The position numbers and the translations under genes were made by a program. This document shows positions 1-64,000 of a stretch of 64,000 bases of DNA, one piece after another (position 1 is the first letter of the stretch; every line of letters begins with the position of its first letter). The DNA comes from Yamagishiella unicocca (Eukaryota > Chlorophyta > Chlorophyceae > Chlamydomonadales > Volvocaceae). The notes beneath the pieces are model-generated. The model was not told the DNA's origin. It worked only from the letters and a program-made list of their open reading frames with translations, and did no database searches. Location: NCBI GenBank assembly GCA_003116995.1, contig BDSL01000115.1, positions 186,001 to 250,000 of the forward strand, given 5' to 3'.

Positions 1-3000
1 CGGTGCGGAGGACGCCACTCGCTGCCGGGCCCCCGGCCGCCCCCACCGCTGGCGTGTTCTTCGAGCAGGGCTGCTGGTGCCTGTCGCGGCCCAGCACCAC
101 ATCGGCCGAACGACGTGGCGAGCCGCCAGAGCCGGTGAGCGCCGCCGCCACCGCCGTCGCTGGCGGCCCCACCGCCGCCGGAGCTGAGCGGGCCGCCGTA
201 CGCTCTTGCGCCGCCGCCCCTGCCTCGCGCACGTCCGACGGCTGTCGCCCGGCCGAGTGCCGTTCGTGACCCACCGAGCCCGTCTGTTCTAGCGCGGCTG
301 GCAGCTGCGCCGCCGAGCCGAGTAGCTTGGTCAGCGGCGACTCCACCGATGGGGTCTCCTGCAGCCGCTGGGGCAATGGATGGGATGCTGCGGACGGCAG
401 GCGGTCTGCACGCGCGTCGTGACACGACACGACCGGAGCCGGCGGGAGCCCAGCTGGCGCCTCGCACTGTGGCCGCTGCGGCTGCTGCGGCCGCTGCGGC
501 TGCAGCGGATTGAGGCGCGCCGCCTTCACGGGCCTCGCCTGCCCCTCCGCCTCCTTGCGCAGCCCCTGCCGGGGCTTCGGCTGCGCCCCCTCAGGCCTGC
601 GGTGCCTGGACTGCTGGGCGGTGGGGGAAGCCAGGGACGCGCCGCCACGGCCCCGCCGCCTGCCGCCGCCGCCGCTGCTGTTGCCGCTGTCGCTTTCGAT
701 GTCACCAGCGCCGCCGCCAGCGACGCCGCCTGTCTCCGCCAAGTCGGCCGCAGCCCCATCCGCTGTGGGGCCGCTGGGTTGGACCGGTGAGGCCGCCCGC
801 GCACAGGCGCTGCGGGTGCTGTAGCCGCTGGAAGCGCCGCCCCAAGCAGCAGACGGGTCTCCCCTCGAAGCCCCATCTGCCACTCCCCCCAGGAGCTGGG
901 CGGCTCGTCGGGCGGCAGGCTCGGCGGTGGAGGGCTGGTGCGACGCCGCTGCGGCGGCAGAACGGCGCGAAGGCGCCGGCGGCCACCGCGGGGGGAGTCC
1001 GATGCTGGAGGCAGCAGCCAGTCGAGCCGGCCCGGCGGCCCTGTCGCCCCCCGCGGATTGGCCAGCGGCGGCGGCGGCGGCGGCGGCTGCCGCGGCGGAG
1101 GCGCCGGTTGCGGTGCCGTACTCCGCCAGTGTAAGGGCGCGGAGGGAGGCTGTCCGGCGGGGCTGGGCTGCTCCGTCGCTTCCTGCCAGCCTGGCCGCGG
1201 CCCCGCATGCGTGCGGACTGGTGAAACGGCGCCGCTTCAGAGCCGGCTCCCCCTCCTCCTTCTCCTCGTCCTCGGCCTCCTCCTTGACCTTAGCGCGGAG
1301 ACCTGCCTCCGCCCTCGCAGTTTCGCAGCCGCCGGGGACGCGGCTGCCGCCGCTGGCGGGGGTGGCGGCGGCAGGTTGGAAACCCCGGCAGGTCTCAGCG
1401 CTGGGGCCGGCGGTCGGTCTCGTCGCGGGGGACGGAGTTGGGGACGAGGGGCTCCGCCGCCGCCGCCGCCCCTCGGGTTGTGTCGCGGACGGCCCCCCCT
1501 CGCCGCTCGCCTTGGCCCCCGCCACGGCTTCCGCAACACCAGACGACGCGGCGAAGGTGAGTGAAGCACCACAACCGCCAACCGACTGCGCCCGCCCATC
1601 CATCGCCGCCGCCGCCGCCGCCGTCGCGCCGGCGGCGGCGGCGGCGGGTGTCTGCACGCCCGGGGTGGTGCCTGCCGCGTGGATAGCCGCACCGCTGGTG
1701 GCGGCTGCAGCCTGGTCGGCGGCGCAATGACCATACCCGTCGTCATCGTCATCCTCCTCCTCCTCGTCTTCCGGTCCAATGACGATCACCCGCATCAGCG
1801 GGCAGAGGCCCGCCGCCGCTTGGGGACCCGCGTCCAGCGCCCGCGCCGCTGGCGCTGCAGCCGCCGCCTGCGGCTCTGCCGCTCGTACGCCTGCCGCCGC
1901 TTCCCCACACGCCGCCGGGGTCACACCAGCTGCTCTGGCGGGAGTGGCTGGCTCTGAGAAGACAGTGGTTGCACACGCGGCAGCTGCGGCAGCGGGCGGC
2001 TGTCCCAGGGGCAGCCCGGCAGAGCCAACTGTAGGCCGCTCCGCCAGCTGCGCCCCCTCCTCTGCCTCCTCCTCCTTCTCCGCCTCCTCCTCCGCCTCCT
2101 CCTCTGCCGTCATGGGGAGGCCGCATCGCCGCACCGCCTTCTCCGCCGCCTCACACACCTACGGTACACAACAACACACGGCATTCGAACACGTGTACGA
2201 CGTGTACGACACAGCGCACAGGAGGTGGGGCCGCTGTGCTTGGTACAGGTAGGTACAGGTAGAGGCGCCGCAGCGACAGCAGCAAGCGTAGGGGCTGGGA
2301 CTGGCAGCGGCCAGGTGGCCCCCGTGGCGTGATTGTGGCTTTGGCGAGGGTGCAGGTGCGTTGTGAGGGGCAGACGGCTACTACCCGTATCAGGATGGCA
2401 GGAGGAGATGGTGGTGGCGGTGATGGTGGCGGTGGCGGCGGTGGTGGTGGTGAGCCCCAGCAGCAAGCGCGCGTGGCGCAGCAGGCCCCCCCCGGTGGCA
2501 CGCAGCAGCACGACACGGGGTCCGGCCCGCTTCGCTCACCAGCCTGTTCGCTAGTTGGACTCGGTCGGCAACCTGGGCAGGGGGACGGGCGAGTAGGTGC
2601 ATCAGGGCTTCCGCTCTGCAACCTTGGTTTGCAGCCTTGGGAATTGGCAGGAAGCGCTGCGACACCGTACTCCCGCCACGTACTGGTGTGGCAGCAGTAC
2701 GACACCGTACTCCCGCCACGTACTGGTGTGGCAGCAGTACGACACCGTACTCCCGCCACGTACTGGTGTGGCAGCAGTACGACACCGTACTCCCGCCACG
2801 TACTGGTGTGGCAGCAGTACGACACCGTACTCCCGCCACGTGCTGCTGCCACACCTCGTTTCACGTCCCGTACCGTACCGTCACTTCCCTGCCCCCTCGT
2901 AACCCAGTGGCTTTCGTATCCCCAACCCAGTTCTCCAGCATGCATCTCAAAACGTCTGTCCTAAACGGTTTTTTCTGGCATCCACGGGTCTTCCTCGAAA

Positions 3001-5827
3001 TCCCCTCCAACGGGCTGTTTCCTGATCGGCTTGGCTTCCTAGTCCACGGGCTCTCCCCAGCCCCTCCACCCACCGAGTCGCTTTCCGTCCGCTCCCCCTG
3101 CGCCGCCGCCGGGCCCTGCGGTGCCAGCCGGGCGAGCCACACCGCCGACTTGGGCGCGAAGAGCTTGCTGAGATCCACAGCGGTGCGCGCCGGGTACTCG
3201 TCGTGTCGGGTGGTGGGGTTGAAGCCCAGCTTGGCCCAGTAGCCGGCCACCTCCTTGCCCAAGACCACCACGGTGGAGTACTGCAGGTGGGGGATTACAA
3301 TAATAGAACCGGTAACGCGACTGGGGAAATGTAGCGTGTGCAGGAGAGGGGGGGGCGTGATAACCGATGACGCGAAAAAGACAGGATAGTCGGCGCATGG
3401 TCGGCGTGGGGAGGCGGCAAGCGGCAGAGGCGGCGTTGGGCTGCGGGCAGTGGATGGCGGACCGAGTATTGTTGCCCGGGGGGTTCGAGGGAGACCCGTG
3501 GATGTCCCAAAAAACCGTTTAGAATAGACGTTTTTACATGCATGCTGGAGAACTGGGTTGGGGATACTAAAGCCGAAGGCCGTAATTTGACCTTGACCTG
3601 GCGGCTAAGCTAAAGCGGCTACGGCGAGACGACAGGAGGCTCGGCGGGGTTCTGAAACGTGCGTGTACTTGGCGAGGAGCGTGGGGACCGTGGGGAGGGG
3701 AGCACGGGTTGGGAGCGGGGCGGCTGGCGGCGTGAGCGCAGCGGGAGGCTGGAGCGGGAGGGGAGGGCGGGGGTGCTGCTCAGGAGTAGCGCAAAGGGAG
3801 GGAATGACAGGAGAAGCGCGGGGGGGGTAGGTGGGTGGCGAGGGTGCGACTGACGTGCGCAGCCGTGGTTTCGGGGCAGATGATGTTCCCCCGGTAGCAA
3901 GCTAGCACGGAGCAGGGGAGCCCCGTGCGACCAAGCGAACGGACAACCTCAATGCAACCGGCCGTACGGACACTTTCCGTGCAACCAACCGGACAGACAC
4001 CCTCCGTGCAACCGGCCAACCCATCCATGTTCGCTAGCTCGCCCACCCCGCACCTTCCCCCGGCGCCCCCCCTCATTCCCCATCCTGCCCCTTTCCCCCT
4101 CCCCTTAGTCCACAGACTCCTTTTCCCACGGACTTTTCTAGTCCACGGTCTCCTCAGGCTACGGGCTTTCCTCCCACACACACACACACCCTCCGATACC
4201 CCGGGTCCACGGGTCTTCCTCGAACCCCCCCCCCCCGATACCTCGTGCCCCGCCTCCGCCGCCGCCCGCAGTATGCAGCGGGTGAGCAGCCGGCCCAGCC
4301 CGTGCTGTTGGAAAGGGCACTTGGTAGCCTGGTAGACGGTCTGCGATGTCCCAGGTTAGAACGAGGACGAGCGGAGCGAAGGACGGGGTTGGTTGGGGTT
4401 GCGTGGAGACAACAATTAACCGGCAAACTGACAACGAAAAACTGGTTGAGGAGTGGGAGGCGCGGACTCTCATAGCGGGCCACTCAAAACCTCCACCATC
4501 CCTCCCCAACCAGGTGTTCAAAACGTTTTCCTCCTAGGTTTTACTTTCCTCTGTGTGCCGACCCAGGGGTTTCCTCTCAACCCTCCTCGCCCAGATGAGC
4601 TGACCGGCCGGAGCCCGGGTACGTCCGGGGCCACAAGTACAGTCAGCTGCCACTGAGTGCCTCTTAGCTGACTGCACTTGTGGCCAGTCAGCTGCCACTG
4701 AGTAGCCCCTAAGAGTGGCCAACCTAAAGCCCTTCCCCGCCTCCAGCGCGCTCCCCTCCCACCCGCTCCCCGGCTCCGAAGCCGCCAGCGGCAGCCCCTC
4801 TCTCGTACAAGCCCCTCTCTCGTACAAGCCCCTCTCTCGTACAAGCCCCTCACCCCCCCCCCCGCACCCACCTACCCCCGCCGGACGCCCCTCCCCCGGC
4901 ACTTTTTCACCTCGTTGCGTTGCAGGCACCTAGCAGCCGTCCTATCAAATAACACCACCTTGAAACGTTTGTTGGGAACTCTGACAACGGCCCACCACCG
5001 CGTTAAAACACCCTTGCCTGGCCGCCGTTCCCGCAACCCGCATATCATCTTCCCCCCCACCGTCTCCATCGCCCACCCACCTGCACGTGCTGCCTGCCGC
5101 CTGCCGCCAGGTTGACCCTGAGCGCCGCCGCGCACACCAGCCGCCCGCCCAGCCACAACCCGGCAACCAGGCAGGCGTCGTGTCTGCAGGAGGGGGGAGC
5201 GAGAAGGCGGAAGGGGGGTTGGCATAAAGACCGGTTACACGACATAGATGTGGTAATGAAACGGCGGAAGGGGGGACGGCATAAAGACCGGTTACACGAC
5301 ATGGGTATAATAGCTGGCGCATTGCCAGAGGGCGGGGGGCCTCAAGGAGGGTTTCGAGGAAGACCCATGGATGCGAGGAAAACCGTTTGAGGTGCAGACG
5401 TTTTGAGGTGCATGCTGGACAGCTTGGGTGAGGAAACGACGGAGGTCGTTTGTCGACCTTCGGCGGCTAAGCCAAATCGGCGGCGTCGAGACTAACGGAA
5501 GCGAGGGCCCCGCGTGACGCAAGGAAACGTTTCGCGAAACCGGTGGCCTCTAGGAGGGAGGAGCGGAGTATAAGGGGCGGTCCAGGGAGGGGCGCGCCCA
5601 GCGGAGGTCCAGGCAGCGCCTGGAGGTCCAGCCGCAGCCCAAGTTCAGTGCACGAGCCGCGGACAGGAGGGGCGACTGCAGCCCCGCCGACCCGCGGGTC
5701 GGCCCTGCCCCTCGTTCCCCCCTCCTCTTCTCTCCCCCCCCCCAACACACATACACGCACACCTGTTCTCCTGCGTCCTGCGGGAGCCATCTCGCCGGTT
5801 GCGGCCGCGGTAGACGCTCTGCTTTAT
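1..5827 (-). CDS. GNAT-fold acetyltransferase with long disordered tail (3' end off window)
   Basis: Five exons fit in phase on the minus strand: 5827-5763, 5183-5081, 4340-4242, 3280-3074 and 2158-1, all with GT/AG borders. Exon 4340-4242 holds the acetyl-CoA loop of GNAT enzymes (QQHGLGRLL, pattern Q-x-x-G-x-G). The next exon holds the matching C-terminal motif (AGYWAKLGF). Together these are motifs A and B of the GCN5-related N-acetyltransferase fold. The last exon stays open for about 720 codons to the window edge. It is low complexity (Ala, Gly, Pro, Ser) with acidic blocks (EEEAEEEAEKEEEE; EDEEEEDDDDD) and a basic KRRRF that could act as a nuclear signal. A nuclear protein or histone acetyltransferase is an inference; the substrate is unknown. 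The first exon listed is the least certain, and the true start lies upstream and was not found. The opposite strand is also largely open here because of GC bias. Confidence 0.72.
2658..2850. repeat. 40-bp minisatellite in GNAT-gene intron
   Basis: About four and a half head-to-tail copies of a 40-bp unit (containing TACTGGTGTGGCAGCAGTAC) lie in the intron between exons 3280-3074 and 2158-1. Copies are almost identical, so the array is probably young and variable in copy number. Confidence 0.9.
2910..3006 (-). repeat. Dispersed repeat R1, copy in intron
   Basis: R1 is a family of roughly 100-210 bp. Its consensus starts near TTCGAGGAAGACCCGTGGAT, then AACCGTTT, ACGTTTTGAGATGCATGC, TGGAGAACTGGGTTGGGGAT and, in long copies, GGCGGCTAAGC. 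This copy is inverted and lacks the GGCGGCTAAGC part. It sits just downstream of exon 3280-3074. Confidence 0.85.
3480..3637 (+). repeat. Dispersed repeat R1, long copy
   Basis: A plus-oriented long copy in the GNAT-gene intron between 4242 and 3280. It retains the GGCGGCTAAGC and CGGCTACGGCGAGACGA segments also seen at 15181-15391. Confidence 0.85.
4798..4852. repeat. 17-bp tandem repeat
   Basis: Three to four copies of a 17-bp unit (GCCCCTCTCTCGTACAA) in the intron between exons 5081 and 4340. Confidence 0.8.
5206..5302 (+). repeat. Dispersed repeat R2, tandem pair
   Basis: Two adjacent copies of the R2 word (GACCGGTTACACGACAT). Other recognisable copies, on either strand and with small changes, are near 3295, 8220, 8270, 8810, 9095, 13035, 15923, 18317, 18848, 21254, 44420, 54918, 58950, 60557, 62870, 63008 and 63655. 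All but those at 21254 and possibly this pair lie in introns. Confidence 0.75.
5350..5557 (+). repeat. Dispersed repeat R1, long copy
   Basis: A long R1 copy between exons 5827-5763 and 5183-5081 of the GNAT gene. It ends with a segment (GACGCAAGGAAACGTTTCGC) matching the end of the copy at 15181-15391. Confidence 0.85.
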
Positions 5828-7127
5828 CTGCGGCGCAGGGAGCGGGGGGTGGGGTGGAGGGGGGGGCTGGAAACGCCCGGCGCGCTGGGCCCCAGCCGCA
5901 TTTTGGGGCCGTCGCGCGGACGATGCAGATACCGATGCGGTGGGAAGGACCGCCCAAATGGAAAAAGGAGCACACGGGCTGCCTGCACCAACTGACAGGA
6001 CTCGGTGGGGCAGGCAGCCAGCAGGCCTTGGTCAAAACCCAAATCGCGCGACCCAAATTTCCAGGCTTCGCAACGACCTGCCGGGCGGGGGGCGCATCCC
6101 GCCATAAGGGGCAGCACGTCCCCGGGCATCCCAATCGGCTGTGTGTGAGGGAGGTTGCAGGACACACCTGCATCGCGTTTTGGGGAAAGGTCGTCGACAG
6201 CAGACTGTACGCGCTGTCGAATTTGACCTGGTGCTGGAGGCTGAGGCCGGGACCGAAGGGTGGCAGCAGCTCGAACTCCGCGACGCCCTGAGCAACCGGA
6301 CGCCCGGACAGGGGGAGATACGGCCGGCGTGAATGGGCACCCGAGGGCATATGTGACGACAGCAACGCGTCAGCCGGTGACAGCGCGAGATGGGAAAGAC
6401 GCAGGGTTTAAGCGGAACAGCTCGAACGACGGGGATTTAGGCTCTCACAGGATGTGATTCACAAGCAGACCCCGACTAGTCGACTCGAGTGAATGGTTCA
6501 CCCCGGCGTGATGGTAACAATGGCCGACGATGCTTAAGATGCTTTTTGTACAACTTACTTTTACGGTGTCTGCCACAACATGTATAGGCCGTTTGAGCTT
6601 CAGCAGCTCGCCATCCAGGCGTCCTTGGCACGAGCGCATGGCTGCGCGGCTCGATTGGGGCCCAATGCCGAGAGGTACGCTATGTCATAGCCACAAATTG
6701 GTTTTGCAATGGCGGCCAACTAAGTAGCGGGCAAACTTCGACGCCGCATGCATACTTGCACTGTGGAGTGTGGACATTGGGTATACGGGTATACAGTCTG
6801 TACACCGTAACAAATACATTGTAGGCAAGCCAATTAAAATGATTCGTAGCTATAGAATTCATGGTCACGTCTAGGGCGTTATTATTGGCTTTCAATGTAC
6901 CGGTATTTTGCACGAGTAATACTTGCGTTGAAGGGATTGGGGTCGACGCTGAGTTTCCCAAATGACGCCAAGCCCTAATTTACTGCGATCATGACTTAGC
7001 TTCCAATGACGTTTGGGGCTGCGTTTAACAAATGCTCGACATGAGGCGAGCATGGTACCGTGAGCCTACCGTTACCCAACAAGTACATAACCAGTAGCAG
7101 ATTGAACTTATTTGATCTTCGGGAGGA
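5828..7127. other. Divergent intergenic region, GNAT gene / FSIP1-like gene
   Basis: This stretch separates two divergently transcribed genes and should contain both promoters and the unfound first exon(s) of the GNAT gene. From about 6440 base composition is clearly less GC-rich, with short direct words (GGTATACGGGTATACAG near 6780). A long open frame on the minus strand (5550-6365) has no recognisable domain and overlaps a better-supported exon in another frame, so it is not called. No promoter element could be assigned. Confidence 0.5.
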
Positions 7128-10100
7128 ATGTCGAAGCCTTCCACCCCCGTGCGGCGCTCAAAGGTTGGGCCGGGCCGACCGGGCAGTGCAGGTAGGGTCG
7201 CTTAATGCACGGCAAGACCGTGGTTTGATTATGTCGTCTTTGCATTCCAGCAAGCATCGACGCGGCTTGCCGACTGCGGCCCTTGCAGGTGGGGAAATCC
7301 CGTTGACGGCCTCTATGGAGGTCCTGACTCCAGATCCAAGGTAAGGTGACGGGAATTTACCGCAAGTTTTGGGAAGCCGGGTTTATGGCCCTGGTGCTGG
7401 AGGCATAATTGGCCGGTCTTGACCGGGTGCCTGTGTCCCCTCACTCCCCTTGCACAGCATGCCACCGCTTATGGCTGCCGCGGACGTCGGGCGCTCGCAA
7501 GGTGCGGGCGCGGCTCGGGGCGGCACTCCGGCCCCGGCATGTGCCTAAGGCGCTAAAAGCCAGAGTGCGGGAGTTGAGGGTCGGCCGGCCGTCAAGTGTT
7601 GGCCGAAGCCAATCCCCCCCCGTTTTCCTCCCCAGCCCAAGAGCGCTATCGTGAATCAGATGTTGCGCACCGCGGGGTTTCTGACTTTTGTCGACTGCAA
7701 GGATCGAACCGGGGTCTCGCCTCACCTTGAGGCCAGAGTCCCGCCTGTCCCATGCGGCCCCCGGGCACCGCCCTCGAACCTGACATCGCGCCCTCCCATC
7801 CTCCCTCCCGCTAACCGCTAACCGCAGAGATCCATGCCGGCGTCAACGGCAGCAAGCCGCGCACTCCCGGGTCCGCGGCTCTCAACAGGTTCGTGTTCGG
7901 GGGGGCCTGCTGGCAAGTGCCACAGGGGCGCCGGAGAGTGCCTATGTGCCTCAGCTTCCAGGATCAAGACAACCCCCAGCCTCGTCCCTTCCCTCCTCGC
8001 GCTCCGAAACCCCAGCCTCGTCCCTTCCCTCCTCGCGCTCCGAAACCCCAGCCTAGTCCCTTCCCTCCTCGCGCTCCGAAACCCCAGCCTAGTCCCTTCC
8101 CTCCTCGCGCTCCGAAACCGGCATCGCACCCGCAGCGTCCCCCTCGCCCCCGGCCCCGGTGTCGTGCCCCCGCCCATGCCCCGCACCCCCGCCTCCCCAC
8201 AAACCACCACGCAAACGTCTCCTGTGCCTTGTAATCGGATCTTCTCGCCACCCCCTGTGTCCTCCGTCTCCTATGTCTTGTAACCGGGTCTTCTCGGCCC
8301 CACCCCGGGGTCTTTTATTGTAACCCCCCGGGGTTTTCCCCCGGGTCTTCCTTACACCCCCCCACCCAATCCTGCTGCGCTGCCGGCGCTGCAGGACGCG
8401 AAGCACGGACGGGCGCCGCAGCAGCCACGGACCCCACGAGGTCATCTCCCTCACCTCCACCACGTCCAAGTCCTTCTCCGCCAACCACATCCTCGCGCAC
8501 CCGCCCGGCTCACCCGCCGCCTCGCTGCTCAGCTCCGTGGCCCTGGGCGCCCCGCCGCACTCACCCTACTCGGTGGGGCCCGGCGGCCTTCACATGCCGC
8601 CTAACATAGGGTGCAGCCAGTCGCAGGTGCAGCGGGGCTGCGGCCGGGGCGGGCGGGGGTTGCGAGGAAAACCCTTGTACGAGAAAAACACAAACACCCG
8701 GGCGGGGTTGGGGCTGGGGTGGGGCACGAGGGGCGGGCAGGATGCGGGGTGGCGAAGAAACCCTGGTAGACCCGTGATAACCCCGGCAGGAGGAAAGGGG
8801 GGGGCGCCGAGAAGACCCGGTTACGCGACATAAGAGGGGGGCGGCGCGGATGGAGAGGCGCCGTCCAGTAGTTGTTTTCGGTGGGTGTGATTAGTCGGGT
8901 TGAAGCGGGGCTGGCGGCGCCTCCATGCCGAATAAGAGCGGGTCGAGATCGGGGGGGTGGGAGCGGCGCTGGGTCACATGGGCACCCGCGGGGGACGTGC
9001 AAATGACATTGGAGACAGCCGAGGTGGTGATAAACGCCGCCCTCCGGCCGGCCTCCTTCGGTCCGAAGGCTATGCACACGCTGCACTTCCCAAGTCGAGT
9101 TACCGGTTCTTTTATGTAACCCCCCGTCGGTCCGCCGTGCCTCCTCTGCTGCTGCCGCCGCCGCTGCCGCCGCCGCCGCTGCCGCCGCAGATCCATGTCG
9201 TACACAGCCACAGCGCCCACGCGAGGGCGTCGCCGGACATTGGTCTGTCGCAGGCGTCCTCGCGCTTCAACCCGGTTACCGAGGTACGAGCGGGGCTGCG
9301 TGGGGGGAGGCTGGGGCCATTGGCGGCTGGGGACAAGGGCGGCTGGGGACAAGGGCGGCTGGGGGCCGCCGTGTTGTGTATGTGGAGGGCCGTGCCCCGC
9401 CCTGGGCTGCCAAGGGTGCCTTGAAGCGGCACGCGCCACCTGTGTCGCCGCAGGGGGATGACGACATGCCGCCGCTACAGCCGCACCAGGGCGCCGGCGG
9501 CAGCTCCACCTCCTACCTCCAGGGAGGGGAGGCGGGCCCGCGGGAGTCGCACGTGGTGGTGGGCGGCAGCGCAGCGGCGGTGGCGCAGCGGGCCGCGGTG
9601 GCGGCGGGCGGCAGCAGGCGCTACGACGCGGCGGAGAGCGTGGCTTTCTCCATGCAGCAGCAGCAGCAGCGGCTGGACGGCGGGGGCGGCGCTGCCGGCT
9701 TCGTGGGGGAGGGCGAGGAGGGCGGGGTGTTGGGGAGCTACCGGCGGGAGGACGAGTCCGTGCCAGGGACCCCGGCCTCGGTGGCGTCGGGTGAGTGGGG
9801 GGTGGGCGGGAGGGCGGAGAGGGCGGAGGGAGGGGTGGGAGGGTGGGCGGAGAGAGGGGCAGGGTTTCGAGGAAGACCCGTGGATGCGAGAAAAAACCCA
9901 TTTAGAAAAACGATGTTTCGAGCCGTATGCTGGAGAACTGGGGTGAGGAGACGAAAGACGAAGGTAGGGAGGAGGGCTGAGAGAGGGGTGGGAGGGAGGG
10001 CTGAGAGAGGCGGTAGCGTAAAAAACGTTGACGCGACAAAGACAGGATAGTTGGATAGAGAGGGGTGATGAGGAGGGCTGCGAGAGGGGTAGGGAGGAGG

Positions 10101-13100
10101 GAGGGGGGGCTTGGCGTCGGACGCGGCGGCGGGGACGCAGGGCTGAGGGTGCAGGAGCAGGGCGCGGAGGCCGCTGGACATCATGGGAGGGCGGTAGGCG
10201 GCCTGCGTCAGTAGGGGCGCTGCGGCTATCACCGCCGAAGAAGGGTGGCGGGGGGGTTCCTAGGCTCACAGTGGCGGGAGGGTTCCTAGGCTCGCAGTGG
10301 CGGGGGGGTTCCTCGGTTCCCAGTGGCGGGAGGCGATGCGGGGCTTAGTGGAGCGGGGCCGGCGCAGCGCGCACTGCCACCAAGGTGGAGGTTCGGGGAG
10401 TTGGGGTGGGAAGTCCGCTCGCGAGCGCTGCCACGGACGGCGCAGGTAGCATCTACCAGCCGCATCTGTCCACAACCAGCTCCATCGGTCCACCAGCTCC
10501 ATCGGTCCACCAGATGCATCGGTCCACCTGCTCCCGGTTGCTGTCCGGACAGCAGTAGCTCCCTGCACCCTCGGGCACCACCGCCACCGCCGCTACGCCA
10601 TGATAACATGTCGTACCGCGACGCACGCCTCCTGTGCATGCCCCCACCGGCCCCTCCTATGCGCCAATACACTTCCCACGCCGAGTATACGTATAACCGG
10701 GTATTTTTTTGCAATCCCCAACGGGGGCGCCGACCCCGTTTTCAGTGCCGTCACGCACGGCCGTCTCCTCCCCTATCCCCCTAATTGTCCTGTCCTTTTC
10801 GCGTCAACGGTTTTTATGCCCCTACCCCCCTACCCCAGGTCGCATGGGCGGCATCTTCTTCACGGACCTGCACCGCTCTTTCGGCTCGGCGGGGAGGCGG
10901 GGGGTGGGCGAGTCGCAGGACCTGGCGGGCACCCTGGGCCTCGAGGGCGATGACGAGGGGCCGCGGGCCTCCCGGCTGGGGCCCCGAGCCTCCACGGTCT
11001 CGACGCTGCTCAACCCCATGCAGAGCCCCTCGGCGTCGGAGGACGGTGGGTTGGGTTGCGTTGGCGCGGGGCGGGGGGGGGGCGCAAGGAATGTCAGTGT
11101 ACGAAAAACACACCGTTTGGAAGAGCCGTTGGCGCGGGGGCGGGCGGGAATGTCAGTGTACGAAAAACACACCGTTTGGAAGAGCCGTTGGCGTGGGGGG
11201 GGGAGCGGGCGGGAGGGCTGCTGGGCAGGAGCTTTGGGAGGAGACCTGTGGGTCGGCACACTCGGTGCCGCAGTGGGCGGGTTGGGTGGGAGGGGAAAGA
11301 GGGTGCGTGGGTGGTTGGATGGGAGCCGGTTCGTAACTCCGGGTAGATACCTACCCGTCCTGTGACGAGCGCCGTTTTCGGGCGGGGGAGTAGGGTGGTT
11401 GCTTCGGGAAGTGCTGCGAGTGCGGTTCCTTCCTCTGTGCCCGCCAATTTGCCAACCTGGATCAAACCGCCGTATTGTGACCTCTGCGAGCCCCCGCTGC
11501 TGCTGCTGTTGCCCCCGTCGCTGCTGCTGCCCCTGCTGCCCCCGCTGCCGCCCCCCTCCCGCTGCTGCTGTTTGCCGCTGCTGCTGCCGCTCCTGCTGCT
11601 GCTGTTTACCGCTGCTGCCGCCCCGCCCCCGCTGCTGCTGGCGCCCCAGGTGACGATGAGGACGACGCGGCCTTCGCGGAGTACGCAGGGGACGGTGCCG
11701 CCGTGGAGCGAGGGCGGGGAGGGGAGGGGGGCGAGGGAGCGGAGGCCAGGGGGCCGGCAGTCGACACGGGCGATGACCCCCGGGCCAGCATCTCGGCGCT
11801 CACAGACTACTCGAATCCCCTTCAGGTGAGTCGGGGGAGCCGGTGTAGGAGGGAGAGGCGGGGGAGCTGGGGAGGATGGTGTAGGGGGAGAGGCGGGGGA
11901 GCAGGGGAGGCCGGTGTAGGGGGCTGTAGCCATGGCGCAGGCACCCATGGGGGACCTCCCGGGCCAGCAGTGGCGGATGGGGCTGCAGGGCTCTCTGGTC
12001 GCTACGTGCTGCCAGCTCACACACACCCATCCTGGCCAGCAGTGGCGGATGGGGCTGCAGGGCTCTCTGGTCGCTACGTGCTGCCAGCTCACACACACCC
12101 ATCCTGGCCAGCAGTGGCGGATGGGGCTGCGGGGCTCACTGGTCGTTGCGCGCTGTCGGCGCTCTAGCTGCTACGTGGCATGGTTCACCAACACACGATA
12201 CACAACACACACGCATCGTGGGCGGTGTCAGCTGTTAGCCCGTGTTGTGTTACCCGCCCGCCCATCCGGACCGCAACCACCACCACAACCACCACCACAA
12301 CCACCACAACCACCCATCGCCCAAATCACGTCATCGAAGCTGCCAGCCCGTTGCTGCCGGCCGGCTGTCTTGCCTCCCGCGAACACACTGCCGCACGCAA
12401 ACGCCAGGACCGCGGCGGCCGTGCCGCGCGCAACTCACGGCATCTCAGCACAAGTATAACCATGGTGCATTCACAGAGGCGTTTTACAGATCTGACCGAG
12501 CCCCAGAGCCCATCCTCGTCCTCCCTTGCTCGCGGGCAAACTCCCTCTTGAGCGCCTCCACCAAAACGCCTCGCACCCGCAACACCACTTGCCGTACAGA
12601 CGCCGTACGAGTCTCGGCTCTCGACGCCGCTGCTGCCCGCCGCCGACCGGGCGGCATCCGACGCGGCGCGCAAGTCCCTGCTGCTGGTGATTCGGGACCT
12701 GTACGTCACCGAGCAGCCGCCGCAGCAGCTGCAGCAGCCGGAGGAGGAGGGGGAGGGGGAGCCCAGTAGGCCAGCCACGGCGGCCAGCGAGCCGCCGCAG
12801 ACGCCGCTGCCACCTGCTGGCGAGGGCGAGGGCGGCGTGGAGGAGGGTAACGACGTGGCAGCTAGCCGGGCGGTGGTTGCCGCCCTGGCTGCTAGGTCGG
12901 ACAGCCGGCAGGCGCAGCGGCGCAGCGAGCTGGGCGAGTACATGACGGCGCTACAGGTGGGGGGTATAAAGGAAGGAGAGGGAGGAGGGGGGGTATAAGG
13001 GAAGGGGAGGGCGGAGGGAGGGACGAGGGGGTGTTGGGGCGAGAAGAGCCGGTCACAGGACATAAGAGGCGGAGGACAGGTGGTGGGGGCGGGGGAGGAG

Positions 13101-16100
13101 GGAGGTTGAGGGAAAACCCGCTAGGTCGGCACCTGAGACATACGTTGGGTGCTGCAGGGGGCCGGGGTGATGAGAGAATCCGCGAATCCACGGCCGACAA
13201 ACCGAGGGCGGTGAAAGTGACGGTCCAGCGGAGCGGCGCGGCAAGGATAGGCTGCAGGGGGGGGATTTGAGGAAGACCCGTGATGCGAGAAAAAATCCGT
13301 TGCAGGCTGCGGGGGGGGGGTAGGGCCGCGAGCTCGTCCAAGCACGTGACGCGGGAGAAGGAAAGATCATTGGGTGGGAAGGGGAAACCGGTGGATCCAA
13401 CAAGGAGACGGGGCGAGAGGGATAACGCTGTGGGCCCTATGCCGTTTGCCGCTTACGGTACCTTTCACGTGCCGCCGTCTTTCGCTGTGTTCCTCCACCG
13501 GGACCACCCCCACCCCAGCGGCTTGCACCGCCTTTCACATCACGTCGGTCCAGCGGTCCACACTCGCTGGTCGCAACTCCCAACCGTTGGTCGCAACCGC
13601 CCTAATCGTCCCGGCGCACGTGGCGCCTCTATCGCTCGCCGCAGGGCCTCAAGGACGACGCGGGCGAGAAGCTGGTGGAGCTGCCGCCCGACTGGGGCAT
13701 CATGTTGGAGCGCCTGTTTAAGCAACGCAGGGCGGAGTTCGCCACGCTTGAGGGCTGGCTGGGGCCCCGGAGGTTCGAAGGTGGGGGGGGCGGCTTCGGA
13801 GCGGGCGGGAGGGGGGGGCGGGGGCGGCTTCGGAGCGGGCGGGCTGCGAGGAAGACTGAGCGGGCGGGGGGGCCGGGCGGGGAGGAGTAGAGAGCGGGGC
13901 GGGCCGCACTGCAGCCTGCAGGGGGCGGGGGGTTCGAGGAAGATCCGTGGGCGGGGGGGGGGGCTGCAGCGGGCGGGGGGTTCGAGGAAGATCCGTGGGC
14001 GGGGGGGGGGGCTGCAGCGGGCGGGGGGTTCGAGGAAGATCCGTGGGCGGGGGGGGCCCTGCAGCGGGCGGGGGGCCCGGGTCGCTGCAGGCTGCAGTGC
14101 GGCGACCCGCAGTGGGCGTTCCATGGTGCTTGGCCAGGTGCACTGACAGGGGGTAAGATCGGTACGTTGCGGATAATGTGAGCCTTGGCAGTCACCTTGG
14201 TGAGCCTTGGCGATCATCTTGGTGAACCGCCCCTCCCGTCGCTCTGCATGTCCAAGTTGTGCCATCAGCATACACACACGCGCACATACACACACACTCT
14301 CTCTCTCTCTCACGCCCCTCTCCTTCTAGGAGAGTGCTTCGGCGGTCTTTCCGTCAGGGCAGAATAGCCGCCCCTGGCCAGCGTCAGGCCCGTTCAAGTG
14401 TTGTACGGCACACACACATGCACACACATACACACGCACACACACACATACGCATACATACACAAACGCATACATACACACACTCTGCCCCCCGCCCTCA
14501 CTTCGCGCCCCCACTCACTCCCAGACCTGCCCATCAACCAGCTGCCCTCCGAGCACTCCGACCCGCGGGTCGAGGAGGGGCTGAAGCGCATCCGCGAGCT
14601 TGACACCGTGCTGAACGACAAGCTGATTGAGGCGCTGATCAGCCACCGGGAGACCTTCCCGGAGCAGTGGGCGGCGCAGGAGCGGAAGCGACTGGACCGG
14701 CACAGCAAGGGGGTGGAGGAGGCGCTCAAGTAGGTGCCTTGATGGGGGGTCGGGCTGGGGGGCCGGGCTGGGGGGCCGGGCTGGGGGGCTGGGCTGGGGG
14801 GCTGGGCTGGGGGGCTTGTTGCGGCGGGGGGTGCTGCTGCGCCTCCGCCTTCACCGCCATCACTGCTGTGCGCCACCCTACATGAGGACCCCGGGCTGGG
14901 GGGCTGGGGGGCCGGGCTGGGGGGCTGGGGGCCCGGGTCCCATACTTGGGGGGGCATGAGGGGAGACGCGTGGGTCAGCGCTGAAAAGTGAAACCGATGC
15001 TCGGGGGCCCGGGGGTTGGGGCTGGGGGTTCGGGGGGGTGTACCAGCTATCGCTGTGTGGTGGGGTGTAGGAGAGGAGCAGAAGGGGTCCCTCGGAGGGT
15101 TGGGATGTGGGGGATTTAGGGATTTAGGGTTTTAAAACCCTAAAACCCAACTCCCCACCTCCTGGGGGAGGGGCAGGAGGGGGTTCGAGGGAAACCCGTG
15201 GATGTCCGAAAAAATCGTTTAAACCAGAAGTTTTGAGATGCATGCGGGAGAACTGGGTTGGGGATACGAAAGCCGAAGGTCGTAATATGACCTTTGGCGG
15301 CTAAGCTATATCGGCTACGGCGAGACGAAAGGAAGCGAGGACCCCGCGCGACGCACGTAAACTTTTCGCAGAACCGGTTTTGGGCGCTAGCAGGAGAACT
15401 GTGGGAGTTGGTGCGCTATGGGAGAGCGGACATCGCGGTCCGGTCCCAGTCCCAGTCCTAGTCGGAGTCCCAGTCCCGACCCGCCCGAATACCGACCAGA
15501 TGGGGCAGGAGGGGGGGGGTGCGGGGCACCGCAGGAGGGGGTAATGAGGCGCGTTGTGCCCCCTACCGGGGCTGGGACGTACTCGCCGGCTCTGCCCAGG
15601 ACGTGGGCATTGCAAGGCAGTTGGGGGGGGGGGCAGGAGCTCAGGAGGGGGCCGCAAGGAAAGCCCCCGTCGTCGCCCCCAGGAGAGGGCAGGACCTGAT
15701 GTGCTCGTTTGCGAGAGGTTTTGGAGGTGCACAATGCAGTACTGCGCTTGCGGCTCTTGTGCGTGTTGGAGTGATTAAGGCCCACCGGTCCACAGGGCGA
15801 CGCGCAACCCCCCCCCCCCCCCCCCCACCACAGCCACCACTTCACCACCACTTCACCACTTCACCACCACCATCACCACTTCTCCACGACGATCACCAGC
15901 ACCACCACCGCTGCCCCCCATTTCCTATGTCGTGTAACCGGGTCTCCTCCCCAACCCCACCACCAACCCCACTTCTTCTGTTCTAAACGGTTTTTCTTTC
16001 GTACACGGGTTTTTCTTGCAACCACCAACCCCTGCCCCTCGGCCCCACCCCCTCTGCCCAGGCGAGAGCGGCAGAAGCGGATGCGCGCCGCCCGCCTGTC

Positions 16101-19100
16101 TCGCGCGGTCACCTCCCTGGACGGCCCCGCCTCCCTGGCGGGAATGTCGTACGCCGACGATTTGACTTCGCAGGGATCCATGCAGTCCTTGGCCGAGCAG
16201 CCCTCCGTGTACTCGAGGATGTTCGTGCTCAAACCGGAGGTGAGGCAGCGGCGGGGGGTGGATGAGGCAGCGGCAGGCCTGCCAGCGGGAGTTGCTGAAG
16301 GGGTGTGTGTAATGCCGTTTTACTCAACGGGACAGGATAGTTGGCGCATGGGGGCACGCTAGGGCAGGTTATGACGAGAGGAAACCCGTGGGGTTATGAG
16401 GAATGCCATTGGGTCGGGCTGAGGAGAGGTAGATGTGCAGGACGGACGGACGGGCTGGCGGCAGCTCTACAGGTTTAGGCGCCGACATGCCGCGCGTGGC
16501 CTGCCTGCGTGGCCTTCCCTGGCCAGGCAGGTCCCCACCTTGGCAGCTGCTGCCCGCTCAGCCCGTCCTAGCACCACCATGCCGGCTGCCGCCCTACCCA
16601 CAACCAAACGGTTTTTTCAGACATCCACGGGTTTCCCTCGAACCCACAACCACCGCCGACAGCCCTGCACCGTCCTCCCTGCCGCCCTGAACTCCCGCCA
16701 CCACGGCCCCTCCACATCGCCGCCACCGCCGCCCCCCCCCACACACACGCACATTTTGTGTGAATGTATACAGATCACCACCACCACCCTTCGGGCTAGT
16801 GGGAGCCGTGGATGGGCGGGTAGCGTCCGAGCGGACGTCGGCACACACTGGAACACACATACATACACACACACACTCACCCCGCACCCCATGTGTGTGC
16901 ACCCAACGGCCACCCCCCCGCCAGCCCTTCTGTTTTAAACGTTTTTTCGGACATCCACGGGTTTCCCTCGAAACCCCCCGCCCGCCCGCAGGAGGAGGCA
17001 CTGGTGGAGCACGTGCTGCAGCGCAACGACGATGAGGGCACCGCCATCAACCCCTTCGACTTGGACTCCGCCGCCACGTACGGCGGAGGGGCGGTGGGCG
17101 ACGGCAACGTCGCCGCCAACGCCGCGGCCGCCGGCGACGCCGACGTCGACGGCTCCGTCGCCGACGTCGACGACATCGAGCTGGAGCTGGACATGTTGCT
17201 GCCCTCCGCCTCCTGCTGTACGACACCCTCGGCGGCGGCGGCTCCGATGCCTCGGCCGTTTAGCGCCCGGCTGCTGGACCCCGACACCGGCGGTGGCGGC
17301 GCCGGTGGCGGCGGCGGCGGCTCCCGGCCGCAGTCGGCGTCATCGTACTCGATGTCTCGCCCCGGAACCAGCAGTGGCCTGGGCGGCCTGTCAGCCATCG
17401 CATCGGCCGCGCTGCACGGCCACCCGGCGCTGCTGGCGGCGGCGGCGGCGTCGTCGCGCGCGAGCACCTCGGGCGGGCTGCTGCCGGACCGAGTGTACGA
17501 TGACCCACGGGTCGCCGCGCGGGCGCTGCGCGCCATCAACGCGCGGCTGGCGGCCTTCGAGTCGGAGCACCTGTGGGACGAGTCCGGCGGCCTGGCGGAC
17601 TTCAAGTCCCTCACGGAGCGGCCGCCGCCGCCGCCGCCGCTGGCGGCGGCGGAGGCGAGCGTGGCGTCGGCGGGGACGCCGTCGGTGGCGCCGACGGCGG
17701 CGGCGGGGCTGCTTCCGCGGCCGCCGTCGCCGACGCGGAGCGCTCGGTCCGCCGCCGGAGGTCCCGCTGAGAGCCTGAGCGGCGTGTCTATGACGGAAGG
17801 GGGTCAGCGGGACTATCTGAGGGAGGAGCGGGTGGCTAAGGAGCTGGCGGGCAGGTGGGTCGTGGGGGTTTCGAGGGTGACCCGTGGGGGCGGGCGTCGC
17901 GGGTGTGTGTTTCGGGGAAGCGGGGGTAGGAGGAGGAGGAGGAGGAGGCGGGGATGCGGGTTGGGAAAATGCAACCAGACAGCGGAAGCGCTCGGGACCG
18001 AAGTATATATAGGACCGAAGTACCGAGTCATGTGTGGTGGCGGGGCAGTGCTACCGAAGGCAAAGCGGTGGGAAGGAGTCATTGCGCTGGGAGGTGGGAG
18101 CGAGGGGGGCAGCGGGCACGGGCAGCACCCCCGCCGTGCCACCGTCCATCCTCCCTGGACTGCACCGCCGAGCGTTCATCGCGTCGCCACCTGCAGCCCC
18201 CCCTCCTCCTCCTCCCAACATCGCCATCCCACCCAACCGAACATCGCACGCGTGTCACTGTTTCCCTCTATTCGATCTACCCCTCGCGAGGAAATCTGTG
18301 CCCCGGGGGGGGGGGCGTAAAAACCGATTACGCGACATGGATAGGATCGCGGGCGCATTGTCTTCGGACACCTGCGGCGGGAGGCGCTCATCGCCAGCTG
18401 GAGACCTGCACCCGCTCCCGGTCTGTCCACTGAAGAGCCCCCCCTCCCCCTCCTTTTCGCTTAGCCGCCGAAGGTCGACAAACGGCCTTCGTCTTTCGTC
18501 TTTCGTATCCCCAACCCAGTTCTCCAGCATGCATCTCAGAACGTCTGTTCTACACGGTTTTTTCTCGCATCCACGGGTCTTCCTCGAAATCCCCCTTCTT
18601 TTCTGTAAATCCCCCCCCCACACACACACTCGTACCGACCCACCGACCCATCGGCCCCCGCGGCGCCTCATGGCCTCAGGGAGCGCGACGTGGACACCGC
18701 CCTGCGCAGCCTCAAGACCGGCGAGGTGGTGCGGCTGGGGGAGGTGACGCTCAAGGCGCTGGTGGAGCAGTGCCGGCGGTTGCAGGTGGGCGGGGATGGC
18801 CCGGTGGGGCGGGGGAGTTAAGGAAAGCCCGGGGGGGGGGAAAGGGCCGAGAAGACCCGGTTACACGACATAGGCCGGCAGGGGCTGCAAGGAAGACCCG
18901 GGGGCCGGGGGGCCAGCAGGGTCTGGGGGCTGCTGCCAGTGCGAGGGGGGGGGCTAGGGCTTGGGTGTTGAGGAGACGCAGATGTGGACGCTGGAGGAAG
19001 AGACTGGTTGGAAAGCGGTGGGTAGGTGTCACGCCAGCGAGGGTGGTTGGAAAGCGGTCGCTACCCCCCTCGCTCCCCGCTCACATGCCTTTCCGCTGCG

Positions 19101-20943
19101 CTCCGCTCCGCCCCCACCGCCGCATCCCACCACCCTCCCTGGCAGCGAGCCTAAGCCCACACGTCCACCCCCCCGGCTGCGGATTCGCGGATTCTCTTAT
19201 CAACACCCCCCCCCTGCTGCACCTCCCCCCCTGCTGCCGGCATCCACGAGCTGCACCTCCCTCCCCTGCTGCCCTGCCGCCGCCGCCCTGCCGGGCCCGC
19301 AGGAGCTGAACGAGCACCGGCGCAAGATTGAGGAGGCGGAGGCGGCCGCGCGTAAGGCCCAGCAGCAGCGGCAGGCGCTGATGTCCGCCAGCAGCAGTCG
19401 CTCCGGGGTACGTCCTGGTCGGCAGGCAGCGGGGCAGCAAAAGGGTGCTGGCAGGGGCCATCTCCCCCCCATGCGTGTTGCAGCAAGGACGCATCCTCCT
19501 CGTTCCTCCCTCCCCAGTCCCTGCCTGTCCTGAATCCCTTCCTCTCAGTTTCCCGCCTTCCCGCCTCGCCTCCCATAGTCCCTGTCGCGTAAACGGTTTT
19601 TCTGCCACCCCAACAGTCCCTGTAACCCTTATTTTCCGCCTCCCAGCCGTCTCCGCCCCGCCTCCCAGCCCGCCAGCCCGTGGTATGGTACTGCCGCTGG
19701 GGGCCGCGCACTCACCCGCTGGCCCCCCCCTCCCTTCCCCCCTGCGCCCACTATCCTGTCTTTTTCGTGTCAACGGTTCTTTTATGTAAACCCCCCCCCT
19801 CCCGTGCATGTGTGCCCGGCCAGACACCCCGGGGTGGCAGCGGTCCGAGTACCAGCGGTAGCGCTAAGGGGCTGCCCCCGCCCCCGCCGGCGAGGGGAGC
19901 AGCGGCGTCCTCGTCAGCAGACAGCAGCCCCGCCCCCGGCGGCCGGGGCGGAGTGGGCGCGTCCGGAGCTGGCAAAGCAGGTGCTGGGGCCGTAGGGGGG
20001 TCACCCGCAGCAGCACCAATGACGGGGGCAGACCACAGCGCCACAGCAGCGCAGGCAGGCACTGCCGGGTTGGGAGGCAGCCCGTGGGTCGAATCATTGC
20101 GACAGAGAGAACTGGAAAGGTTACGGCCGGGAGGGTGTGTGTGTATGTGTGTAGTGATTGGATAGGATGTGAGCCTCGCCATGAGCGCCACCGCGCATGC
20201 ACACGCACGCACCCTCCCACCACCCACCCTCCCACCACCCACCCTCCCACCACACACCCTCCCACCACCCACCCTCCCCCCCACACACCCTCGCAACGCC
20301 CAGCCGTTGCCTACTGCCGCACGCCACGCCGACACACCAACCGCGCTCCTCTTTTGCTTGATCCCCGGGCTTGCCCCCCGCACCACCTCAACCCCCCCCC
20401 CCCGCACCACCTCAACCCCCCCCCCCGCACCACCTCAAACCCCCTCCCCCCGCACCACCTCAAACCCCCCCGCACCACCTCAACCCCCCCCCCCCCGCAC
20501 CACCTCAAACCCAACCGTCGTTCCACAGGCGCCGCTGGCGGCAGGGCTGGCGGCACGTCGGGCGGTGCAGCAGCAGCAGCAGTTGCCGCCGCAGCAGCAG
20601 CAGCGGCAGGCGGCTCGTCGGCGGCCCAGGGAGCTGGCGCCTCAGCCTCCGGGTCACGAAGAGCCAGCGACCCGGCCACCTCGGCCTCACCCTCCTCATC
20701 AACCACCTCGCTGACCACGCCCGCAGCGGCCCGCGCGTCGGGCTCGGCGGCCGCCGCTGCTCCAGCGGGCAGCAGCGGCAAGGGCGCCAAGGCCCCGGCC
20801 GCCGCGGCCGCCGCGGCGGCGGCACCTGCGTCCGCGAGCACACCGCCCAAGCCCAAGCCGACCGCCAGGGCCGCACCCGCCGCGGCGGCGGCCGCAAGCA
20901 CGCCGGGGCTGTCCGTGGCCGGCCTCTTGGACTGCGGACTGCC

Positions 20944-20974
<31 letters not shown>

Positions 20975-20977
20975 TAG
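7128..20977 (+). CDS. FSIP1-like coiled-coil protein, probable cilium-associated
   Basis: Sixteen exons join in phase: 7128-7191, 7828-7888, 8395-8626, 9191-9283, 9454-9790, 10839-11045, 11650-11825, 12600-12956, 13645-13780, 14525-14729, 16062-16239, 16992-17854, 18680-18785, 19303-19407, 19824-19980 and 20529-20977 (3726 nt, 1241 residues). A helical segment at about residues 560-640 (RVEEGLKRIRELDTVLND, then Arg/Lys-rich) resembles the LDKILAKK helix of FSIP1. A second at about 970-1005 (RDVDTALRSLKTGE...LKALVEQC) matches the FSIP1 pattern REIDEKLKMMK...LKCLLDEC, recalled from the human protein. The rest is Ser/Gly/Ala-rich and likely disordered. The last exon is almost pure Ala/Gly/Ser/Pro and ends in ten or more prolines. 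FSIP1 is linked to sperm-tail and ciliary structures, so a flagellar role is inferred. The start at 7128 is chosen because its exon leaves one base, which exon 2 needs. Confidence 0.75.
7970..8118. repeat. 35-bp minisatellite in FSIP1-like intron 2
   Basis: Four near-identical copies of a unit containing CCCTTCCCTCCTCGCGCTCC lie between exons 7828-7888 and 8395-8626. Confidence 0.9.
9862..9965 (+). repeat. Dispersed repeat R1, diverged copy
   Basis: A copy in the intron after exon 9454-9790, with ATGTTTCGAGCCGTATGCTG in place of the usual ACGTTTTGAGATGCATGCTG. An R3 word (GACAGGATAGTTGG) follows near 10040 in the same intron. Confidence 0.8.
10240..10335. repeat. About 27-bp tandem repeat
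   Basis: Three to four imperfect copies of a unit containing GTTCCTAGGCTCACAGTGGC in the intron before exon 10839-11045. Confidence 0.8.
11085..11190. repeat. About 58-bp direct duplication
   Basis: Two direct copies containing AATGTCAGTGTACGAAAAAC and ACACCGTTTGGAAGAGCCGT in the intron after exon 10839-11045. Confidence 0.85.
11955..12150. repeat. 72-bp minisatellite in FSIP1-like intron
   Basis: About two and a half copies of a unit containing CCAGCAGTGGCGGATGGGGC and CTGGTCGCTACGTGCTGCCA, between exons 11650-11825 and 12600-12956. Confidence 0.9.
13920..14065. repeat. About 46-bp repeat built on an R1 fragment
   Basis: Three tandem copies, each containing GGTTCGAGGAAGATCCGTGG, the start of repeat R1. 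A dispersed-repeat fragment has therefore been amplified in tandem inside this intron. Confidence 0.85.
14268..14485. repeat. CA/CT microsatellites in intron
   Basis: Two runs of (CA)n mixed with CT and ACAT words lie upstream of exon 14525-14729. They translate as His/Thr/Leu-Ser repeats and are not coding. Confidence 0.9.
15113..15149. repeat. Telomere-like inverted words
   Basis: TTTAGGG words run into their own complement (TTTAGGGTTTTAAAACCCTA). The Chlamydomonas telomere repeat is TTTTAGGG, so this is either an interstitial telomere-like insertion or a chance AT-rich palindrome. It lies in the intron upstream of exon 16062-16239. Confidence 0.5.
15181..15391 (+). repeat. Dispersed repeat R1, longest copy
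   Basis: The most complete R1 copy. It includes the CGGCTACGGCGAGACGAAAG and CCCCGCGCGACGCACGTAAA segments that only long copies keep. Confidence 0.85.
18455..18590 (-). repeat. Dispersed repeat R1, inverted copy
   Basis: An inverted copy in the intron before exon 18680-18785. It carries GCCGCCGAAGGTCGACAAAC, then the standard block ending CCACGGGTCTTCCTCGAA. Confidence 0.85.
19741..19782 (-). repeat. Dispersed repeat R3, clear copy
   Basis: The R3 word runs CACTATCCTGTC, TTTTTCGTGTCAACGG, TTCTTTTATG. Related copies occur near 3355, 10017, 10785, 16310, 44465, 58185, 59520 and 62515 on either strand, all in introns. Several continue into GTTGGCGCATGG. Confidence 0.75.
20380..20517. repeat. 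About 22-bp C-rich tandem repeat next to a splice acceptor
   Basis: Six copies of CCGCACCACCTCAA followed by a poly-C run of varying length. The array forms the end of the last FSIP1-like intron, just before the acceptor at 20528. Confidence 0.85.
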
Positions 20978-21774
20978 GGCCGAAGCCCCGTGCCTTGCAG
21001 TTTGATGCCTGTGGTGGAGTGAGGCGTACCCGGCCCAATCTTGTTTTTCGTGCAGCCGGCCAGGTTGCGTTCCTGGGGGGGGGTGGCTGCTGGTGGCCTG
21101 CTGTAAATATCTATATCTAGGACGTCGTGGGCCCCTAGGGGGGCACCTACCGACGGACTGACCGCACTGTAACGGGCAGCTCCCGCCTACCAGGCTGCGT
21201 CGCTTCCACAGCGCCCTGGGCGGGGTACAGGTCTGTCTGCTCCAGGGGGGCTACAGAAAAGAACCGGTTACTCCACATGGGGGTACGGGTCTGTCTGCTC
21301 CAGGGGCGGGGGGAAGCTGTCCGCGGAGGAGCAGTTACACCATCGGAGCACACGCCAGTCCGGGTAGTAAGGATGCACGAAGACGCTCGTCCAAGCAGCG
21401 ATGGTTATGGACCGTTTCCTGTTTAGGACATACTAAACGTTGGTGGTGTTGGAAGGCCGCGCGACTGTTTGACTGACCGCCTCAACACAAAGTAGGATCC
21501 TACTCATCCTATGCCAGTGTGATACCGATACTCTGCTTCGGACGTCTTCGCCATCACCAGACACGGTAGTGCCGGTGCGGGGGCTGCGGAGGGTACCGCC
21601 GTAGGGTAGGGTCCGGCGTCGCTGTTAAAAGGTAGGGTCCGGCGTAACTGTTAAAAGGTAGGGTCCGGCGTAACTGTTAGGGTTTTAGTCCTTGCGGGAG
21701 AGGGGCACCGAAACCATGCGTCAAGGGCCAACACCGCCAGACAGCACATGCTGGCACATGGGTGCCGGTTCGTT
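20978..21774. other. 3' flank of FSIP1-like gene, up to TE-A
   Basis: No gene is seen. It contains the likely poly(A) signal, an R2-like word near 21254 and three direct copies of a 26-bp unit (GGTAGGGTCCGGCGTAACTG) at 21605-21680. The 7-bp target duplication GTTCGTT of TE-A is at 21768-21774. Confidence 0.6.
21102..21106 (+). terminator. Poly(A) signal TGTAA of FSIP1-like gene
   Basis: TGTAA, the usual volvocine polyadenylation signal, lies 125 nt after the stop codon at 20975-20977. Another TGTAA at about 21168 is an alternative. Confidence 0.55.
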
Positions 21775-23062
21775 CAGAGGGTGGGCATGAGGCACTAATC
21801 CACTTATCCGGCGGTCACAGCGGATAAGTCATTTTCTAATCCAAGGGCGGTTTTTAATACTCAGGGCAGCGATCTTAATAAGCCGGGGCCGCCGTTCCAA
21901 TACTCAGGGCAGCAATCCCAATACGCCGGGGCCGCCGTTCCAATACTCAGGGCAGCAATCCCAATACGCCGGGGCCGCCGTTCCAATACTCAGGGCAGCA
22001 ATCCCAATACACCGGGGCCGCCGTTCCAATACTCAGGGCAGCAATCCCAATACACCGGGGCCGCCGTTCCAAAACTCAGGGCAGCAATCCCAATACACCG
22101 GGGCCGCCGTTCCAATACTCAGGGCAGCAATCCCAATACACCGGGGCCGCCGTTCCAATACTCAGGGCAGCAATCCCAATACGCCGGGGCCGCCGTTCCA
22201 ATACGCAGGTCAGCAATCATAATACGCTGGGGCCGCCGTTCCAATACGCAGGTCAGCAATAATAATACGCCGGGGCCGCCGTTCCAAAACTCAGGTCAGC
22301 AATCATAATACGCCGGGGCCGCCGTTCCAAAACTCAGGTCAGCAATCCAAATACGCCGGGGCCGCCATTCCAATACGCAGGTCAGCAACCATACTACGCC
22401 GGGGCCGCCATTCCAATACGCAGGTCAGCAGTCATACTATACCGAAGCCGCCGTTCCAATACGCTGGTCAGCAATCCTAATACGCCGGGGCCGCCGTTCC
22501 AATACGCTGGCCAGCAATCATACTACGCCGGGGCCGCCATTCCAATACGCAGGTCAGCATCCTAATACGCCGGGGCCGTCGTTTTACCCGCTCCGCCCCC
22601 CCCCCTCCCCAGGGCTCAGCTGTGCTCTCTCTCTTTCTCTCAGGCTGCGCACCCAGGCTGTCTGCCTGGTATATCCCCGTCGTAGCAGCTACTGTATCCC
22701 ACTTTCCGCAACCCAACACTGAACATACAGGCTACCGCCCCTCCCACAGGCCACGACCGAAAGCCACCTGTGCCGCGGCCCCTGCCTCCTCGGCCCCCCC
22801 CAGTCTCACGGTTCTTATACAACCCCCCAGTCTCACCAGCCACCCACGTCCACTGACGGACGCTGGCGGCTCTGCGGCCTCCCTCACGGTTCCCGGCCCG
22901 GCCCTCACATATCGTGCACGCGCTTCTGGAAGCGCTGCCGCTCCCGCGCGCTGACAGACGCCGGCTCCGCCGCGGCCCCCGCGGTCTGTGGGTCCAGTAG
23001 CTGTTGCAACTCCGCCGCCCTGGCCTGCTGCTTGCGCTGCTGTGCAGGCGCGCACCCCTCGC
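21775..23062. repeat. Long terminal inverted repeat shared by TE-A and TE-B (TE-A side)
   Basis: About 1.29 kb here is the inverted counterpart of 40129-41196, the right end of TE-B. Shared parts are the end motif, the 43-bp array (longer here) and the last coding exon of the transposon gene. The match breaks at GCGAGGGGTGCGCGCCTGC. Confidence 0.8.
21868..22580. repeat. 43-bp subterminal array of TE-A, about 16 copies
   Basis: Contiguous units contain AATACGCCGGGGCCGCCGTT and a variable CAGGGCAGCAATC or CAGGTCAGCAATC part. There are no unique spacers, so it is not a CRISPR array. Such arrays often bind transposase, which is an inference here. Confidence 0.9.
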
Positions 23063-24640
23063 GTGGCACACCCCGCCCGCCAGCTGCCGCCCGTGCCATC
23101 GCCGGTTGTGCCCCGTCCAGGATGAAGCTGTTCTGGGCACAGTACCGCTGCAGCTCCTACGTGGCAATGTGGTGGCGTGGTTAGGAATGCATAAGCCACG
23201 CCTACTCACTCAGTATGTCGCAGTTTTGCAGAAGAGCCGCAGCCAGGTCAGCGTTCTAGGATACGTGAAGGACAGCAGAAAAGGTGTATCGTACTCGTGT
23301 ATACGCCGCGCGTACGACACTGGTTGCCAAAGAGCAGCTGTAATGGAATAGTTAAGTTCTCACCTCCCATGTCGCCCCAAACACCACTGTCGACCGAGAC
23401 ATCTGTCGTCTCCCCTATTGCCTCACCTCGCCCCTTGTCCACCCTATTGCGTCACCTCGCTTTTGAGCACAACCTGCCCCCCCCGTCGATCCCAGGTCAA
23501 CCCATGCCTGCTCACCCGCTCGTCCTCAGTGTCCAGCGCGTAAGAGCACCCTGCCCGTGTGTCCGGCGCAGGTCGGACGTTGACCACCTGGACGATCTCC
23601 GTGGCGGGGAAGAGCTGGTTTGGATCTGACTCCACCTGGTGGGGCAGGACGTATTGCCACGGCATGCCATCAAAGAATGGCGGACGGAAGGCGTGCGTGG
23701 CGGCGTTGATGCAGTACAAGGAACTGACGCTAGCCCCTTCCACCCAACCCCCATCCTGCTGCCTTCAAAGCCTCAAACGCACCTTGGGGCCGGAGTCCGC
23801 GGAGCTGCACACGGCCAGCTTGGTTGGCGGGGTCAAGGCGGCGAGTGGCCACCAGCACGTTTGCATTTCCGGCCGGGCCGCGCCTTGGGGCACAGGAGGC
23901 CCTCAGTCATGGCCAATCGCACAACCATCTGCATGCCCTTCTTCACCCGCACTGCCACCACGTCCCCGTCCGACATGTAGTCCTGCTCGCCAGGCTCCAG
24001 CATCTTGCCCGCCTCATGTAGGTCAGCGCAGTCAAAGCGGCGAATGCGGTCGCGGCTCTGACGTGGCAGGATGCCGTTGAGGCAGCGCGCCCAGCGAGCA
24101 GGCTCTTCAAGCCCGGATCGTTGGATGCCAGGCGTGACCGCTTTGCAGGGCCGCTGGTAGAGGGCCGCTCGCCAGCATCGTATTCCTCACTGCAGCTGGT
24201 CCCCACCCGTGCAGCCAGGCCGTTATCTGTGGACAATGGGCAGTACGTAGCGTTGGGGCATAAGTAAAAGACAGAAAAGTAGGATCTGAGCCAGTGAGAT
24301 GTGCTGTGCAGATAGCGCGAGGACACGGTGTATCGCCCACGCACTCCCACCACGCCAAGCTCACCCTCCACAGCGGCATCCTCCTCGCCTTCACTTGGCT
24401 GCTCTGGGTCCTCGTCAGCGCCGGCCACGCTCACGCCCGCCACCGCCCAGCGCAGCGGACACGTAGTACAGGAGATGCAGGTGTGTCTCGTTGTACGGCG
24501 CGCCCGGGACCTCAATACGCACGCGTTTATGCCCGAAATACTTTCTAGCCCGTACTCGGCGAGCTTCTCAACTGCCGTGGGGTTGAAGTCGGGTCCGAGG
24601 TGACCATCTCCGCCACAAGCCGCTAAAATCCCCGGTCGCA
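22905..24640 (-). pseudogene. C-terminal part of a transposon protein (TE-A), decayed
   Basis: Coding stretches on the minus strand lie in more than one frame. One near 24150-24230 contains SCSEEYDAGERPSTSG. One near 23880-24080 contains DGDVVAVRVKKGMQMVVRL. One near 23525-23730 contains PPFFDGMPWQYVLPHQ and NVRPAPDTRAGCSYALD. The last, about 23160-22905, contains QRKQQARAAELQQLLD and ends at a stop at 22905-22907. The last exon lies in the terminal repeat and recurs, frameshifted, at 40129-40290. That suggests this is the C-terminal half of the transposase whose N-terminal half survives in TE-B. Frames are not continuous and no family is recognised in this half. Confidence 0.45.
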
Positions 24641-26095
24641 CAGGGCTTTGACCTGCAATATCACCAGCATAGATATCATGATCATAGGCACAAGTTGGAT
24701 GTCAATGGGACACATTATGCGGGCTTTGTGACATTGGCCTTTGCGGCAATGGGCTCTGCGCCAATGGCGCAAAATCTGGGATCGCTGAAATCACCGGTTG
24801 CACAGGCCTTTGACGTGCAATATCACCAGCACTGGACATCAAGTTGGACATCAATGCGACTCATTATGCGGCCTTTGCGCCAATGGCCTTTGCGCCAATG
24901 GCGCAAAACCTGGTGTTGAGCCCCCAGCCGCCCGGACGGCCCTGCAGCGCACCTCTGGAGCCACCTCTGCTTCCTTATCAGCTGGGGCCGCCCCCCCCTC
25001 CTCGTTCACCGGCTCAGCTTGTCCGCCCTGGTCGACCGCCCCTGTCCCACGCCGCTCCCGCTCCCAATCGCTCTGCTCATCAGGGCTCATCGCAATGGCC
25101 TTCTGGTGGCTTCTACCTCCATGACCAGGACGGATGAGCCCGCCACGAACGATGGGTCTAAAGTTGAGGACCGACCCTTGCGGCAACCCTAACATTGTCA
25201 TACCCTCTGATACCCTATGATAACGATGGTTCAGAGATTATGCCTCAAAGACACGGAAGCTGGTCAATCGTCGCGAGGCTGGCCTGCAATTGACAGGGCA
25301 ATTGGCAATTGAGCCAATTGTCCGGCAATTCACATTGCCAATCGCCAAATGCCTTCCCAAATGCTTCACTGGCTATTACTGAACTGAACAGAGTCAATTA
25401 TCGGACAGAGCTACTATAGGCAGTGTCACAGGTTCTTTGGACGCATCGGATATAGAGTCCTCAACTTTAGACCCATCGTTCGTGGCGGGCTCATCCGTCC
25501 TGGTCATGGAGGTAGAAGCCACCAGAAGGCCATTGCGATGAGCCCTGATGAGCAGAGCGATTGGGAGCGGGACAGGGGCGGTCGACCAAGGCGGACAAGC
25601 TGAGCCGGTGAACGAGGAGGCGGGGGCGGCCCCAGCTGATAAGGAAGCAGAGGTGGCTCCAGAGGTGCGCTGCAGGGCCGTCCGGCCGGCTGGGGGCTCA
25701 AGCGCTCAACACCAGGTTTTGCGCCATTGGCGCAAAGGCCATTGGCGCAAAGGCCGCATAATGAGTCGCATTGATGTCCAACTTGTACAGTGCTGGTGAT
25801 ATTGCACGTCAAAGGCCTGTGCAACCGGGGATTTCAGCGATCCCAGATTTTGCGCCATTGGCGCAGAGCCCAAACGCCATTGGCACAAAGCCCGCACAAT
25901 GTGTCCCATTGACGTCCAACTTGTGCCTATGATCATGATATCTATGCTGGTGATATTGCAGGTCAAAGCCCTGTGCGACCGGGGATTTTAGCGGCTTGTG
26001 GCGGAGATGGTCACCTCGGACCCGACTTCAACCCCACGGCAGTTGAGAAGCTCGCCGAGTACGGGCTAGAAAGTATTTCGGGCATAAACGAGTAT
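24522..26095. repeat. Large palindrome inside TE-A
   Basis: Arms of about 650 bp (24522-25170 and 25447-26095) are inverted copies around a 275-bp unrelated centre rich in CAATTG words. Each arm contains a fragment homologous to the coding exon at 37001-37315, plus an internal near-duplicate of GACCTGCAATATCACCAGC. Confidence 0.85.
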
Positions 26096-26830
26096 TCGGT
26101 GAGGCTTTGCTGGGCTTGGATTACTTGGGGAAGGATCAGTCGGCTGGTGGCTCCACTCCGCCCCCTGCCTTCAATCCGCTCTTGCACACGCCTTCCCCTG
26201 CTCCCCTTCGTTCCCCTTCGTCCGCGCAGGACTCAGGGCTCAGATCCTACCTCCTGTGCTACCCACAGAAGTTGAGGCCGGAAGCGACAAGCCCCCTGAC
26301 TTCAACTGCAATACCAACAACGAGCTATCGCTGCTTGTGTCCAAGGGGCGCGGGTACCGCAGCTTCGCGCACAAGAACTCTGTAATGGCGAACGTAAGGA
26401 CCCATTGCAAAAGGGACACTCACCAGCGTCAGCACGCTGTTGCCACTGCAGTCGCTCGCGCCCAGCCCTTTGGCTTCTACTCGGCTGTCCCGCCCCTGCC
26501 TGTGCGAGCCTGAATGGCAGGGCCACGCCTGGACTAAGCCCTCGTCGCGACAGCGGAGCGGCTGCCGCTTATTGGCAGCGCGCCGTCCTGGGGGAAAGCA
26601 GCGGACGGTGCAGTCAACTTCGGAATGGCGGCGCGTGCAGGCAGCATTGGCGGCGGGGCTTCGAGCGGCGGCAGCACGGGCGCTGTAACAGGCTTGCACT
26701 GAACGGCAGCTGCCGGGAGCGGCGGGGCACCTGCCTGAATGGGGCGGCCCCCGCGCCAACCCGGTCAGTCGGCTGGCACCCGTGTGCGGATGCAGCAGGC
26801 GGCGATGATGCCCATGGGTGCTGAGCCGCT
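25940..26830 (+). pseudogene. Relic of the unknown TE-B protein in TE-A
   Basis: This region contains broken matches to the exons of the gene at 29709-37315, in the opposite direction. They are a CDRG/VAEMVTSD block with a lost base, then VEAGSDKPPD, VSKGRGYRSFAHKNS and QQAAMMPMG. Order is kept but intervening exons are missing, so it is a deletion derivative and not a functional gene. Confidence 0.6.
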
Positions 26831-27059
26831 CCCGCTCCACATACATTGCAGACTATGCACGCTTATGGGCAGGATGAAGCAATTTTGTTGGGCCCTGCAA
26901 GAAGAGTTGTTGTTGGCTTTCAGTGTTTGGTTTACAAGTGGGCCAGGAGGGCCAGGGCCCTGCGTTTGACGAAAATTGCAAGCCTTGAGCCGTTGTGTGA
27001 GGGTCGCCAGGATTGCGTACTGAAGTTGGCCGCCGTTCCAATCCACGGGTCAATTATCC

Positions 27060-27590
27060 TTATTCGCTGGGCACGGTTTCCAGTACGCAGGTTGCCAATC
27101 CCAATACGCCGGGGGACGGTTTCCAATACGCAGGTTGCCATTCCCAATACGCCGGGGCGCGGTTTCCAATACGCAGGTTGCTAAATCCCAGTACGCCGGG
27201 GCGCGGTTCCCAGTACGCAGGTTGCTGATCCTAATACGCCGGGGCGCGGTTTCCAATACGCAGGTTGCTAATCCCAGTACGCCGGGGCGCGGTTTCCAAT
27301 ACGCAGGTTGCTAATCCCAATACGCCGGGGCGCGGTTTCCAATACGCAGGTTGCTAATCCCAATACGCCGGGGCGCGGTTTCCAATACGCAGGTTGCTAA
27401 TCCCAGTACGCCGGGGCGCGGTTTCCAGTACGCAGGTTGCTAATCCCAATACGCCGGGGCGCGGTTTCCAATACGCAGGTTGCTAATCCCAATACGCCGG
27501 GGCGCGGTTTCCAATACGCAGGTTGCTAATCCCAATACGCCGGGGCGCGGTTTCCAATACGCAGGTTGCTAATCCCAATACGCCACCGTG
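27060..27590. repeat. 43-bp array at the inner end of TE-A, about 12 copies
   Basis: Units contain CAATACGCCGGGGCGCGG and TCCAATACGCAGGTTGCTAA. This is the same 43-bp period as the outer array but a distinct sequence subtype. Confidence 0.9.
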
Positions 27591-27638
27591 ACCGACGCCT
27601 AAACTAATCCAGGGGGGATGCCCACCCTCTGGTTCGTT

Positions 27639-27673
27639 TTGGGCAAAGCCAAAACCTAACCTTGGTAAAACCT
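27639..27673. other. Host DNA between TE-A and TE-B
   Basis: Only 35 bp remain between the two target duplications (GTTCGTT ending 27638; AACGGAC starting 27674). With the inner ends of both elements it forms the centre of a long inverted repeat. Confidence 0.75.
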
Positions 27674-27721
27674 AACGGACCTGAGGGTGGGCATCCCCCC
27701 TGGATTAGTTTAGGCGTCGGT

Positions 27722-27865
27722 CACGGTGGCGTATTGGGATTAGCAAGCTGCGTATTGGAAACCGTGCCCCGGCGTATTGGGATTAGCAACCTGCGTATTG
27801 GAAACCGTGCCCCGGCGTATTAGGATTAGCAACCTGCGTATTGGAAACCGCGCCCCGGCGTATAA
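27722..27865. repeat. 43-bp array at the left end of TE-B, about 3 copies
   Basis: Inverted relative to the array at 27060-27590 (units contain GCGTATTGGGATTAGCAACC). The following sequence to about 28120 is the inverted, diverged counterpart of 26840-27050. Confidence 0.88.
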
Positions 27866-28424
27866 GGATCACTGATCCGTGGATTGGAACGGCGGCCGTT
27901 ACAACTGCAGCACGCAATCCTGGCCTCCCTCACACAACGGCCCAGGGCGTGCAATTTTCGTCAAACTCTCACACAGGGCCATGTCCCTCCTGGCCCACTT
28001 GTAAACCAAACACGGAAAGCAAAAAAGAACCCTTTTTGCAGGGCCCACCAAAATTGCTTCATCCTGTCCATAAGCGTGCGTAGTCTGCAATGTTGTGGAC
28101 AAGTCGGGGCCCAAAGTTAACCAGAGCACCCTGTGCCCCGTGAAAAGACGGACATTGCTGCCGGCCTACTTGTCAACCAAGCAGGGAAAGCCAAAAACTA
28201 CCCTTCTTGCAGGGCCCACCGACATGCTTCATCCTGCCTTCAAGCATGCAATGTCGTGGGCAAGTCGGGGCCCAACAGCTTACCCCCCCACACACACATC
28301 GGTTTTCCTTGCTTTCCATCGGTTTTCCTTGCTTTCCTTGCCTCTTTCAGTGTCAGGCGATGCGCCCGATGGCTCTACCTTTTAAGGTCTGGAGCCCACT
28401 GTAACGATTACAACAACACACATG

Positions 28425-29531
28425 TCAACCCCGGCGAGGCGGCAGCGCCCACGCATTGATCCCAGGTACACTGCCCGCACGGGAGAAGACATGGGAAAAC
28501 CTGGCCGAGGCGGGCCCCAGGTATACCACTATGCTCCCAGGCGGATTCTGCTTCCGCTCTCCCCACCGTAGGTCGCCTCCTTGCCCCTCCCTGGCATCCG
28601 ATCCCCCGCTTGCATGGGAAGACTGTACAAAAGCCAGACGCGCATGTAGGAAGCAGATGGGCCACTCGTACACGGCCTGAAACCACTTATATCCTACGCC
28701 GGCCTTCAGCAGCACCACGGCTTGCGAAACACCGCCCGCCCTGTACTCCTCTACACACCTTAAAAAGAACAACCCTTGTAGGCTGGCGCCATCCCTGGTG
28801 CCAAAGGGCGGATTGAGAAAGACGTTGCCAGACCACGCATTACGGATGTCCAGCCCGTCCGCCTCCGCGTCGTAAAAGATGCTTGCGCCCACACGCGTAT
28901 TGGCCTCCTGCGAACTGCATGGGTCAAGGTCAATTGCCCCCGGCCGAAGAACATCTCGCACCAGCTCCAGGACATGGCTGGGCGTGTACCAACTACGGGA
29001 GCTGTGGCTTACGAGGAACACAGGCCGCCCTGTTCGAAGTCGCTTAGGGACCTCCTCAAACACTCCTCCACTCACCCGCCCCTGTGACCCCTCCCCCTGG
29101 CCGTCAAGCCTAACAATGCACGCTTGCACCAGCGCCCCACTCAGTCTCGGCCCTCCTGCCAGGCTTGCCCTCCTGCCAGGCTTGCCCTCCTGCCAGGCTT
29201 GCCCTCCTGCCAGGCTTGCCCTCCTCGCGGCCCCCTGCCATGCCGCAACAGCTACACAGTCTTCAAGGCCTGCCAAGGGCCGCACTTGCCGCTCGTTGCT
29301 GGGCAGCCGTGTGCCCGGGGGCAGCTGCTGCATAAAACGGGCAGCAGCAGCCCACGCGCGGGCCTGGCGGTAACCGAATCCAAGGGATGGTGTTCCCTTC
29401 ACGTAATCGGCAAATGAGCCATAACCCATGCATGCATAAAGCCTGTCTTCGTCGACGTCCAACAATGCTGCACTTGCCTCGGCAAAGAAGCCGCACGCTG
29501 CCCTTGACACACGCGCCTCCGCGGCAGCTAG
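28425..29531 (-). CDS. Dam-type (phage-like) DNA N6-adenine methyltransferase in TE-B
   Basis: An open frame of about 368 codons from 29531 to a TGA at 28425. Using GTG at 29510 as residue 1, residues 1-85 resemble the helical region found in phage and plasmid proteins (YGSFADYV, then TRLPSNERQVRPLAGL). Residues 174-300 match the phage-type Dam family (PF05869 in Pfam): WYTPSHVLELV, then DLDPCSS, GLDIRNAW, the catalytic NPPF at 233-236 and AVVLLKAGVGYKWF. NPPF is the form of the DPPY motif used for adenine N6 methylation. Between the domains are three to four 17-bp repeats that shift the frame by two bases each but leave it open. No intron is needed. A stop lies just upstream of 29531 next to AG acceptors, so the frame may be the last exon of a longer gene. 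Cargo status is secure because it lies within the 7-bp duplications. Confidence 0.8.
   Translation of the reverse strand, partial: LAAAEARVSRAACGFFAEASAALLDVDEDRLYACMGYGSFADYVKGTPSLGFGYRQARAWAAAARFMQQLPPGTRLPSNERQVRPLAGLEDCVAVAAWQGAARRASLAGGQAWQEGKPGRRASLAGGPRLSGALVQACIVRLDGQGEGSQGRVSGGVFEEVPKRLRTGRPVFLVSHSSRSWYTPSHVLELVRDVLRPGAIDLDPCSSQEANTRVGASIFYDAEADGLDIRNAWSGNVFLNPPFGTRDGASLQGLFFLRCVEEYRAGGVSQAVVLLKAGVGYKWFQAVYEWPICFLHARLAFVQSSHASGGSDAREGQGGDLRWGERKQNPPGSIVVYLGPASARFSHVFSRAGSVPGINAWALPPRRG
29148..29222. repeat. 17-bp tandem repeats inside the methyltransferase frame
   Basis: About four copies of CTGCCAGGCTTGCCCTC. The translated stretch (SLAGGQAWQEGKPGRRASLA) is a linker. Because 17 is not a multiple of three, gain or loss of one copy would break the frame. 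Confidence 0.85.
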
Positions 29532-30860
29532 CTAGTAGTTGCAAGTCCTCTTGAAGCCCGCCGTGGGGCAGGCGCGAGAAATTACACACGCACACACATA
29601 GTTCTCGCTCAGCATTTATAAAACACATAGTTCTCGCTGCTTGGTTGGTATAAACCAAACATATACACATAGGTTTTAGCCTCACTCGGACATCACTACG
29701 TGCACGGCTTATAGACAAGAGCAGTTCCGATGGCACCACGTTCTGATCTTTGATCCCGGCTCCTGGGTGATGCGGGCAATCTTGGCCTCACAGCACCTAT
29801 TAACCACGTGCCCCATGGGGCACACCGGGCATTCGGCCCAGAACTTGCCCACCGCCAGGCCCTCCAGGGGAAGGGAGAACCCCTTGCTGTGTGCATCCAC
29901 CCAAGGCGCGCGCGTGCACGTCACTCGCAGGGCACCTGTCTTCCGAACCGGCCGCCTCGTCCCCGTCAGTGTCATCAGCGGGCGACTCCTCTAACTCCGT
30001 GTACCCGGCAGATGCCGACTCAACACCCACGGGCATCATTGCTGCCTGCTGCTTCCACACACGGGCGCCAGCTGGCTGACCGGGCGGGCGCGGGGGCCGC
30101 CCCATCCAGGCAGGCGCCCCGCCGCCCCTGGTAGCTGCGCTGCCACCCATCAGCGCCGCGACCAGCTTGGGTGTCTCTGCCGGGGCGCCTGTAGCGAGCA
30201 GCAGCAGCAACTGGGTCGCGCAGTCCACTGCATCATCGCGGCCGCCCGAGGACAGAAGGCGACTACCAGGGGTAGCTGCCGTTCGGTGCAAGCCTGCTAC
30301 GGCGCCCGTGGTGCCTCCGCCGCGCGGAGCCCCCGCCGCCAATGCTGCCTGCACGCGTCGCCGTTCCGAAGTTAACTGCACCGTCCGCTGGCTTTCCCCC
30401 AGGACGGCGCACTGCCAATAACCGGCAGCCGCTCCGCTGTCGCGATGAGGGCTTCGTCTAGGCGTGCGAGCCCGAACGGCAGGGGCGGGACACCCGAGTA
30501 GAAGCCGCAGGGCTGAGCGCGAGCGACTGCAGTGGCCACAGCGTGCTGACGCTGGTGACTGTCACCTTTGCAATGGGTCCTTATGTTGGCGAGCATGGAG
30601 TTTTTGTGAGCAAAGCTGCGGTACCCGCGCCCCTTGGACACAGGCAGCAGCTGCATGTCCAGCGGGAGGCTGCTTGCGCCCGCCGCCTGCTGTTCTCCAT
30701 CGTCGGTGCTGGCTCCGGTGCTGGACTGATCGGTACGGGCCGGGCTCGGCCGCTTCTGGGCCCGCCCGCTGTTCTCGCTGCCTGCCCCCGTCTCGCTATC
30801 AGACGCCTCACGGCTGGCACTGCGGTGCCCAGGTAGCCTGGCCGGCGGTGGGAGCACGGG

Positions 30861-31503
30861 ACGACGAGGACGGCGATCCGAAATATCGTGCTGCTCGCTG
30901 CGCTCCCCGACTCGGACTGAAAATTTCAAAAATGCAAAAATTCACACGTTCCGAGTCGCAAATCGGCCGACTAAGCTTTGAATCCCGCACTTGCATCTGA
31001 ATTTGCGACCGCGCCTGATTCCCAGTTGGTTATCTTGCCGACTATGGCCTCCCGGTTGGAAACGTTCGTGATGCGGACGCCAGCTGCAAAAATAATTCCC
31101 AAACAAATATTTGTAAACAGCTGCCCAAATAATAATCGCGTTCCGAGTCGACAGGTCTCGAGTGGAAGCAAAAATGAGGCTGGCAGGCGCGCGAGTGGGA
31201 ATGAGCAGTTGAGCGCGCACGCGTGTGGGAAGCTGCGGCAGGGCACGGTACAGCACCGCGGAGGCTGGCGGTTGGTGCGGCGCGCGAGTGAGAGTGCATA
31301 GTCACGCGCGTGCCGTTTGGGAAGCCGCGTGTGTGAGCTGCGTGTAAACTCAGAGACGCATGGCATGGGGCTGCCCCTGTTCCATAAGCTGCCTCTGGGC
31401 GCACACGGTTTCACACGGTTGACAGTTGGGCTCCAGCGCGGGTGGGACTCGCTGGAGTGCACGACAGGCGCTAGGGGGCACGCGCGGGCGGGGCGCAGGG
31501 GCT
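30861..31503 (+). repeat. TE-C left terminal inverted repeat
   Basis: The inverted twin of 35553-36189. A 107-codon frame within it (30978-31301) is repeated without change on the opposite strand of the other arm (35749-36072). It is not judged to be a gene. Confidence 0.9.
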
Positions 31504-32158
31504 CCCGCCCGGCCGTATGGGCGATGGATCCGGGGCGATGGAGTTGTAGCAATTGTGAGAGCACAGCACGTTGTACAGTTCGGGGGAGTTTGGAAAGGGG
31601 GCGATGGAAAATGTACAACAAAGGTCACACCTGAGCGCTGCTAATAAGCTGCGGGGGTAGTGGAAAATAGGAATTAAGTTGAAATAAAATTTGAAAACGT
31701 TGAGTTGCTCTGCAGAACTTCTTGGCAAAGCAGACGAAGTTGTCCGACAGAGGGCCCACGGAGCCCCTTATCTTTGGCGTTTGGCGCCCCAAGGTGCCAC
31801 GGCATAGTGAACGCGCCATTGCAGGCATAGTTAGATAATCATACATAGTATCTGGCGAAGACATATAGTCGTTGTTAAGTGATACAAGTCACCGCAAGTT
31901 CCATGATCTTGTGCTGCCACCGAACGCCCCCGAAACGCTGCAGATGAGCGACAGATGTCTATAGCACCTGAACTAGATGGCAGCAGTAGGGTAATTAAAC
32001 ATATCACCCACCTCCAAGGATATCATAAATCTAGCATTGAACCACGTGAGGCCTGACGGCTGCTCAATAACGCAAAGGGGACAAGAGGAGTTAGTGCATT
32101 ATCCGCAACCCAAAGCGTTTTCATTCAAACCTGCTCTTCTCGACGTTCCGTTTCCGGT

Positions 32159-32722
32159 ATGTGCAGCTTTTCGAAATCTTCTAACGAGCTCGCCCTGGGC
32201 CAGCAGCAGCGCGCCCTGGGACACCGCTCTGCGCTGCAGCAGCGGCGCTTCTTTGTGAGGACCCGCGTGGCGCAGCCGTCCACGAGCTCGGCGACGCCAA
32301 GTGCGGCCACTTTTGAGCTCCGCGAGGCTCTTCTTAAGGGCAACCATTTCAAGCAGCCCCAGGCGGAGACCTTGCTGAATGTCTTCCTTCCTGTGATGTC
32401 GTCCTTGCTCGCGACGTCCGTCAAAGTCTTCCCGACAATGACGGACGTCGCGAGCAAGGACGACATCACACGGCTTGAAGGCGCAATGACACGGCTTGAA
32501 CGCGCAAGCAAGGACGACATCACACGGCTTGAAGGCGCAATGACACGGCTTGAACGCGCAATGAACTCGCGCTTTGACCAGATTCAGCTGCTGGCTGTGC
32601 TGCTGGCGCTCGCGGCGGTCGTCATCCTGGGCCTTGTGGCTGGCGCGCTGATGCTTCTCCCCGTAAACCCCAGCAGCGCTTTTGGCATGGTGGTTTCCGC
32701 CTTCATCAAGAAGAACATTTAG
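32159..32722 (+). CDS. Small coiled-coil membrane protein carried by TE-C (DUF1640-like?)
   Basis: A 187-codon uninterrupted frame from an ATG. The N-terminus is Arg/Ser-rich with RRFFVRTRV, typical of a mitochondrial presequence. The middle (residues about 48-75, FELREALLKGNHFKQPQAET) recalls the DUF1640/CCDC90 family, in which a short helical domain precedes a coiled coil and a C-terminal membrane anchor. A heptad-like segment follows, with the unit ASKDDITRLEGAMTRLER duplicated in tandem. A hydrophobic helix lies at about 145-168 (LLAVLLALAAVVILGLVAG). It ends at a TAG at 32720. It sits between the TE-C inverted repeats and lacks introns, so it may be a captured host gene. The family link is from pattern memory only. 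Confidence 0.5.
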   Translation: MCSFSKSSNELALGQQQRALGHRSALQQRRFFVRTRVAQPSTSSATPSAATFELREALLKGNHFKQPQAETLLNVFLPVMSSLLATSVKVFPTMTDVASKDDITRLEGAMTRLERASKDDITRLEGAMTRLERAMNSRFDQIQLLAVLLALAAVVILGLVAGALMLLPVNPSSAFGMVVSAFIKKNI

Positions 32723-33239
32723 TGTCGGTGAGTGATGGACGGGCGGTTGCGCAGCGCAGGGCGGTTGAGGGCGGGGGCGGAGCGGGGTGCTGGGGCTGGC
32801 AGCATGTGTGAGGCTGCCGAGTTTCTAACCCGCTGCATATTTCCGCTCACCCCAGCTTGCAAGGCAGGCCCCTTCACGCCGGCGTTGCTCTCCCACTCAG
32901 CATCTGCACGCGTGGTGGCTGTGAAGGAACGAGCTGCAAACCGGCGGCAGCAGCCAGGCTTTGCACGGTCTCGCAGCACAGGGGCGGTTCCACAACATGG
33001 TGCGCTGCCACTGCTAGCGGTTCATGGACGGGGTTACGGAGGGGTGTGCCCTGGCGGTTTGATTTCGTGGGGGGCGGCAAGGATGATAGCTGAGGGCTGG
33101 ATGGGGCATGCCGCGCCCCATCGTATGCATGTTTTGCGGGACCCTGAGCAGCACTCATCGTGGTACTGTGGCTGTCGTGCTGGGCTCGCACTGCGTGTAT
33201 GGATAAGGCGGCGTGCAGTGCTTTAGCTCGCTGGCCGTG

Positions 33240-35552
33240 TATTTTTAATTGGCAGGCGGCAAAGACGGCGTAATCAGTAAACCCACGTCTTGCATTGCGG
33301 CATGTTCTGTGCTGGTTCAGGCGGCCATTGCTCATGTCAATATGTACGAATGTCGCACTGATGTACAACAACAATGCGAGGCAGAACTGTACAACAACGC
33401 GAAGTAGGACTGTACCTAGTAGATGCAGGGGTGCAACCAACCTGCTGTAGATATACCTACTGGACAACATATGTACTGGATGACAGGCAAACCTGGGCAA
33501 CAAGCGTGTGCAACGTGTGCTATGCACCCGCTGCTGTGTCCGTGCCTAATAGGGCGGTGGTAATATAGGATTGCGTGTGTACCTGTGAATGTCGAGCATA
33601 TGTAACCATGTGGAGCGTCACAATCATATAATTGTTTTTGGGGCTTGGCACGGTGCCAAGTTTGGTGCTGTGTGGGCGGGCCATGCGTACGGAAGCCTGT
33701 TTTGGCGCAGAGATAGAGCCCAGGACTCGTCTTTTGCCTCGTTAGCAGTCGGCCTAGACGGCCTACGCTGGAACGGCAGAGCTGGGCTGATTGCGGAGCT
33801 GGGGCTGACAGACCGGCTGGGAGACAGCGAACAGCCAAGGGCACTTACACTGCAGGACAGCTCAAACCGCAAGCGAGCGCGCGGCGCGCACCACGCGCGC
33901 CACCGCACAGCCACCGCCACACACCAGCGCGCGAGCGCAGCGCTAACAAAGCAGCGAACAACCGCCAGAACCAGGGCGGCAGCACCGACAAAACGAACAA
34001 CAGCAACAACGAGGCCACACAAACACCGCCCAGCAAGCGGACAACGGCCGCGCGAAGCCAACAATGCCGCGGCGGCACACCAGCAACACCAACCGCAACA
34101 CCCCCCATGCCGTGGCCTCGGCCAGGGTTCCCGCAACGAAAAGCAGCTCCAGGCTAACGCCACAGGGAAAAAGCACGGAACCCTGGCGAAGCACAAAATC
34201 CCCTGCGGCAGCCTGGAGCGCGCTAGCCCAAAACAACCCCAACCCAACGGCGGGGCAGCGGGCTGCACGGACCCCCTCGGGGGCCCACCCGACTGCCCCC
34301 TATGCCGCCGCAACTAACCAAACGCTCACACCAACACCAACACGCGCCACACGCCGCTCCAGAAAGCGCCGGCTCCCCGCCGCTGCGCGAGCAGGGCTCC
34401 AGGAAGAGGACGCCGAGAGCGACGCCTCAGCCGCGGCCGCAGTGGCCGCGGCTCTCCAGTGACACGGACCTGGGGCGGGGGCGAGCCGCGAGGCTCGCGG
34501 GCGGGAACAGGAGGGCTTGGTCAATAAAATGAACCGCTCGAAGCGGTGAGAGCTGCTCTACAGAGAGGCAGAATGCCGAACGGTAGAGAGCACCGAACAC
34601 TAGACTGCTCCGGCCGTCTTGTACGGCCTCCATGCCAACTAACTCCGGTTAGCCCGGCCTCGCTCCGCTTCACTCTGCTCTGCCTGACTAACCGATACGT
34701 TTGCGTATCGGACTCAGACTGAGCCGTGCTCAGCCATATAACCTGATGGGGAGTAGCCCAGCGACTGACCCAGCTTGCCACAGGCACGCGGCGTCCATGC
34801 CTGCCTCTCGCGGCTGTTAGAGATGCTAAAGTGCTGCGGGGTAGTGGGCTAGTGGTGAATGCCAGTAAGTGCTGGTGGTCTGAGGACGGCTGGGCTTGGG
34901 CTGGGTTGTGCTCCATGTTAGGTGTACGACCGTTGGGCTGTGGTGCGGTGCTGCCGGCCTGCCAAACATTCAATGTCTGGAATTTATTAACTCAGTAATA
35001 CCCACCTCAACTGGCTTTCGGCATGGCGTGGGTTGCCACGGCCTTTGCGACTGGATAGTGGGCCAACTGGGTACTGGCCTGCCAAAAATGCGCGTTACCA
35101 ACCTCCAAAGCCCTCCAGAGCCCTACCTCCAGAGCCCTCCAGAGCCCTTCAGAGCCCTTCAGAGACCTTCAGAGCCCTTCAGAGGCCTGTGCAGATCCCT
35201 CCAGAGGCTGAGCGGCTCTGAAACAGCCTGTGTCAGGAATGCCAGACCACCCTCAAAGCGGCAGGAAGCCGCTTTCTAGCTCTGGCTGCCTGCGAAGCAG
35301 CTGCAGGAGGACCTGAGCGCCGACGCTTATTGCGCGCTGCGCAAGGTGATGAATTGAACGAGCGCGGAGCGGCGTACCCCCAACGTCGGTTCACTGTCCC
35401 AATAAATTACGATAATGTTTACAGCTAATTATACGCTAGCAAGGTTGGAGGGGGGCCCCCGAATGGCCACTTTTCGGTTTCACTCCAGTTTTGGGCGAGT
35501 TTGCGCGAGTTTTACCCAAGTTTTGCGCGAGTTACCGCCGAGTTTCCTGCGA
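33240..35552. other. TE-C internal region without a clear gene
   Basis: No supported coding region. Around 33850-34320 the sequence is compositionally odd: GCAA/ACC-rich on the plus strand, coding for Arg/Ala/Thr/Gln-rich peptides in one frame. A hairpin (CCGATACG...CGTATCGG) lies near 34690-34713. Around 35105-35200 there are tandem CCCTTCAGAG/CCCTCCAGAG words. Confidence 0.5.
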
Positions 35553-36189
35553 GCCCCTGCGCCCCGCCCGCGCGTGCCCCCTAGCGCCTGTCGTGCACTC
35601 CAGCGAGTCCCACCCGCGCTGGAGCCCAACTGTCAACCGTGTGAAACCGTGTGCGCCCAGAGGCAGCTTATGGAACAGGGGCAGCCCCATGCGTCTCTGA
35701 GTTTACACGCAGCTCACACACGCGGCTTCCCAAACGGCGCGCGCGTGACTATGCACTCTCACTCGCGCGCCGCACCAACCGCCAGCCTCCGCGGTGCTGT
35801 ACCGTGCCCTGCCGCAGCTTCCCACACGCGTGCGCGCTCAACTGCTCATTCCCACTCGCGCGCCTGCCAGCCTCATTTTTGCTTCCACTCGAGACCTGTC
35901 GACTCGGAACGCGATTATTATTTGGGCAGCTGTTTACAAATATTTGTTTGGGAATTATTTTTGCAGCTGGCGTCCGCATCACGAAAGTTTCCAACCGGGA
36001 GGCCATAGTCGGCAAGATAACCAACTGGGAATCAGGCGCGGTCGCAAATTCAGATGCAAGTGCGGGATTCAAAGCTTAGTCGGCCGATTTGCGACTCGGA
36101 ACGTGTGAATTTTTGCATTTTTGAAATTTTCAGTCCGAGTCGGGAAGCGCAGCGAGCAGCACGATATTTCGGATCGCCGTCCTCGTCGT
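35553..36189 (-). repeat. TE-C right terminal inverted repeat
   Basis: The inverted copy of 30861-31503, ending in CCTCGTCGT and followed directly by the duplicated CACGGG. Confidence 0.9.
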
Positions 36190-38099
36190 CACGGGGATTG
36201 GAGGGTCGCATATTCCGCAGGCCCATGCCCCGACCGCTAATGACCCGTCGGCTTGGATCAGGGTCCGGTCCTCGTTGCCCCTGACGAAGATCATGCACAG
36301 GCACCTCTGACGCTCGCTGGGAGGCAGCACGGCGCCCAGTGGGTACTTTGTCACACACATCAGTCGCTTGTCTTCTGCAGTCGCATTGCCCTGTGGGAGC
36401 AAGGGTCAAAGGATCTTGTTAGGCATAGCTCTCTGTCATGCAGGTGCCACATCCTGGCGTCTCACAACAGCTTGTAGGCGGCATGATGGCACCCATCGCG
36501 CCCTCCATGTGTTGCATCTCACTATGGGTTGCATCATGCCGGCTTGCCTTCCGATTCCTCTCACGTAGGTTTACTCTTCCGCGCCCCCCCCCTTCCGCCG
36601 GCCCGTCCCTTAACTGCCCTCCTGTGTTCCACGCCCCCTCCCCTCACCCCAATGGCCTGCACCAGCTGGCTTGTCGTCAAAGGTGTTGTTGACCGCTCGT
36701 CCTTCTTGCGGCGGGGTACGCTGGTGCTCGCAGCAGACGAGCGAGCTAGCCTGAGCAGCTTCTTCTTGAGAGCCAGCGATAGCTCTTTGTTGGGGATGCA
36801 GCCGTACTCAGGGGGCTTGTCGCTTCCGGCCTCGACTTCTGTGGGTAGCACAGGAGGTAAGGTCTGAGTACTGAGTTCTGGGCGGACCAATACGAAAAAG
36901 GGGTGCAGGGGAAGGCGTGTGCAAGAGCGGATTGAGGGCAGGGGAGTGGAGCCACAGTCGACTGGTCCTTTCCCAATTAATCCAATCCCAGCAACCTCAC
37001 CGAATACCGCTTGGATGCCCGAAATACTTATTAGACCGTACTCGATGAGTTTCTCAATTGCGGTGCGGTTGAAGTCGGCGTCCGAGGTGACCATCTCCGC
37101 CACAAGCCGCTCAAATCCACGGTCGCACAGGGCTTTGACCTGCAATATCACCAGCATATATGTCGTGGTCATAGGCACAAGTTGGACGTCAAGCTGGGTG
37201 TCCGTCTCGTCCTTACACGCCGGGCGACCAGCTGTCAGAGGAGGTGGCGGAGGTGACGAAGTCGCAGCCGGGGCGCTCTTCAGGGCGTCCATATCGTACA
37301 GCGCTTTGAAGCCTGCTGTAAGCGGGTTATGTTTAAACAGACCGGGACATATGTACGGTAGATGGCGCGGTGGCATATTTCCGATACGTCCTCACCCTTC
37401 CGTCCCCACGTACCCTGTTGGCGAATTCCTCGCGCTCTGTGTCCTCCGTAGTTACCTGTGATGCAGTTTAAGTGTTAGGCAAAAGCGTCGAGGCTGCGGC
37501 TACGAAAATGGGCTAGCGACCCAGCGGTTCATTCCGACGCTGCGAGCAAACAGAAGCAGATTGCTCACATACTCCTCTTCGTTGTCTCCGGCGTGGACAC
37601 CTTGACAGCCCGATTCCTCCACCGAACAAGAATGGCACGACGAAAGAGGCGCCTCAGTCGATGGGTCGCCTGCGGATAGAGACGACGTCTTGCCAGAAGA
37701 TGTAGACATTGCTCTATACAAGACGGACCACAGCGCTATCGCTGCAAGACTTCAGGTATAGGTGACCCAATGAAATGAGCATTGGCGGCTTAGGTGTTTT
37801 TTCCCGCCCCTGTCCGTCGTACACATGGAAAGGATGGAATGGTAAGTAAAACACGAGCACCTACTCAGCCGTTGTTGCTGTGGTGAAGGATTTCTATTTG
37901 AATATAGTGAAACTCTTTGTAAATGTTCCTGCCCACATGCAGCTTGTGGCGCGCGCTAGTTGTTTTAGTCACGGAGCAATGGCTAACACATTGCAGCAGC
38001 CGCCTGCGTTCCTGAGAGGTTTATTTACAGTTATCATAGCCGCTTGACTATAGGCGCACATCTTGAACGAGACTTAAGCTCTAGGGTCCCTTTGCGCCG

Positions 38100-40128
38100 A
38101 TGGCGCAATATCTTCTGACGCCGCGGAAGTGCCCACTCTGCGGCGATGTGCATTCGCTAGACACATGTTTCTCATGTCGGGTGCCCACCAACGTAGTCCT
38201 GGTGCCTGGCTTCGCGAGGGCCATTCCTGCACCTTCTGCTTTCCGCGGTTCGCCTGCACCACCAACCCGAACCTTGACAATCGCCAGTGCTTATTGGAAA
38301 AAGAATTCAATGTGGGCTTACGGGGAGCCTTCTGTCGTCCTCGCCCATCGCCCGGTCTGGAGCCCGATTTCATTCAGCGAGCGCAGCATCGCCGCAAGGC
38401 ACTCATGGGCATGTTCCTGTGCCCAGGTGTGTGCGGCTACCCGCACCTCAGCGACAAGCGGGCGCCCGGTGGGACAATCACGCCTGCGGACGGCGACGGG
38501 GCGCTAAGTCAAGACCCGGAGCTGCTCCACTGGATGCCGTAACTCAAGCAGGTGTGCGGGAATCAGAAACGGGGTGCACGAATGTCGTAACACACACGCA
38601 TCCCATTTGTACACTCCTCCTCCCCCCGCCACCTTCCAACGCAGCTAGATGGGCAGGACCTGCCTGCGTATGTGGGAGAGGGAGACCATCTGCGGTCCAT
38701 GCTGTGCGCGGTGATCACTCCTCTTGGCGGTGGCCCTTGTAAAGCGTGCGCCCAGCTTTTGGTCAGCAGCCTCCACCAGCTTCCCCGTGCTGAGCAGCGC
38801 GCGGATGCACGCCTGCAGCGGCTGGCTTCAGGCCAGGGCGTGGAGTCACGCACGAGCCGACGCGCTCTTCAGAGCATGGAGCCCCGGGAGCTGACTGTTC
38901 GCGTAGTTGCGTCTCTGACAAGACAAGCACATGGCTCGTGCACTACACCACCTGAGGACGGGGACAGCGAGACGCTGTGCGTGCTACTGGAGGAGGCACT
39001 TGCTAAGGGTGCGTCAGTTGCTTGTGTGCTTGTGCAAAAACTGTAGAACCAATCCCGACGGCAGGATGATCAGATGCTAGCACATTGGCGTAAAGTTGCC
39101 CGTGTTTGTGTTGTCCATGTTTGCAGGAAAGCTCCAAGCTGGTTCGGCTAACTTCAACTTCATTCGGGACTACCTTCAGCGATTCATGGACCCACGCTGC
39201 TCCCTCAGTGCGACTACTTGCACGCTATACACCACCCTCATGACCTGGGCCGGTCCACGGGTACACGGCCTGGTGGCCTTCAATACCAATGGTCCCCACA
39301 GCCGCACGAGTCGAAAGAAACGTGCGGAGGGAGCATATTTCCGCAACAGTCAGTTAGCAGCAAATGTTGCCGGGGTAAGGCTGCGTGCTGTCAAACGTCG
39401 GGGGTGGGACCACAGAACGGGTTGCTGCCCAATCCCTACCTATTGAAACTAGGCATAGTACGTTTAGTAAGACCTTGTGATTTCCATCCTCACCACAGGC
39501 GCTGGGGCTGCTGGCCAAGTACGAGACGTCCGGGCAGGTTCAGAGGCCCCTAGTGATCTGCAATGATGCATCAGCGGTTGTCACGCGGCTGGACGTGGCT
39601 TGTCGGGATGGGGAGAAGTGGCTCTATGGCATCGTCGGCGGAGAGGCCCGGGTCGACAGCGTGGATAATGCGTGCGGCCCAGTGAAGCAACATGGCCTAG
39701 CTTTGCAGCTTGACGTTTATGTAGGGGCTGCCGCCACAGCGCACGGCCCGAGTGTGCCATTGTTGACCAACGCCACAAACGGCGCGCTCAAGGCCACCGA
39801 CGTCAGCAGCAACCTAATGAGGGTGCTCCAAGAGCTGGATGATCAGAGCGCGCCTGTGATGTCGCACGTGGCAGATGGTGCTTCAACCAACAGGTGTGGG
39901 GGGGGCTGGGCAGCTCACTGGATCGCCGGGTAAGCTGCTGGGCTCGATCCACAAGGTGGCACATGTCACATTGCCTTGTCTGTGCCTCCCCTTTTGTCCT
40001 TTTAGGACAATGAGCAAGGACCTGTGCGTCCTCGCACGCTCTGCAATGGACCCCCGCGGGCTCATGATTGACCTCTGGCTGCTGGAGTGCTTCGCGCCAT
40101 GTCTCATCGAGCGGCCCATCACCAGGCG
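38100..40128 (+). pseudogene. RNase H-like transposase of TE-B, truncated
   Basis: The start is cysteine-rich: CPLCGDVHSLDTCFSC in one frame, then HSCTFC and CPGVCGYPH in another to a stop near 38540, implying a frameshift. Four later exons join in phase: 38645-39008 (CKACAQLL), 39127-39374 (FNFIRDYLQRFMD, SRKKRAEG), 39499-39893 and 40006-40128. Exon 39499-39893 has ICNDASAVVTRLDVACRDGE, with YGIVGG just after, and ends in SHVADGASTNR. Two Asp-containing strands of this kind are typical of RNase H-fold transposases, and the DGASxNR motif recalls P-element relatives. Coding stops where the terminal repeat begins at 40129, where the C-terminal exon is present only in a frameshifted form. Superfamily assignment is tentative. 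Confidence 0.55.
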
Positions 40129-41196
40129 AGGGGTGCGCGCCTGCACAGCGGCGCAAGCAGCAGGCCAGGGCGGCGGAGCTGCAACAGCTACTGGACCCAC
40201 AGACCGCGGGGGGCGGCGGAGCCGGCGTCTGTCAGCGGGGGGGGGCGGCAGCGCTTCCAGAAGCGCTTGCACGATGTATGAGGGCCGGGTGCCTGCGGAG
40301 CCGGGAACCGTGAGGGAGGCCGCCGAGCCGCCAGCGTCCGTCAGTGGGCGTGGGTGGCTGGTGAGACTCGGGGGCCGAGGAGGCAGGGGCCGCGGCACAG
40401 GTGGCTTTCGGCCGCGGCCTGTGGGAGGGGCGGTAGCCTGTTGAGTGTTGGTTTGGACCTGGGGCAGCCCCAGCTCAGATCGGCCCCACGCCATTCTCTT
40501 TGTCTTGAGGGGGGGCCCTTGGGTGCGGAAGGTGGGATATAGTAGCTGCTACGACGGGGGTATACCAGGCAGACAGCCTGGGTGCGCAGCCTGAGAGGAA
40601 TAGAGAGTGACCACAGCTGACCCCTGGGGAGAGGGGGGGCCGGAGCGGGCAGAACGGCGGCCCCGGCGTATTAGGATTGCTGACCTGAGTATTGGAACGG
40701 CGGCCCCGGCGTATTAGGATTGCTGACCTGCGTATTCAAACGGCGGCCCCGGCGTATTAGGATTGCTGACCTGCGTATTGGAACGGCGGCCCCGGCGTAT
40801 TAGGATTGCTGACCTGAGTATTGGAACGGCGGCCCCGGCGTATTAGGATTGCTGACCTGCGTATTGGAACGGCGGCCCCGGCGTATTAGGATTGCTGACC
40901 TGCGTATTGGAACGGCGGCCCCGGCGTATTAGGATTGCTGACCTGAGTATTGAAACGGCGGCCCCGGCGTATTAGGATTGCTGACCTGCGTATTGGAACG
41001 GCGGCCCCGGCGTATTAGGATTGCTGACCTGAGTATTGGAACGGCGGCCCCGGCGTATTAGGATTGCTGACCTGAGTATTGGAACGGCGGCCCCGGCGTA
41101 TTAGGATTGCTGACCTGAGTATTGGAAAACGTCCTTGGATTGGAAAGTGACTTATCCGCCGTGACCGCTGGATAAGTGCCCCATGCCCACCCTCAG
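40129..41196. repeat. Long terminal inverted repeat (TE-B side)
   Basis: The inverted counterpart of 21775-23062. It begins with a degenerate copy of the transposon C-terminal exon (40129-40290) and ends with the TE-B terminus. It is shorter than the TE-A side mainly because its array has fewer copies. Confidence 0.8.
40655..41125. repeat. 43-bp array at the right end of TE-B, about 11 copies
   Basis: Units contain GGCGGCCCCGGCGTATTAGG and ATTGCTGACCTGAGTATTGG or the CTGCGTATTGG variant, in the opposite orientation to 21868-22580. Confidence 0.9.
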
Positions 41197-41203
41197 AACG
41201 GAC

Positions 41204-42913
41204 CTAGGCAAACCCTAACGGAGAGCTAACCTAAGTTAGTAGAGCGAGCCATAACCTAAAACCTATACCGAACCTATACCGATGCTGCAACAGGGCTGAG
41301 CGGCCACCCCGCAATGACATGTCGCCGCCTTACACGACGAGATGCGGTTGGGAGTTGGGGACAGCAGCTGTCGCCAACTGAACTACTGAAGCCCAACCGC
41401 CCACTCGCGATCCTTAGCGCTAAGGATGCCAGCGGGCAGGTTGTCGAATAACCAGTCCGCAAGTCGCGCAACACAGCGGGCGCCCTGCAGACCCGGCGAC
41501 GCCCCATGCGGTGTCGCTGTCGTACAGTTGAGCTCACAGGCGAAGTGTACTCCCCGAACCGCCTCGTCCGCCGTATTTACATCAGGCCGCCAAGCCGTAC
41601 TGGCACGCGGCCTCACCTCATTGCCAACAGCTGCGCACCGCTCCCCGAGAACGCCCATATGGACCGCGCGCGTTCGGAGAGCAGAATGCCGTAGCTGGTC
41701 ATCGCTGTCGTCCAGAAGCTAACGGTCGTTCAACGAAACAAACAATCAACGAACGAGATCAACCGACTGGGGAAGCCCCAGAAATTCTACGGGGGCTCGA
41801 AACGGTAATTCGTAAATGTTAGGGATGGGGACCGCGTTTGCCAACCACGTTTGCCTGGCGAGGCATGAACCAACACACGCCTGGCGCGCTGCCCACATGG
41901 AGTCAGCTGGTCTGAAGCGGAAGCGACCATCCAGGCCACAGCTGTTACCAAAACAAGCACCGCTTCCGCTCACGGAAAGCCGGAGCTCCCTCGCAGGACC
42001 CAAAGCACCGGCAACAACGCTGCGGAGCCGACAACCGCGAAATCGAAACGCCCGGGAACCCCTTTTACGCACATGCAGTACCTGTTACTTTTAAGTAACT
42101 GCTTTTATTTATATAAACATAAATATCGTGCCTCCTACATCCCGCCCCATCAGAACCTTGTAGTAAAACAATTCTGATGTAGGCCGGGCACCAACCGAGC
42201 ACCAACCGAATTAATTAGCTGGCTCAGGGTGAACCCACCGTTGCCGCACTTAATATACACAACTAACTAGTCATTGCCCGCCCCCGCGTCATTGGGCCGG
42301 CGGCCCACGAGTACTTAGTCATCTCCTAGCTAACAATGTAGATTGTTTGAGGCGCGCACAGAACCACAGATTTCACGATGCACATCAGGGATACAACCAA
42401 TGCTCGATCGACGGCCAGTGAAAAGTCCTCGCCAGAGGTACGCGGACGCCGCACATCCGCCATGAACTGCCGGCCCCATCAGGGCTTATGCTGGTGACCC
42501 CCCCCCCCGGCTGCTGACCCCCCCGACGCCATCGATGGCCACTGCCGCCACCGTCATCTCGCCCCCCTGGGATAAGGGCACCTCCGCCTGCACCTCCACC
42601 TCCTCCGCCCCCATCGCGCGCGCATTATGTAAGTCGGCCTCCCGGCAAAACCCTACAACGCCCGCTCAGATGCGGTGCACTGACTAGCGGCGCCAGCAAG
42701 CCAAGCGACTCGCGGTGCGACACTGCGAGGCTGCGGGATGGCGGACCGAGAGAGCCGCCTCGCACCCAACAGGACCGCAGGGAGGGGGGACATGCGGGCA
42801 TAGCCAGCAGGAATGCAGCGCAGCCGTTGCTAATGCAGCGCAGCAGCTGCTAATGCAGCGCACCAGTTGCTAACGCGTATTTCCATCAAGACACACCCAT
42901 GTTAGTTCCCCCG
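41204..42913. other. Host DNA between TE-B and the minus-strand RING gene
   Basis: No supported gene. A minus-strand frame at 41383-41658 is open but unrecognised. A short minus-strand stretch near 42490-42640 would read as acidic and Ala/Val-rich, but has no borders. Around 42085-42260 is AT-rich with a TTACTTTTAAGTAA palindrome. Tandem AATGCAGCGCAGCAGTTGCT-type words lie at 42810-42875. This region should hold the 3' UTR of the RING gene, but no TGTAA was seen on the minus strand close to its stop. Confidence 0.45.
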
Positions 42914-45900
42914 TTACTGCTTGGGCTGCTGCGCGGGTGTCGCCCCTTCTAACCCCCCCCGAGCCGCAGGAGCCTCACCCGCTGGGCTCCGCCTGGCCGC
43001 TGCGGTGAAGGCCGCGACGTGTCCCCGGCAGAAGGGGCACGTCAGGGGCCGGGGCCTGCAGGCGGTCAGCGCCCCCCGGCACAGCTCGGCGGCGCAGCGC
43101 CCGCAGATGCCGTGACCGCACCCCGCAGGCGCCACCGCCTCCCGCTCCGCAAAACACACCCCGCACAGCCCCTCCTCCTCGTCCTCCTGGCAGCTGGTGC
43201 CGCTGCGGGCGGTGAGGGAGCGCTGCAGCTGGCAGCCACCGGGGGCCGAGGCAGCGGCGCCGGCGGTGGGGCCCTCCCCGGACCCCGCTGCACCCGAGCA
43301 CCGCCGGGCCTCCTCGCCTGCAGCCGCCCCTGCCTGCTCCCCCGCTTTCGGGACCGGCGCCTTCGCCGTCACCTCCGGCTGCGCCCTGCTGATGTCCGCC
43401 CTCAGCTTAGCGCGCAGTGCCGCCGCTGCAATGGCGGCCAGGGAGGGGGCCCCAACCCGCGCCGACGAGCCCGCGGCGGCCCCCTCGCCCTCAGCCAGCC
43501 CCAGCGCTCGCTCCAGGGGCTGCCCCGGGTGCAGCAGCGCCACCAGCTCGCGGTTGGAAGGGTGGTTGGAGGCAGCAACCTGGGGGGAGCGGGGGGAAGG
43601 GCGGGGGAATTATGGGTTTTGGTGTATGCCCTAATGGAAAGTGGATGGAGCCGGGGAGCTGGTGGTAGGGGGACCTGGTGGTAGGGGGACCTGGTGGTAG
43701 GGGGGAGGGGCAGCTGGGGCGAACTGCTGCCGGGTGCGGACCCAGGTACATGGAGGGGTTGCAAGGAAAACCCGTGTGTGAGCCCGGGTGCATGGTGGGG
43801 GGAGGGGGACAAGGTGGGAGGACGCGAGGGGCTGCAAAGGAGGTGCTGGTGGCACACACCACCCTGCGGCGAGGAACCGCAGGCGCCTATGCAGAGATGC
43901 AGCGTACATGTGACCTGACATGGGACATGAGTGTGGCGTATGCCACGAGTCCTGCAACGGATCCGTCTGGGGTGCCTGGATGCCTCTGGGGCGACGGAAG
44001 CTGCCCATTGCCCCCGGTCAGAGGAGCCGGCCGCCGCCGCCACCCTCGCCCCACCTGCCAGGGCAGGTGGTGGCCGCAGTTGCTCCGCAGTCGGGGGTCA
44101 TGCGACCGGGGACGACCTGAAGGGGGCACATGCAGCGCCTGCGGGGCACAGCGGCGGAGGGGAGGGGAGGGGAGGGGAGACCCGCGGGTCGGCACCTTTG
44201 GAGAGCCGGCGGCGGGCCGTGCAGTGGGTCAGCGTGGGGTGCGCGCAAGGCGGCCCAGCCGCGCAGCACCTCCGACCCAAATTGTCGATTGCGGCGCGAT
44301 CGCGACCCATCACGACAGCCCCGGCCCTCCCTCCCAGGCTCAAACCAGGCTTTCCTACGTGCCCACCCTCATTCCCCTTCATCGACCAAGTTGCTCCCAC
44401 CCCCCCTCCCCGCCATGTGGTTTCCCATGTCGTGTAACCGGGTACTCTCGCCCCCCCCCTCCCCAACTATCCTGTCCCGTTGCGTAAAACGGTTTTTATA
44501 CACCCCTCCCCAACACACACACCCCAACACCACCCCAGCGCACGACCCGCTACCCCCACCACTCCACCCCAGCGCACGACCCGCTACCCCCACCACACCA
44601 CCCCAGCGCACGACCCGCTACCCCCACCAGCACCAACCGCGCCCGCCCGCCCCACCCCGCCCCGCCTCACGTGATGTCGTAACAACTGCCGCACAACGGT
44701 CATGTTGCCCCGGAAGGCCGCAAAGTGCAGCGGCGTGGAGAAGGTGTCGCAGCTGATGTTCACGTCGTAGCTGTGGCTGCTGCTGGCGGCGTTGAGCTGC
44801 GGGTCGTGGCGCAGCAGCTCCTCCACGGCTAGCGGGTGGTCGAAGAAGACGGCGTAGTGGAGGGCGCTCAGGCCGCACTGGCTGCGGGTGTTGACGTACC
44901 TGCGGTGGGCCGGGGGGGGGGGAAACACGACATGGTGTACAGGGGGGGGAGAAAACACGACATGGTGTGCAGGGGAAAGGAGAAACACGACATGGTGTGC
45001 AGGGGGGGGGAGTAAACACGACATAGTGTGCAGGGGAAAGGAGAAACACGACATGGTGTGCAGGGGAAAGGAGAAACACGACATGGTGTGCAGGGGGGGG
45101 AGAAACACGACATGGTGTGCAGGGGAAAGGAGAAACACGACATGGTGTGCAGGGGGGGGAGTAAACACGACATAGTGTGCAGGGGAAAGGAGAAACACGA
45201 CATGGTGTGCAGGGGAAAGGAGAAACACGACATGGTGTGCAGGGGGGGAGAAACACGACATGGTGTGCAGGGGAAAGGAGAAACACGACATGGTGTGCAG
45301 GGGGGGGAGTAAACACGACATAGTGTACAGGGGGGAGGCCGCACCGGCGGCCGCAGGGGCGAGCCGGGGTCGGCGCCGATCCCACCTGCAGACGCCGGCT
45401 CCGTGTTCGCAGCGGGCAGGCCCCAGCGCCCCCAGCGCAGCGGACCGCCGGCACCCAGCCCGCACCTGACTGCCTGCCGGGCCACGTACGGCAGGGCGAC
45501 TGCGCCGCCTCATCCCGCCCCCGCCTCCGTCCCCTCCCTCCCCGTCCCCTCCCTCCCCGTCCCCTCCCTGCCCGTACCCTCCCCTCCCTCCCCGCCGCCA
45601 CCCCTCTGTCCTCGGAGGCCGGATCCACCCCAGCCACCTGACCCACCTGACTCCCTGCCGGGCCCTGCGGCGAGCCGACAGCGGGTGGATGAGCGCCTCG
45701 ATGCACGGGGCGCTGCCCGCCATGGCGGCGTAGTGCAGCGCGGTGCGGGAGGAGATCTGATCGGCGACCCACGGGTCGGCTCCCTGGCGCGGTGTTGAGC
45801 GGAGCGGGTGCATTGAGTAAAGCGTCGTTAGCACTTATCCGTACATCGAGGGAGGAACGTCGTCCCCCGAAGCGCAGCGCGCCCACCGACACCACGGTGC

Positions 45901-46996
45901 CGCTGCCCTCCTGTGGGCCCTCCCCTTCCCTCCGCCTCCTCCTCCCCCTACCTCCCTGCCGGGCCACCTCGCCCCGCACCCTCGGGTTTCCCCGAACCCG
46001 GGTTCTTGTCTGTAACCCCCCCTCCCCGCACCCACGGGTCCCCCCCCCCACACCCACCCACCTGCGCCAGGAGCAGCTTCACCAGCTCGGGGCTGCCAGC
46101 CGCGCAGGCGTACATGAGAGGTGTCTGGCCTGCGGGGCGGATCGGGAGGGGGCGGGAGGTCAGGGGCAAGACAGGGTGCCGGCCGTCCGGCCCCCTGGCT
46201 GGGGGGCTAGGAGCATACTGCCGCGGGCGAAGAACCACCAGCACTGCACGGCCTCCCAACGATCATCGCCACCGGCGCTTGGGCCCATCGCCACCTCCGC
46301 ACCCTGCACCCGCCCTACCCTTGCAGTTGACCATGTCGACGGCGATCAGCACCCCCTCGGCCACGGACGCCGGCAGCTGGTGCCCGCTGCGGCGGCAGTA
46401 CGGCAGCAGCGCCTCCCGCACCGTGGGCAGGGGGGCGCAGGACAGGAAGGACAGCATCTGCTGCACCACCTGCGAGGGGGGGAGAGGGGCGGGGAGGGGG
46501 GCGGCATGGTTCGGTCCCCAGCGGCCACGAAACAGGAGTGGCAATGAGTGCAGGGGGGCAGGGTGGGGGTGCTAGCGCTAACGTCCAGGTGTTGCTGGTT
46601 GCTTTTTCCTTTGGGGGGGAGAGGCGGGGGGTCATCTGCCAGGGAAGCTGGGTCCGGATGAGGACGTGATGGGGACGTGTTGTGGAACGATCCCGCGGTG
46701 ACGTCGGGGCCTTACCCGTCCGGAAAGACGGTCACGGGCAGACGGAAGGGGAGGCAGGATTACCAGGGGAATTCACTCAACCTGGTGAAGTCGTAGTGCC
46801 GGGTGCTCACCTGAACCTGCTTGATTTCGCATGCCTTGTGCAGCGGGGTGCCAGCGGTGCTGTTGAGCACAGAAGTGGCGGTGCTGAAGAGCCAGGGGCT
46901 GGTCTGGAGCTTGTCCAGGATTACTTGGCACCCATCGCCCGCCTTTAGTGATTTGTGCAGCTCTGCCACAGCCAGTGATGACGGCGCGCAGCCCAT
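42914..46996 (-). CDS. Ankyrin-RING E3 ubiquitin ligase, XBAT31-like (copy 1)
   Basis: Six exons: 46996-46811, 46469-46319, 46129-46062, 45783-45647, 44899-44671 and 43579-42914 (478 residues). The start MGCAPSS fits N-myristoylation plus palmitoylation, so membrane attachment is likely. Residues about 45-245 contain ankyrin-type repeats (AGTPLHKAC, GQTPLMYACAAGSPELVKLLL, RTALHYAAMAGSAPCIEAL, LSALHYAVFFDHPLAVEELL, STPLHFAAFRG). A C3HC4 RING follows with ligands C396, C399, C411, H413, C416, C419, C438 and C441 (CGVC, CGHGICGRC, CPFC). An ankyrin block followed by a C-terminal RING-HC finger is the layout of plant XBAT31-type ligases, including the LLxP segment before the RING. It would transfer ubiquitin to substrates bound by the ankyrins; the substrate is unknown. 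It is divergent to its twin at 52723. Confidence 0.85.
44915..45340. repeat. About 30-bp minisatellite in copy-1 intron
   Basis: About 13-14 copies of a unit containing GGAGAAACACGACATGGTGTGC, alternating between GGGGAAAGG and poly-G linkers. Its core ACACGACAT is also the core of dispersed repeat R2. The array creates long false open frames on both strands. Copy 2 lacks it. Confidence 0.9.
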
Positions 46997-49900
46997 AGCG
47001 GGTCAGCGCTGACAGCAGCCAGGTACCCCGGGTGGGTAGGCACAGGTCTGTTGGGACCCCAAGAAACAAAGGGCGGTTTCACAGAAGGGGCCAGGGTAGG
47101 GGTGGTCAGCGAAGTGGCTGTCAGTACATTGTGTACTGGTACATGATGCATACATACGGCTTATTCAGAGAGAGGCGGAACATTGGGCGCATGTCTATAT
47201 GCATGCTGTGCTCTTGTTATTGTGTGCTGAATCCTAGCCTCTATCACCCTGCAAGTCCCTGGACTGTTTGAACTATTTTTATTCGAGTTTGGTCTGCGGA
47301 ATGGCCATGACGCAGCCTCGCCGCCCTTTTCCGACATCCGTCAGCTTTGTTACGCAGGTTGAGCCTCACCAGCGTTTAACCTCGGCGCTTCCCAGCTCAA
47401 AACCAATCACGATGTGCCTTGTTGCAGGACGGTCAATTGTCTGCGCCCGAAACACGATTTGTCAATCCAGTACGGTAACTTTGAAGGTGAGCCCGTGAGC
47501 GCAATAAATATGAAGGCCTACTGCTGCCACAGCAAAAAATGCACACCATATGACAGTGATACTATGGCAGTAGCGTCATGAGTTCTCGGTCGCCACATTG
47601 GCCGCAGTTCCGAGCCACGGTTCGTCGCGGCCGCCCTCACCTCTTTTGCATCCCAGGCGCCAAATCTGAGTTCGTATTTTTGAATCCATCACGCTCTTTT
47701 ATGGATTTGGGGTGAACGCTTGTGCCGGACCCTACGAAGCCGCCCGAGTTTATGCTCACGGCTTGCACAACAATTGTATTTGATAGTCTGTTTATGCAAC
47801 AATTGTCTTTTTGTTTTTCGGCTTTGAGCATATATCAGGATAGTTGCGTGGATGTTGAGATGCGACTGTTCACTCTTTGCAAATTTCATGCTAACTGAAC
47901 GCCACCCGTCGGACAAGATTCCTTCGCGTGTTGTACAGTCACAGGAAAGGGGCTTCAGCATAGGCAAGGAACCTATAAATGCGTTGCCATGTTAGCACAA
48001 CTGTGCCGCTTCATGTGCATACAGTTGTTTCGGAACTATACAGATGCTTCGACCCTTCAACACAATTATTTTGGAGACCCTCAACCAGTTTGTCAACCAT
48101 ACGGGGCCAATCGTCCGTCCCGCAACAAACCATGAAGGGGAACAACAGACGGAGTGGAGGTCCAAATCAGCACGTGCGAGGAAAGGGTGCAAGCCAAGGG
48201 AACGTTGCTGAGCCCTCGCACGGTGGGTGTGTGAGGAAAGCCCGCGCGGCAGATCCCGACTTCACACCACAGGACCAATCTCCCGTGCGGCACAGGACCA
48301 ATGTCCCGTGCCGCCGCAACTGCCCCTCAGGACCCGGCGGGATGGACCGCCTCCATGCCCGATTGGCGCCGTGATGCACCGCTTCCTCAAGGTGGCCGAT
48401 GCGGGGTGCCAATCGGGCGGGCAGCTGAAACTGCAACCCACCGGAAGGAAGCGTGTCACCAAATAAATGGGTCGGTTGCGGATGGCTGCGTGCGTGGGGT
48501 CACGTCAGTAGCTCCCTTCAACGGGTAGGAGAAGCGAGCAGCGTCGAGCTGTGCGACGAGCCAATAGTGGACATCAGCACAGAAAACGTGGCAGACAGGG
48601 CGATGGGACTGGTGGCGACAGCCTGGCGACAGCAGCGCCTTCGCGGCGTCAGGGGTGGAGCCAGCAATGGCACTGCGCGCGAATATTGTGGACAGAGTGA
48701 CTGGCAATCCAGCTCTGCGGCCAGACTGTGGGTGGCAGTCCGGCTCGGCGGCCAGACAGTCCGGACCGCCACAGTCCCGACCGCCACCCAGCCTCACCTT
48801 CAGGCGGTGGTGGACCAACACGAATACCTCCAGGCCGCCTATGAGCTAGAGGCCCGGGGGCAGGAGCCTCCAGGCCGCATATGAACCAGAGGCCCGGGAG
48901 CAGGCGTCGGCAGGAGGGGTACAACCACCGATGGAGGTGCTGGCCTCCTGCGTCTATCCCGAAAATGCCGGCGCGCTTATGGCACAATAGCTCGGAACGG
49001 GAACACGAGGAGTCGCTATGGCTGCTGGTGACCGAAGGGGTGCCTCTACCGGGCAACAGCCACCTCCGGCGAGCGCTCCCGGAACCGTCCGGATGCGCCG
49101 GTTATGGCCTCAGCCATGCTCGCCGCCAGTGCAACACTTCTGGGAATGCCCCATAGCGGGAGCAGTGGCAACGCAGACCGCCGCCATACATGGCTGTACA
49201 TGCCAGCGCCGGAAACGAAAAGGTGTTCAGCGGCCAGGTAACACGAGGTGCGCAAGTGTAGTTGCCCGTCCCACCGCTCACCCGCCAACCCACCTCGCCG
49301 CTGGTTGGCCCATATGGGCCCATAAGCCAGTCCTGGCCAGTCGCCACCCCAACAAGCGCTGCGGCAAAGGACACATGTAGGGGCTATCCTATAGTAAGAA
49401 ACCATCGCATAGGGGTGTCTGTTGCAGTGCCGGGAGTGAAAAACTTGCAGCTGTAAGAGGTACCGATGGAGATTGGACTGATGCGGACCCCAACAGCCTG
49501 TTTACGTTACGTACAGTGCCTGGGTGAAGCTCTGCAGTATACGTATACACGTGTACATATAGAGCTATTGCGTCGCCTCGATCGATTCGTATGAAATGCA
49601 AATTGACCGACTTGACGCGACAGCCGACAGGCAGGCATGTATGCAAGTGGATCGTTCCTCGTTGGAAACGTGACTGCTCTTATGGCTATCTGCTTACTTA
49701 TTACAACTTATGATTGTAACGCCATCACAATCCTCTGTATCTATCTATATCACGGCCGTGTGACTTTCCTTGCGTACGGGCTGTGCCGAAACTGTGCCGG
49801 AACATTGCAACTCGTTAACGGCCAACAACGCCAGCAGTAATGACATTATTTCATACACGTATATTATTGATATCGACAGGTCACGAGCTGCGTTAAAGCG

Positions 49901-52722
49901 ACTCGCGTTGTCTGCAAAATTTGCACCTGCGCTCCTTTTTCATTGTCCGGCCCTTGGATTATGATACTGTCCTTCATTTTATAATCAACAGGAATTATTA
50001 TATGGCGCTTTGTCGACTTCTGCAAAGGCCGCGGCAATCGGCGTGAATTGCAGATTACGGTAGTCTTTCCCACTGACTCCTCTTCATGGCAAGCTCGATG
50101 TGGCTCGTAAGCATAACATTGTATCCTCAATTTCGCCCCATGTACGTCAAATGCAGCATCCCATGGTGACTGAACCCTACTGAACCATATGGACGTATGG
50201 TCAATACCGTTGCCCTTGAGTGCAAGTATCATGCTTTTAATTGCCGGGCCACCATTCGCTCCGCAAAGTTAGGCGTTCTTTTGTGAAGAGGTGAAGTCTA
50301 GGGGGGCCGTGGGGAGCGCGGAGCTGCCGCCCCGCTCCTCCACGTATTCCCCCTCTCTTTTTGCGGCCTCACACGGAAATGGTCGGAAAAAGTGGCTTGC
50401 AAACATTGCATATTTGACCGTAAGCATCATGCTAGCCTCGTCTGCGTGGGTATGCCTACTGAAGGGTCCTGTGCACAATAGGGCCGGCGCACGGGCCGCA
50501 ACACAGTGCGGAGTAACAACCCATAAGGGTTTTGGAGCGCAACGATAGATCCCGTCGCTTCTCGTTACACTGAGATGCAGCTTCCTGCAGCATCGTAGCG
50601 TTTGGCGTTAAAAGCCCAAACTACACAGCCCCTCGCGGAGTTTCACCATTTGATGGGAATCCCAGCAATACGTGCCTTTCGTACTCCACTATCCCTGGTC
50701 ACCGCACAAGCGGTCCATCCAATGGGGTGCCCTTCCTTCCAATGGGTATGCCGGCAGATACCAGCCATCTTCGCCCCTTGGCTTGGTTGCATTCTGAGTG
50801 GTGTGCGCAGGCGTCAATTGACCCAGTCGCCAACCAAACGTTGCTCTAGCGTGCGCGAAATACTACCAGCGTTAGCTGCATACTAGGACTGGCATTAACC
50901 AGCTCTTCTGGCTCCAGGTTTGAAACCGAAAGTTTCGGGACTTGCGCTCCCCAGCTTTCATAGCTCAGAGTCTCGTGCTGTGAGCTACTGTAGGCAGGGT
51001 CCTAGCAGTCCGCTAAAGAGGAAACAATGCTGGGAAAGTAGGGCCCATCCGGGCCCGAGTCGAGTGCAAAGAGTTCAGCACAGAAACCCGAAGCAAGGGC
51101 TGGCGGACCGTCACCAAGCTGCGCCAAGTATGGAAACATCATCAGGACCGAGGCCTCAGTCCCCGTCCCGCCTCTCGTGTTTTCAGTTTCATCCTGACCA
51201 GGACCGCTTCCGAAATCTGCGCACAATTATAGAAATCCATAAGGGGTTGCTGCGGTTAAAATTGCCGAATGTCGACAAGTTTCGAATGTGTGTGAACACC
51301 TTTATCGGTCCTATACTACGGAAACAAGGTCAGAAACACCACCAGGTGCCGAAATCCCATCAACCAATCGAGAGGCATGAAGATGGGCACAGGAAGCGCG
51401 AAGTGCCTGAAAGGACCGGAAGCACGGAGTGCCCCAACGGTCACTGGCTAGCTTCCTGGTGTTATACTACTGTCACTGCCAGCGGTCCCAAACGGGATAC
51501 ATAATGCTAGTCCTGCAACCAGAGCGCAATTGCGTTCGTTGTTGCCCTGGGTTTGAATTCGGTGGGAACCATTCAGGTGGCGCATGGACCAGGACTGGCA
51601 CAGAGTGACCTGAACAAAAAATCCCAAGCATATATATTAAGATACTTCTTTATAGGAGTCCCGGAATGTTCTCCTCGAACGTTTTACCCTCCGGCCGTGT
51701 TGGAAAGCGCGGCTCAGAATCCCAAACCACAACACCTACTAGCATTATGAAATAACTCCTTGCACCACTACCACAGCATCAGCACAATTTCCCAGTTGGG
51801 TTGCATTCCTGCATTTCATATCGTATCCCACATGTACGGGTTCAGCCCGCAGAAAGGAATCTTTACCCACTTATTCCCCAACGCTCAACGGCGCAGCGAC
51901 ATCAGTTACTGTTACTATACCACTCATTCTTTGCAACATCAACCAAGGTTGCCTGCGCAAATCGGGGGCCGCCGACGGTGTAATAGCGAGGGCGAGGGCG
52001 TGGCGGTGCGCAGGTGACGCACTAACTGCCGCCTATCGTTTGGCGTCTCAGGCGCAAGTCATAGTCAGGAACAGGATTGCCTCGAAGGAGGACAAAGGTG
52101 GGTGACGTGCGAGTATTCTCACGGAAGCTGAGGGTCGCTGAGCTACGAGCAACGTTCGGACGGCTCCTAATCCACATCTTAACCGAGGAGTTGGGAAGAG
52201 TGTGTAATTGTTAAACTCAAGGTGCCCCTGTGCAGCAGTGACCTAGTCGGCGTTGGGTGACCTGCCTCGCATTTGACCATTAGCCTCCCCTTCGCCAAGG
52301 ATTATGCAGCACCTTGGATGTGATGCAACACGTCTTTTTGATTGGTTGTGGGGTGTGCAACCTGCCAATGCGAGTATCATCAGTCATTGCGCAATTGCAG
52401 ACCAAACGACAGCGCAGCAAGCCGTTTGTCCCGCAGAGGCATATGTGCTGGCGATGTGAGGGATGTGAATATCTCGGTCTCTTCAAAGCACGTTTGCTTA
52501 AACCGCTATGTACGCTTTGGAAATGCGCGCCAATGTCCCGAATGGCCCCCCACATTGACGGACTTTCGTTGTACTTTGTCAGGCTCACATTGGCGACTTC
52601 AAGGCGGGCAAGTCTATCCGAGTCACTGCCAGTAAGGAGCATAAGCGACGACCGACTCCGCCAGGTCCCTAGCCACTTCGCCGTACCCGACCATACCCGA
52701 GCCTCGCCAGCGCTGATCTACC
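46997..52722. other. Region between the two divergent RING genes
   Basis: About 5.7 kb with lower GC than the genes. It must contain both promoters. No intact gene is seen; open frames such as 50920-51504 and 47268-47498 have no recognisable domain. Part of 48850-49250 looks like a LINE relic. AT-rich stretches occur at 47660-47990 and 49500-50280. Confidence 0.5.
48930..49200 (+). pseudogene. Relic of a LINE retrotransposon C-terminus
   Basis: In two plus frames separated by a frameshift the sequence reads LWLLVTEGVPLPGN, then CSPPVQHFWECPIAGAV. The H-x-W-E-C-P-x-A pattern preceded by a Cys is the zinc-knuckle-like end of L1-type proteins in green algae, as I remember them. No reverse transcriptase domain was seen nearby. 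Confidence 0.45.
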
Positions 52723-55700
52723 ATGGGCTGCGCACAATCTGTTTTGGCTGTTGCCGAACTGAACAAGTCGCTCAAATCCGGCAATGCTGGCGAATTCCTC
52801 CTGGACAAGCTCCAGACCAGCCCCTGGCTCTTCAGCACCGCCACTTCTGTGCTCAACAGCACCGCTGGCACCCCGCTGCACATGGCCTGCGAGAGGAAGC
52901 AAGCGCAGGTGGGCACCCGGCATTATCCCTCCCAGCACATCCCCAGCACCACACCACGGCAGCCCCAAGACCTCGCCCGCCCTGTCCTTCCATGTTCGCG
53001 TCCTCGTTTGCCGGGGGCGGGAAACCATTCGTCTCGCGCCTGGGTACATCCCCCCTGTGCCATGGTTCCCAACGCCCCTGCCGAACACCGCCCCTAAAGG
53101 GCCCCCCGGCCTCTCCCCTCCAAAGGAAAACGCAACCAGCAACACTTGGACGTCCGCGCTAGCACCCCCACCCTGCCCCCCTGCACTCATTGCCACTCCT
53201 GTTTTGGGGCCGCTGGGGACCGAACCATGCCGCCCCCCTCCCCGCCCCTCTTCCCCCCTCGCAGGTGGTGCAGCAGATGCTGTCCTTCCTGTCCTGCGCC
53301 CCCCTGCCCACGGTGCGGGAGGCGCTGCTGCCGTACTGCCGCCGCAGCGGGCACCAGCTGCCGGCGTCCGTGGCCGAGGGGGTCCTGATCGCCGTCGACA
53401 TGGTCAACTGCAAGGGTAGGGCGGGTCGGGGGGGCCGCCAGGGGAGGGGGGCCAGGGTGCGGGGGTGGCGATGGGCCCAAGCGCCGGGGACGATGATCGT
53501 GGGGAGGGCCGTGCAGTACTGGTGGTGCTTCGCCCGCAGCAGTATGCTCCTACCCCTCAGCCAGGGGGCCGGACGGACGGCACCCTGTCTTGCCCCTGAC
53601 CTCCCCCCCGCCTCCCGACCGGCCCCACAGGCCAGACACCTCTCATGTACGCCTGCGCGGCAGGCAGCCCCGAGCTGGTGAAGCTGCTCCTGTCGCAGGT
53701 GGGGGCGGGGGGGGGGAAACCGTGGGTGCGGGGGGGTTACAGACAAGAACCTGGGGGGGGGAGAACCGAGGGTGCGGGGCGGGGTGGCCCGGCAGGGGGG
53801 AGCCGTGCTGCGGGGGCCGACGTGCTCTTCTCAAGCCAGCACGTGCAGCCATGTGTACGGCATCCGGGTGCTGACTAAGCTGACACGGCGGTTGCTCACA
53901 CGCCTCTCACACGCCCTTCCTTCCAGGGAGCCGACCCGTGGGTCGGTGATCGCTGCGGCGCCCGCACCGCGCTGCACTACGCCGCCATGGCGGGCAGCGC
54001 CCCGTGCATCGAGGCGCTGGTTCAGAACCTGTCGACTCGCCATATGGCCCGGCAGGGAGTCAGGTGGGTGGCTGGGATGGGTATGAGGGGTGGATATGCG
54101 TTGGGGACAAGAGGGGTTCCAGGAGGGGGGGGCGGGACGAGCCGGTGCGGTCGCGCCGCCGCCCTGCTACCCTGCACGTGGCCCTTTGAGCAACGAGTGT
54201 CGGACCACCTTACCGTGCCTGCGCGTACCCCGACCAAAGTCCTTCGTACGCCGTACTCTTGCCGTACAGGTACGTCGACGTCCGTACGCAGTGCGGCCTG
54301 AGCGCCCTCCACTATGCCGTCTTCTTCGACCACCCACGCGCCGTGGAGGAGCTGCTGCGCCACGACCCGCAGCTCAACGCCGCCAGCAGCAGCCACAGCT
54401 ACGACGTGAACATCAGCTGCGACACCTTCTCCACGCCGCTGCACTTTGCGGCCTTCCGGGGCAGTGCGGCGATTGCACGACAGCTGCTGCAATACCAGGT
54501 GAGAGAGGGGGAGGGCATGGGGCCGCGAGGGCCTACCGTACTGAACTGCGCAGCAGCTTAGTTTCGTACTGGGTTTGTTGCACGTAGTTTTATGCTTAAG
54601 ATATTATTCAGGTCTTATACACGCAGCATTGCCATGCTGTCCTCCCCAACTGTCCCCCCCCGCCAACGCCCTCCCCCCGGTCACCCCCCCTGAAGCTCCT
54701 GCGTGCGCCGGCGTCGGGTCGTTCTCGGTCGCAGGACCCACGACTGCGGAGCAACTTCGGCCACCAGCTCCCTTGGCAGGTGGGCCGTTTAGGGTCCTGC
54801 CGGCATCTAGGCGGTGCATCTGGGCGGTGCGGTTGGGCGGTGCGGTTGGGCGGTGCGGCTGGGCGGTGCATCTGCACACAACGGTGCAACTGCGGGCTGC
54901 TGGCGAACCGGAAGGGGGCATAGGAACCGGTTACACGACGTGGGTACACGACATGGCGGCCCCGGGGGGGGGCTGCGTCGCCCTCTTCAACCACCGCTGG
55001 CATGACCGCGCCCACACTACCACCCGCCTGCACTGCCAAAACCGCCCGTCGTGTTGCCAGCACCAAACCCACCTCCCTCCTCCCCCGCCCCCCCCCCCGC
55101 TCCCCCCAGGTTGCTGCCTCCAACCACCCTTCCAACCGCGAGCTGGTGGCGCTGCTGCACCCGGGGCAGCCCCTGGAGCGAGCGCTGGGGCTGGCTGAGG
55201 GCGAGGGGGCCGCCGCGGGCTCGTCGGCGCGGGTTGGGGCCCCCTCCCTGGCCGCCATTGCAGCGGCGGCACTGCGCGCTAAGCTGAGGGCGGACATCAG
55301 CAGGGCGCAGCCGGAGGTGACGGCGAAGGCGCCGGTACCGAAAGCGGGGGAGCAGGCAGGGGCGGCTGCAGGCGAGGAGGCCCGGAGGTGCTCGGGTGCA
55401 GCGGGGTCCGGGGAGGGCCCCACCGCCGGCGCCGCTGCCTCGGCCCCCGGTGGCTGCCAGCTGCAGCGCTCCCTCACCGCCCGCAGCGGCACCAGCTGCC
55501 AGCAGCAGCAGGACGAGGAGGAGGGGCTGTGCGGGGTGTGTTTTGCGGAGCGGGAGGCGGTGGCGCCTGCGGGGTGCGGTCACGGCATCTGCGGGCGCTG
55601 CGCCGCCGAGCTGTGCCGGGGGGCGCTGACCGCCTGCAGGCCCCGCCCCCTGACGTGCCCCTTCTGCCGGGGCCACGTCGCGGCCTTCACCGCAGCGGCC

Positions 55701-55817
55701 AGGCGGAGCCCAGCGGGCGAGGCTCATGCCGCTCGGGGGGGGGGGAAGGGGCGACACACGCGCAGCAGCCCAAGCAGCAACAGCAGCCCCGGCCCCAGCC
55801 CCAGCAGCAGCTATTGA
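52723..55817 (+). CDS. Ankyrin-RING E3 ubiquitin ligase, XBAT31-like (copy 2)
   Basis: Six exons: 52723-52908, 53265-53415, 53631-53698, 53927-54063, 54270-54498 and 55110-55817 (492 residues). Exons 1 to 5 have exactly the same lengths as in copy 1. The start MGCAQSVLA again fits myristoylation. Ankyrin and RING motifs match copy 1, with zinc ligands shifted by two (C398 to C443) because of QQQQDEEE in place of QEDEEE. Exon 6 is nearly identical between copies, whereas exon 1 differs at many residues. After residue about 465 the tails diverge: a longer poly-G run here shifts the frame to a Ser/Pro tail ending SSSY, while copy 1 ends in QQPKQ. The role should match copy 1. There is no minisatellite in its introns. 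Confidence 0.85.
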
Positions 55818-57183
55818 GGCACTAGCATCGGTCAACAGCTTGGCGATCAACAGGGTTAATTAATCAACAGTGCTCACCGGCAGTCCAGTCCGTCGTGTAG
55901 CAATGCGGGGGATGGCATAAGAGCTCGACATTTATTGATGGGATGGATGTGATTTTAGCGGGGTCTGAGTCGATGCATTTATTGGTGGTCTGGGGTGGGA
56001 GCTAGCTAGCTGGCCTACAGGGGGCAGATGCCCTTGGGTTTCGGATTTGGGAGCAGTGCGCGGGAGGAGGAGGAGGAGGACAAGAAGGAGGAGGAGGAGG
56101 ACAAGAAGGAGGAGGAGGAGGACAAGGAGGAGGAGGAGGCATGCGATTCGTAGCAATGTGAGGTGGTAATTTATGGAGCAATAAGCAGAGGGGCGGCGGA
56201 GGAGGAGGAGGGCGGCAGCCGCGCCGGCGGTCCTTTGTGGACGGACGGTTGCTGCCTGATGCCGGGTGAGGTCGCGGCGGGCGGTGAGGGCTCATTGGCA
56301 AAGTGCTGGGTACTGCGGGGGGGGGGAAGCCGAAAGCATCACCGAAGTTCGGGAAGCACCCAGGTTGGAGAGGGTGTCTACGTGTATGGATTACAAGAGG
56401 AAAGACGCGTGTATCGGCATCACAAGCCGCCGCGGAGCACCTCATCAGACGCGGAGCCGCGAGACTCCACCGGGACAAGCAAGAAGCAACCGAGCAGTTG
56501 TGTGTGGGTGTTTTAAGTATGTGGCGGTGACCTCATTGGGCACCTCGCAGCCGCCGCAACTCACAGACCGGCGGGCGGCGCAAGTAACATGTATTGGCCG
56601 TGTATTGGCTCGTGACGTGCGGGCGGTGGGGCATCCACGGGCCTTCTACCTTGGTGCCTCCCTCGCACGGCCGCCGTGTAGAGGCTGTAGCTAATGATGC
56701 AGGATTGCGGCCTCGGTCGTGGACCTCGCTTTATGATTTCGCTGCGCCGGCATTGGCCGCAGACCGCAGCTGTCGGATCGCGAGGGTTCTTCGAAAGGTG
56801 GACTGGGCTGACTGGTATTTGACCGGTAATTGACTGGTAGTTGACCGGCAGCGCGTGTTAGAAGTTACTCCTCGACGGCCCTCCATGATGGCAATCAAGT
56901 GGACCGATCTAACCGGCAGTGCGCAACACGGCCTGTGTGTGTCCTAGCAAAATAAGGTGGTGCTGCGATTTCGCCGCGCGCTGATGCGTTCGCCGACTCG
57001 TTAAGAATTCATGTTCATGGCTGCAGGATGTGGGGTCGTTGCCGCGAGAGGAAGGGGGGAGGCCTCGCTCTCTTTCGCGGACGGCATTGGTTGAATGAGG
57101 AATGAGGCGGCAAGATGTGATGCGAAAGATGACCATGTGGCTTCGAGAGCTCGAGATCGCAGCCGCTGTCCTTACTTTGATGT

Positions 57184-57188
57184 TGTAA
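57184..57188 (+). terminator. Candidate poly(A) signal for RING copy 2
   Basis: The first plus-strand TGTAA after the stop at 55817, repeated nine bases later. It would give a 3' UTR of about 1.4 kb, long but possible. Confidence 0.3.
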
Positions 57189-57250
57189 AATTTTGTAAAA
57201 TTTGCGACTGATATCGCACACGCTGACGCGATGGGCAGCTTGAAGGCATG

Positions 57251-57255
57251 TTACA
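57251..57255 (-). terminator. Candidate poly(A) signal for the NEK10-like gene
   Basis: TGTAA on the minus strand about 650 nt after the proposed stop at 57904-57906, a usual 3' UTR length in these algae. Confidence 0.4.
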
Positions 57256-57903
57256 CAGACCTAGCCGGCCTCTGCCCCCCAGCAGCCCTGACCAAGCGCG
57301 CGCGCGCGCCAGCGGCACCACCAGCAGCACTGCAGCCGCGGTGGGGTGAGCTGCGCCCTTGGTCACGATCGGGTCGCTCTACCCCAGCCTACAGCTGATC
57401 ACAGACCTCTGACTGCACCCTGCAACAAGGCGCCCCCAGGCACCCCTGAGCGGCTACTGGTACCTCACTGGGGCCCTAGCTGCCCTCCTAGCTCCAGTGC
57501 CAGCTGAGAACAGCTTGGACCAACATCAGGGCACCCATGCCTGGGGGTCATGAGCCGCCGCCCGCTCCTTGCGCTCAGCTCCTGCCCCCCTGTCCGCTCC
57601 CCGCCCCCTCCTCCTGCTCCCCCCCCCCACCTCAAACGACCCCGAGCAGGCTGTTCGGAGGTCGACTCGAGGGATCCGTACTTGTGTTGGTCATGGTGGT
57701 TCTGTGGTACGACGTACGGCAGCGGCCCGGCGCGTGTCCGTGGACGGTTGGGCGCAACACACACCGTCTTACGGTGTATGCATCCCCCCCTCCCCCCCTC
57801 AAATCCCCCCCTCCTGCTGTACTCCTGCTGGATTCGCTTATAAACCCCATCCTGCTGTCCCCGGATCCGCACACCCGCATCTAACCACTCTCATCTGACA
57901 CCC

Positions 57904-60900
57904 TCACACCGCTCTCATCCGAAATCGGCGCAGATCGCGACAGCTGCCACCGCAGCAGCAGCAGCAGCAGCAGCACTCGCAGTCCACCCCAGCCCCAACA
58001 CCAACAGCACCGCCCAGCTGGGTCACCACCCGTCTAATGGCCGGGTGCAGGTCCAGGGGGGGCTAGGGCCGGTCGTACAGACCCCCTCAGCACCAGTACC
58101 AATACCAGCAGTCCAGCATACTCCAGGAAGGGGTCCCACCAACCAGCCCCCCCACCACATCCTCGCTGTCCGCCGAGCATGCGCCCACTATCCTGTTTTT
58201 TTCGTGTCAACGGTTTTCACGCCACCCCACCACCGCCCTAACCGCCGGCCCCGCCCAACCGTGTCAAGTCCCACACATTGCCGCCTCGTGCCTCAGTGCT
58301 GCCCCCATCTGGTATACCCCTCAAGCTCCACACGGCACCAACCGCACCACCATTCCACCGCCACTCCACCACCATTCCAACAGCGGCCACCGCGGCCGCA
58401 CTCACCGGTTGCGACCCAGCGGCGGCAGCCCGACGTAGTTCCCCCCGCGACCCGTGGGTCCGTTACCCGCGCCGCCTCCGTCGCCCGCCCCCGCCCCCGC
58501 CCCCGTCGCCGCCGGCCCGTGGGCCGTGGCGTTGAAGTTGGGCAGCGGCAGCGCATCCAACAGCTCCGCCTCCGTCACCACCGTCACACCACTGCTACCC
58601 CCTCCTCCTCCTCCTCCGCACCCTGTGCTGTAGTAACCCTTATCCCCCAGCAGACTCTCCAGTACACTAGACAGCTGCTCGTATGTGAGGTGGCCGTCAG
58701 AGGACAGCACCCCTCCACCGCCGCCGCCGCCGCCGCCCGCTCCGGACCCGCCGCCGCCGCCGCCGCCCCCTGCCCCCGAGCCGCCGCTGGCTGCGTTGTT
58801 GTCCCCCTCCCCCGGCCCCAGCGGCACCGAGCCGAAGTCCATGGGTCGCCCCGCCGCGTCAGCTACCAGGTCCGAAGCCCCCGCCAGCAGCTTCGCCAGG
58901 GAGGCCTTGATGGTGCCCGCGTTGGAGCCTGAGGGGGGAGGGGGAGGGGAGAAGACCCGGTTACACGGCTTACGAAACGGGTGGAGAGTAAAGCGGTGAA
59001 CCGAGGAAGAGTACCTACTTTGTCGGCACCACCAAGGGCAGTTGTATCTTTGGATGGCGACGGACCGCGTGCTCGCCCCCCCCCCCGCCAGGTCTTATAC
59101 TGCGATCCAGCAGCGCCTCCGCTCCGTCTACTCGCCTCCCGTCTCTTCTGGACCGCCATCTTCACCGCCTTGGTTTGTCGGCCGTGGATTCGCGGATTCT
59201 CTTCAAACCCCCGCCAGGTCCACCCACCCACCCACCCACCCACAGGAGCGAACGCCAGCCTACGGGTAGATATGCACAACCCCCCCGGGGTCCCCAACCC
59301 AAGCACCCGCCCCCTCCCAAGTGTTTCCTGGCATCCACGGGTCTCCCTCGAAAGCCCCCTCCCAAGCACTCCCCCCCGCACGCACGCACGCACCCTGCGC
59401 GAAAAGGTGTCGTCGAAAGGACTCCACCGCTCTCCGGCGGTGGTCCCTCGCCAGTCCCGGGGGCAGCTGCTCCACCCACATCACCTGGGGGCAACGCAGG
59501 AGGGAGGGAGCGGGGGGTTTTAAAAAACCGTTATACGCAACGGGACAGGATAGTTGGCGCATGGTCGTCGGACACCAATTGTGTGGGCGCATGCTGGAGG
59601 GGGGGGGGTGTAATAAGAGAATCCTCGAATCCAGGGGAGGGAGGGTTCGAGGAAGACCCGTGGAGGGAGGGAGGGGGGGGTATAAGAGGATCCGCGAATT
59701 CACGGGAGGTTGGAGGGGAGAGGAAGCCCGCGGGGAGACACATCGAGGGAACGACAGCCGACGCTACCTATACTTATATGGGGCATAGGAGGGAGGGATA
59801 GCCTAGGAGAAGAAGGGGAGGGGAGGGAGCCGGGGCCGGAGGAGGGGGCGCCGAGCGACGGGCGTGCAGCCAGTCAGGAGGGCGGGGAAGGGAACAAACC
59901 CACACCACAAAACGGGGTAGGATAGGAGAGCAGTGGCGGGCTTCGGAACAGCTGGCGTCAGGCGTATCACCGCGCGTACCGCCCCTCAGCCCTCTGCCAG
60001 TACCCTGCCCCCCCCCTCTGTCCCACCGCCCCTCAGCCCGCTGCCAGTTGTGACCTGCCCCCGCCTCTGCCCCACCGCCCCGTGCGCCCTCCTCCCCACC
60101 CAGCTGCTGCTCCAGCCCGCCCCCCCCTCCCCCCTCCCCCCTCCAGGAACCGGTTCGTTTTCGCAACCCCCCTCCTACCCCCCCCTACCCCTGCTGACCC
60201 ACGGGTCAACTCTCATACCCCCCTCCCCCCCCGGGTTTCGGACATCCACGGGTTTCCCTCGAACCTCCCCCCCCGCACCTTGTGCAGCTGTGTCAGCATC
60301 AGTGTGAGCGGGTCGCTGACTGGTTTGAGCCGGCTGCTGGCGAGGGTGACGGTGCGGAGCGGGCCCCCGGGGGCTCCGGAACCAGGCCCCGGCCCCGCCT
60401 CCCCCGCCCCCCCGCTGCCCAGGCTGTCCAGCCGCTCCAGCTGCATGCCGGGGACGTCGCCACTGCGGGGGGGAGACGGGATGAGGAGGAGAGGGAGGGG
60501 GGTTTAGGGTTTTAGGGTTTCGGTTTGTGAGTTTCCTCTCTACCCCCCGGCCCGCCGCCATGTCGCCTGAACGAGTCTTTTCTGCAACCCCCATCTGGGG
60601 CAATCTCTTTCTCCCCCACCCAACCCGCCCCCCACCCCTCCCAACAGTTAACAGCACTACAGCACCAGGGCGGCTTCCTCGCCTCATTTGAGCCGCGAAT
60701 ACGGCCGCTTGCAGATCGCCATATTCATAGGGCCCGCGTGTGGACACTCCTCTCCCCTCAACAGGTCTCCAGCATGCATCTCAAAACGTCTGTTCTAAAC
60801 GGTTTTTCCTCGCATCCACGGGTCTTCATTGAACCCCCCTCGCCTTACCCCCTGCTTGTTAATCCCGTTCTCCCACCAACCCTCCGCTTTCCTCTCCCAT

Positions 60901-63900
60901 TATGCCGCTGTACGCCTGCCATCCCCTCCGCTCCCCTGCCCTCCCTGGCCTGCCCTAGCCCTAGCCTCCCTCCCCTCCCTGCCTTAGCCCCCGTGTACCC
61001 CCTGCCCCGCACTCACACACGTGGCGATCCCGACTGCTGCCCCGCCCCTCCGCCGTTAGCTGCCGCCGCCCCCTCCGCCGCCCCCAGGCTGGCCTTGCGG
61101 CCCGCTATCACCCGCAGGGGGGAGCCGGCCGCCACCTCCTTCGCACTGCCCAGCCGCCGGTGGGCCTGCAGTGCGGTGCGCTCCATCTGGTGGGGGCGGG
61201 CGGGGGGGGGGGGAGGGGGGTGAGAGGAAGACCCGTGGGTCGGCACTCGAGAGGTAGGTGAAGGTAAAACCGATGAGAAAACGTCGGTGGGTGTGTCTGT
61301 GTCACAAAAACCCGTTTACACGTCGGTGGGGGGGAGGGTTTCGTGGAAGACCCGTGGATGCGAGGAAAACCGGTTAGGAAGAGACGTTTCGAGATGCATG
61401 CTGGAGAGCTTGGGTGACGAAACGAGGGGGGGAGGGGGGAGGGGCCGCAACCCGGGGTATAGGAAGCGAGGAAGCGAGGGGGGGTTCATGATGCCCCACC
61501 CCCGCTGAAGGCACCATCTGTCAGGAAGGCACAAAACCGCCAAAACGCCTGGAGCCCAGCCCTGGAGCAATAGCGCAGACCCCCCTGCAGCGTTACGTTG
61601 GCGGCGCCCCCCCCTGGAGCGTATGAGAGGAAACCGCCACCCCCTGGAAAGGGGGGCGTGGAGGCGGGGTGGAGCCCAGCTGGCCGCCGCCAGCCAGCAG
61701 CACTACCCCGCACTGCCAGACAGCCTGCCAGCTCCCCTCGCACCCCCTCCCGAGAAACCCCCCCACCCCCCTCGCACCCCCTTTCACCCCCCTCCCGAGA
61801 AACCCCCCCACCCCCCTCGCACCCCCTTTCATCCCCCTCCCGAGAAACCCCCCCACCCCCCGCGCACCCTCTTCCTCCCCTTCCTGCAGGGATCACGTGA
61901 CCCTCCCCCCCCCGGGTCCTATTTAGCAACCCCTCCGGCCCCGCTGCTGCAATCACCGGTAACCCCCCCCACACACACACCTAACCCGCTCCCCCCTCTT
62001 CCCGTCCGCGCCCCCCCTCCCCCCCTCCGGCCCGGGACCGCCTCACCTGCAGTGCCTTGGACATGCGCTGCTCGTTGATGGCCGCCCGCTCCAGGGAGGC
62101 CATCAGCTGCGCCGAAACCAGGGCGGCGACCTCCGATATGCCGGGACGCCTGCGGGGGGGGGCCGGGGGAGAGCCGGGGTGGAGTGGGGGTGGAATGGGG
62201 GTGGGGGTTCCGAAGTGAAGGGATGCACGGCGGCCGGGGAGGGACCATCTCTTGGCGCAACCCCCCTCCCCCCCTAAATCGCAATCCCCACGCCCGAACG
62301 AGCATCGCACGTACTCCGATTCGCCTTCCTTGGACTCACCACGAACTCCCCCCCCCGGGGCCCGCCCTCCAAACCCCCGGGTACTCCAGACCTCTCCCCG
62401 TCGGTTTCACTTGCCTCTCTTAAGTGCCCACCCGCTTTATCTCCGCATCCAGCCCACCCCCTTCTAACTCGCTGTTCTCTCATACCCGCCCCCCTCCCCG
62501 TCTTCCTCGAAACCCCCTGTCGTTTTTGTGTCAACGGTTTTCACCCCACCTACCCACCCCCACTCACTTTTTCGGGTCGACCGTCATGAGCACCCCGATG
62601 AGCCGCTTCAGGGGGGCGCTGTACGGCGGCGCCCCAGACGCTGCCGGCGGGTCCGCGGGCGGGTCGTACGCTCCCTCCACGATCTTGTGCGCCACCGAGA
62701 GCGGGTTGGTGCCGTCGAAGGGCGGCCGCAGCATCACCATGTGGTACGTCACGCAGCCGAGAGACCACACGTCAGCTTTCTCGCTGTACGGCTCCTGGGG
62801 GGGAGAGGGAGGGGGGAGTGAGGGGCCGGAGGGGGAGGGGGGAGTGAGGGGCCGGAGGGGGAGGGGGTGGTGAGAAGACCGGGTTGCACGACACAGGAGA
62901 CGGAGCACAGAAACGTTTTGGGCGAACCGTTTTCGCGGACAGGCGTTCAAGTGTGTACATGCCGGAGGAGCTTGCGGTTTGGGGGGGGGTGGGGGGGTGG
63001 GCGGGGGGTTACAGAAGAGAACCGTTTGCTCGACACTCGGGGGGGGGAGCTCGATGAGAGGAGGAGCGGGATCCGAGGCTTCAGGGTTTTGGTTTTGGAG
63101 CGGAGGATGGGCTTGGCAGAAGCCACCTGCCCGCCGTCTCGGGTCGTGCGGGTGGGCGGGGGGTAGCGGCGCGGAGCGGAGGGTGAGTGAGCAGGGACCA
63201 AGCGGGGGAGGGGGGAGGCGAGGAAGTTGGATCCCTCACCGCCGGGGGAGACGGGCGTGTGGGACGCGGCCACGGACGAAGGAGTCGGGAGCCGTCATCA
63301 GCCCCACACGGGCGACCTCTTACCCCCTCCAGCGCCTAGGATAGTGCCCCCCTCCGGACCCCCTCCCCTTCCTCGTACACGTGTTTTCCTCGTGTGTTTT
63401 CCTCACAATTCCCCCCCCCCTCGCCGCCATACACACACACCTGCTGGATGATCTCGGGGCAGGTGTACGGCATCGTCCCCACCATGGACTGCGCCACCAC
63501 ACTGCTGGACAACCGCTTGGCCAGCCCGAAGTCGGCGATCTGGGGGGGGAGGGGGAGGGGGGAGGGGGAAGGGGGAGGGGGGTTCGAGGGAAACCCGTGG
63601 AGGGGGAGGGGGGAGGGGGGAAGGGGGAGGGGGGAGGGGGGGGAGGGGGAGGCGGGTTACAAGTAAAGAACCGGTAACTCGACTGGGGTAATGTAGTTGG
63701 GGGAGGGGGGAGGGGGGGAGGGGGAGGGGAAGGAGTGGCGGGTATGTAGCAAAGGGGGTCTGCTCGCCGGTGATATTCCCGGGGTCTCCCCCGCCCCCCG
63801 CAGCCGCGTAAAACGGTTTTTACCACCGTCAGCCCCCACCTTGGTATGCCTCAGCCCCTCCGGACCCTGCCCGAGCACTATGTTGGCCGGGGTGAGGTCC

Positions 63901-63962
63901 CGGTGCACGATCTTCTTGACGCCGTGGATGTAGTTGAGCGCGAGGACGACCGCGATGAGGAC
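57904..63962 (-). CDS. NEK10-like serine/threonine kinase, C-terminal part (5' end off window)
   Basis: Nine exons fit in phase: 63962-63840, 63539-63441, 62794-62568, 62149-62047, 61186-61017, 60462-60279, 59484-59394, 58928-58406 and 58033-57904 (549 residues visible). The kinase C-lobe is clear: HRDLTPANIVLG (catalytic Asp at visible residue 22), DFGLAKRL (44-51), VGTMPYTCPE (activation segment) and SEKADVWSLGC, then PPFDGTN, KIVEGAY and DPKKRPGISEV. Among NIMA-related kinases the combination HRDLTPxN, CPE and EPYxEKADVW is that of NEK10. The ATP-binding lobe and any armadillo repeats lie outside. A coiled segment (RAAINEQRMSKALQ) follows the kinase, then long Gly-rich disorder. NEK10 acts in ciliated cells and cell-cycle checkpoints; a ciliary role is inferred. 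The final exon, with eight cysteines in a row from a CAG tract, is the weakest part. Confidence 0.82.
60503..60520 (+). repeat. Telomere-like repeat in intron
   Basis: TTTAGGGTTTTAGGGTTT, two and a half units of the algal telomere repeat, in the NEK10-like intron between 61017 and 60462. Confidence 0.6.
60765..60837 (-). repeat. Dispersed repeat R1, short inverted copy
   Basis: Contains TCTCCAGCATGCATCTCAAA and AACGGTTTTTCCTCGCATCC, in the same intron as 61017-60462. Confidence 0.85.
61337..61425 (+). repeat. Dispersed repeat R1, short copy
   Basis: Plus-oriented, in the intron between exons 62149-62047 and 61186-61017. Shorter R1 fragments that keep only the ACCCGTGGAT-TTCGAGG end occur near 4208, 13265, 16610, 16935, 59325, 59640, 60235 and 63580. 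Confidence 0.85.
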
Positions 63963-64000
63963 CTGGGGGGGGGGAGGTTGCCAGGAAAACCCGTGTGGGG

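Follow-up and report, generated by a model that had tools for sequence, protein, structure and literature searches.

In bacterial Tn10/IS10, Dam methylation near the ends times the movement of the element and the expression of its transposase. The methyltransferase of Tn10/IS10 is, however, that of the host, whereas the Dam-type gene described here is borne by the transposon itself. Green algae are models for N6-methyladenine (6mA), and the enzymes that write 6mA in these organisms are unsettled. If transposons bring adenine methyltransferases of their own, some of the 6mA in these genomes could be the work of parasites instead of the host, and base modification by transposons, be it for escape from silencing or for self-timing, would become testable as a counterpart of the fungal transposons mentioned below.

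In eukaryotes, a Dam (PF05869) methyltransferase domain is established for DIRS retrotransposons (PMC3783388, PMC5890265, and PMC3266345). DIRS elements and the 13.5-kb element examined in this study (element B) are alike in being eukaryotic transposons with a Dam-type domain; DIRS elements, however, have reverse transcriptase and tyrosine recombinase but no 7-bp duplication, and the DIRS Dam domains of the present genome are not recognisably close to the Dam-type protein of element B (P0001). In algal giant viruses, Mariner-2_PGv and Mariner-1_OLpv possess a methyltransferase gene in addition to that of the transposase (PMC3627910) and resemble element B in that the methyltransferase sits in a TIR DNA transposon. 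These Mariner elements are nonetheless reported from viral genomes, have Methyltransf_26 and cytosine-C5 domains instead of PF05869, and do not belong to the elements with a 7-bp duplication. A base-changing enzyme, thought to counter silencing, is likewise aboard fungal DNA transposons, in the form of TET/JBP dioxygenases (PMC12730594); there, cytosine methylation marks are removed and the transposases are known, whereas the writing of adenine methylation is predicted here. Furthermore, the adintovirus-like regions of Amoebidium contain Dam genes (PMC11244446), i.e., on integrated mobile DNA in a eukaryote, but those regions are virus-like with capsid and polymerase genes, none of which were seen in element B. 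The word “methyltransferase” is absent from the text of an article on volvocine transposons (PMC8226300), and none of the titles and abstract openings covering part of the literature on methyltransferases or 6mA and transposons pointed to PF05869 Dam in a nuclear inverted-repeat transposon. Dam in retrotransposons and other methyltransferases in TIR elements are known, and, with no report found, PF05869 in a nuclear inverted-repeat transposon is apparently new.

A Dam-type coding sequence inside an inverted-repeat element

The features identified in the window, i.e., the whole stretch of 64,000 nucleotides from Yamagishiella unicocca that was analysed, are listed in Table 1. Element B starts with CTGAGGGTGGGCAT and ends with its reverse complement, so that 14-bp inverted ends are formed, and AACGGAC flanks both of them; its neighbour, element A, has the ends CAGAGGGTGGGCAT with GTTCGTT at either side. 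The assembly (133 Mb) contains 115 occurrences of the 14-base end CWGAGGGTGGGCAT (places were listed for 100 of these), as opposed to 0 for the reversed control. Among the loci read, exact pairs of CWGAGGGTGGGCAT-type ends were bounded by a perfect 7-bp duplication in nine of nine cases, namely A, B, four more copies of six kb (L057-L060), and three short copies of 48, 501, and 541 bp. With five of five copies in the sister family described below, these nine pairs display, at several insertions, the inverted ends and fixed-length duplication of a cut-and-paste TIR DNA transposon, and the original prediction that the Dam frame lies within a 13.5-kb element with inverted ends and a 7-bp target duplication is borne out.

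Table 1. Positions of the elements, exons, and repeats in the window
Feature	Position	Strand	Remarks
Element A	21775..27631	.	5.9-kb relative without Dam; 7-bp duplication GTTCGTT
Element B	27681..41196	.	13.5 kb; TIR CTGAGGGTGGGCAT; 7-bp duplication AACGGAC
Left subterminal tandem repeats of element B	27728..27897	.	
Last, Dam (PF05869) exon of the minus-strand gene of element B	28425..29531	-	open frame, profile matches
Probable exon upstream of Dam	29940..30230	-	open frame, borders by eye
Exon with zinc-finger-like motif	30437..30859	-	common to V. reticuliferus P0002 and family-3 repeats (sequence matches)
Nested inverted-repeat element splitting the Dam-type gene	30857..36193	.	arms 30857-31504 and 35551-36193, 98.6% alike
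Probable exon like the N-terminal part of V. carteri P0005	36194..36390	-	E 1.7e-4
Probable exon, helical region	36660..37376	-	present in element A copies too
First exons of the Dam-type gene	37405..37709	-	37405-37613 matches sister family 2
Candidate transposase gene	38646..40128	+	four exons by eye: 38646-39008, 39127-39374, 39499-39893, 40006-40128
Right subterminal 43-bp tandem repeats of element B	40652..41134	.	

The Dam frame consists of 368 open codons and a stop, and its product, P0001, matched the Pfam Dam family with an E-value of 1.3e-7 and 31.9 bits, which passes the cut-off of 28.1, over positions 11-130 of 169; in a stitched six-frame Pfam scan of element B, Dam scored 27.1 bits, slightly under the same cut-off. 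P0001 also matched PHROG 111, “DNA methyltransferase,” at E 7e-20 and contains the motifs WYTP, DLDPCS, NPPF, and VLLKAGVGYKWF (the VLLKA...KWF stretch), among which we take DLDPCS to be the AdoMet motif and NPPF to be a form of the catalytic NPPY/F motif of the Dam family. The frame had been assigned to the phage-type Dam enzymes by these motifs, with a profile search against Dam families proposed as the check, and both the motifs and the profiles uphold this assignment. The assembly contains 71 matches to the frame, which together with the TIR and duplication anatomy exclude a chance open reading frame and also confirm the earlier statement that the frame is not contamination.

The N-terminal part of P0001 had been described as phage-like as well, and this part indeed aligns with P0016, an unlabelled two-part Dam protein of prokaryotic/phage type that is 25% identical over 97% of P0001. 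Five unlabelled metagenome proteins of the same type (P0018-P0022) are 26-29% identical over 86-96% of P0001. When phages were searched with P0001 by tblastn, 200 records were obtained, 193 of them from Vibrio phages; the 15 matches listed were 33.7-33.9% identical in the Dam half only (48% of the query), and a query coverage of 80% was reached by none of the 200 records. A match to P0016 in Gordonia phage Flatwoods extends across two genes, one for a helix-turn-helix protein and one for a methyltransferase. The structure model of P0001, which is of moderate quality (pLDDT 67.6), has a helical N-terminal part. A fold search with this model gave no significant match (best E 0.1), its top rows being methyltransferases including E. 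coli Dam at non-significant E-values of 0.1-0.7, and a search of solved structures with the Dam alignment found nothing.

The Dam frame does not stand alone but forms the final exon of a longer gene on the minus strand, and the first ATG of this gene lies near 37709 (exon borders by eye). The exon with the zinc-finger-like motif matched V. reticuliferus P0002, upstream of its Dam, at E 9e-7 and family-3 repeats at E 7e-12, and the stretch 37405-37613, which by eye spans a similar first exon, is 74.5-77% identical to a stretch upstream of Dam in the sister family in the same orientation. A likeness of 36561-37376 to P0010 noticed by eye was unsupported (E 1.9). Because a nested inverted-repeat element sits between its exons, the Dam-type gene of the window is probably broken. 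This nested element has arms of ~640 bp and, judged by eye, possibly a duplication of 4-5 bp (ACGG or CACGG); no convincing Pfam match was obtained for the 187-aa frame that it contains at 32159.

The candidate transposase gene runs away from the Dam-type gene and is probably cut short; a 3' fragment that extends to 40278 has its match in element A, where other exons are found. The candidate protein scored 14.3 bits (E 0.053) against the P-type RNase H profile PF21787, below the cut-off of 24.6, and a search of the genome with a P-type transposase profile gave no match, as did its control. No homologue was found at E 0.001 in a protein database search with the candidate, the four matches in a genome search were all exons of the same gene in the window, and no transposase match was obtained in a six-frame Pfam scan of element B and five of the six frames of A. 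Folding of the RNase H-like exon alone was uninformative (pLDDT 38), and the levansucrase and the cytochrome that appeared in a solved-structure search with the transposase candidate were dismissed as chance matches. Kyakuja-Dileera-Zisupton (KDZ) was rejected, given that PF18758 occurs once in the genome (C71) and neither in the window nor in the element. A and B may be different deletion products of one larger parent, in which a partner transposase gene is likely; this gene, for which 38646-40128 is a candidate, would be possibly P-like.

Relatives of the Dam-type protein and its predicted activity

Two protein database searches returned 15 and 23 proteins, the named relatives being from Volvox carteri, V. 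reticuliferus, and Tetrabaena socialis; these carry DLDPCS, and most of them NPPF. A tree of 18 full-length proteins, composed of 12 algal-type (6 of them unlabelled metagenome rows) and 6 phage-like ones, separated the algal-type rows from the phage-like proteins by a branch with 100/100 support; as short, cut, or differently built proteins, P0012, P0013, P0015, P0017, P0023, P0024, and P0025 were left out. In a Dam-domain tree of 31 rows, with viral rows thinned from 81 loci, the 17 algal-type rows again stood together (88/85), although branches were long and four divergent viral rows adjoined them. A scan of bacterial genomes yielded one relative, in an Acidobacteria MAG. As a reading of these sequences, a single capture of the Dam-type gene would be the simplest.

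In the alignment of relatives, DLDPCS is invariant, and NPPF is replaced by NPAF or NPAL in five of the 16 aligned relatives. Such replacements would suit a protein that does not methylate and regulates transposition by binding DNA through its N-terminal helical and zinc-finger-like parts; indeed, the N-terminal part is helical in the model, and the zinc-finger-like motif lies upstream. The other ten algal-type rows, P0001 included, nonetheless keep NPPF, and with the invariant DLDPCS this makes a purely regulatory protein improbable in our view. The motifs kept in most relatives favour an adenine-methylating activity, which is a prediction only; P0001 itself differs from most relatives at two conserved positions.

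Diverged and split Dam-family genes were also seen at three loci around which we recognised no ends of the CAGAGGGT type: L147 (C25:116000-122500), L150 (C9:690000-695500), and L054 (C63:199000-207999). The catalytic motif is altered in those on C25 and C9 (NPPS and FPPV), and these are possible host genes. Another locus, L056 (C54:646000-653999), has with L018-L022 a 3.54-kb unit of a Dam exon and 21-bp minisatellites; this unit is in tandem at C54 and also present on many small contigs, with no CAGAGGGT-type end pair seen.

The Dam-type sequence is repeated in two related element families

In the family of element B, the six-kb relatives read (A and L057-L060) have the ends and several interior pieces in common with B, and the Dam exon is absent from all five. 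The 3' part of the exon is found at locus C55, where it is joined to the same end as in B (92% identity in the exon and 96% in the end). Between the window and C55 copies, 7 nonsynonymous changes (142 sites) and 2 synonymous ones (50 sites) were counted, with no sign of purifying selection. Because GCAAGGG lies on both sides, at 2761 and at 4349 directly after the element end and nowhere else in the 6.5 kb read, the C55 copy may be a deleted insertion. Within this locus (L053, C55:203500-209999), at 2761-4355, the zinc-finger-like exon is inverted-duplicated around a short spacer, and the far side is without the usual TIR.

A sister family (family 2) has the ends CAGAGGGTATCAA, which occur 57 times in comparison with 2 for the reversed control. 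Pairs of these ends within 15 kb number 21, and 19 of them enclose Dam matches, accounting for 34 of the 71 matches of P0001; the Dam-bearing elements measure 3.1-3.3 kb in 18 cases and 6.0 kb in one, and the remaining two pairs, which lack Dam, measure 252 and 634 bp. All five copies with both flanks read (C9, C7, C29, C39, and C201) have a perfect 7-bp duplication. In the sole 6-kb copy, C201, which was read for a transposase, the extra DNA proved to be low-complexity sequence. Dam is decayed or split in all 19, with one in-frame TGA in 13 and two separate pieces in six, and in the copy that was read completely, Dam contains a repeat of 65 bp. These sister copies are moving remnants, and the copies read in this genome are decayed or deleted derivatives.

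The view of Dam as a transposon gene therefore stands in part: it is repeated in the sister family, in 19 of 21 pairs, but is not a standard component of the CWGAGGGTGGGCAT copies, where the expected presence in other copies of the element came down to the partial exon at C55. The term “cargo” given to it in the original prediction may at the same time be too weak, because in both families the Dam-type gene belongs to the element, has several exons, and starts with a similar one. The elements might instead have picked up role-less copies of a Dam-type gene that the alga had gained once. Dam-family genes without recognised element ends do exist in the same genome (L054 on C63, L147 on C25, and L150 on C9), the element copies are decayed and the recent ones show no constraint, and all five six-kb elements manage without Dam. 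This passenger of host origin is, however, at odds with two element families sharing a similar first exon in the same orientation, and we regard it as rather unlikely, if by no means negligible. Because two families carry it and 19 of the 21 sister pairs keep it, Dam looks like an old gene of the elements.

Dam-bearing retroelements and a possible role of methylation

A search of the genome with PF05869 gave 17 matches, four of which were read in addition to that of the window. Two of them, L152 (C46:353300-355000) and L154 (C53:425900-427300), are LTR-type retroelement frames with a Dam domain, which in L152 (E 4.4e-7) lies between gag (PF03732) and aspartyl protease (PF13650); L154 is alike by eye. 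These LTR-type carriers are the third kind of transposon with a Dam-type domain in one genome. The other two, L153 (C47:343300-344700) and L155 (C50:69300-70200), have RNase H followed by a Dam-like domain and are DIRS/PAT-like, the PF05869 (E 4.1e-6) and PF00075 (E 5.1e-5) matches of L153 both being slightly under the cut-off.

Given these frames with RNase H and Dam, and the PF05869 domains of DIRS elements (PMC3783388), the Dam frame of element B might be taken for a fragment from a DIRS or PAT retrotransposon lodged inside the element. This has hardly any chance of being correct: compared with P0001 by BLASTP, the frames with RNase H and Dam gave no meaningful match (best E 0.47), the six-frame Pfam scans of B detected Dam only, with no reverse transcriptase, RNase H, or recombinase, and the nearest non-algal relatives are two-part phage-like proteins. 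A DIRS/PAT identity of element B as a whole was rejected likewise, as retroelement domains are absent and TIRs with a 7-bp duplication are present instead.

We consider that the chances are even for the following explanation: the inverted-repeat elements own a Dam-family gene, and its protein, predicted to methylate adenine-N6, likely marks the element or its control regions. The gene would have been captured from a phage or a bacterium, and intact copies, elsewhere in the genome or in relatives, would be expressed. Their product would be catalytic, methylating adenine-N6 of DNA, and would act on transposon DNA so that the element or its control regions are marked; such a mark might then provide escape from silencing or the timing of transposition. 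A more specific form, which we put forward tentatively and which is on the whole unlikely, would be that an algal transposon lineage took a phage adenine-methylating enzyme into its own gene set and now marks the ends of its own copies with 6mA, by which transposition would be gated or silencing blocked, as a self-supplied version of the Tn10-style Dam, with DIRS/PAT-like and gag-protease retroelements having recruited Dam-type domains separately.

GATC showed no general enrichment in the element ends. CTAATCC/GGATTAG is densely repeated in most ends but lacking in the interiors and in the right end of B, and TTCCAA and CAATCC are present in all six end regions scored; these words were picked after looking at the ends. 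Such subterminal words are candidate transposase or methylase sites, and we claim no target site among them. Subterminal tandem repeats are found in both families, at 27030-27900 and 40650-41196 of the window and at 2432-2640 and 5560-5762 of L055.
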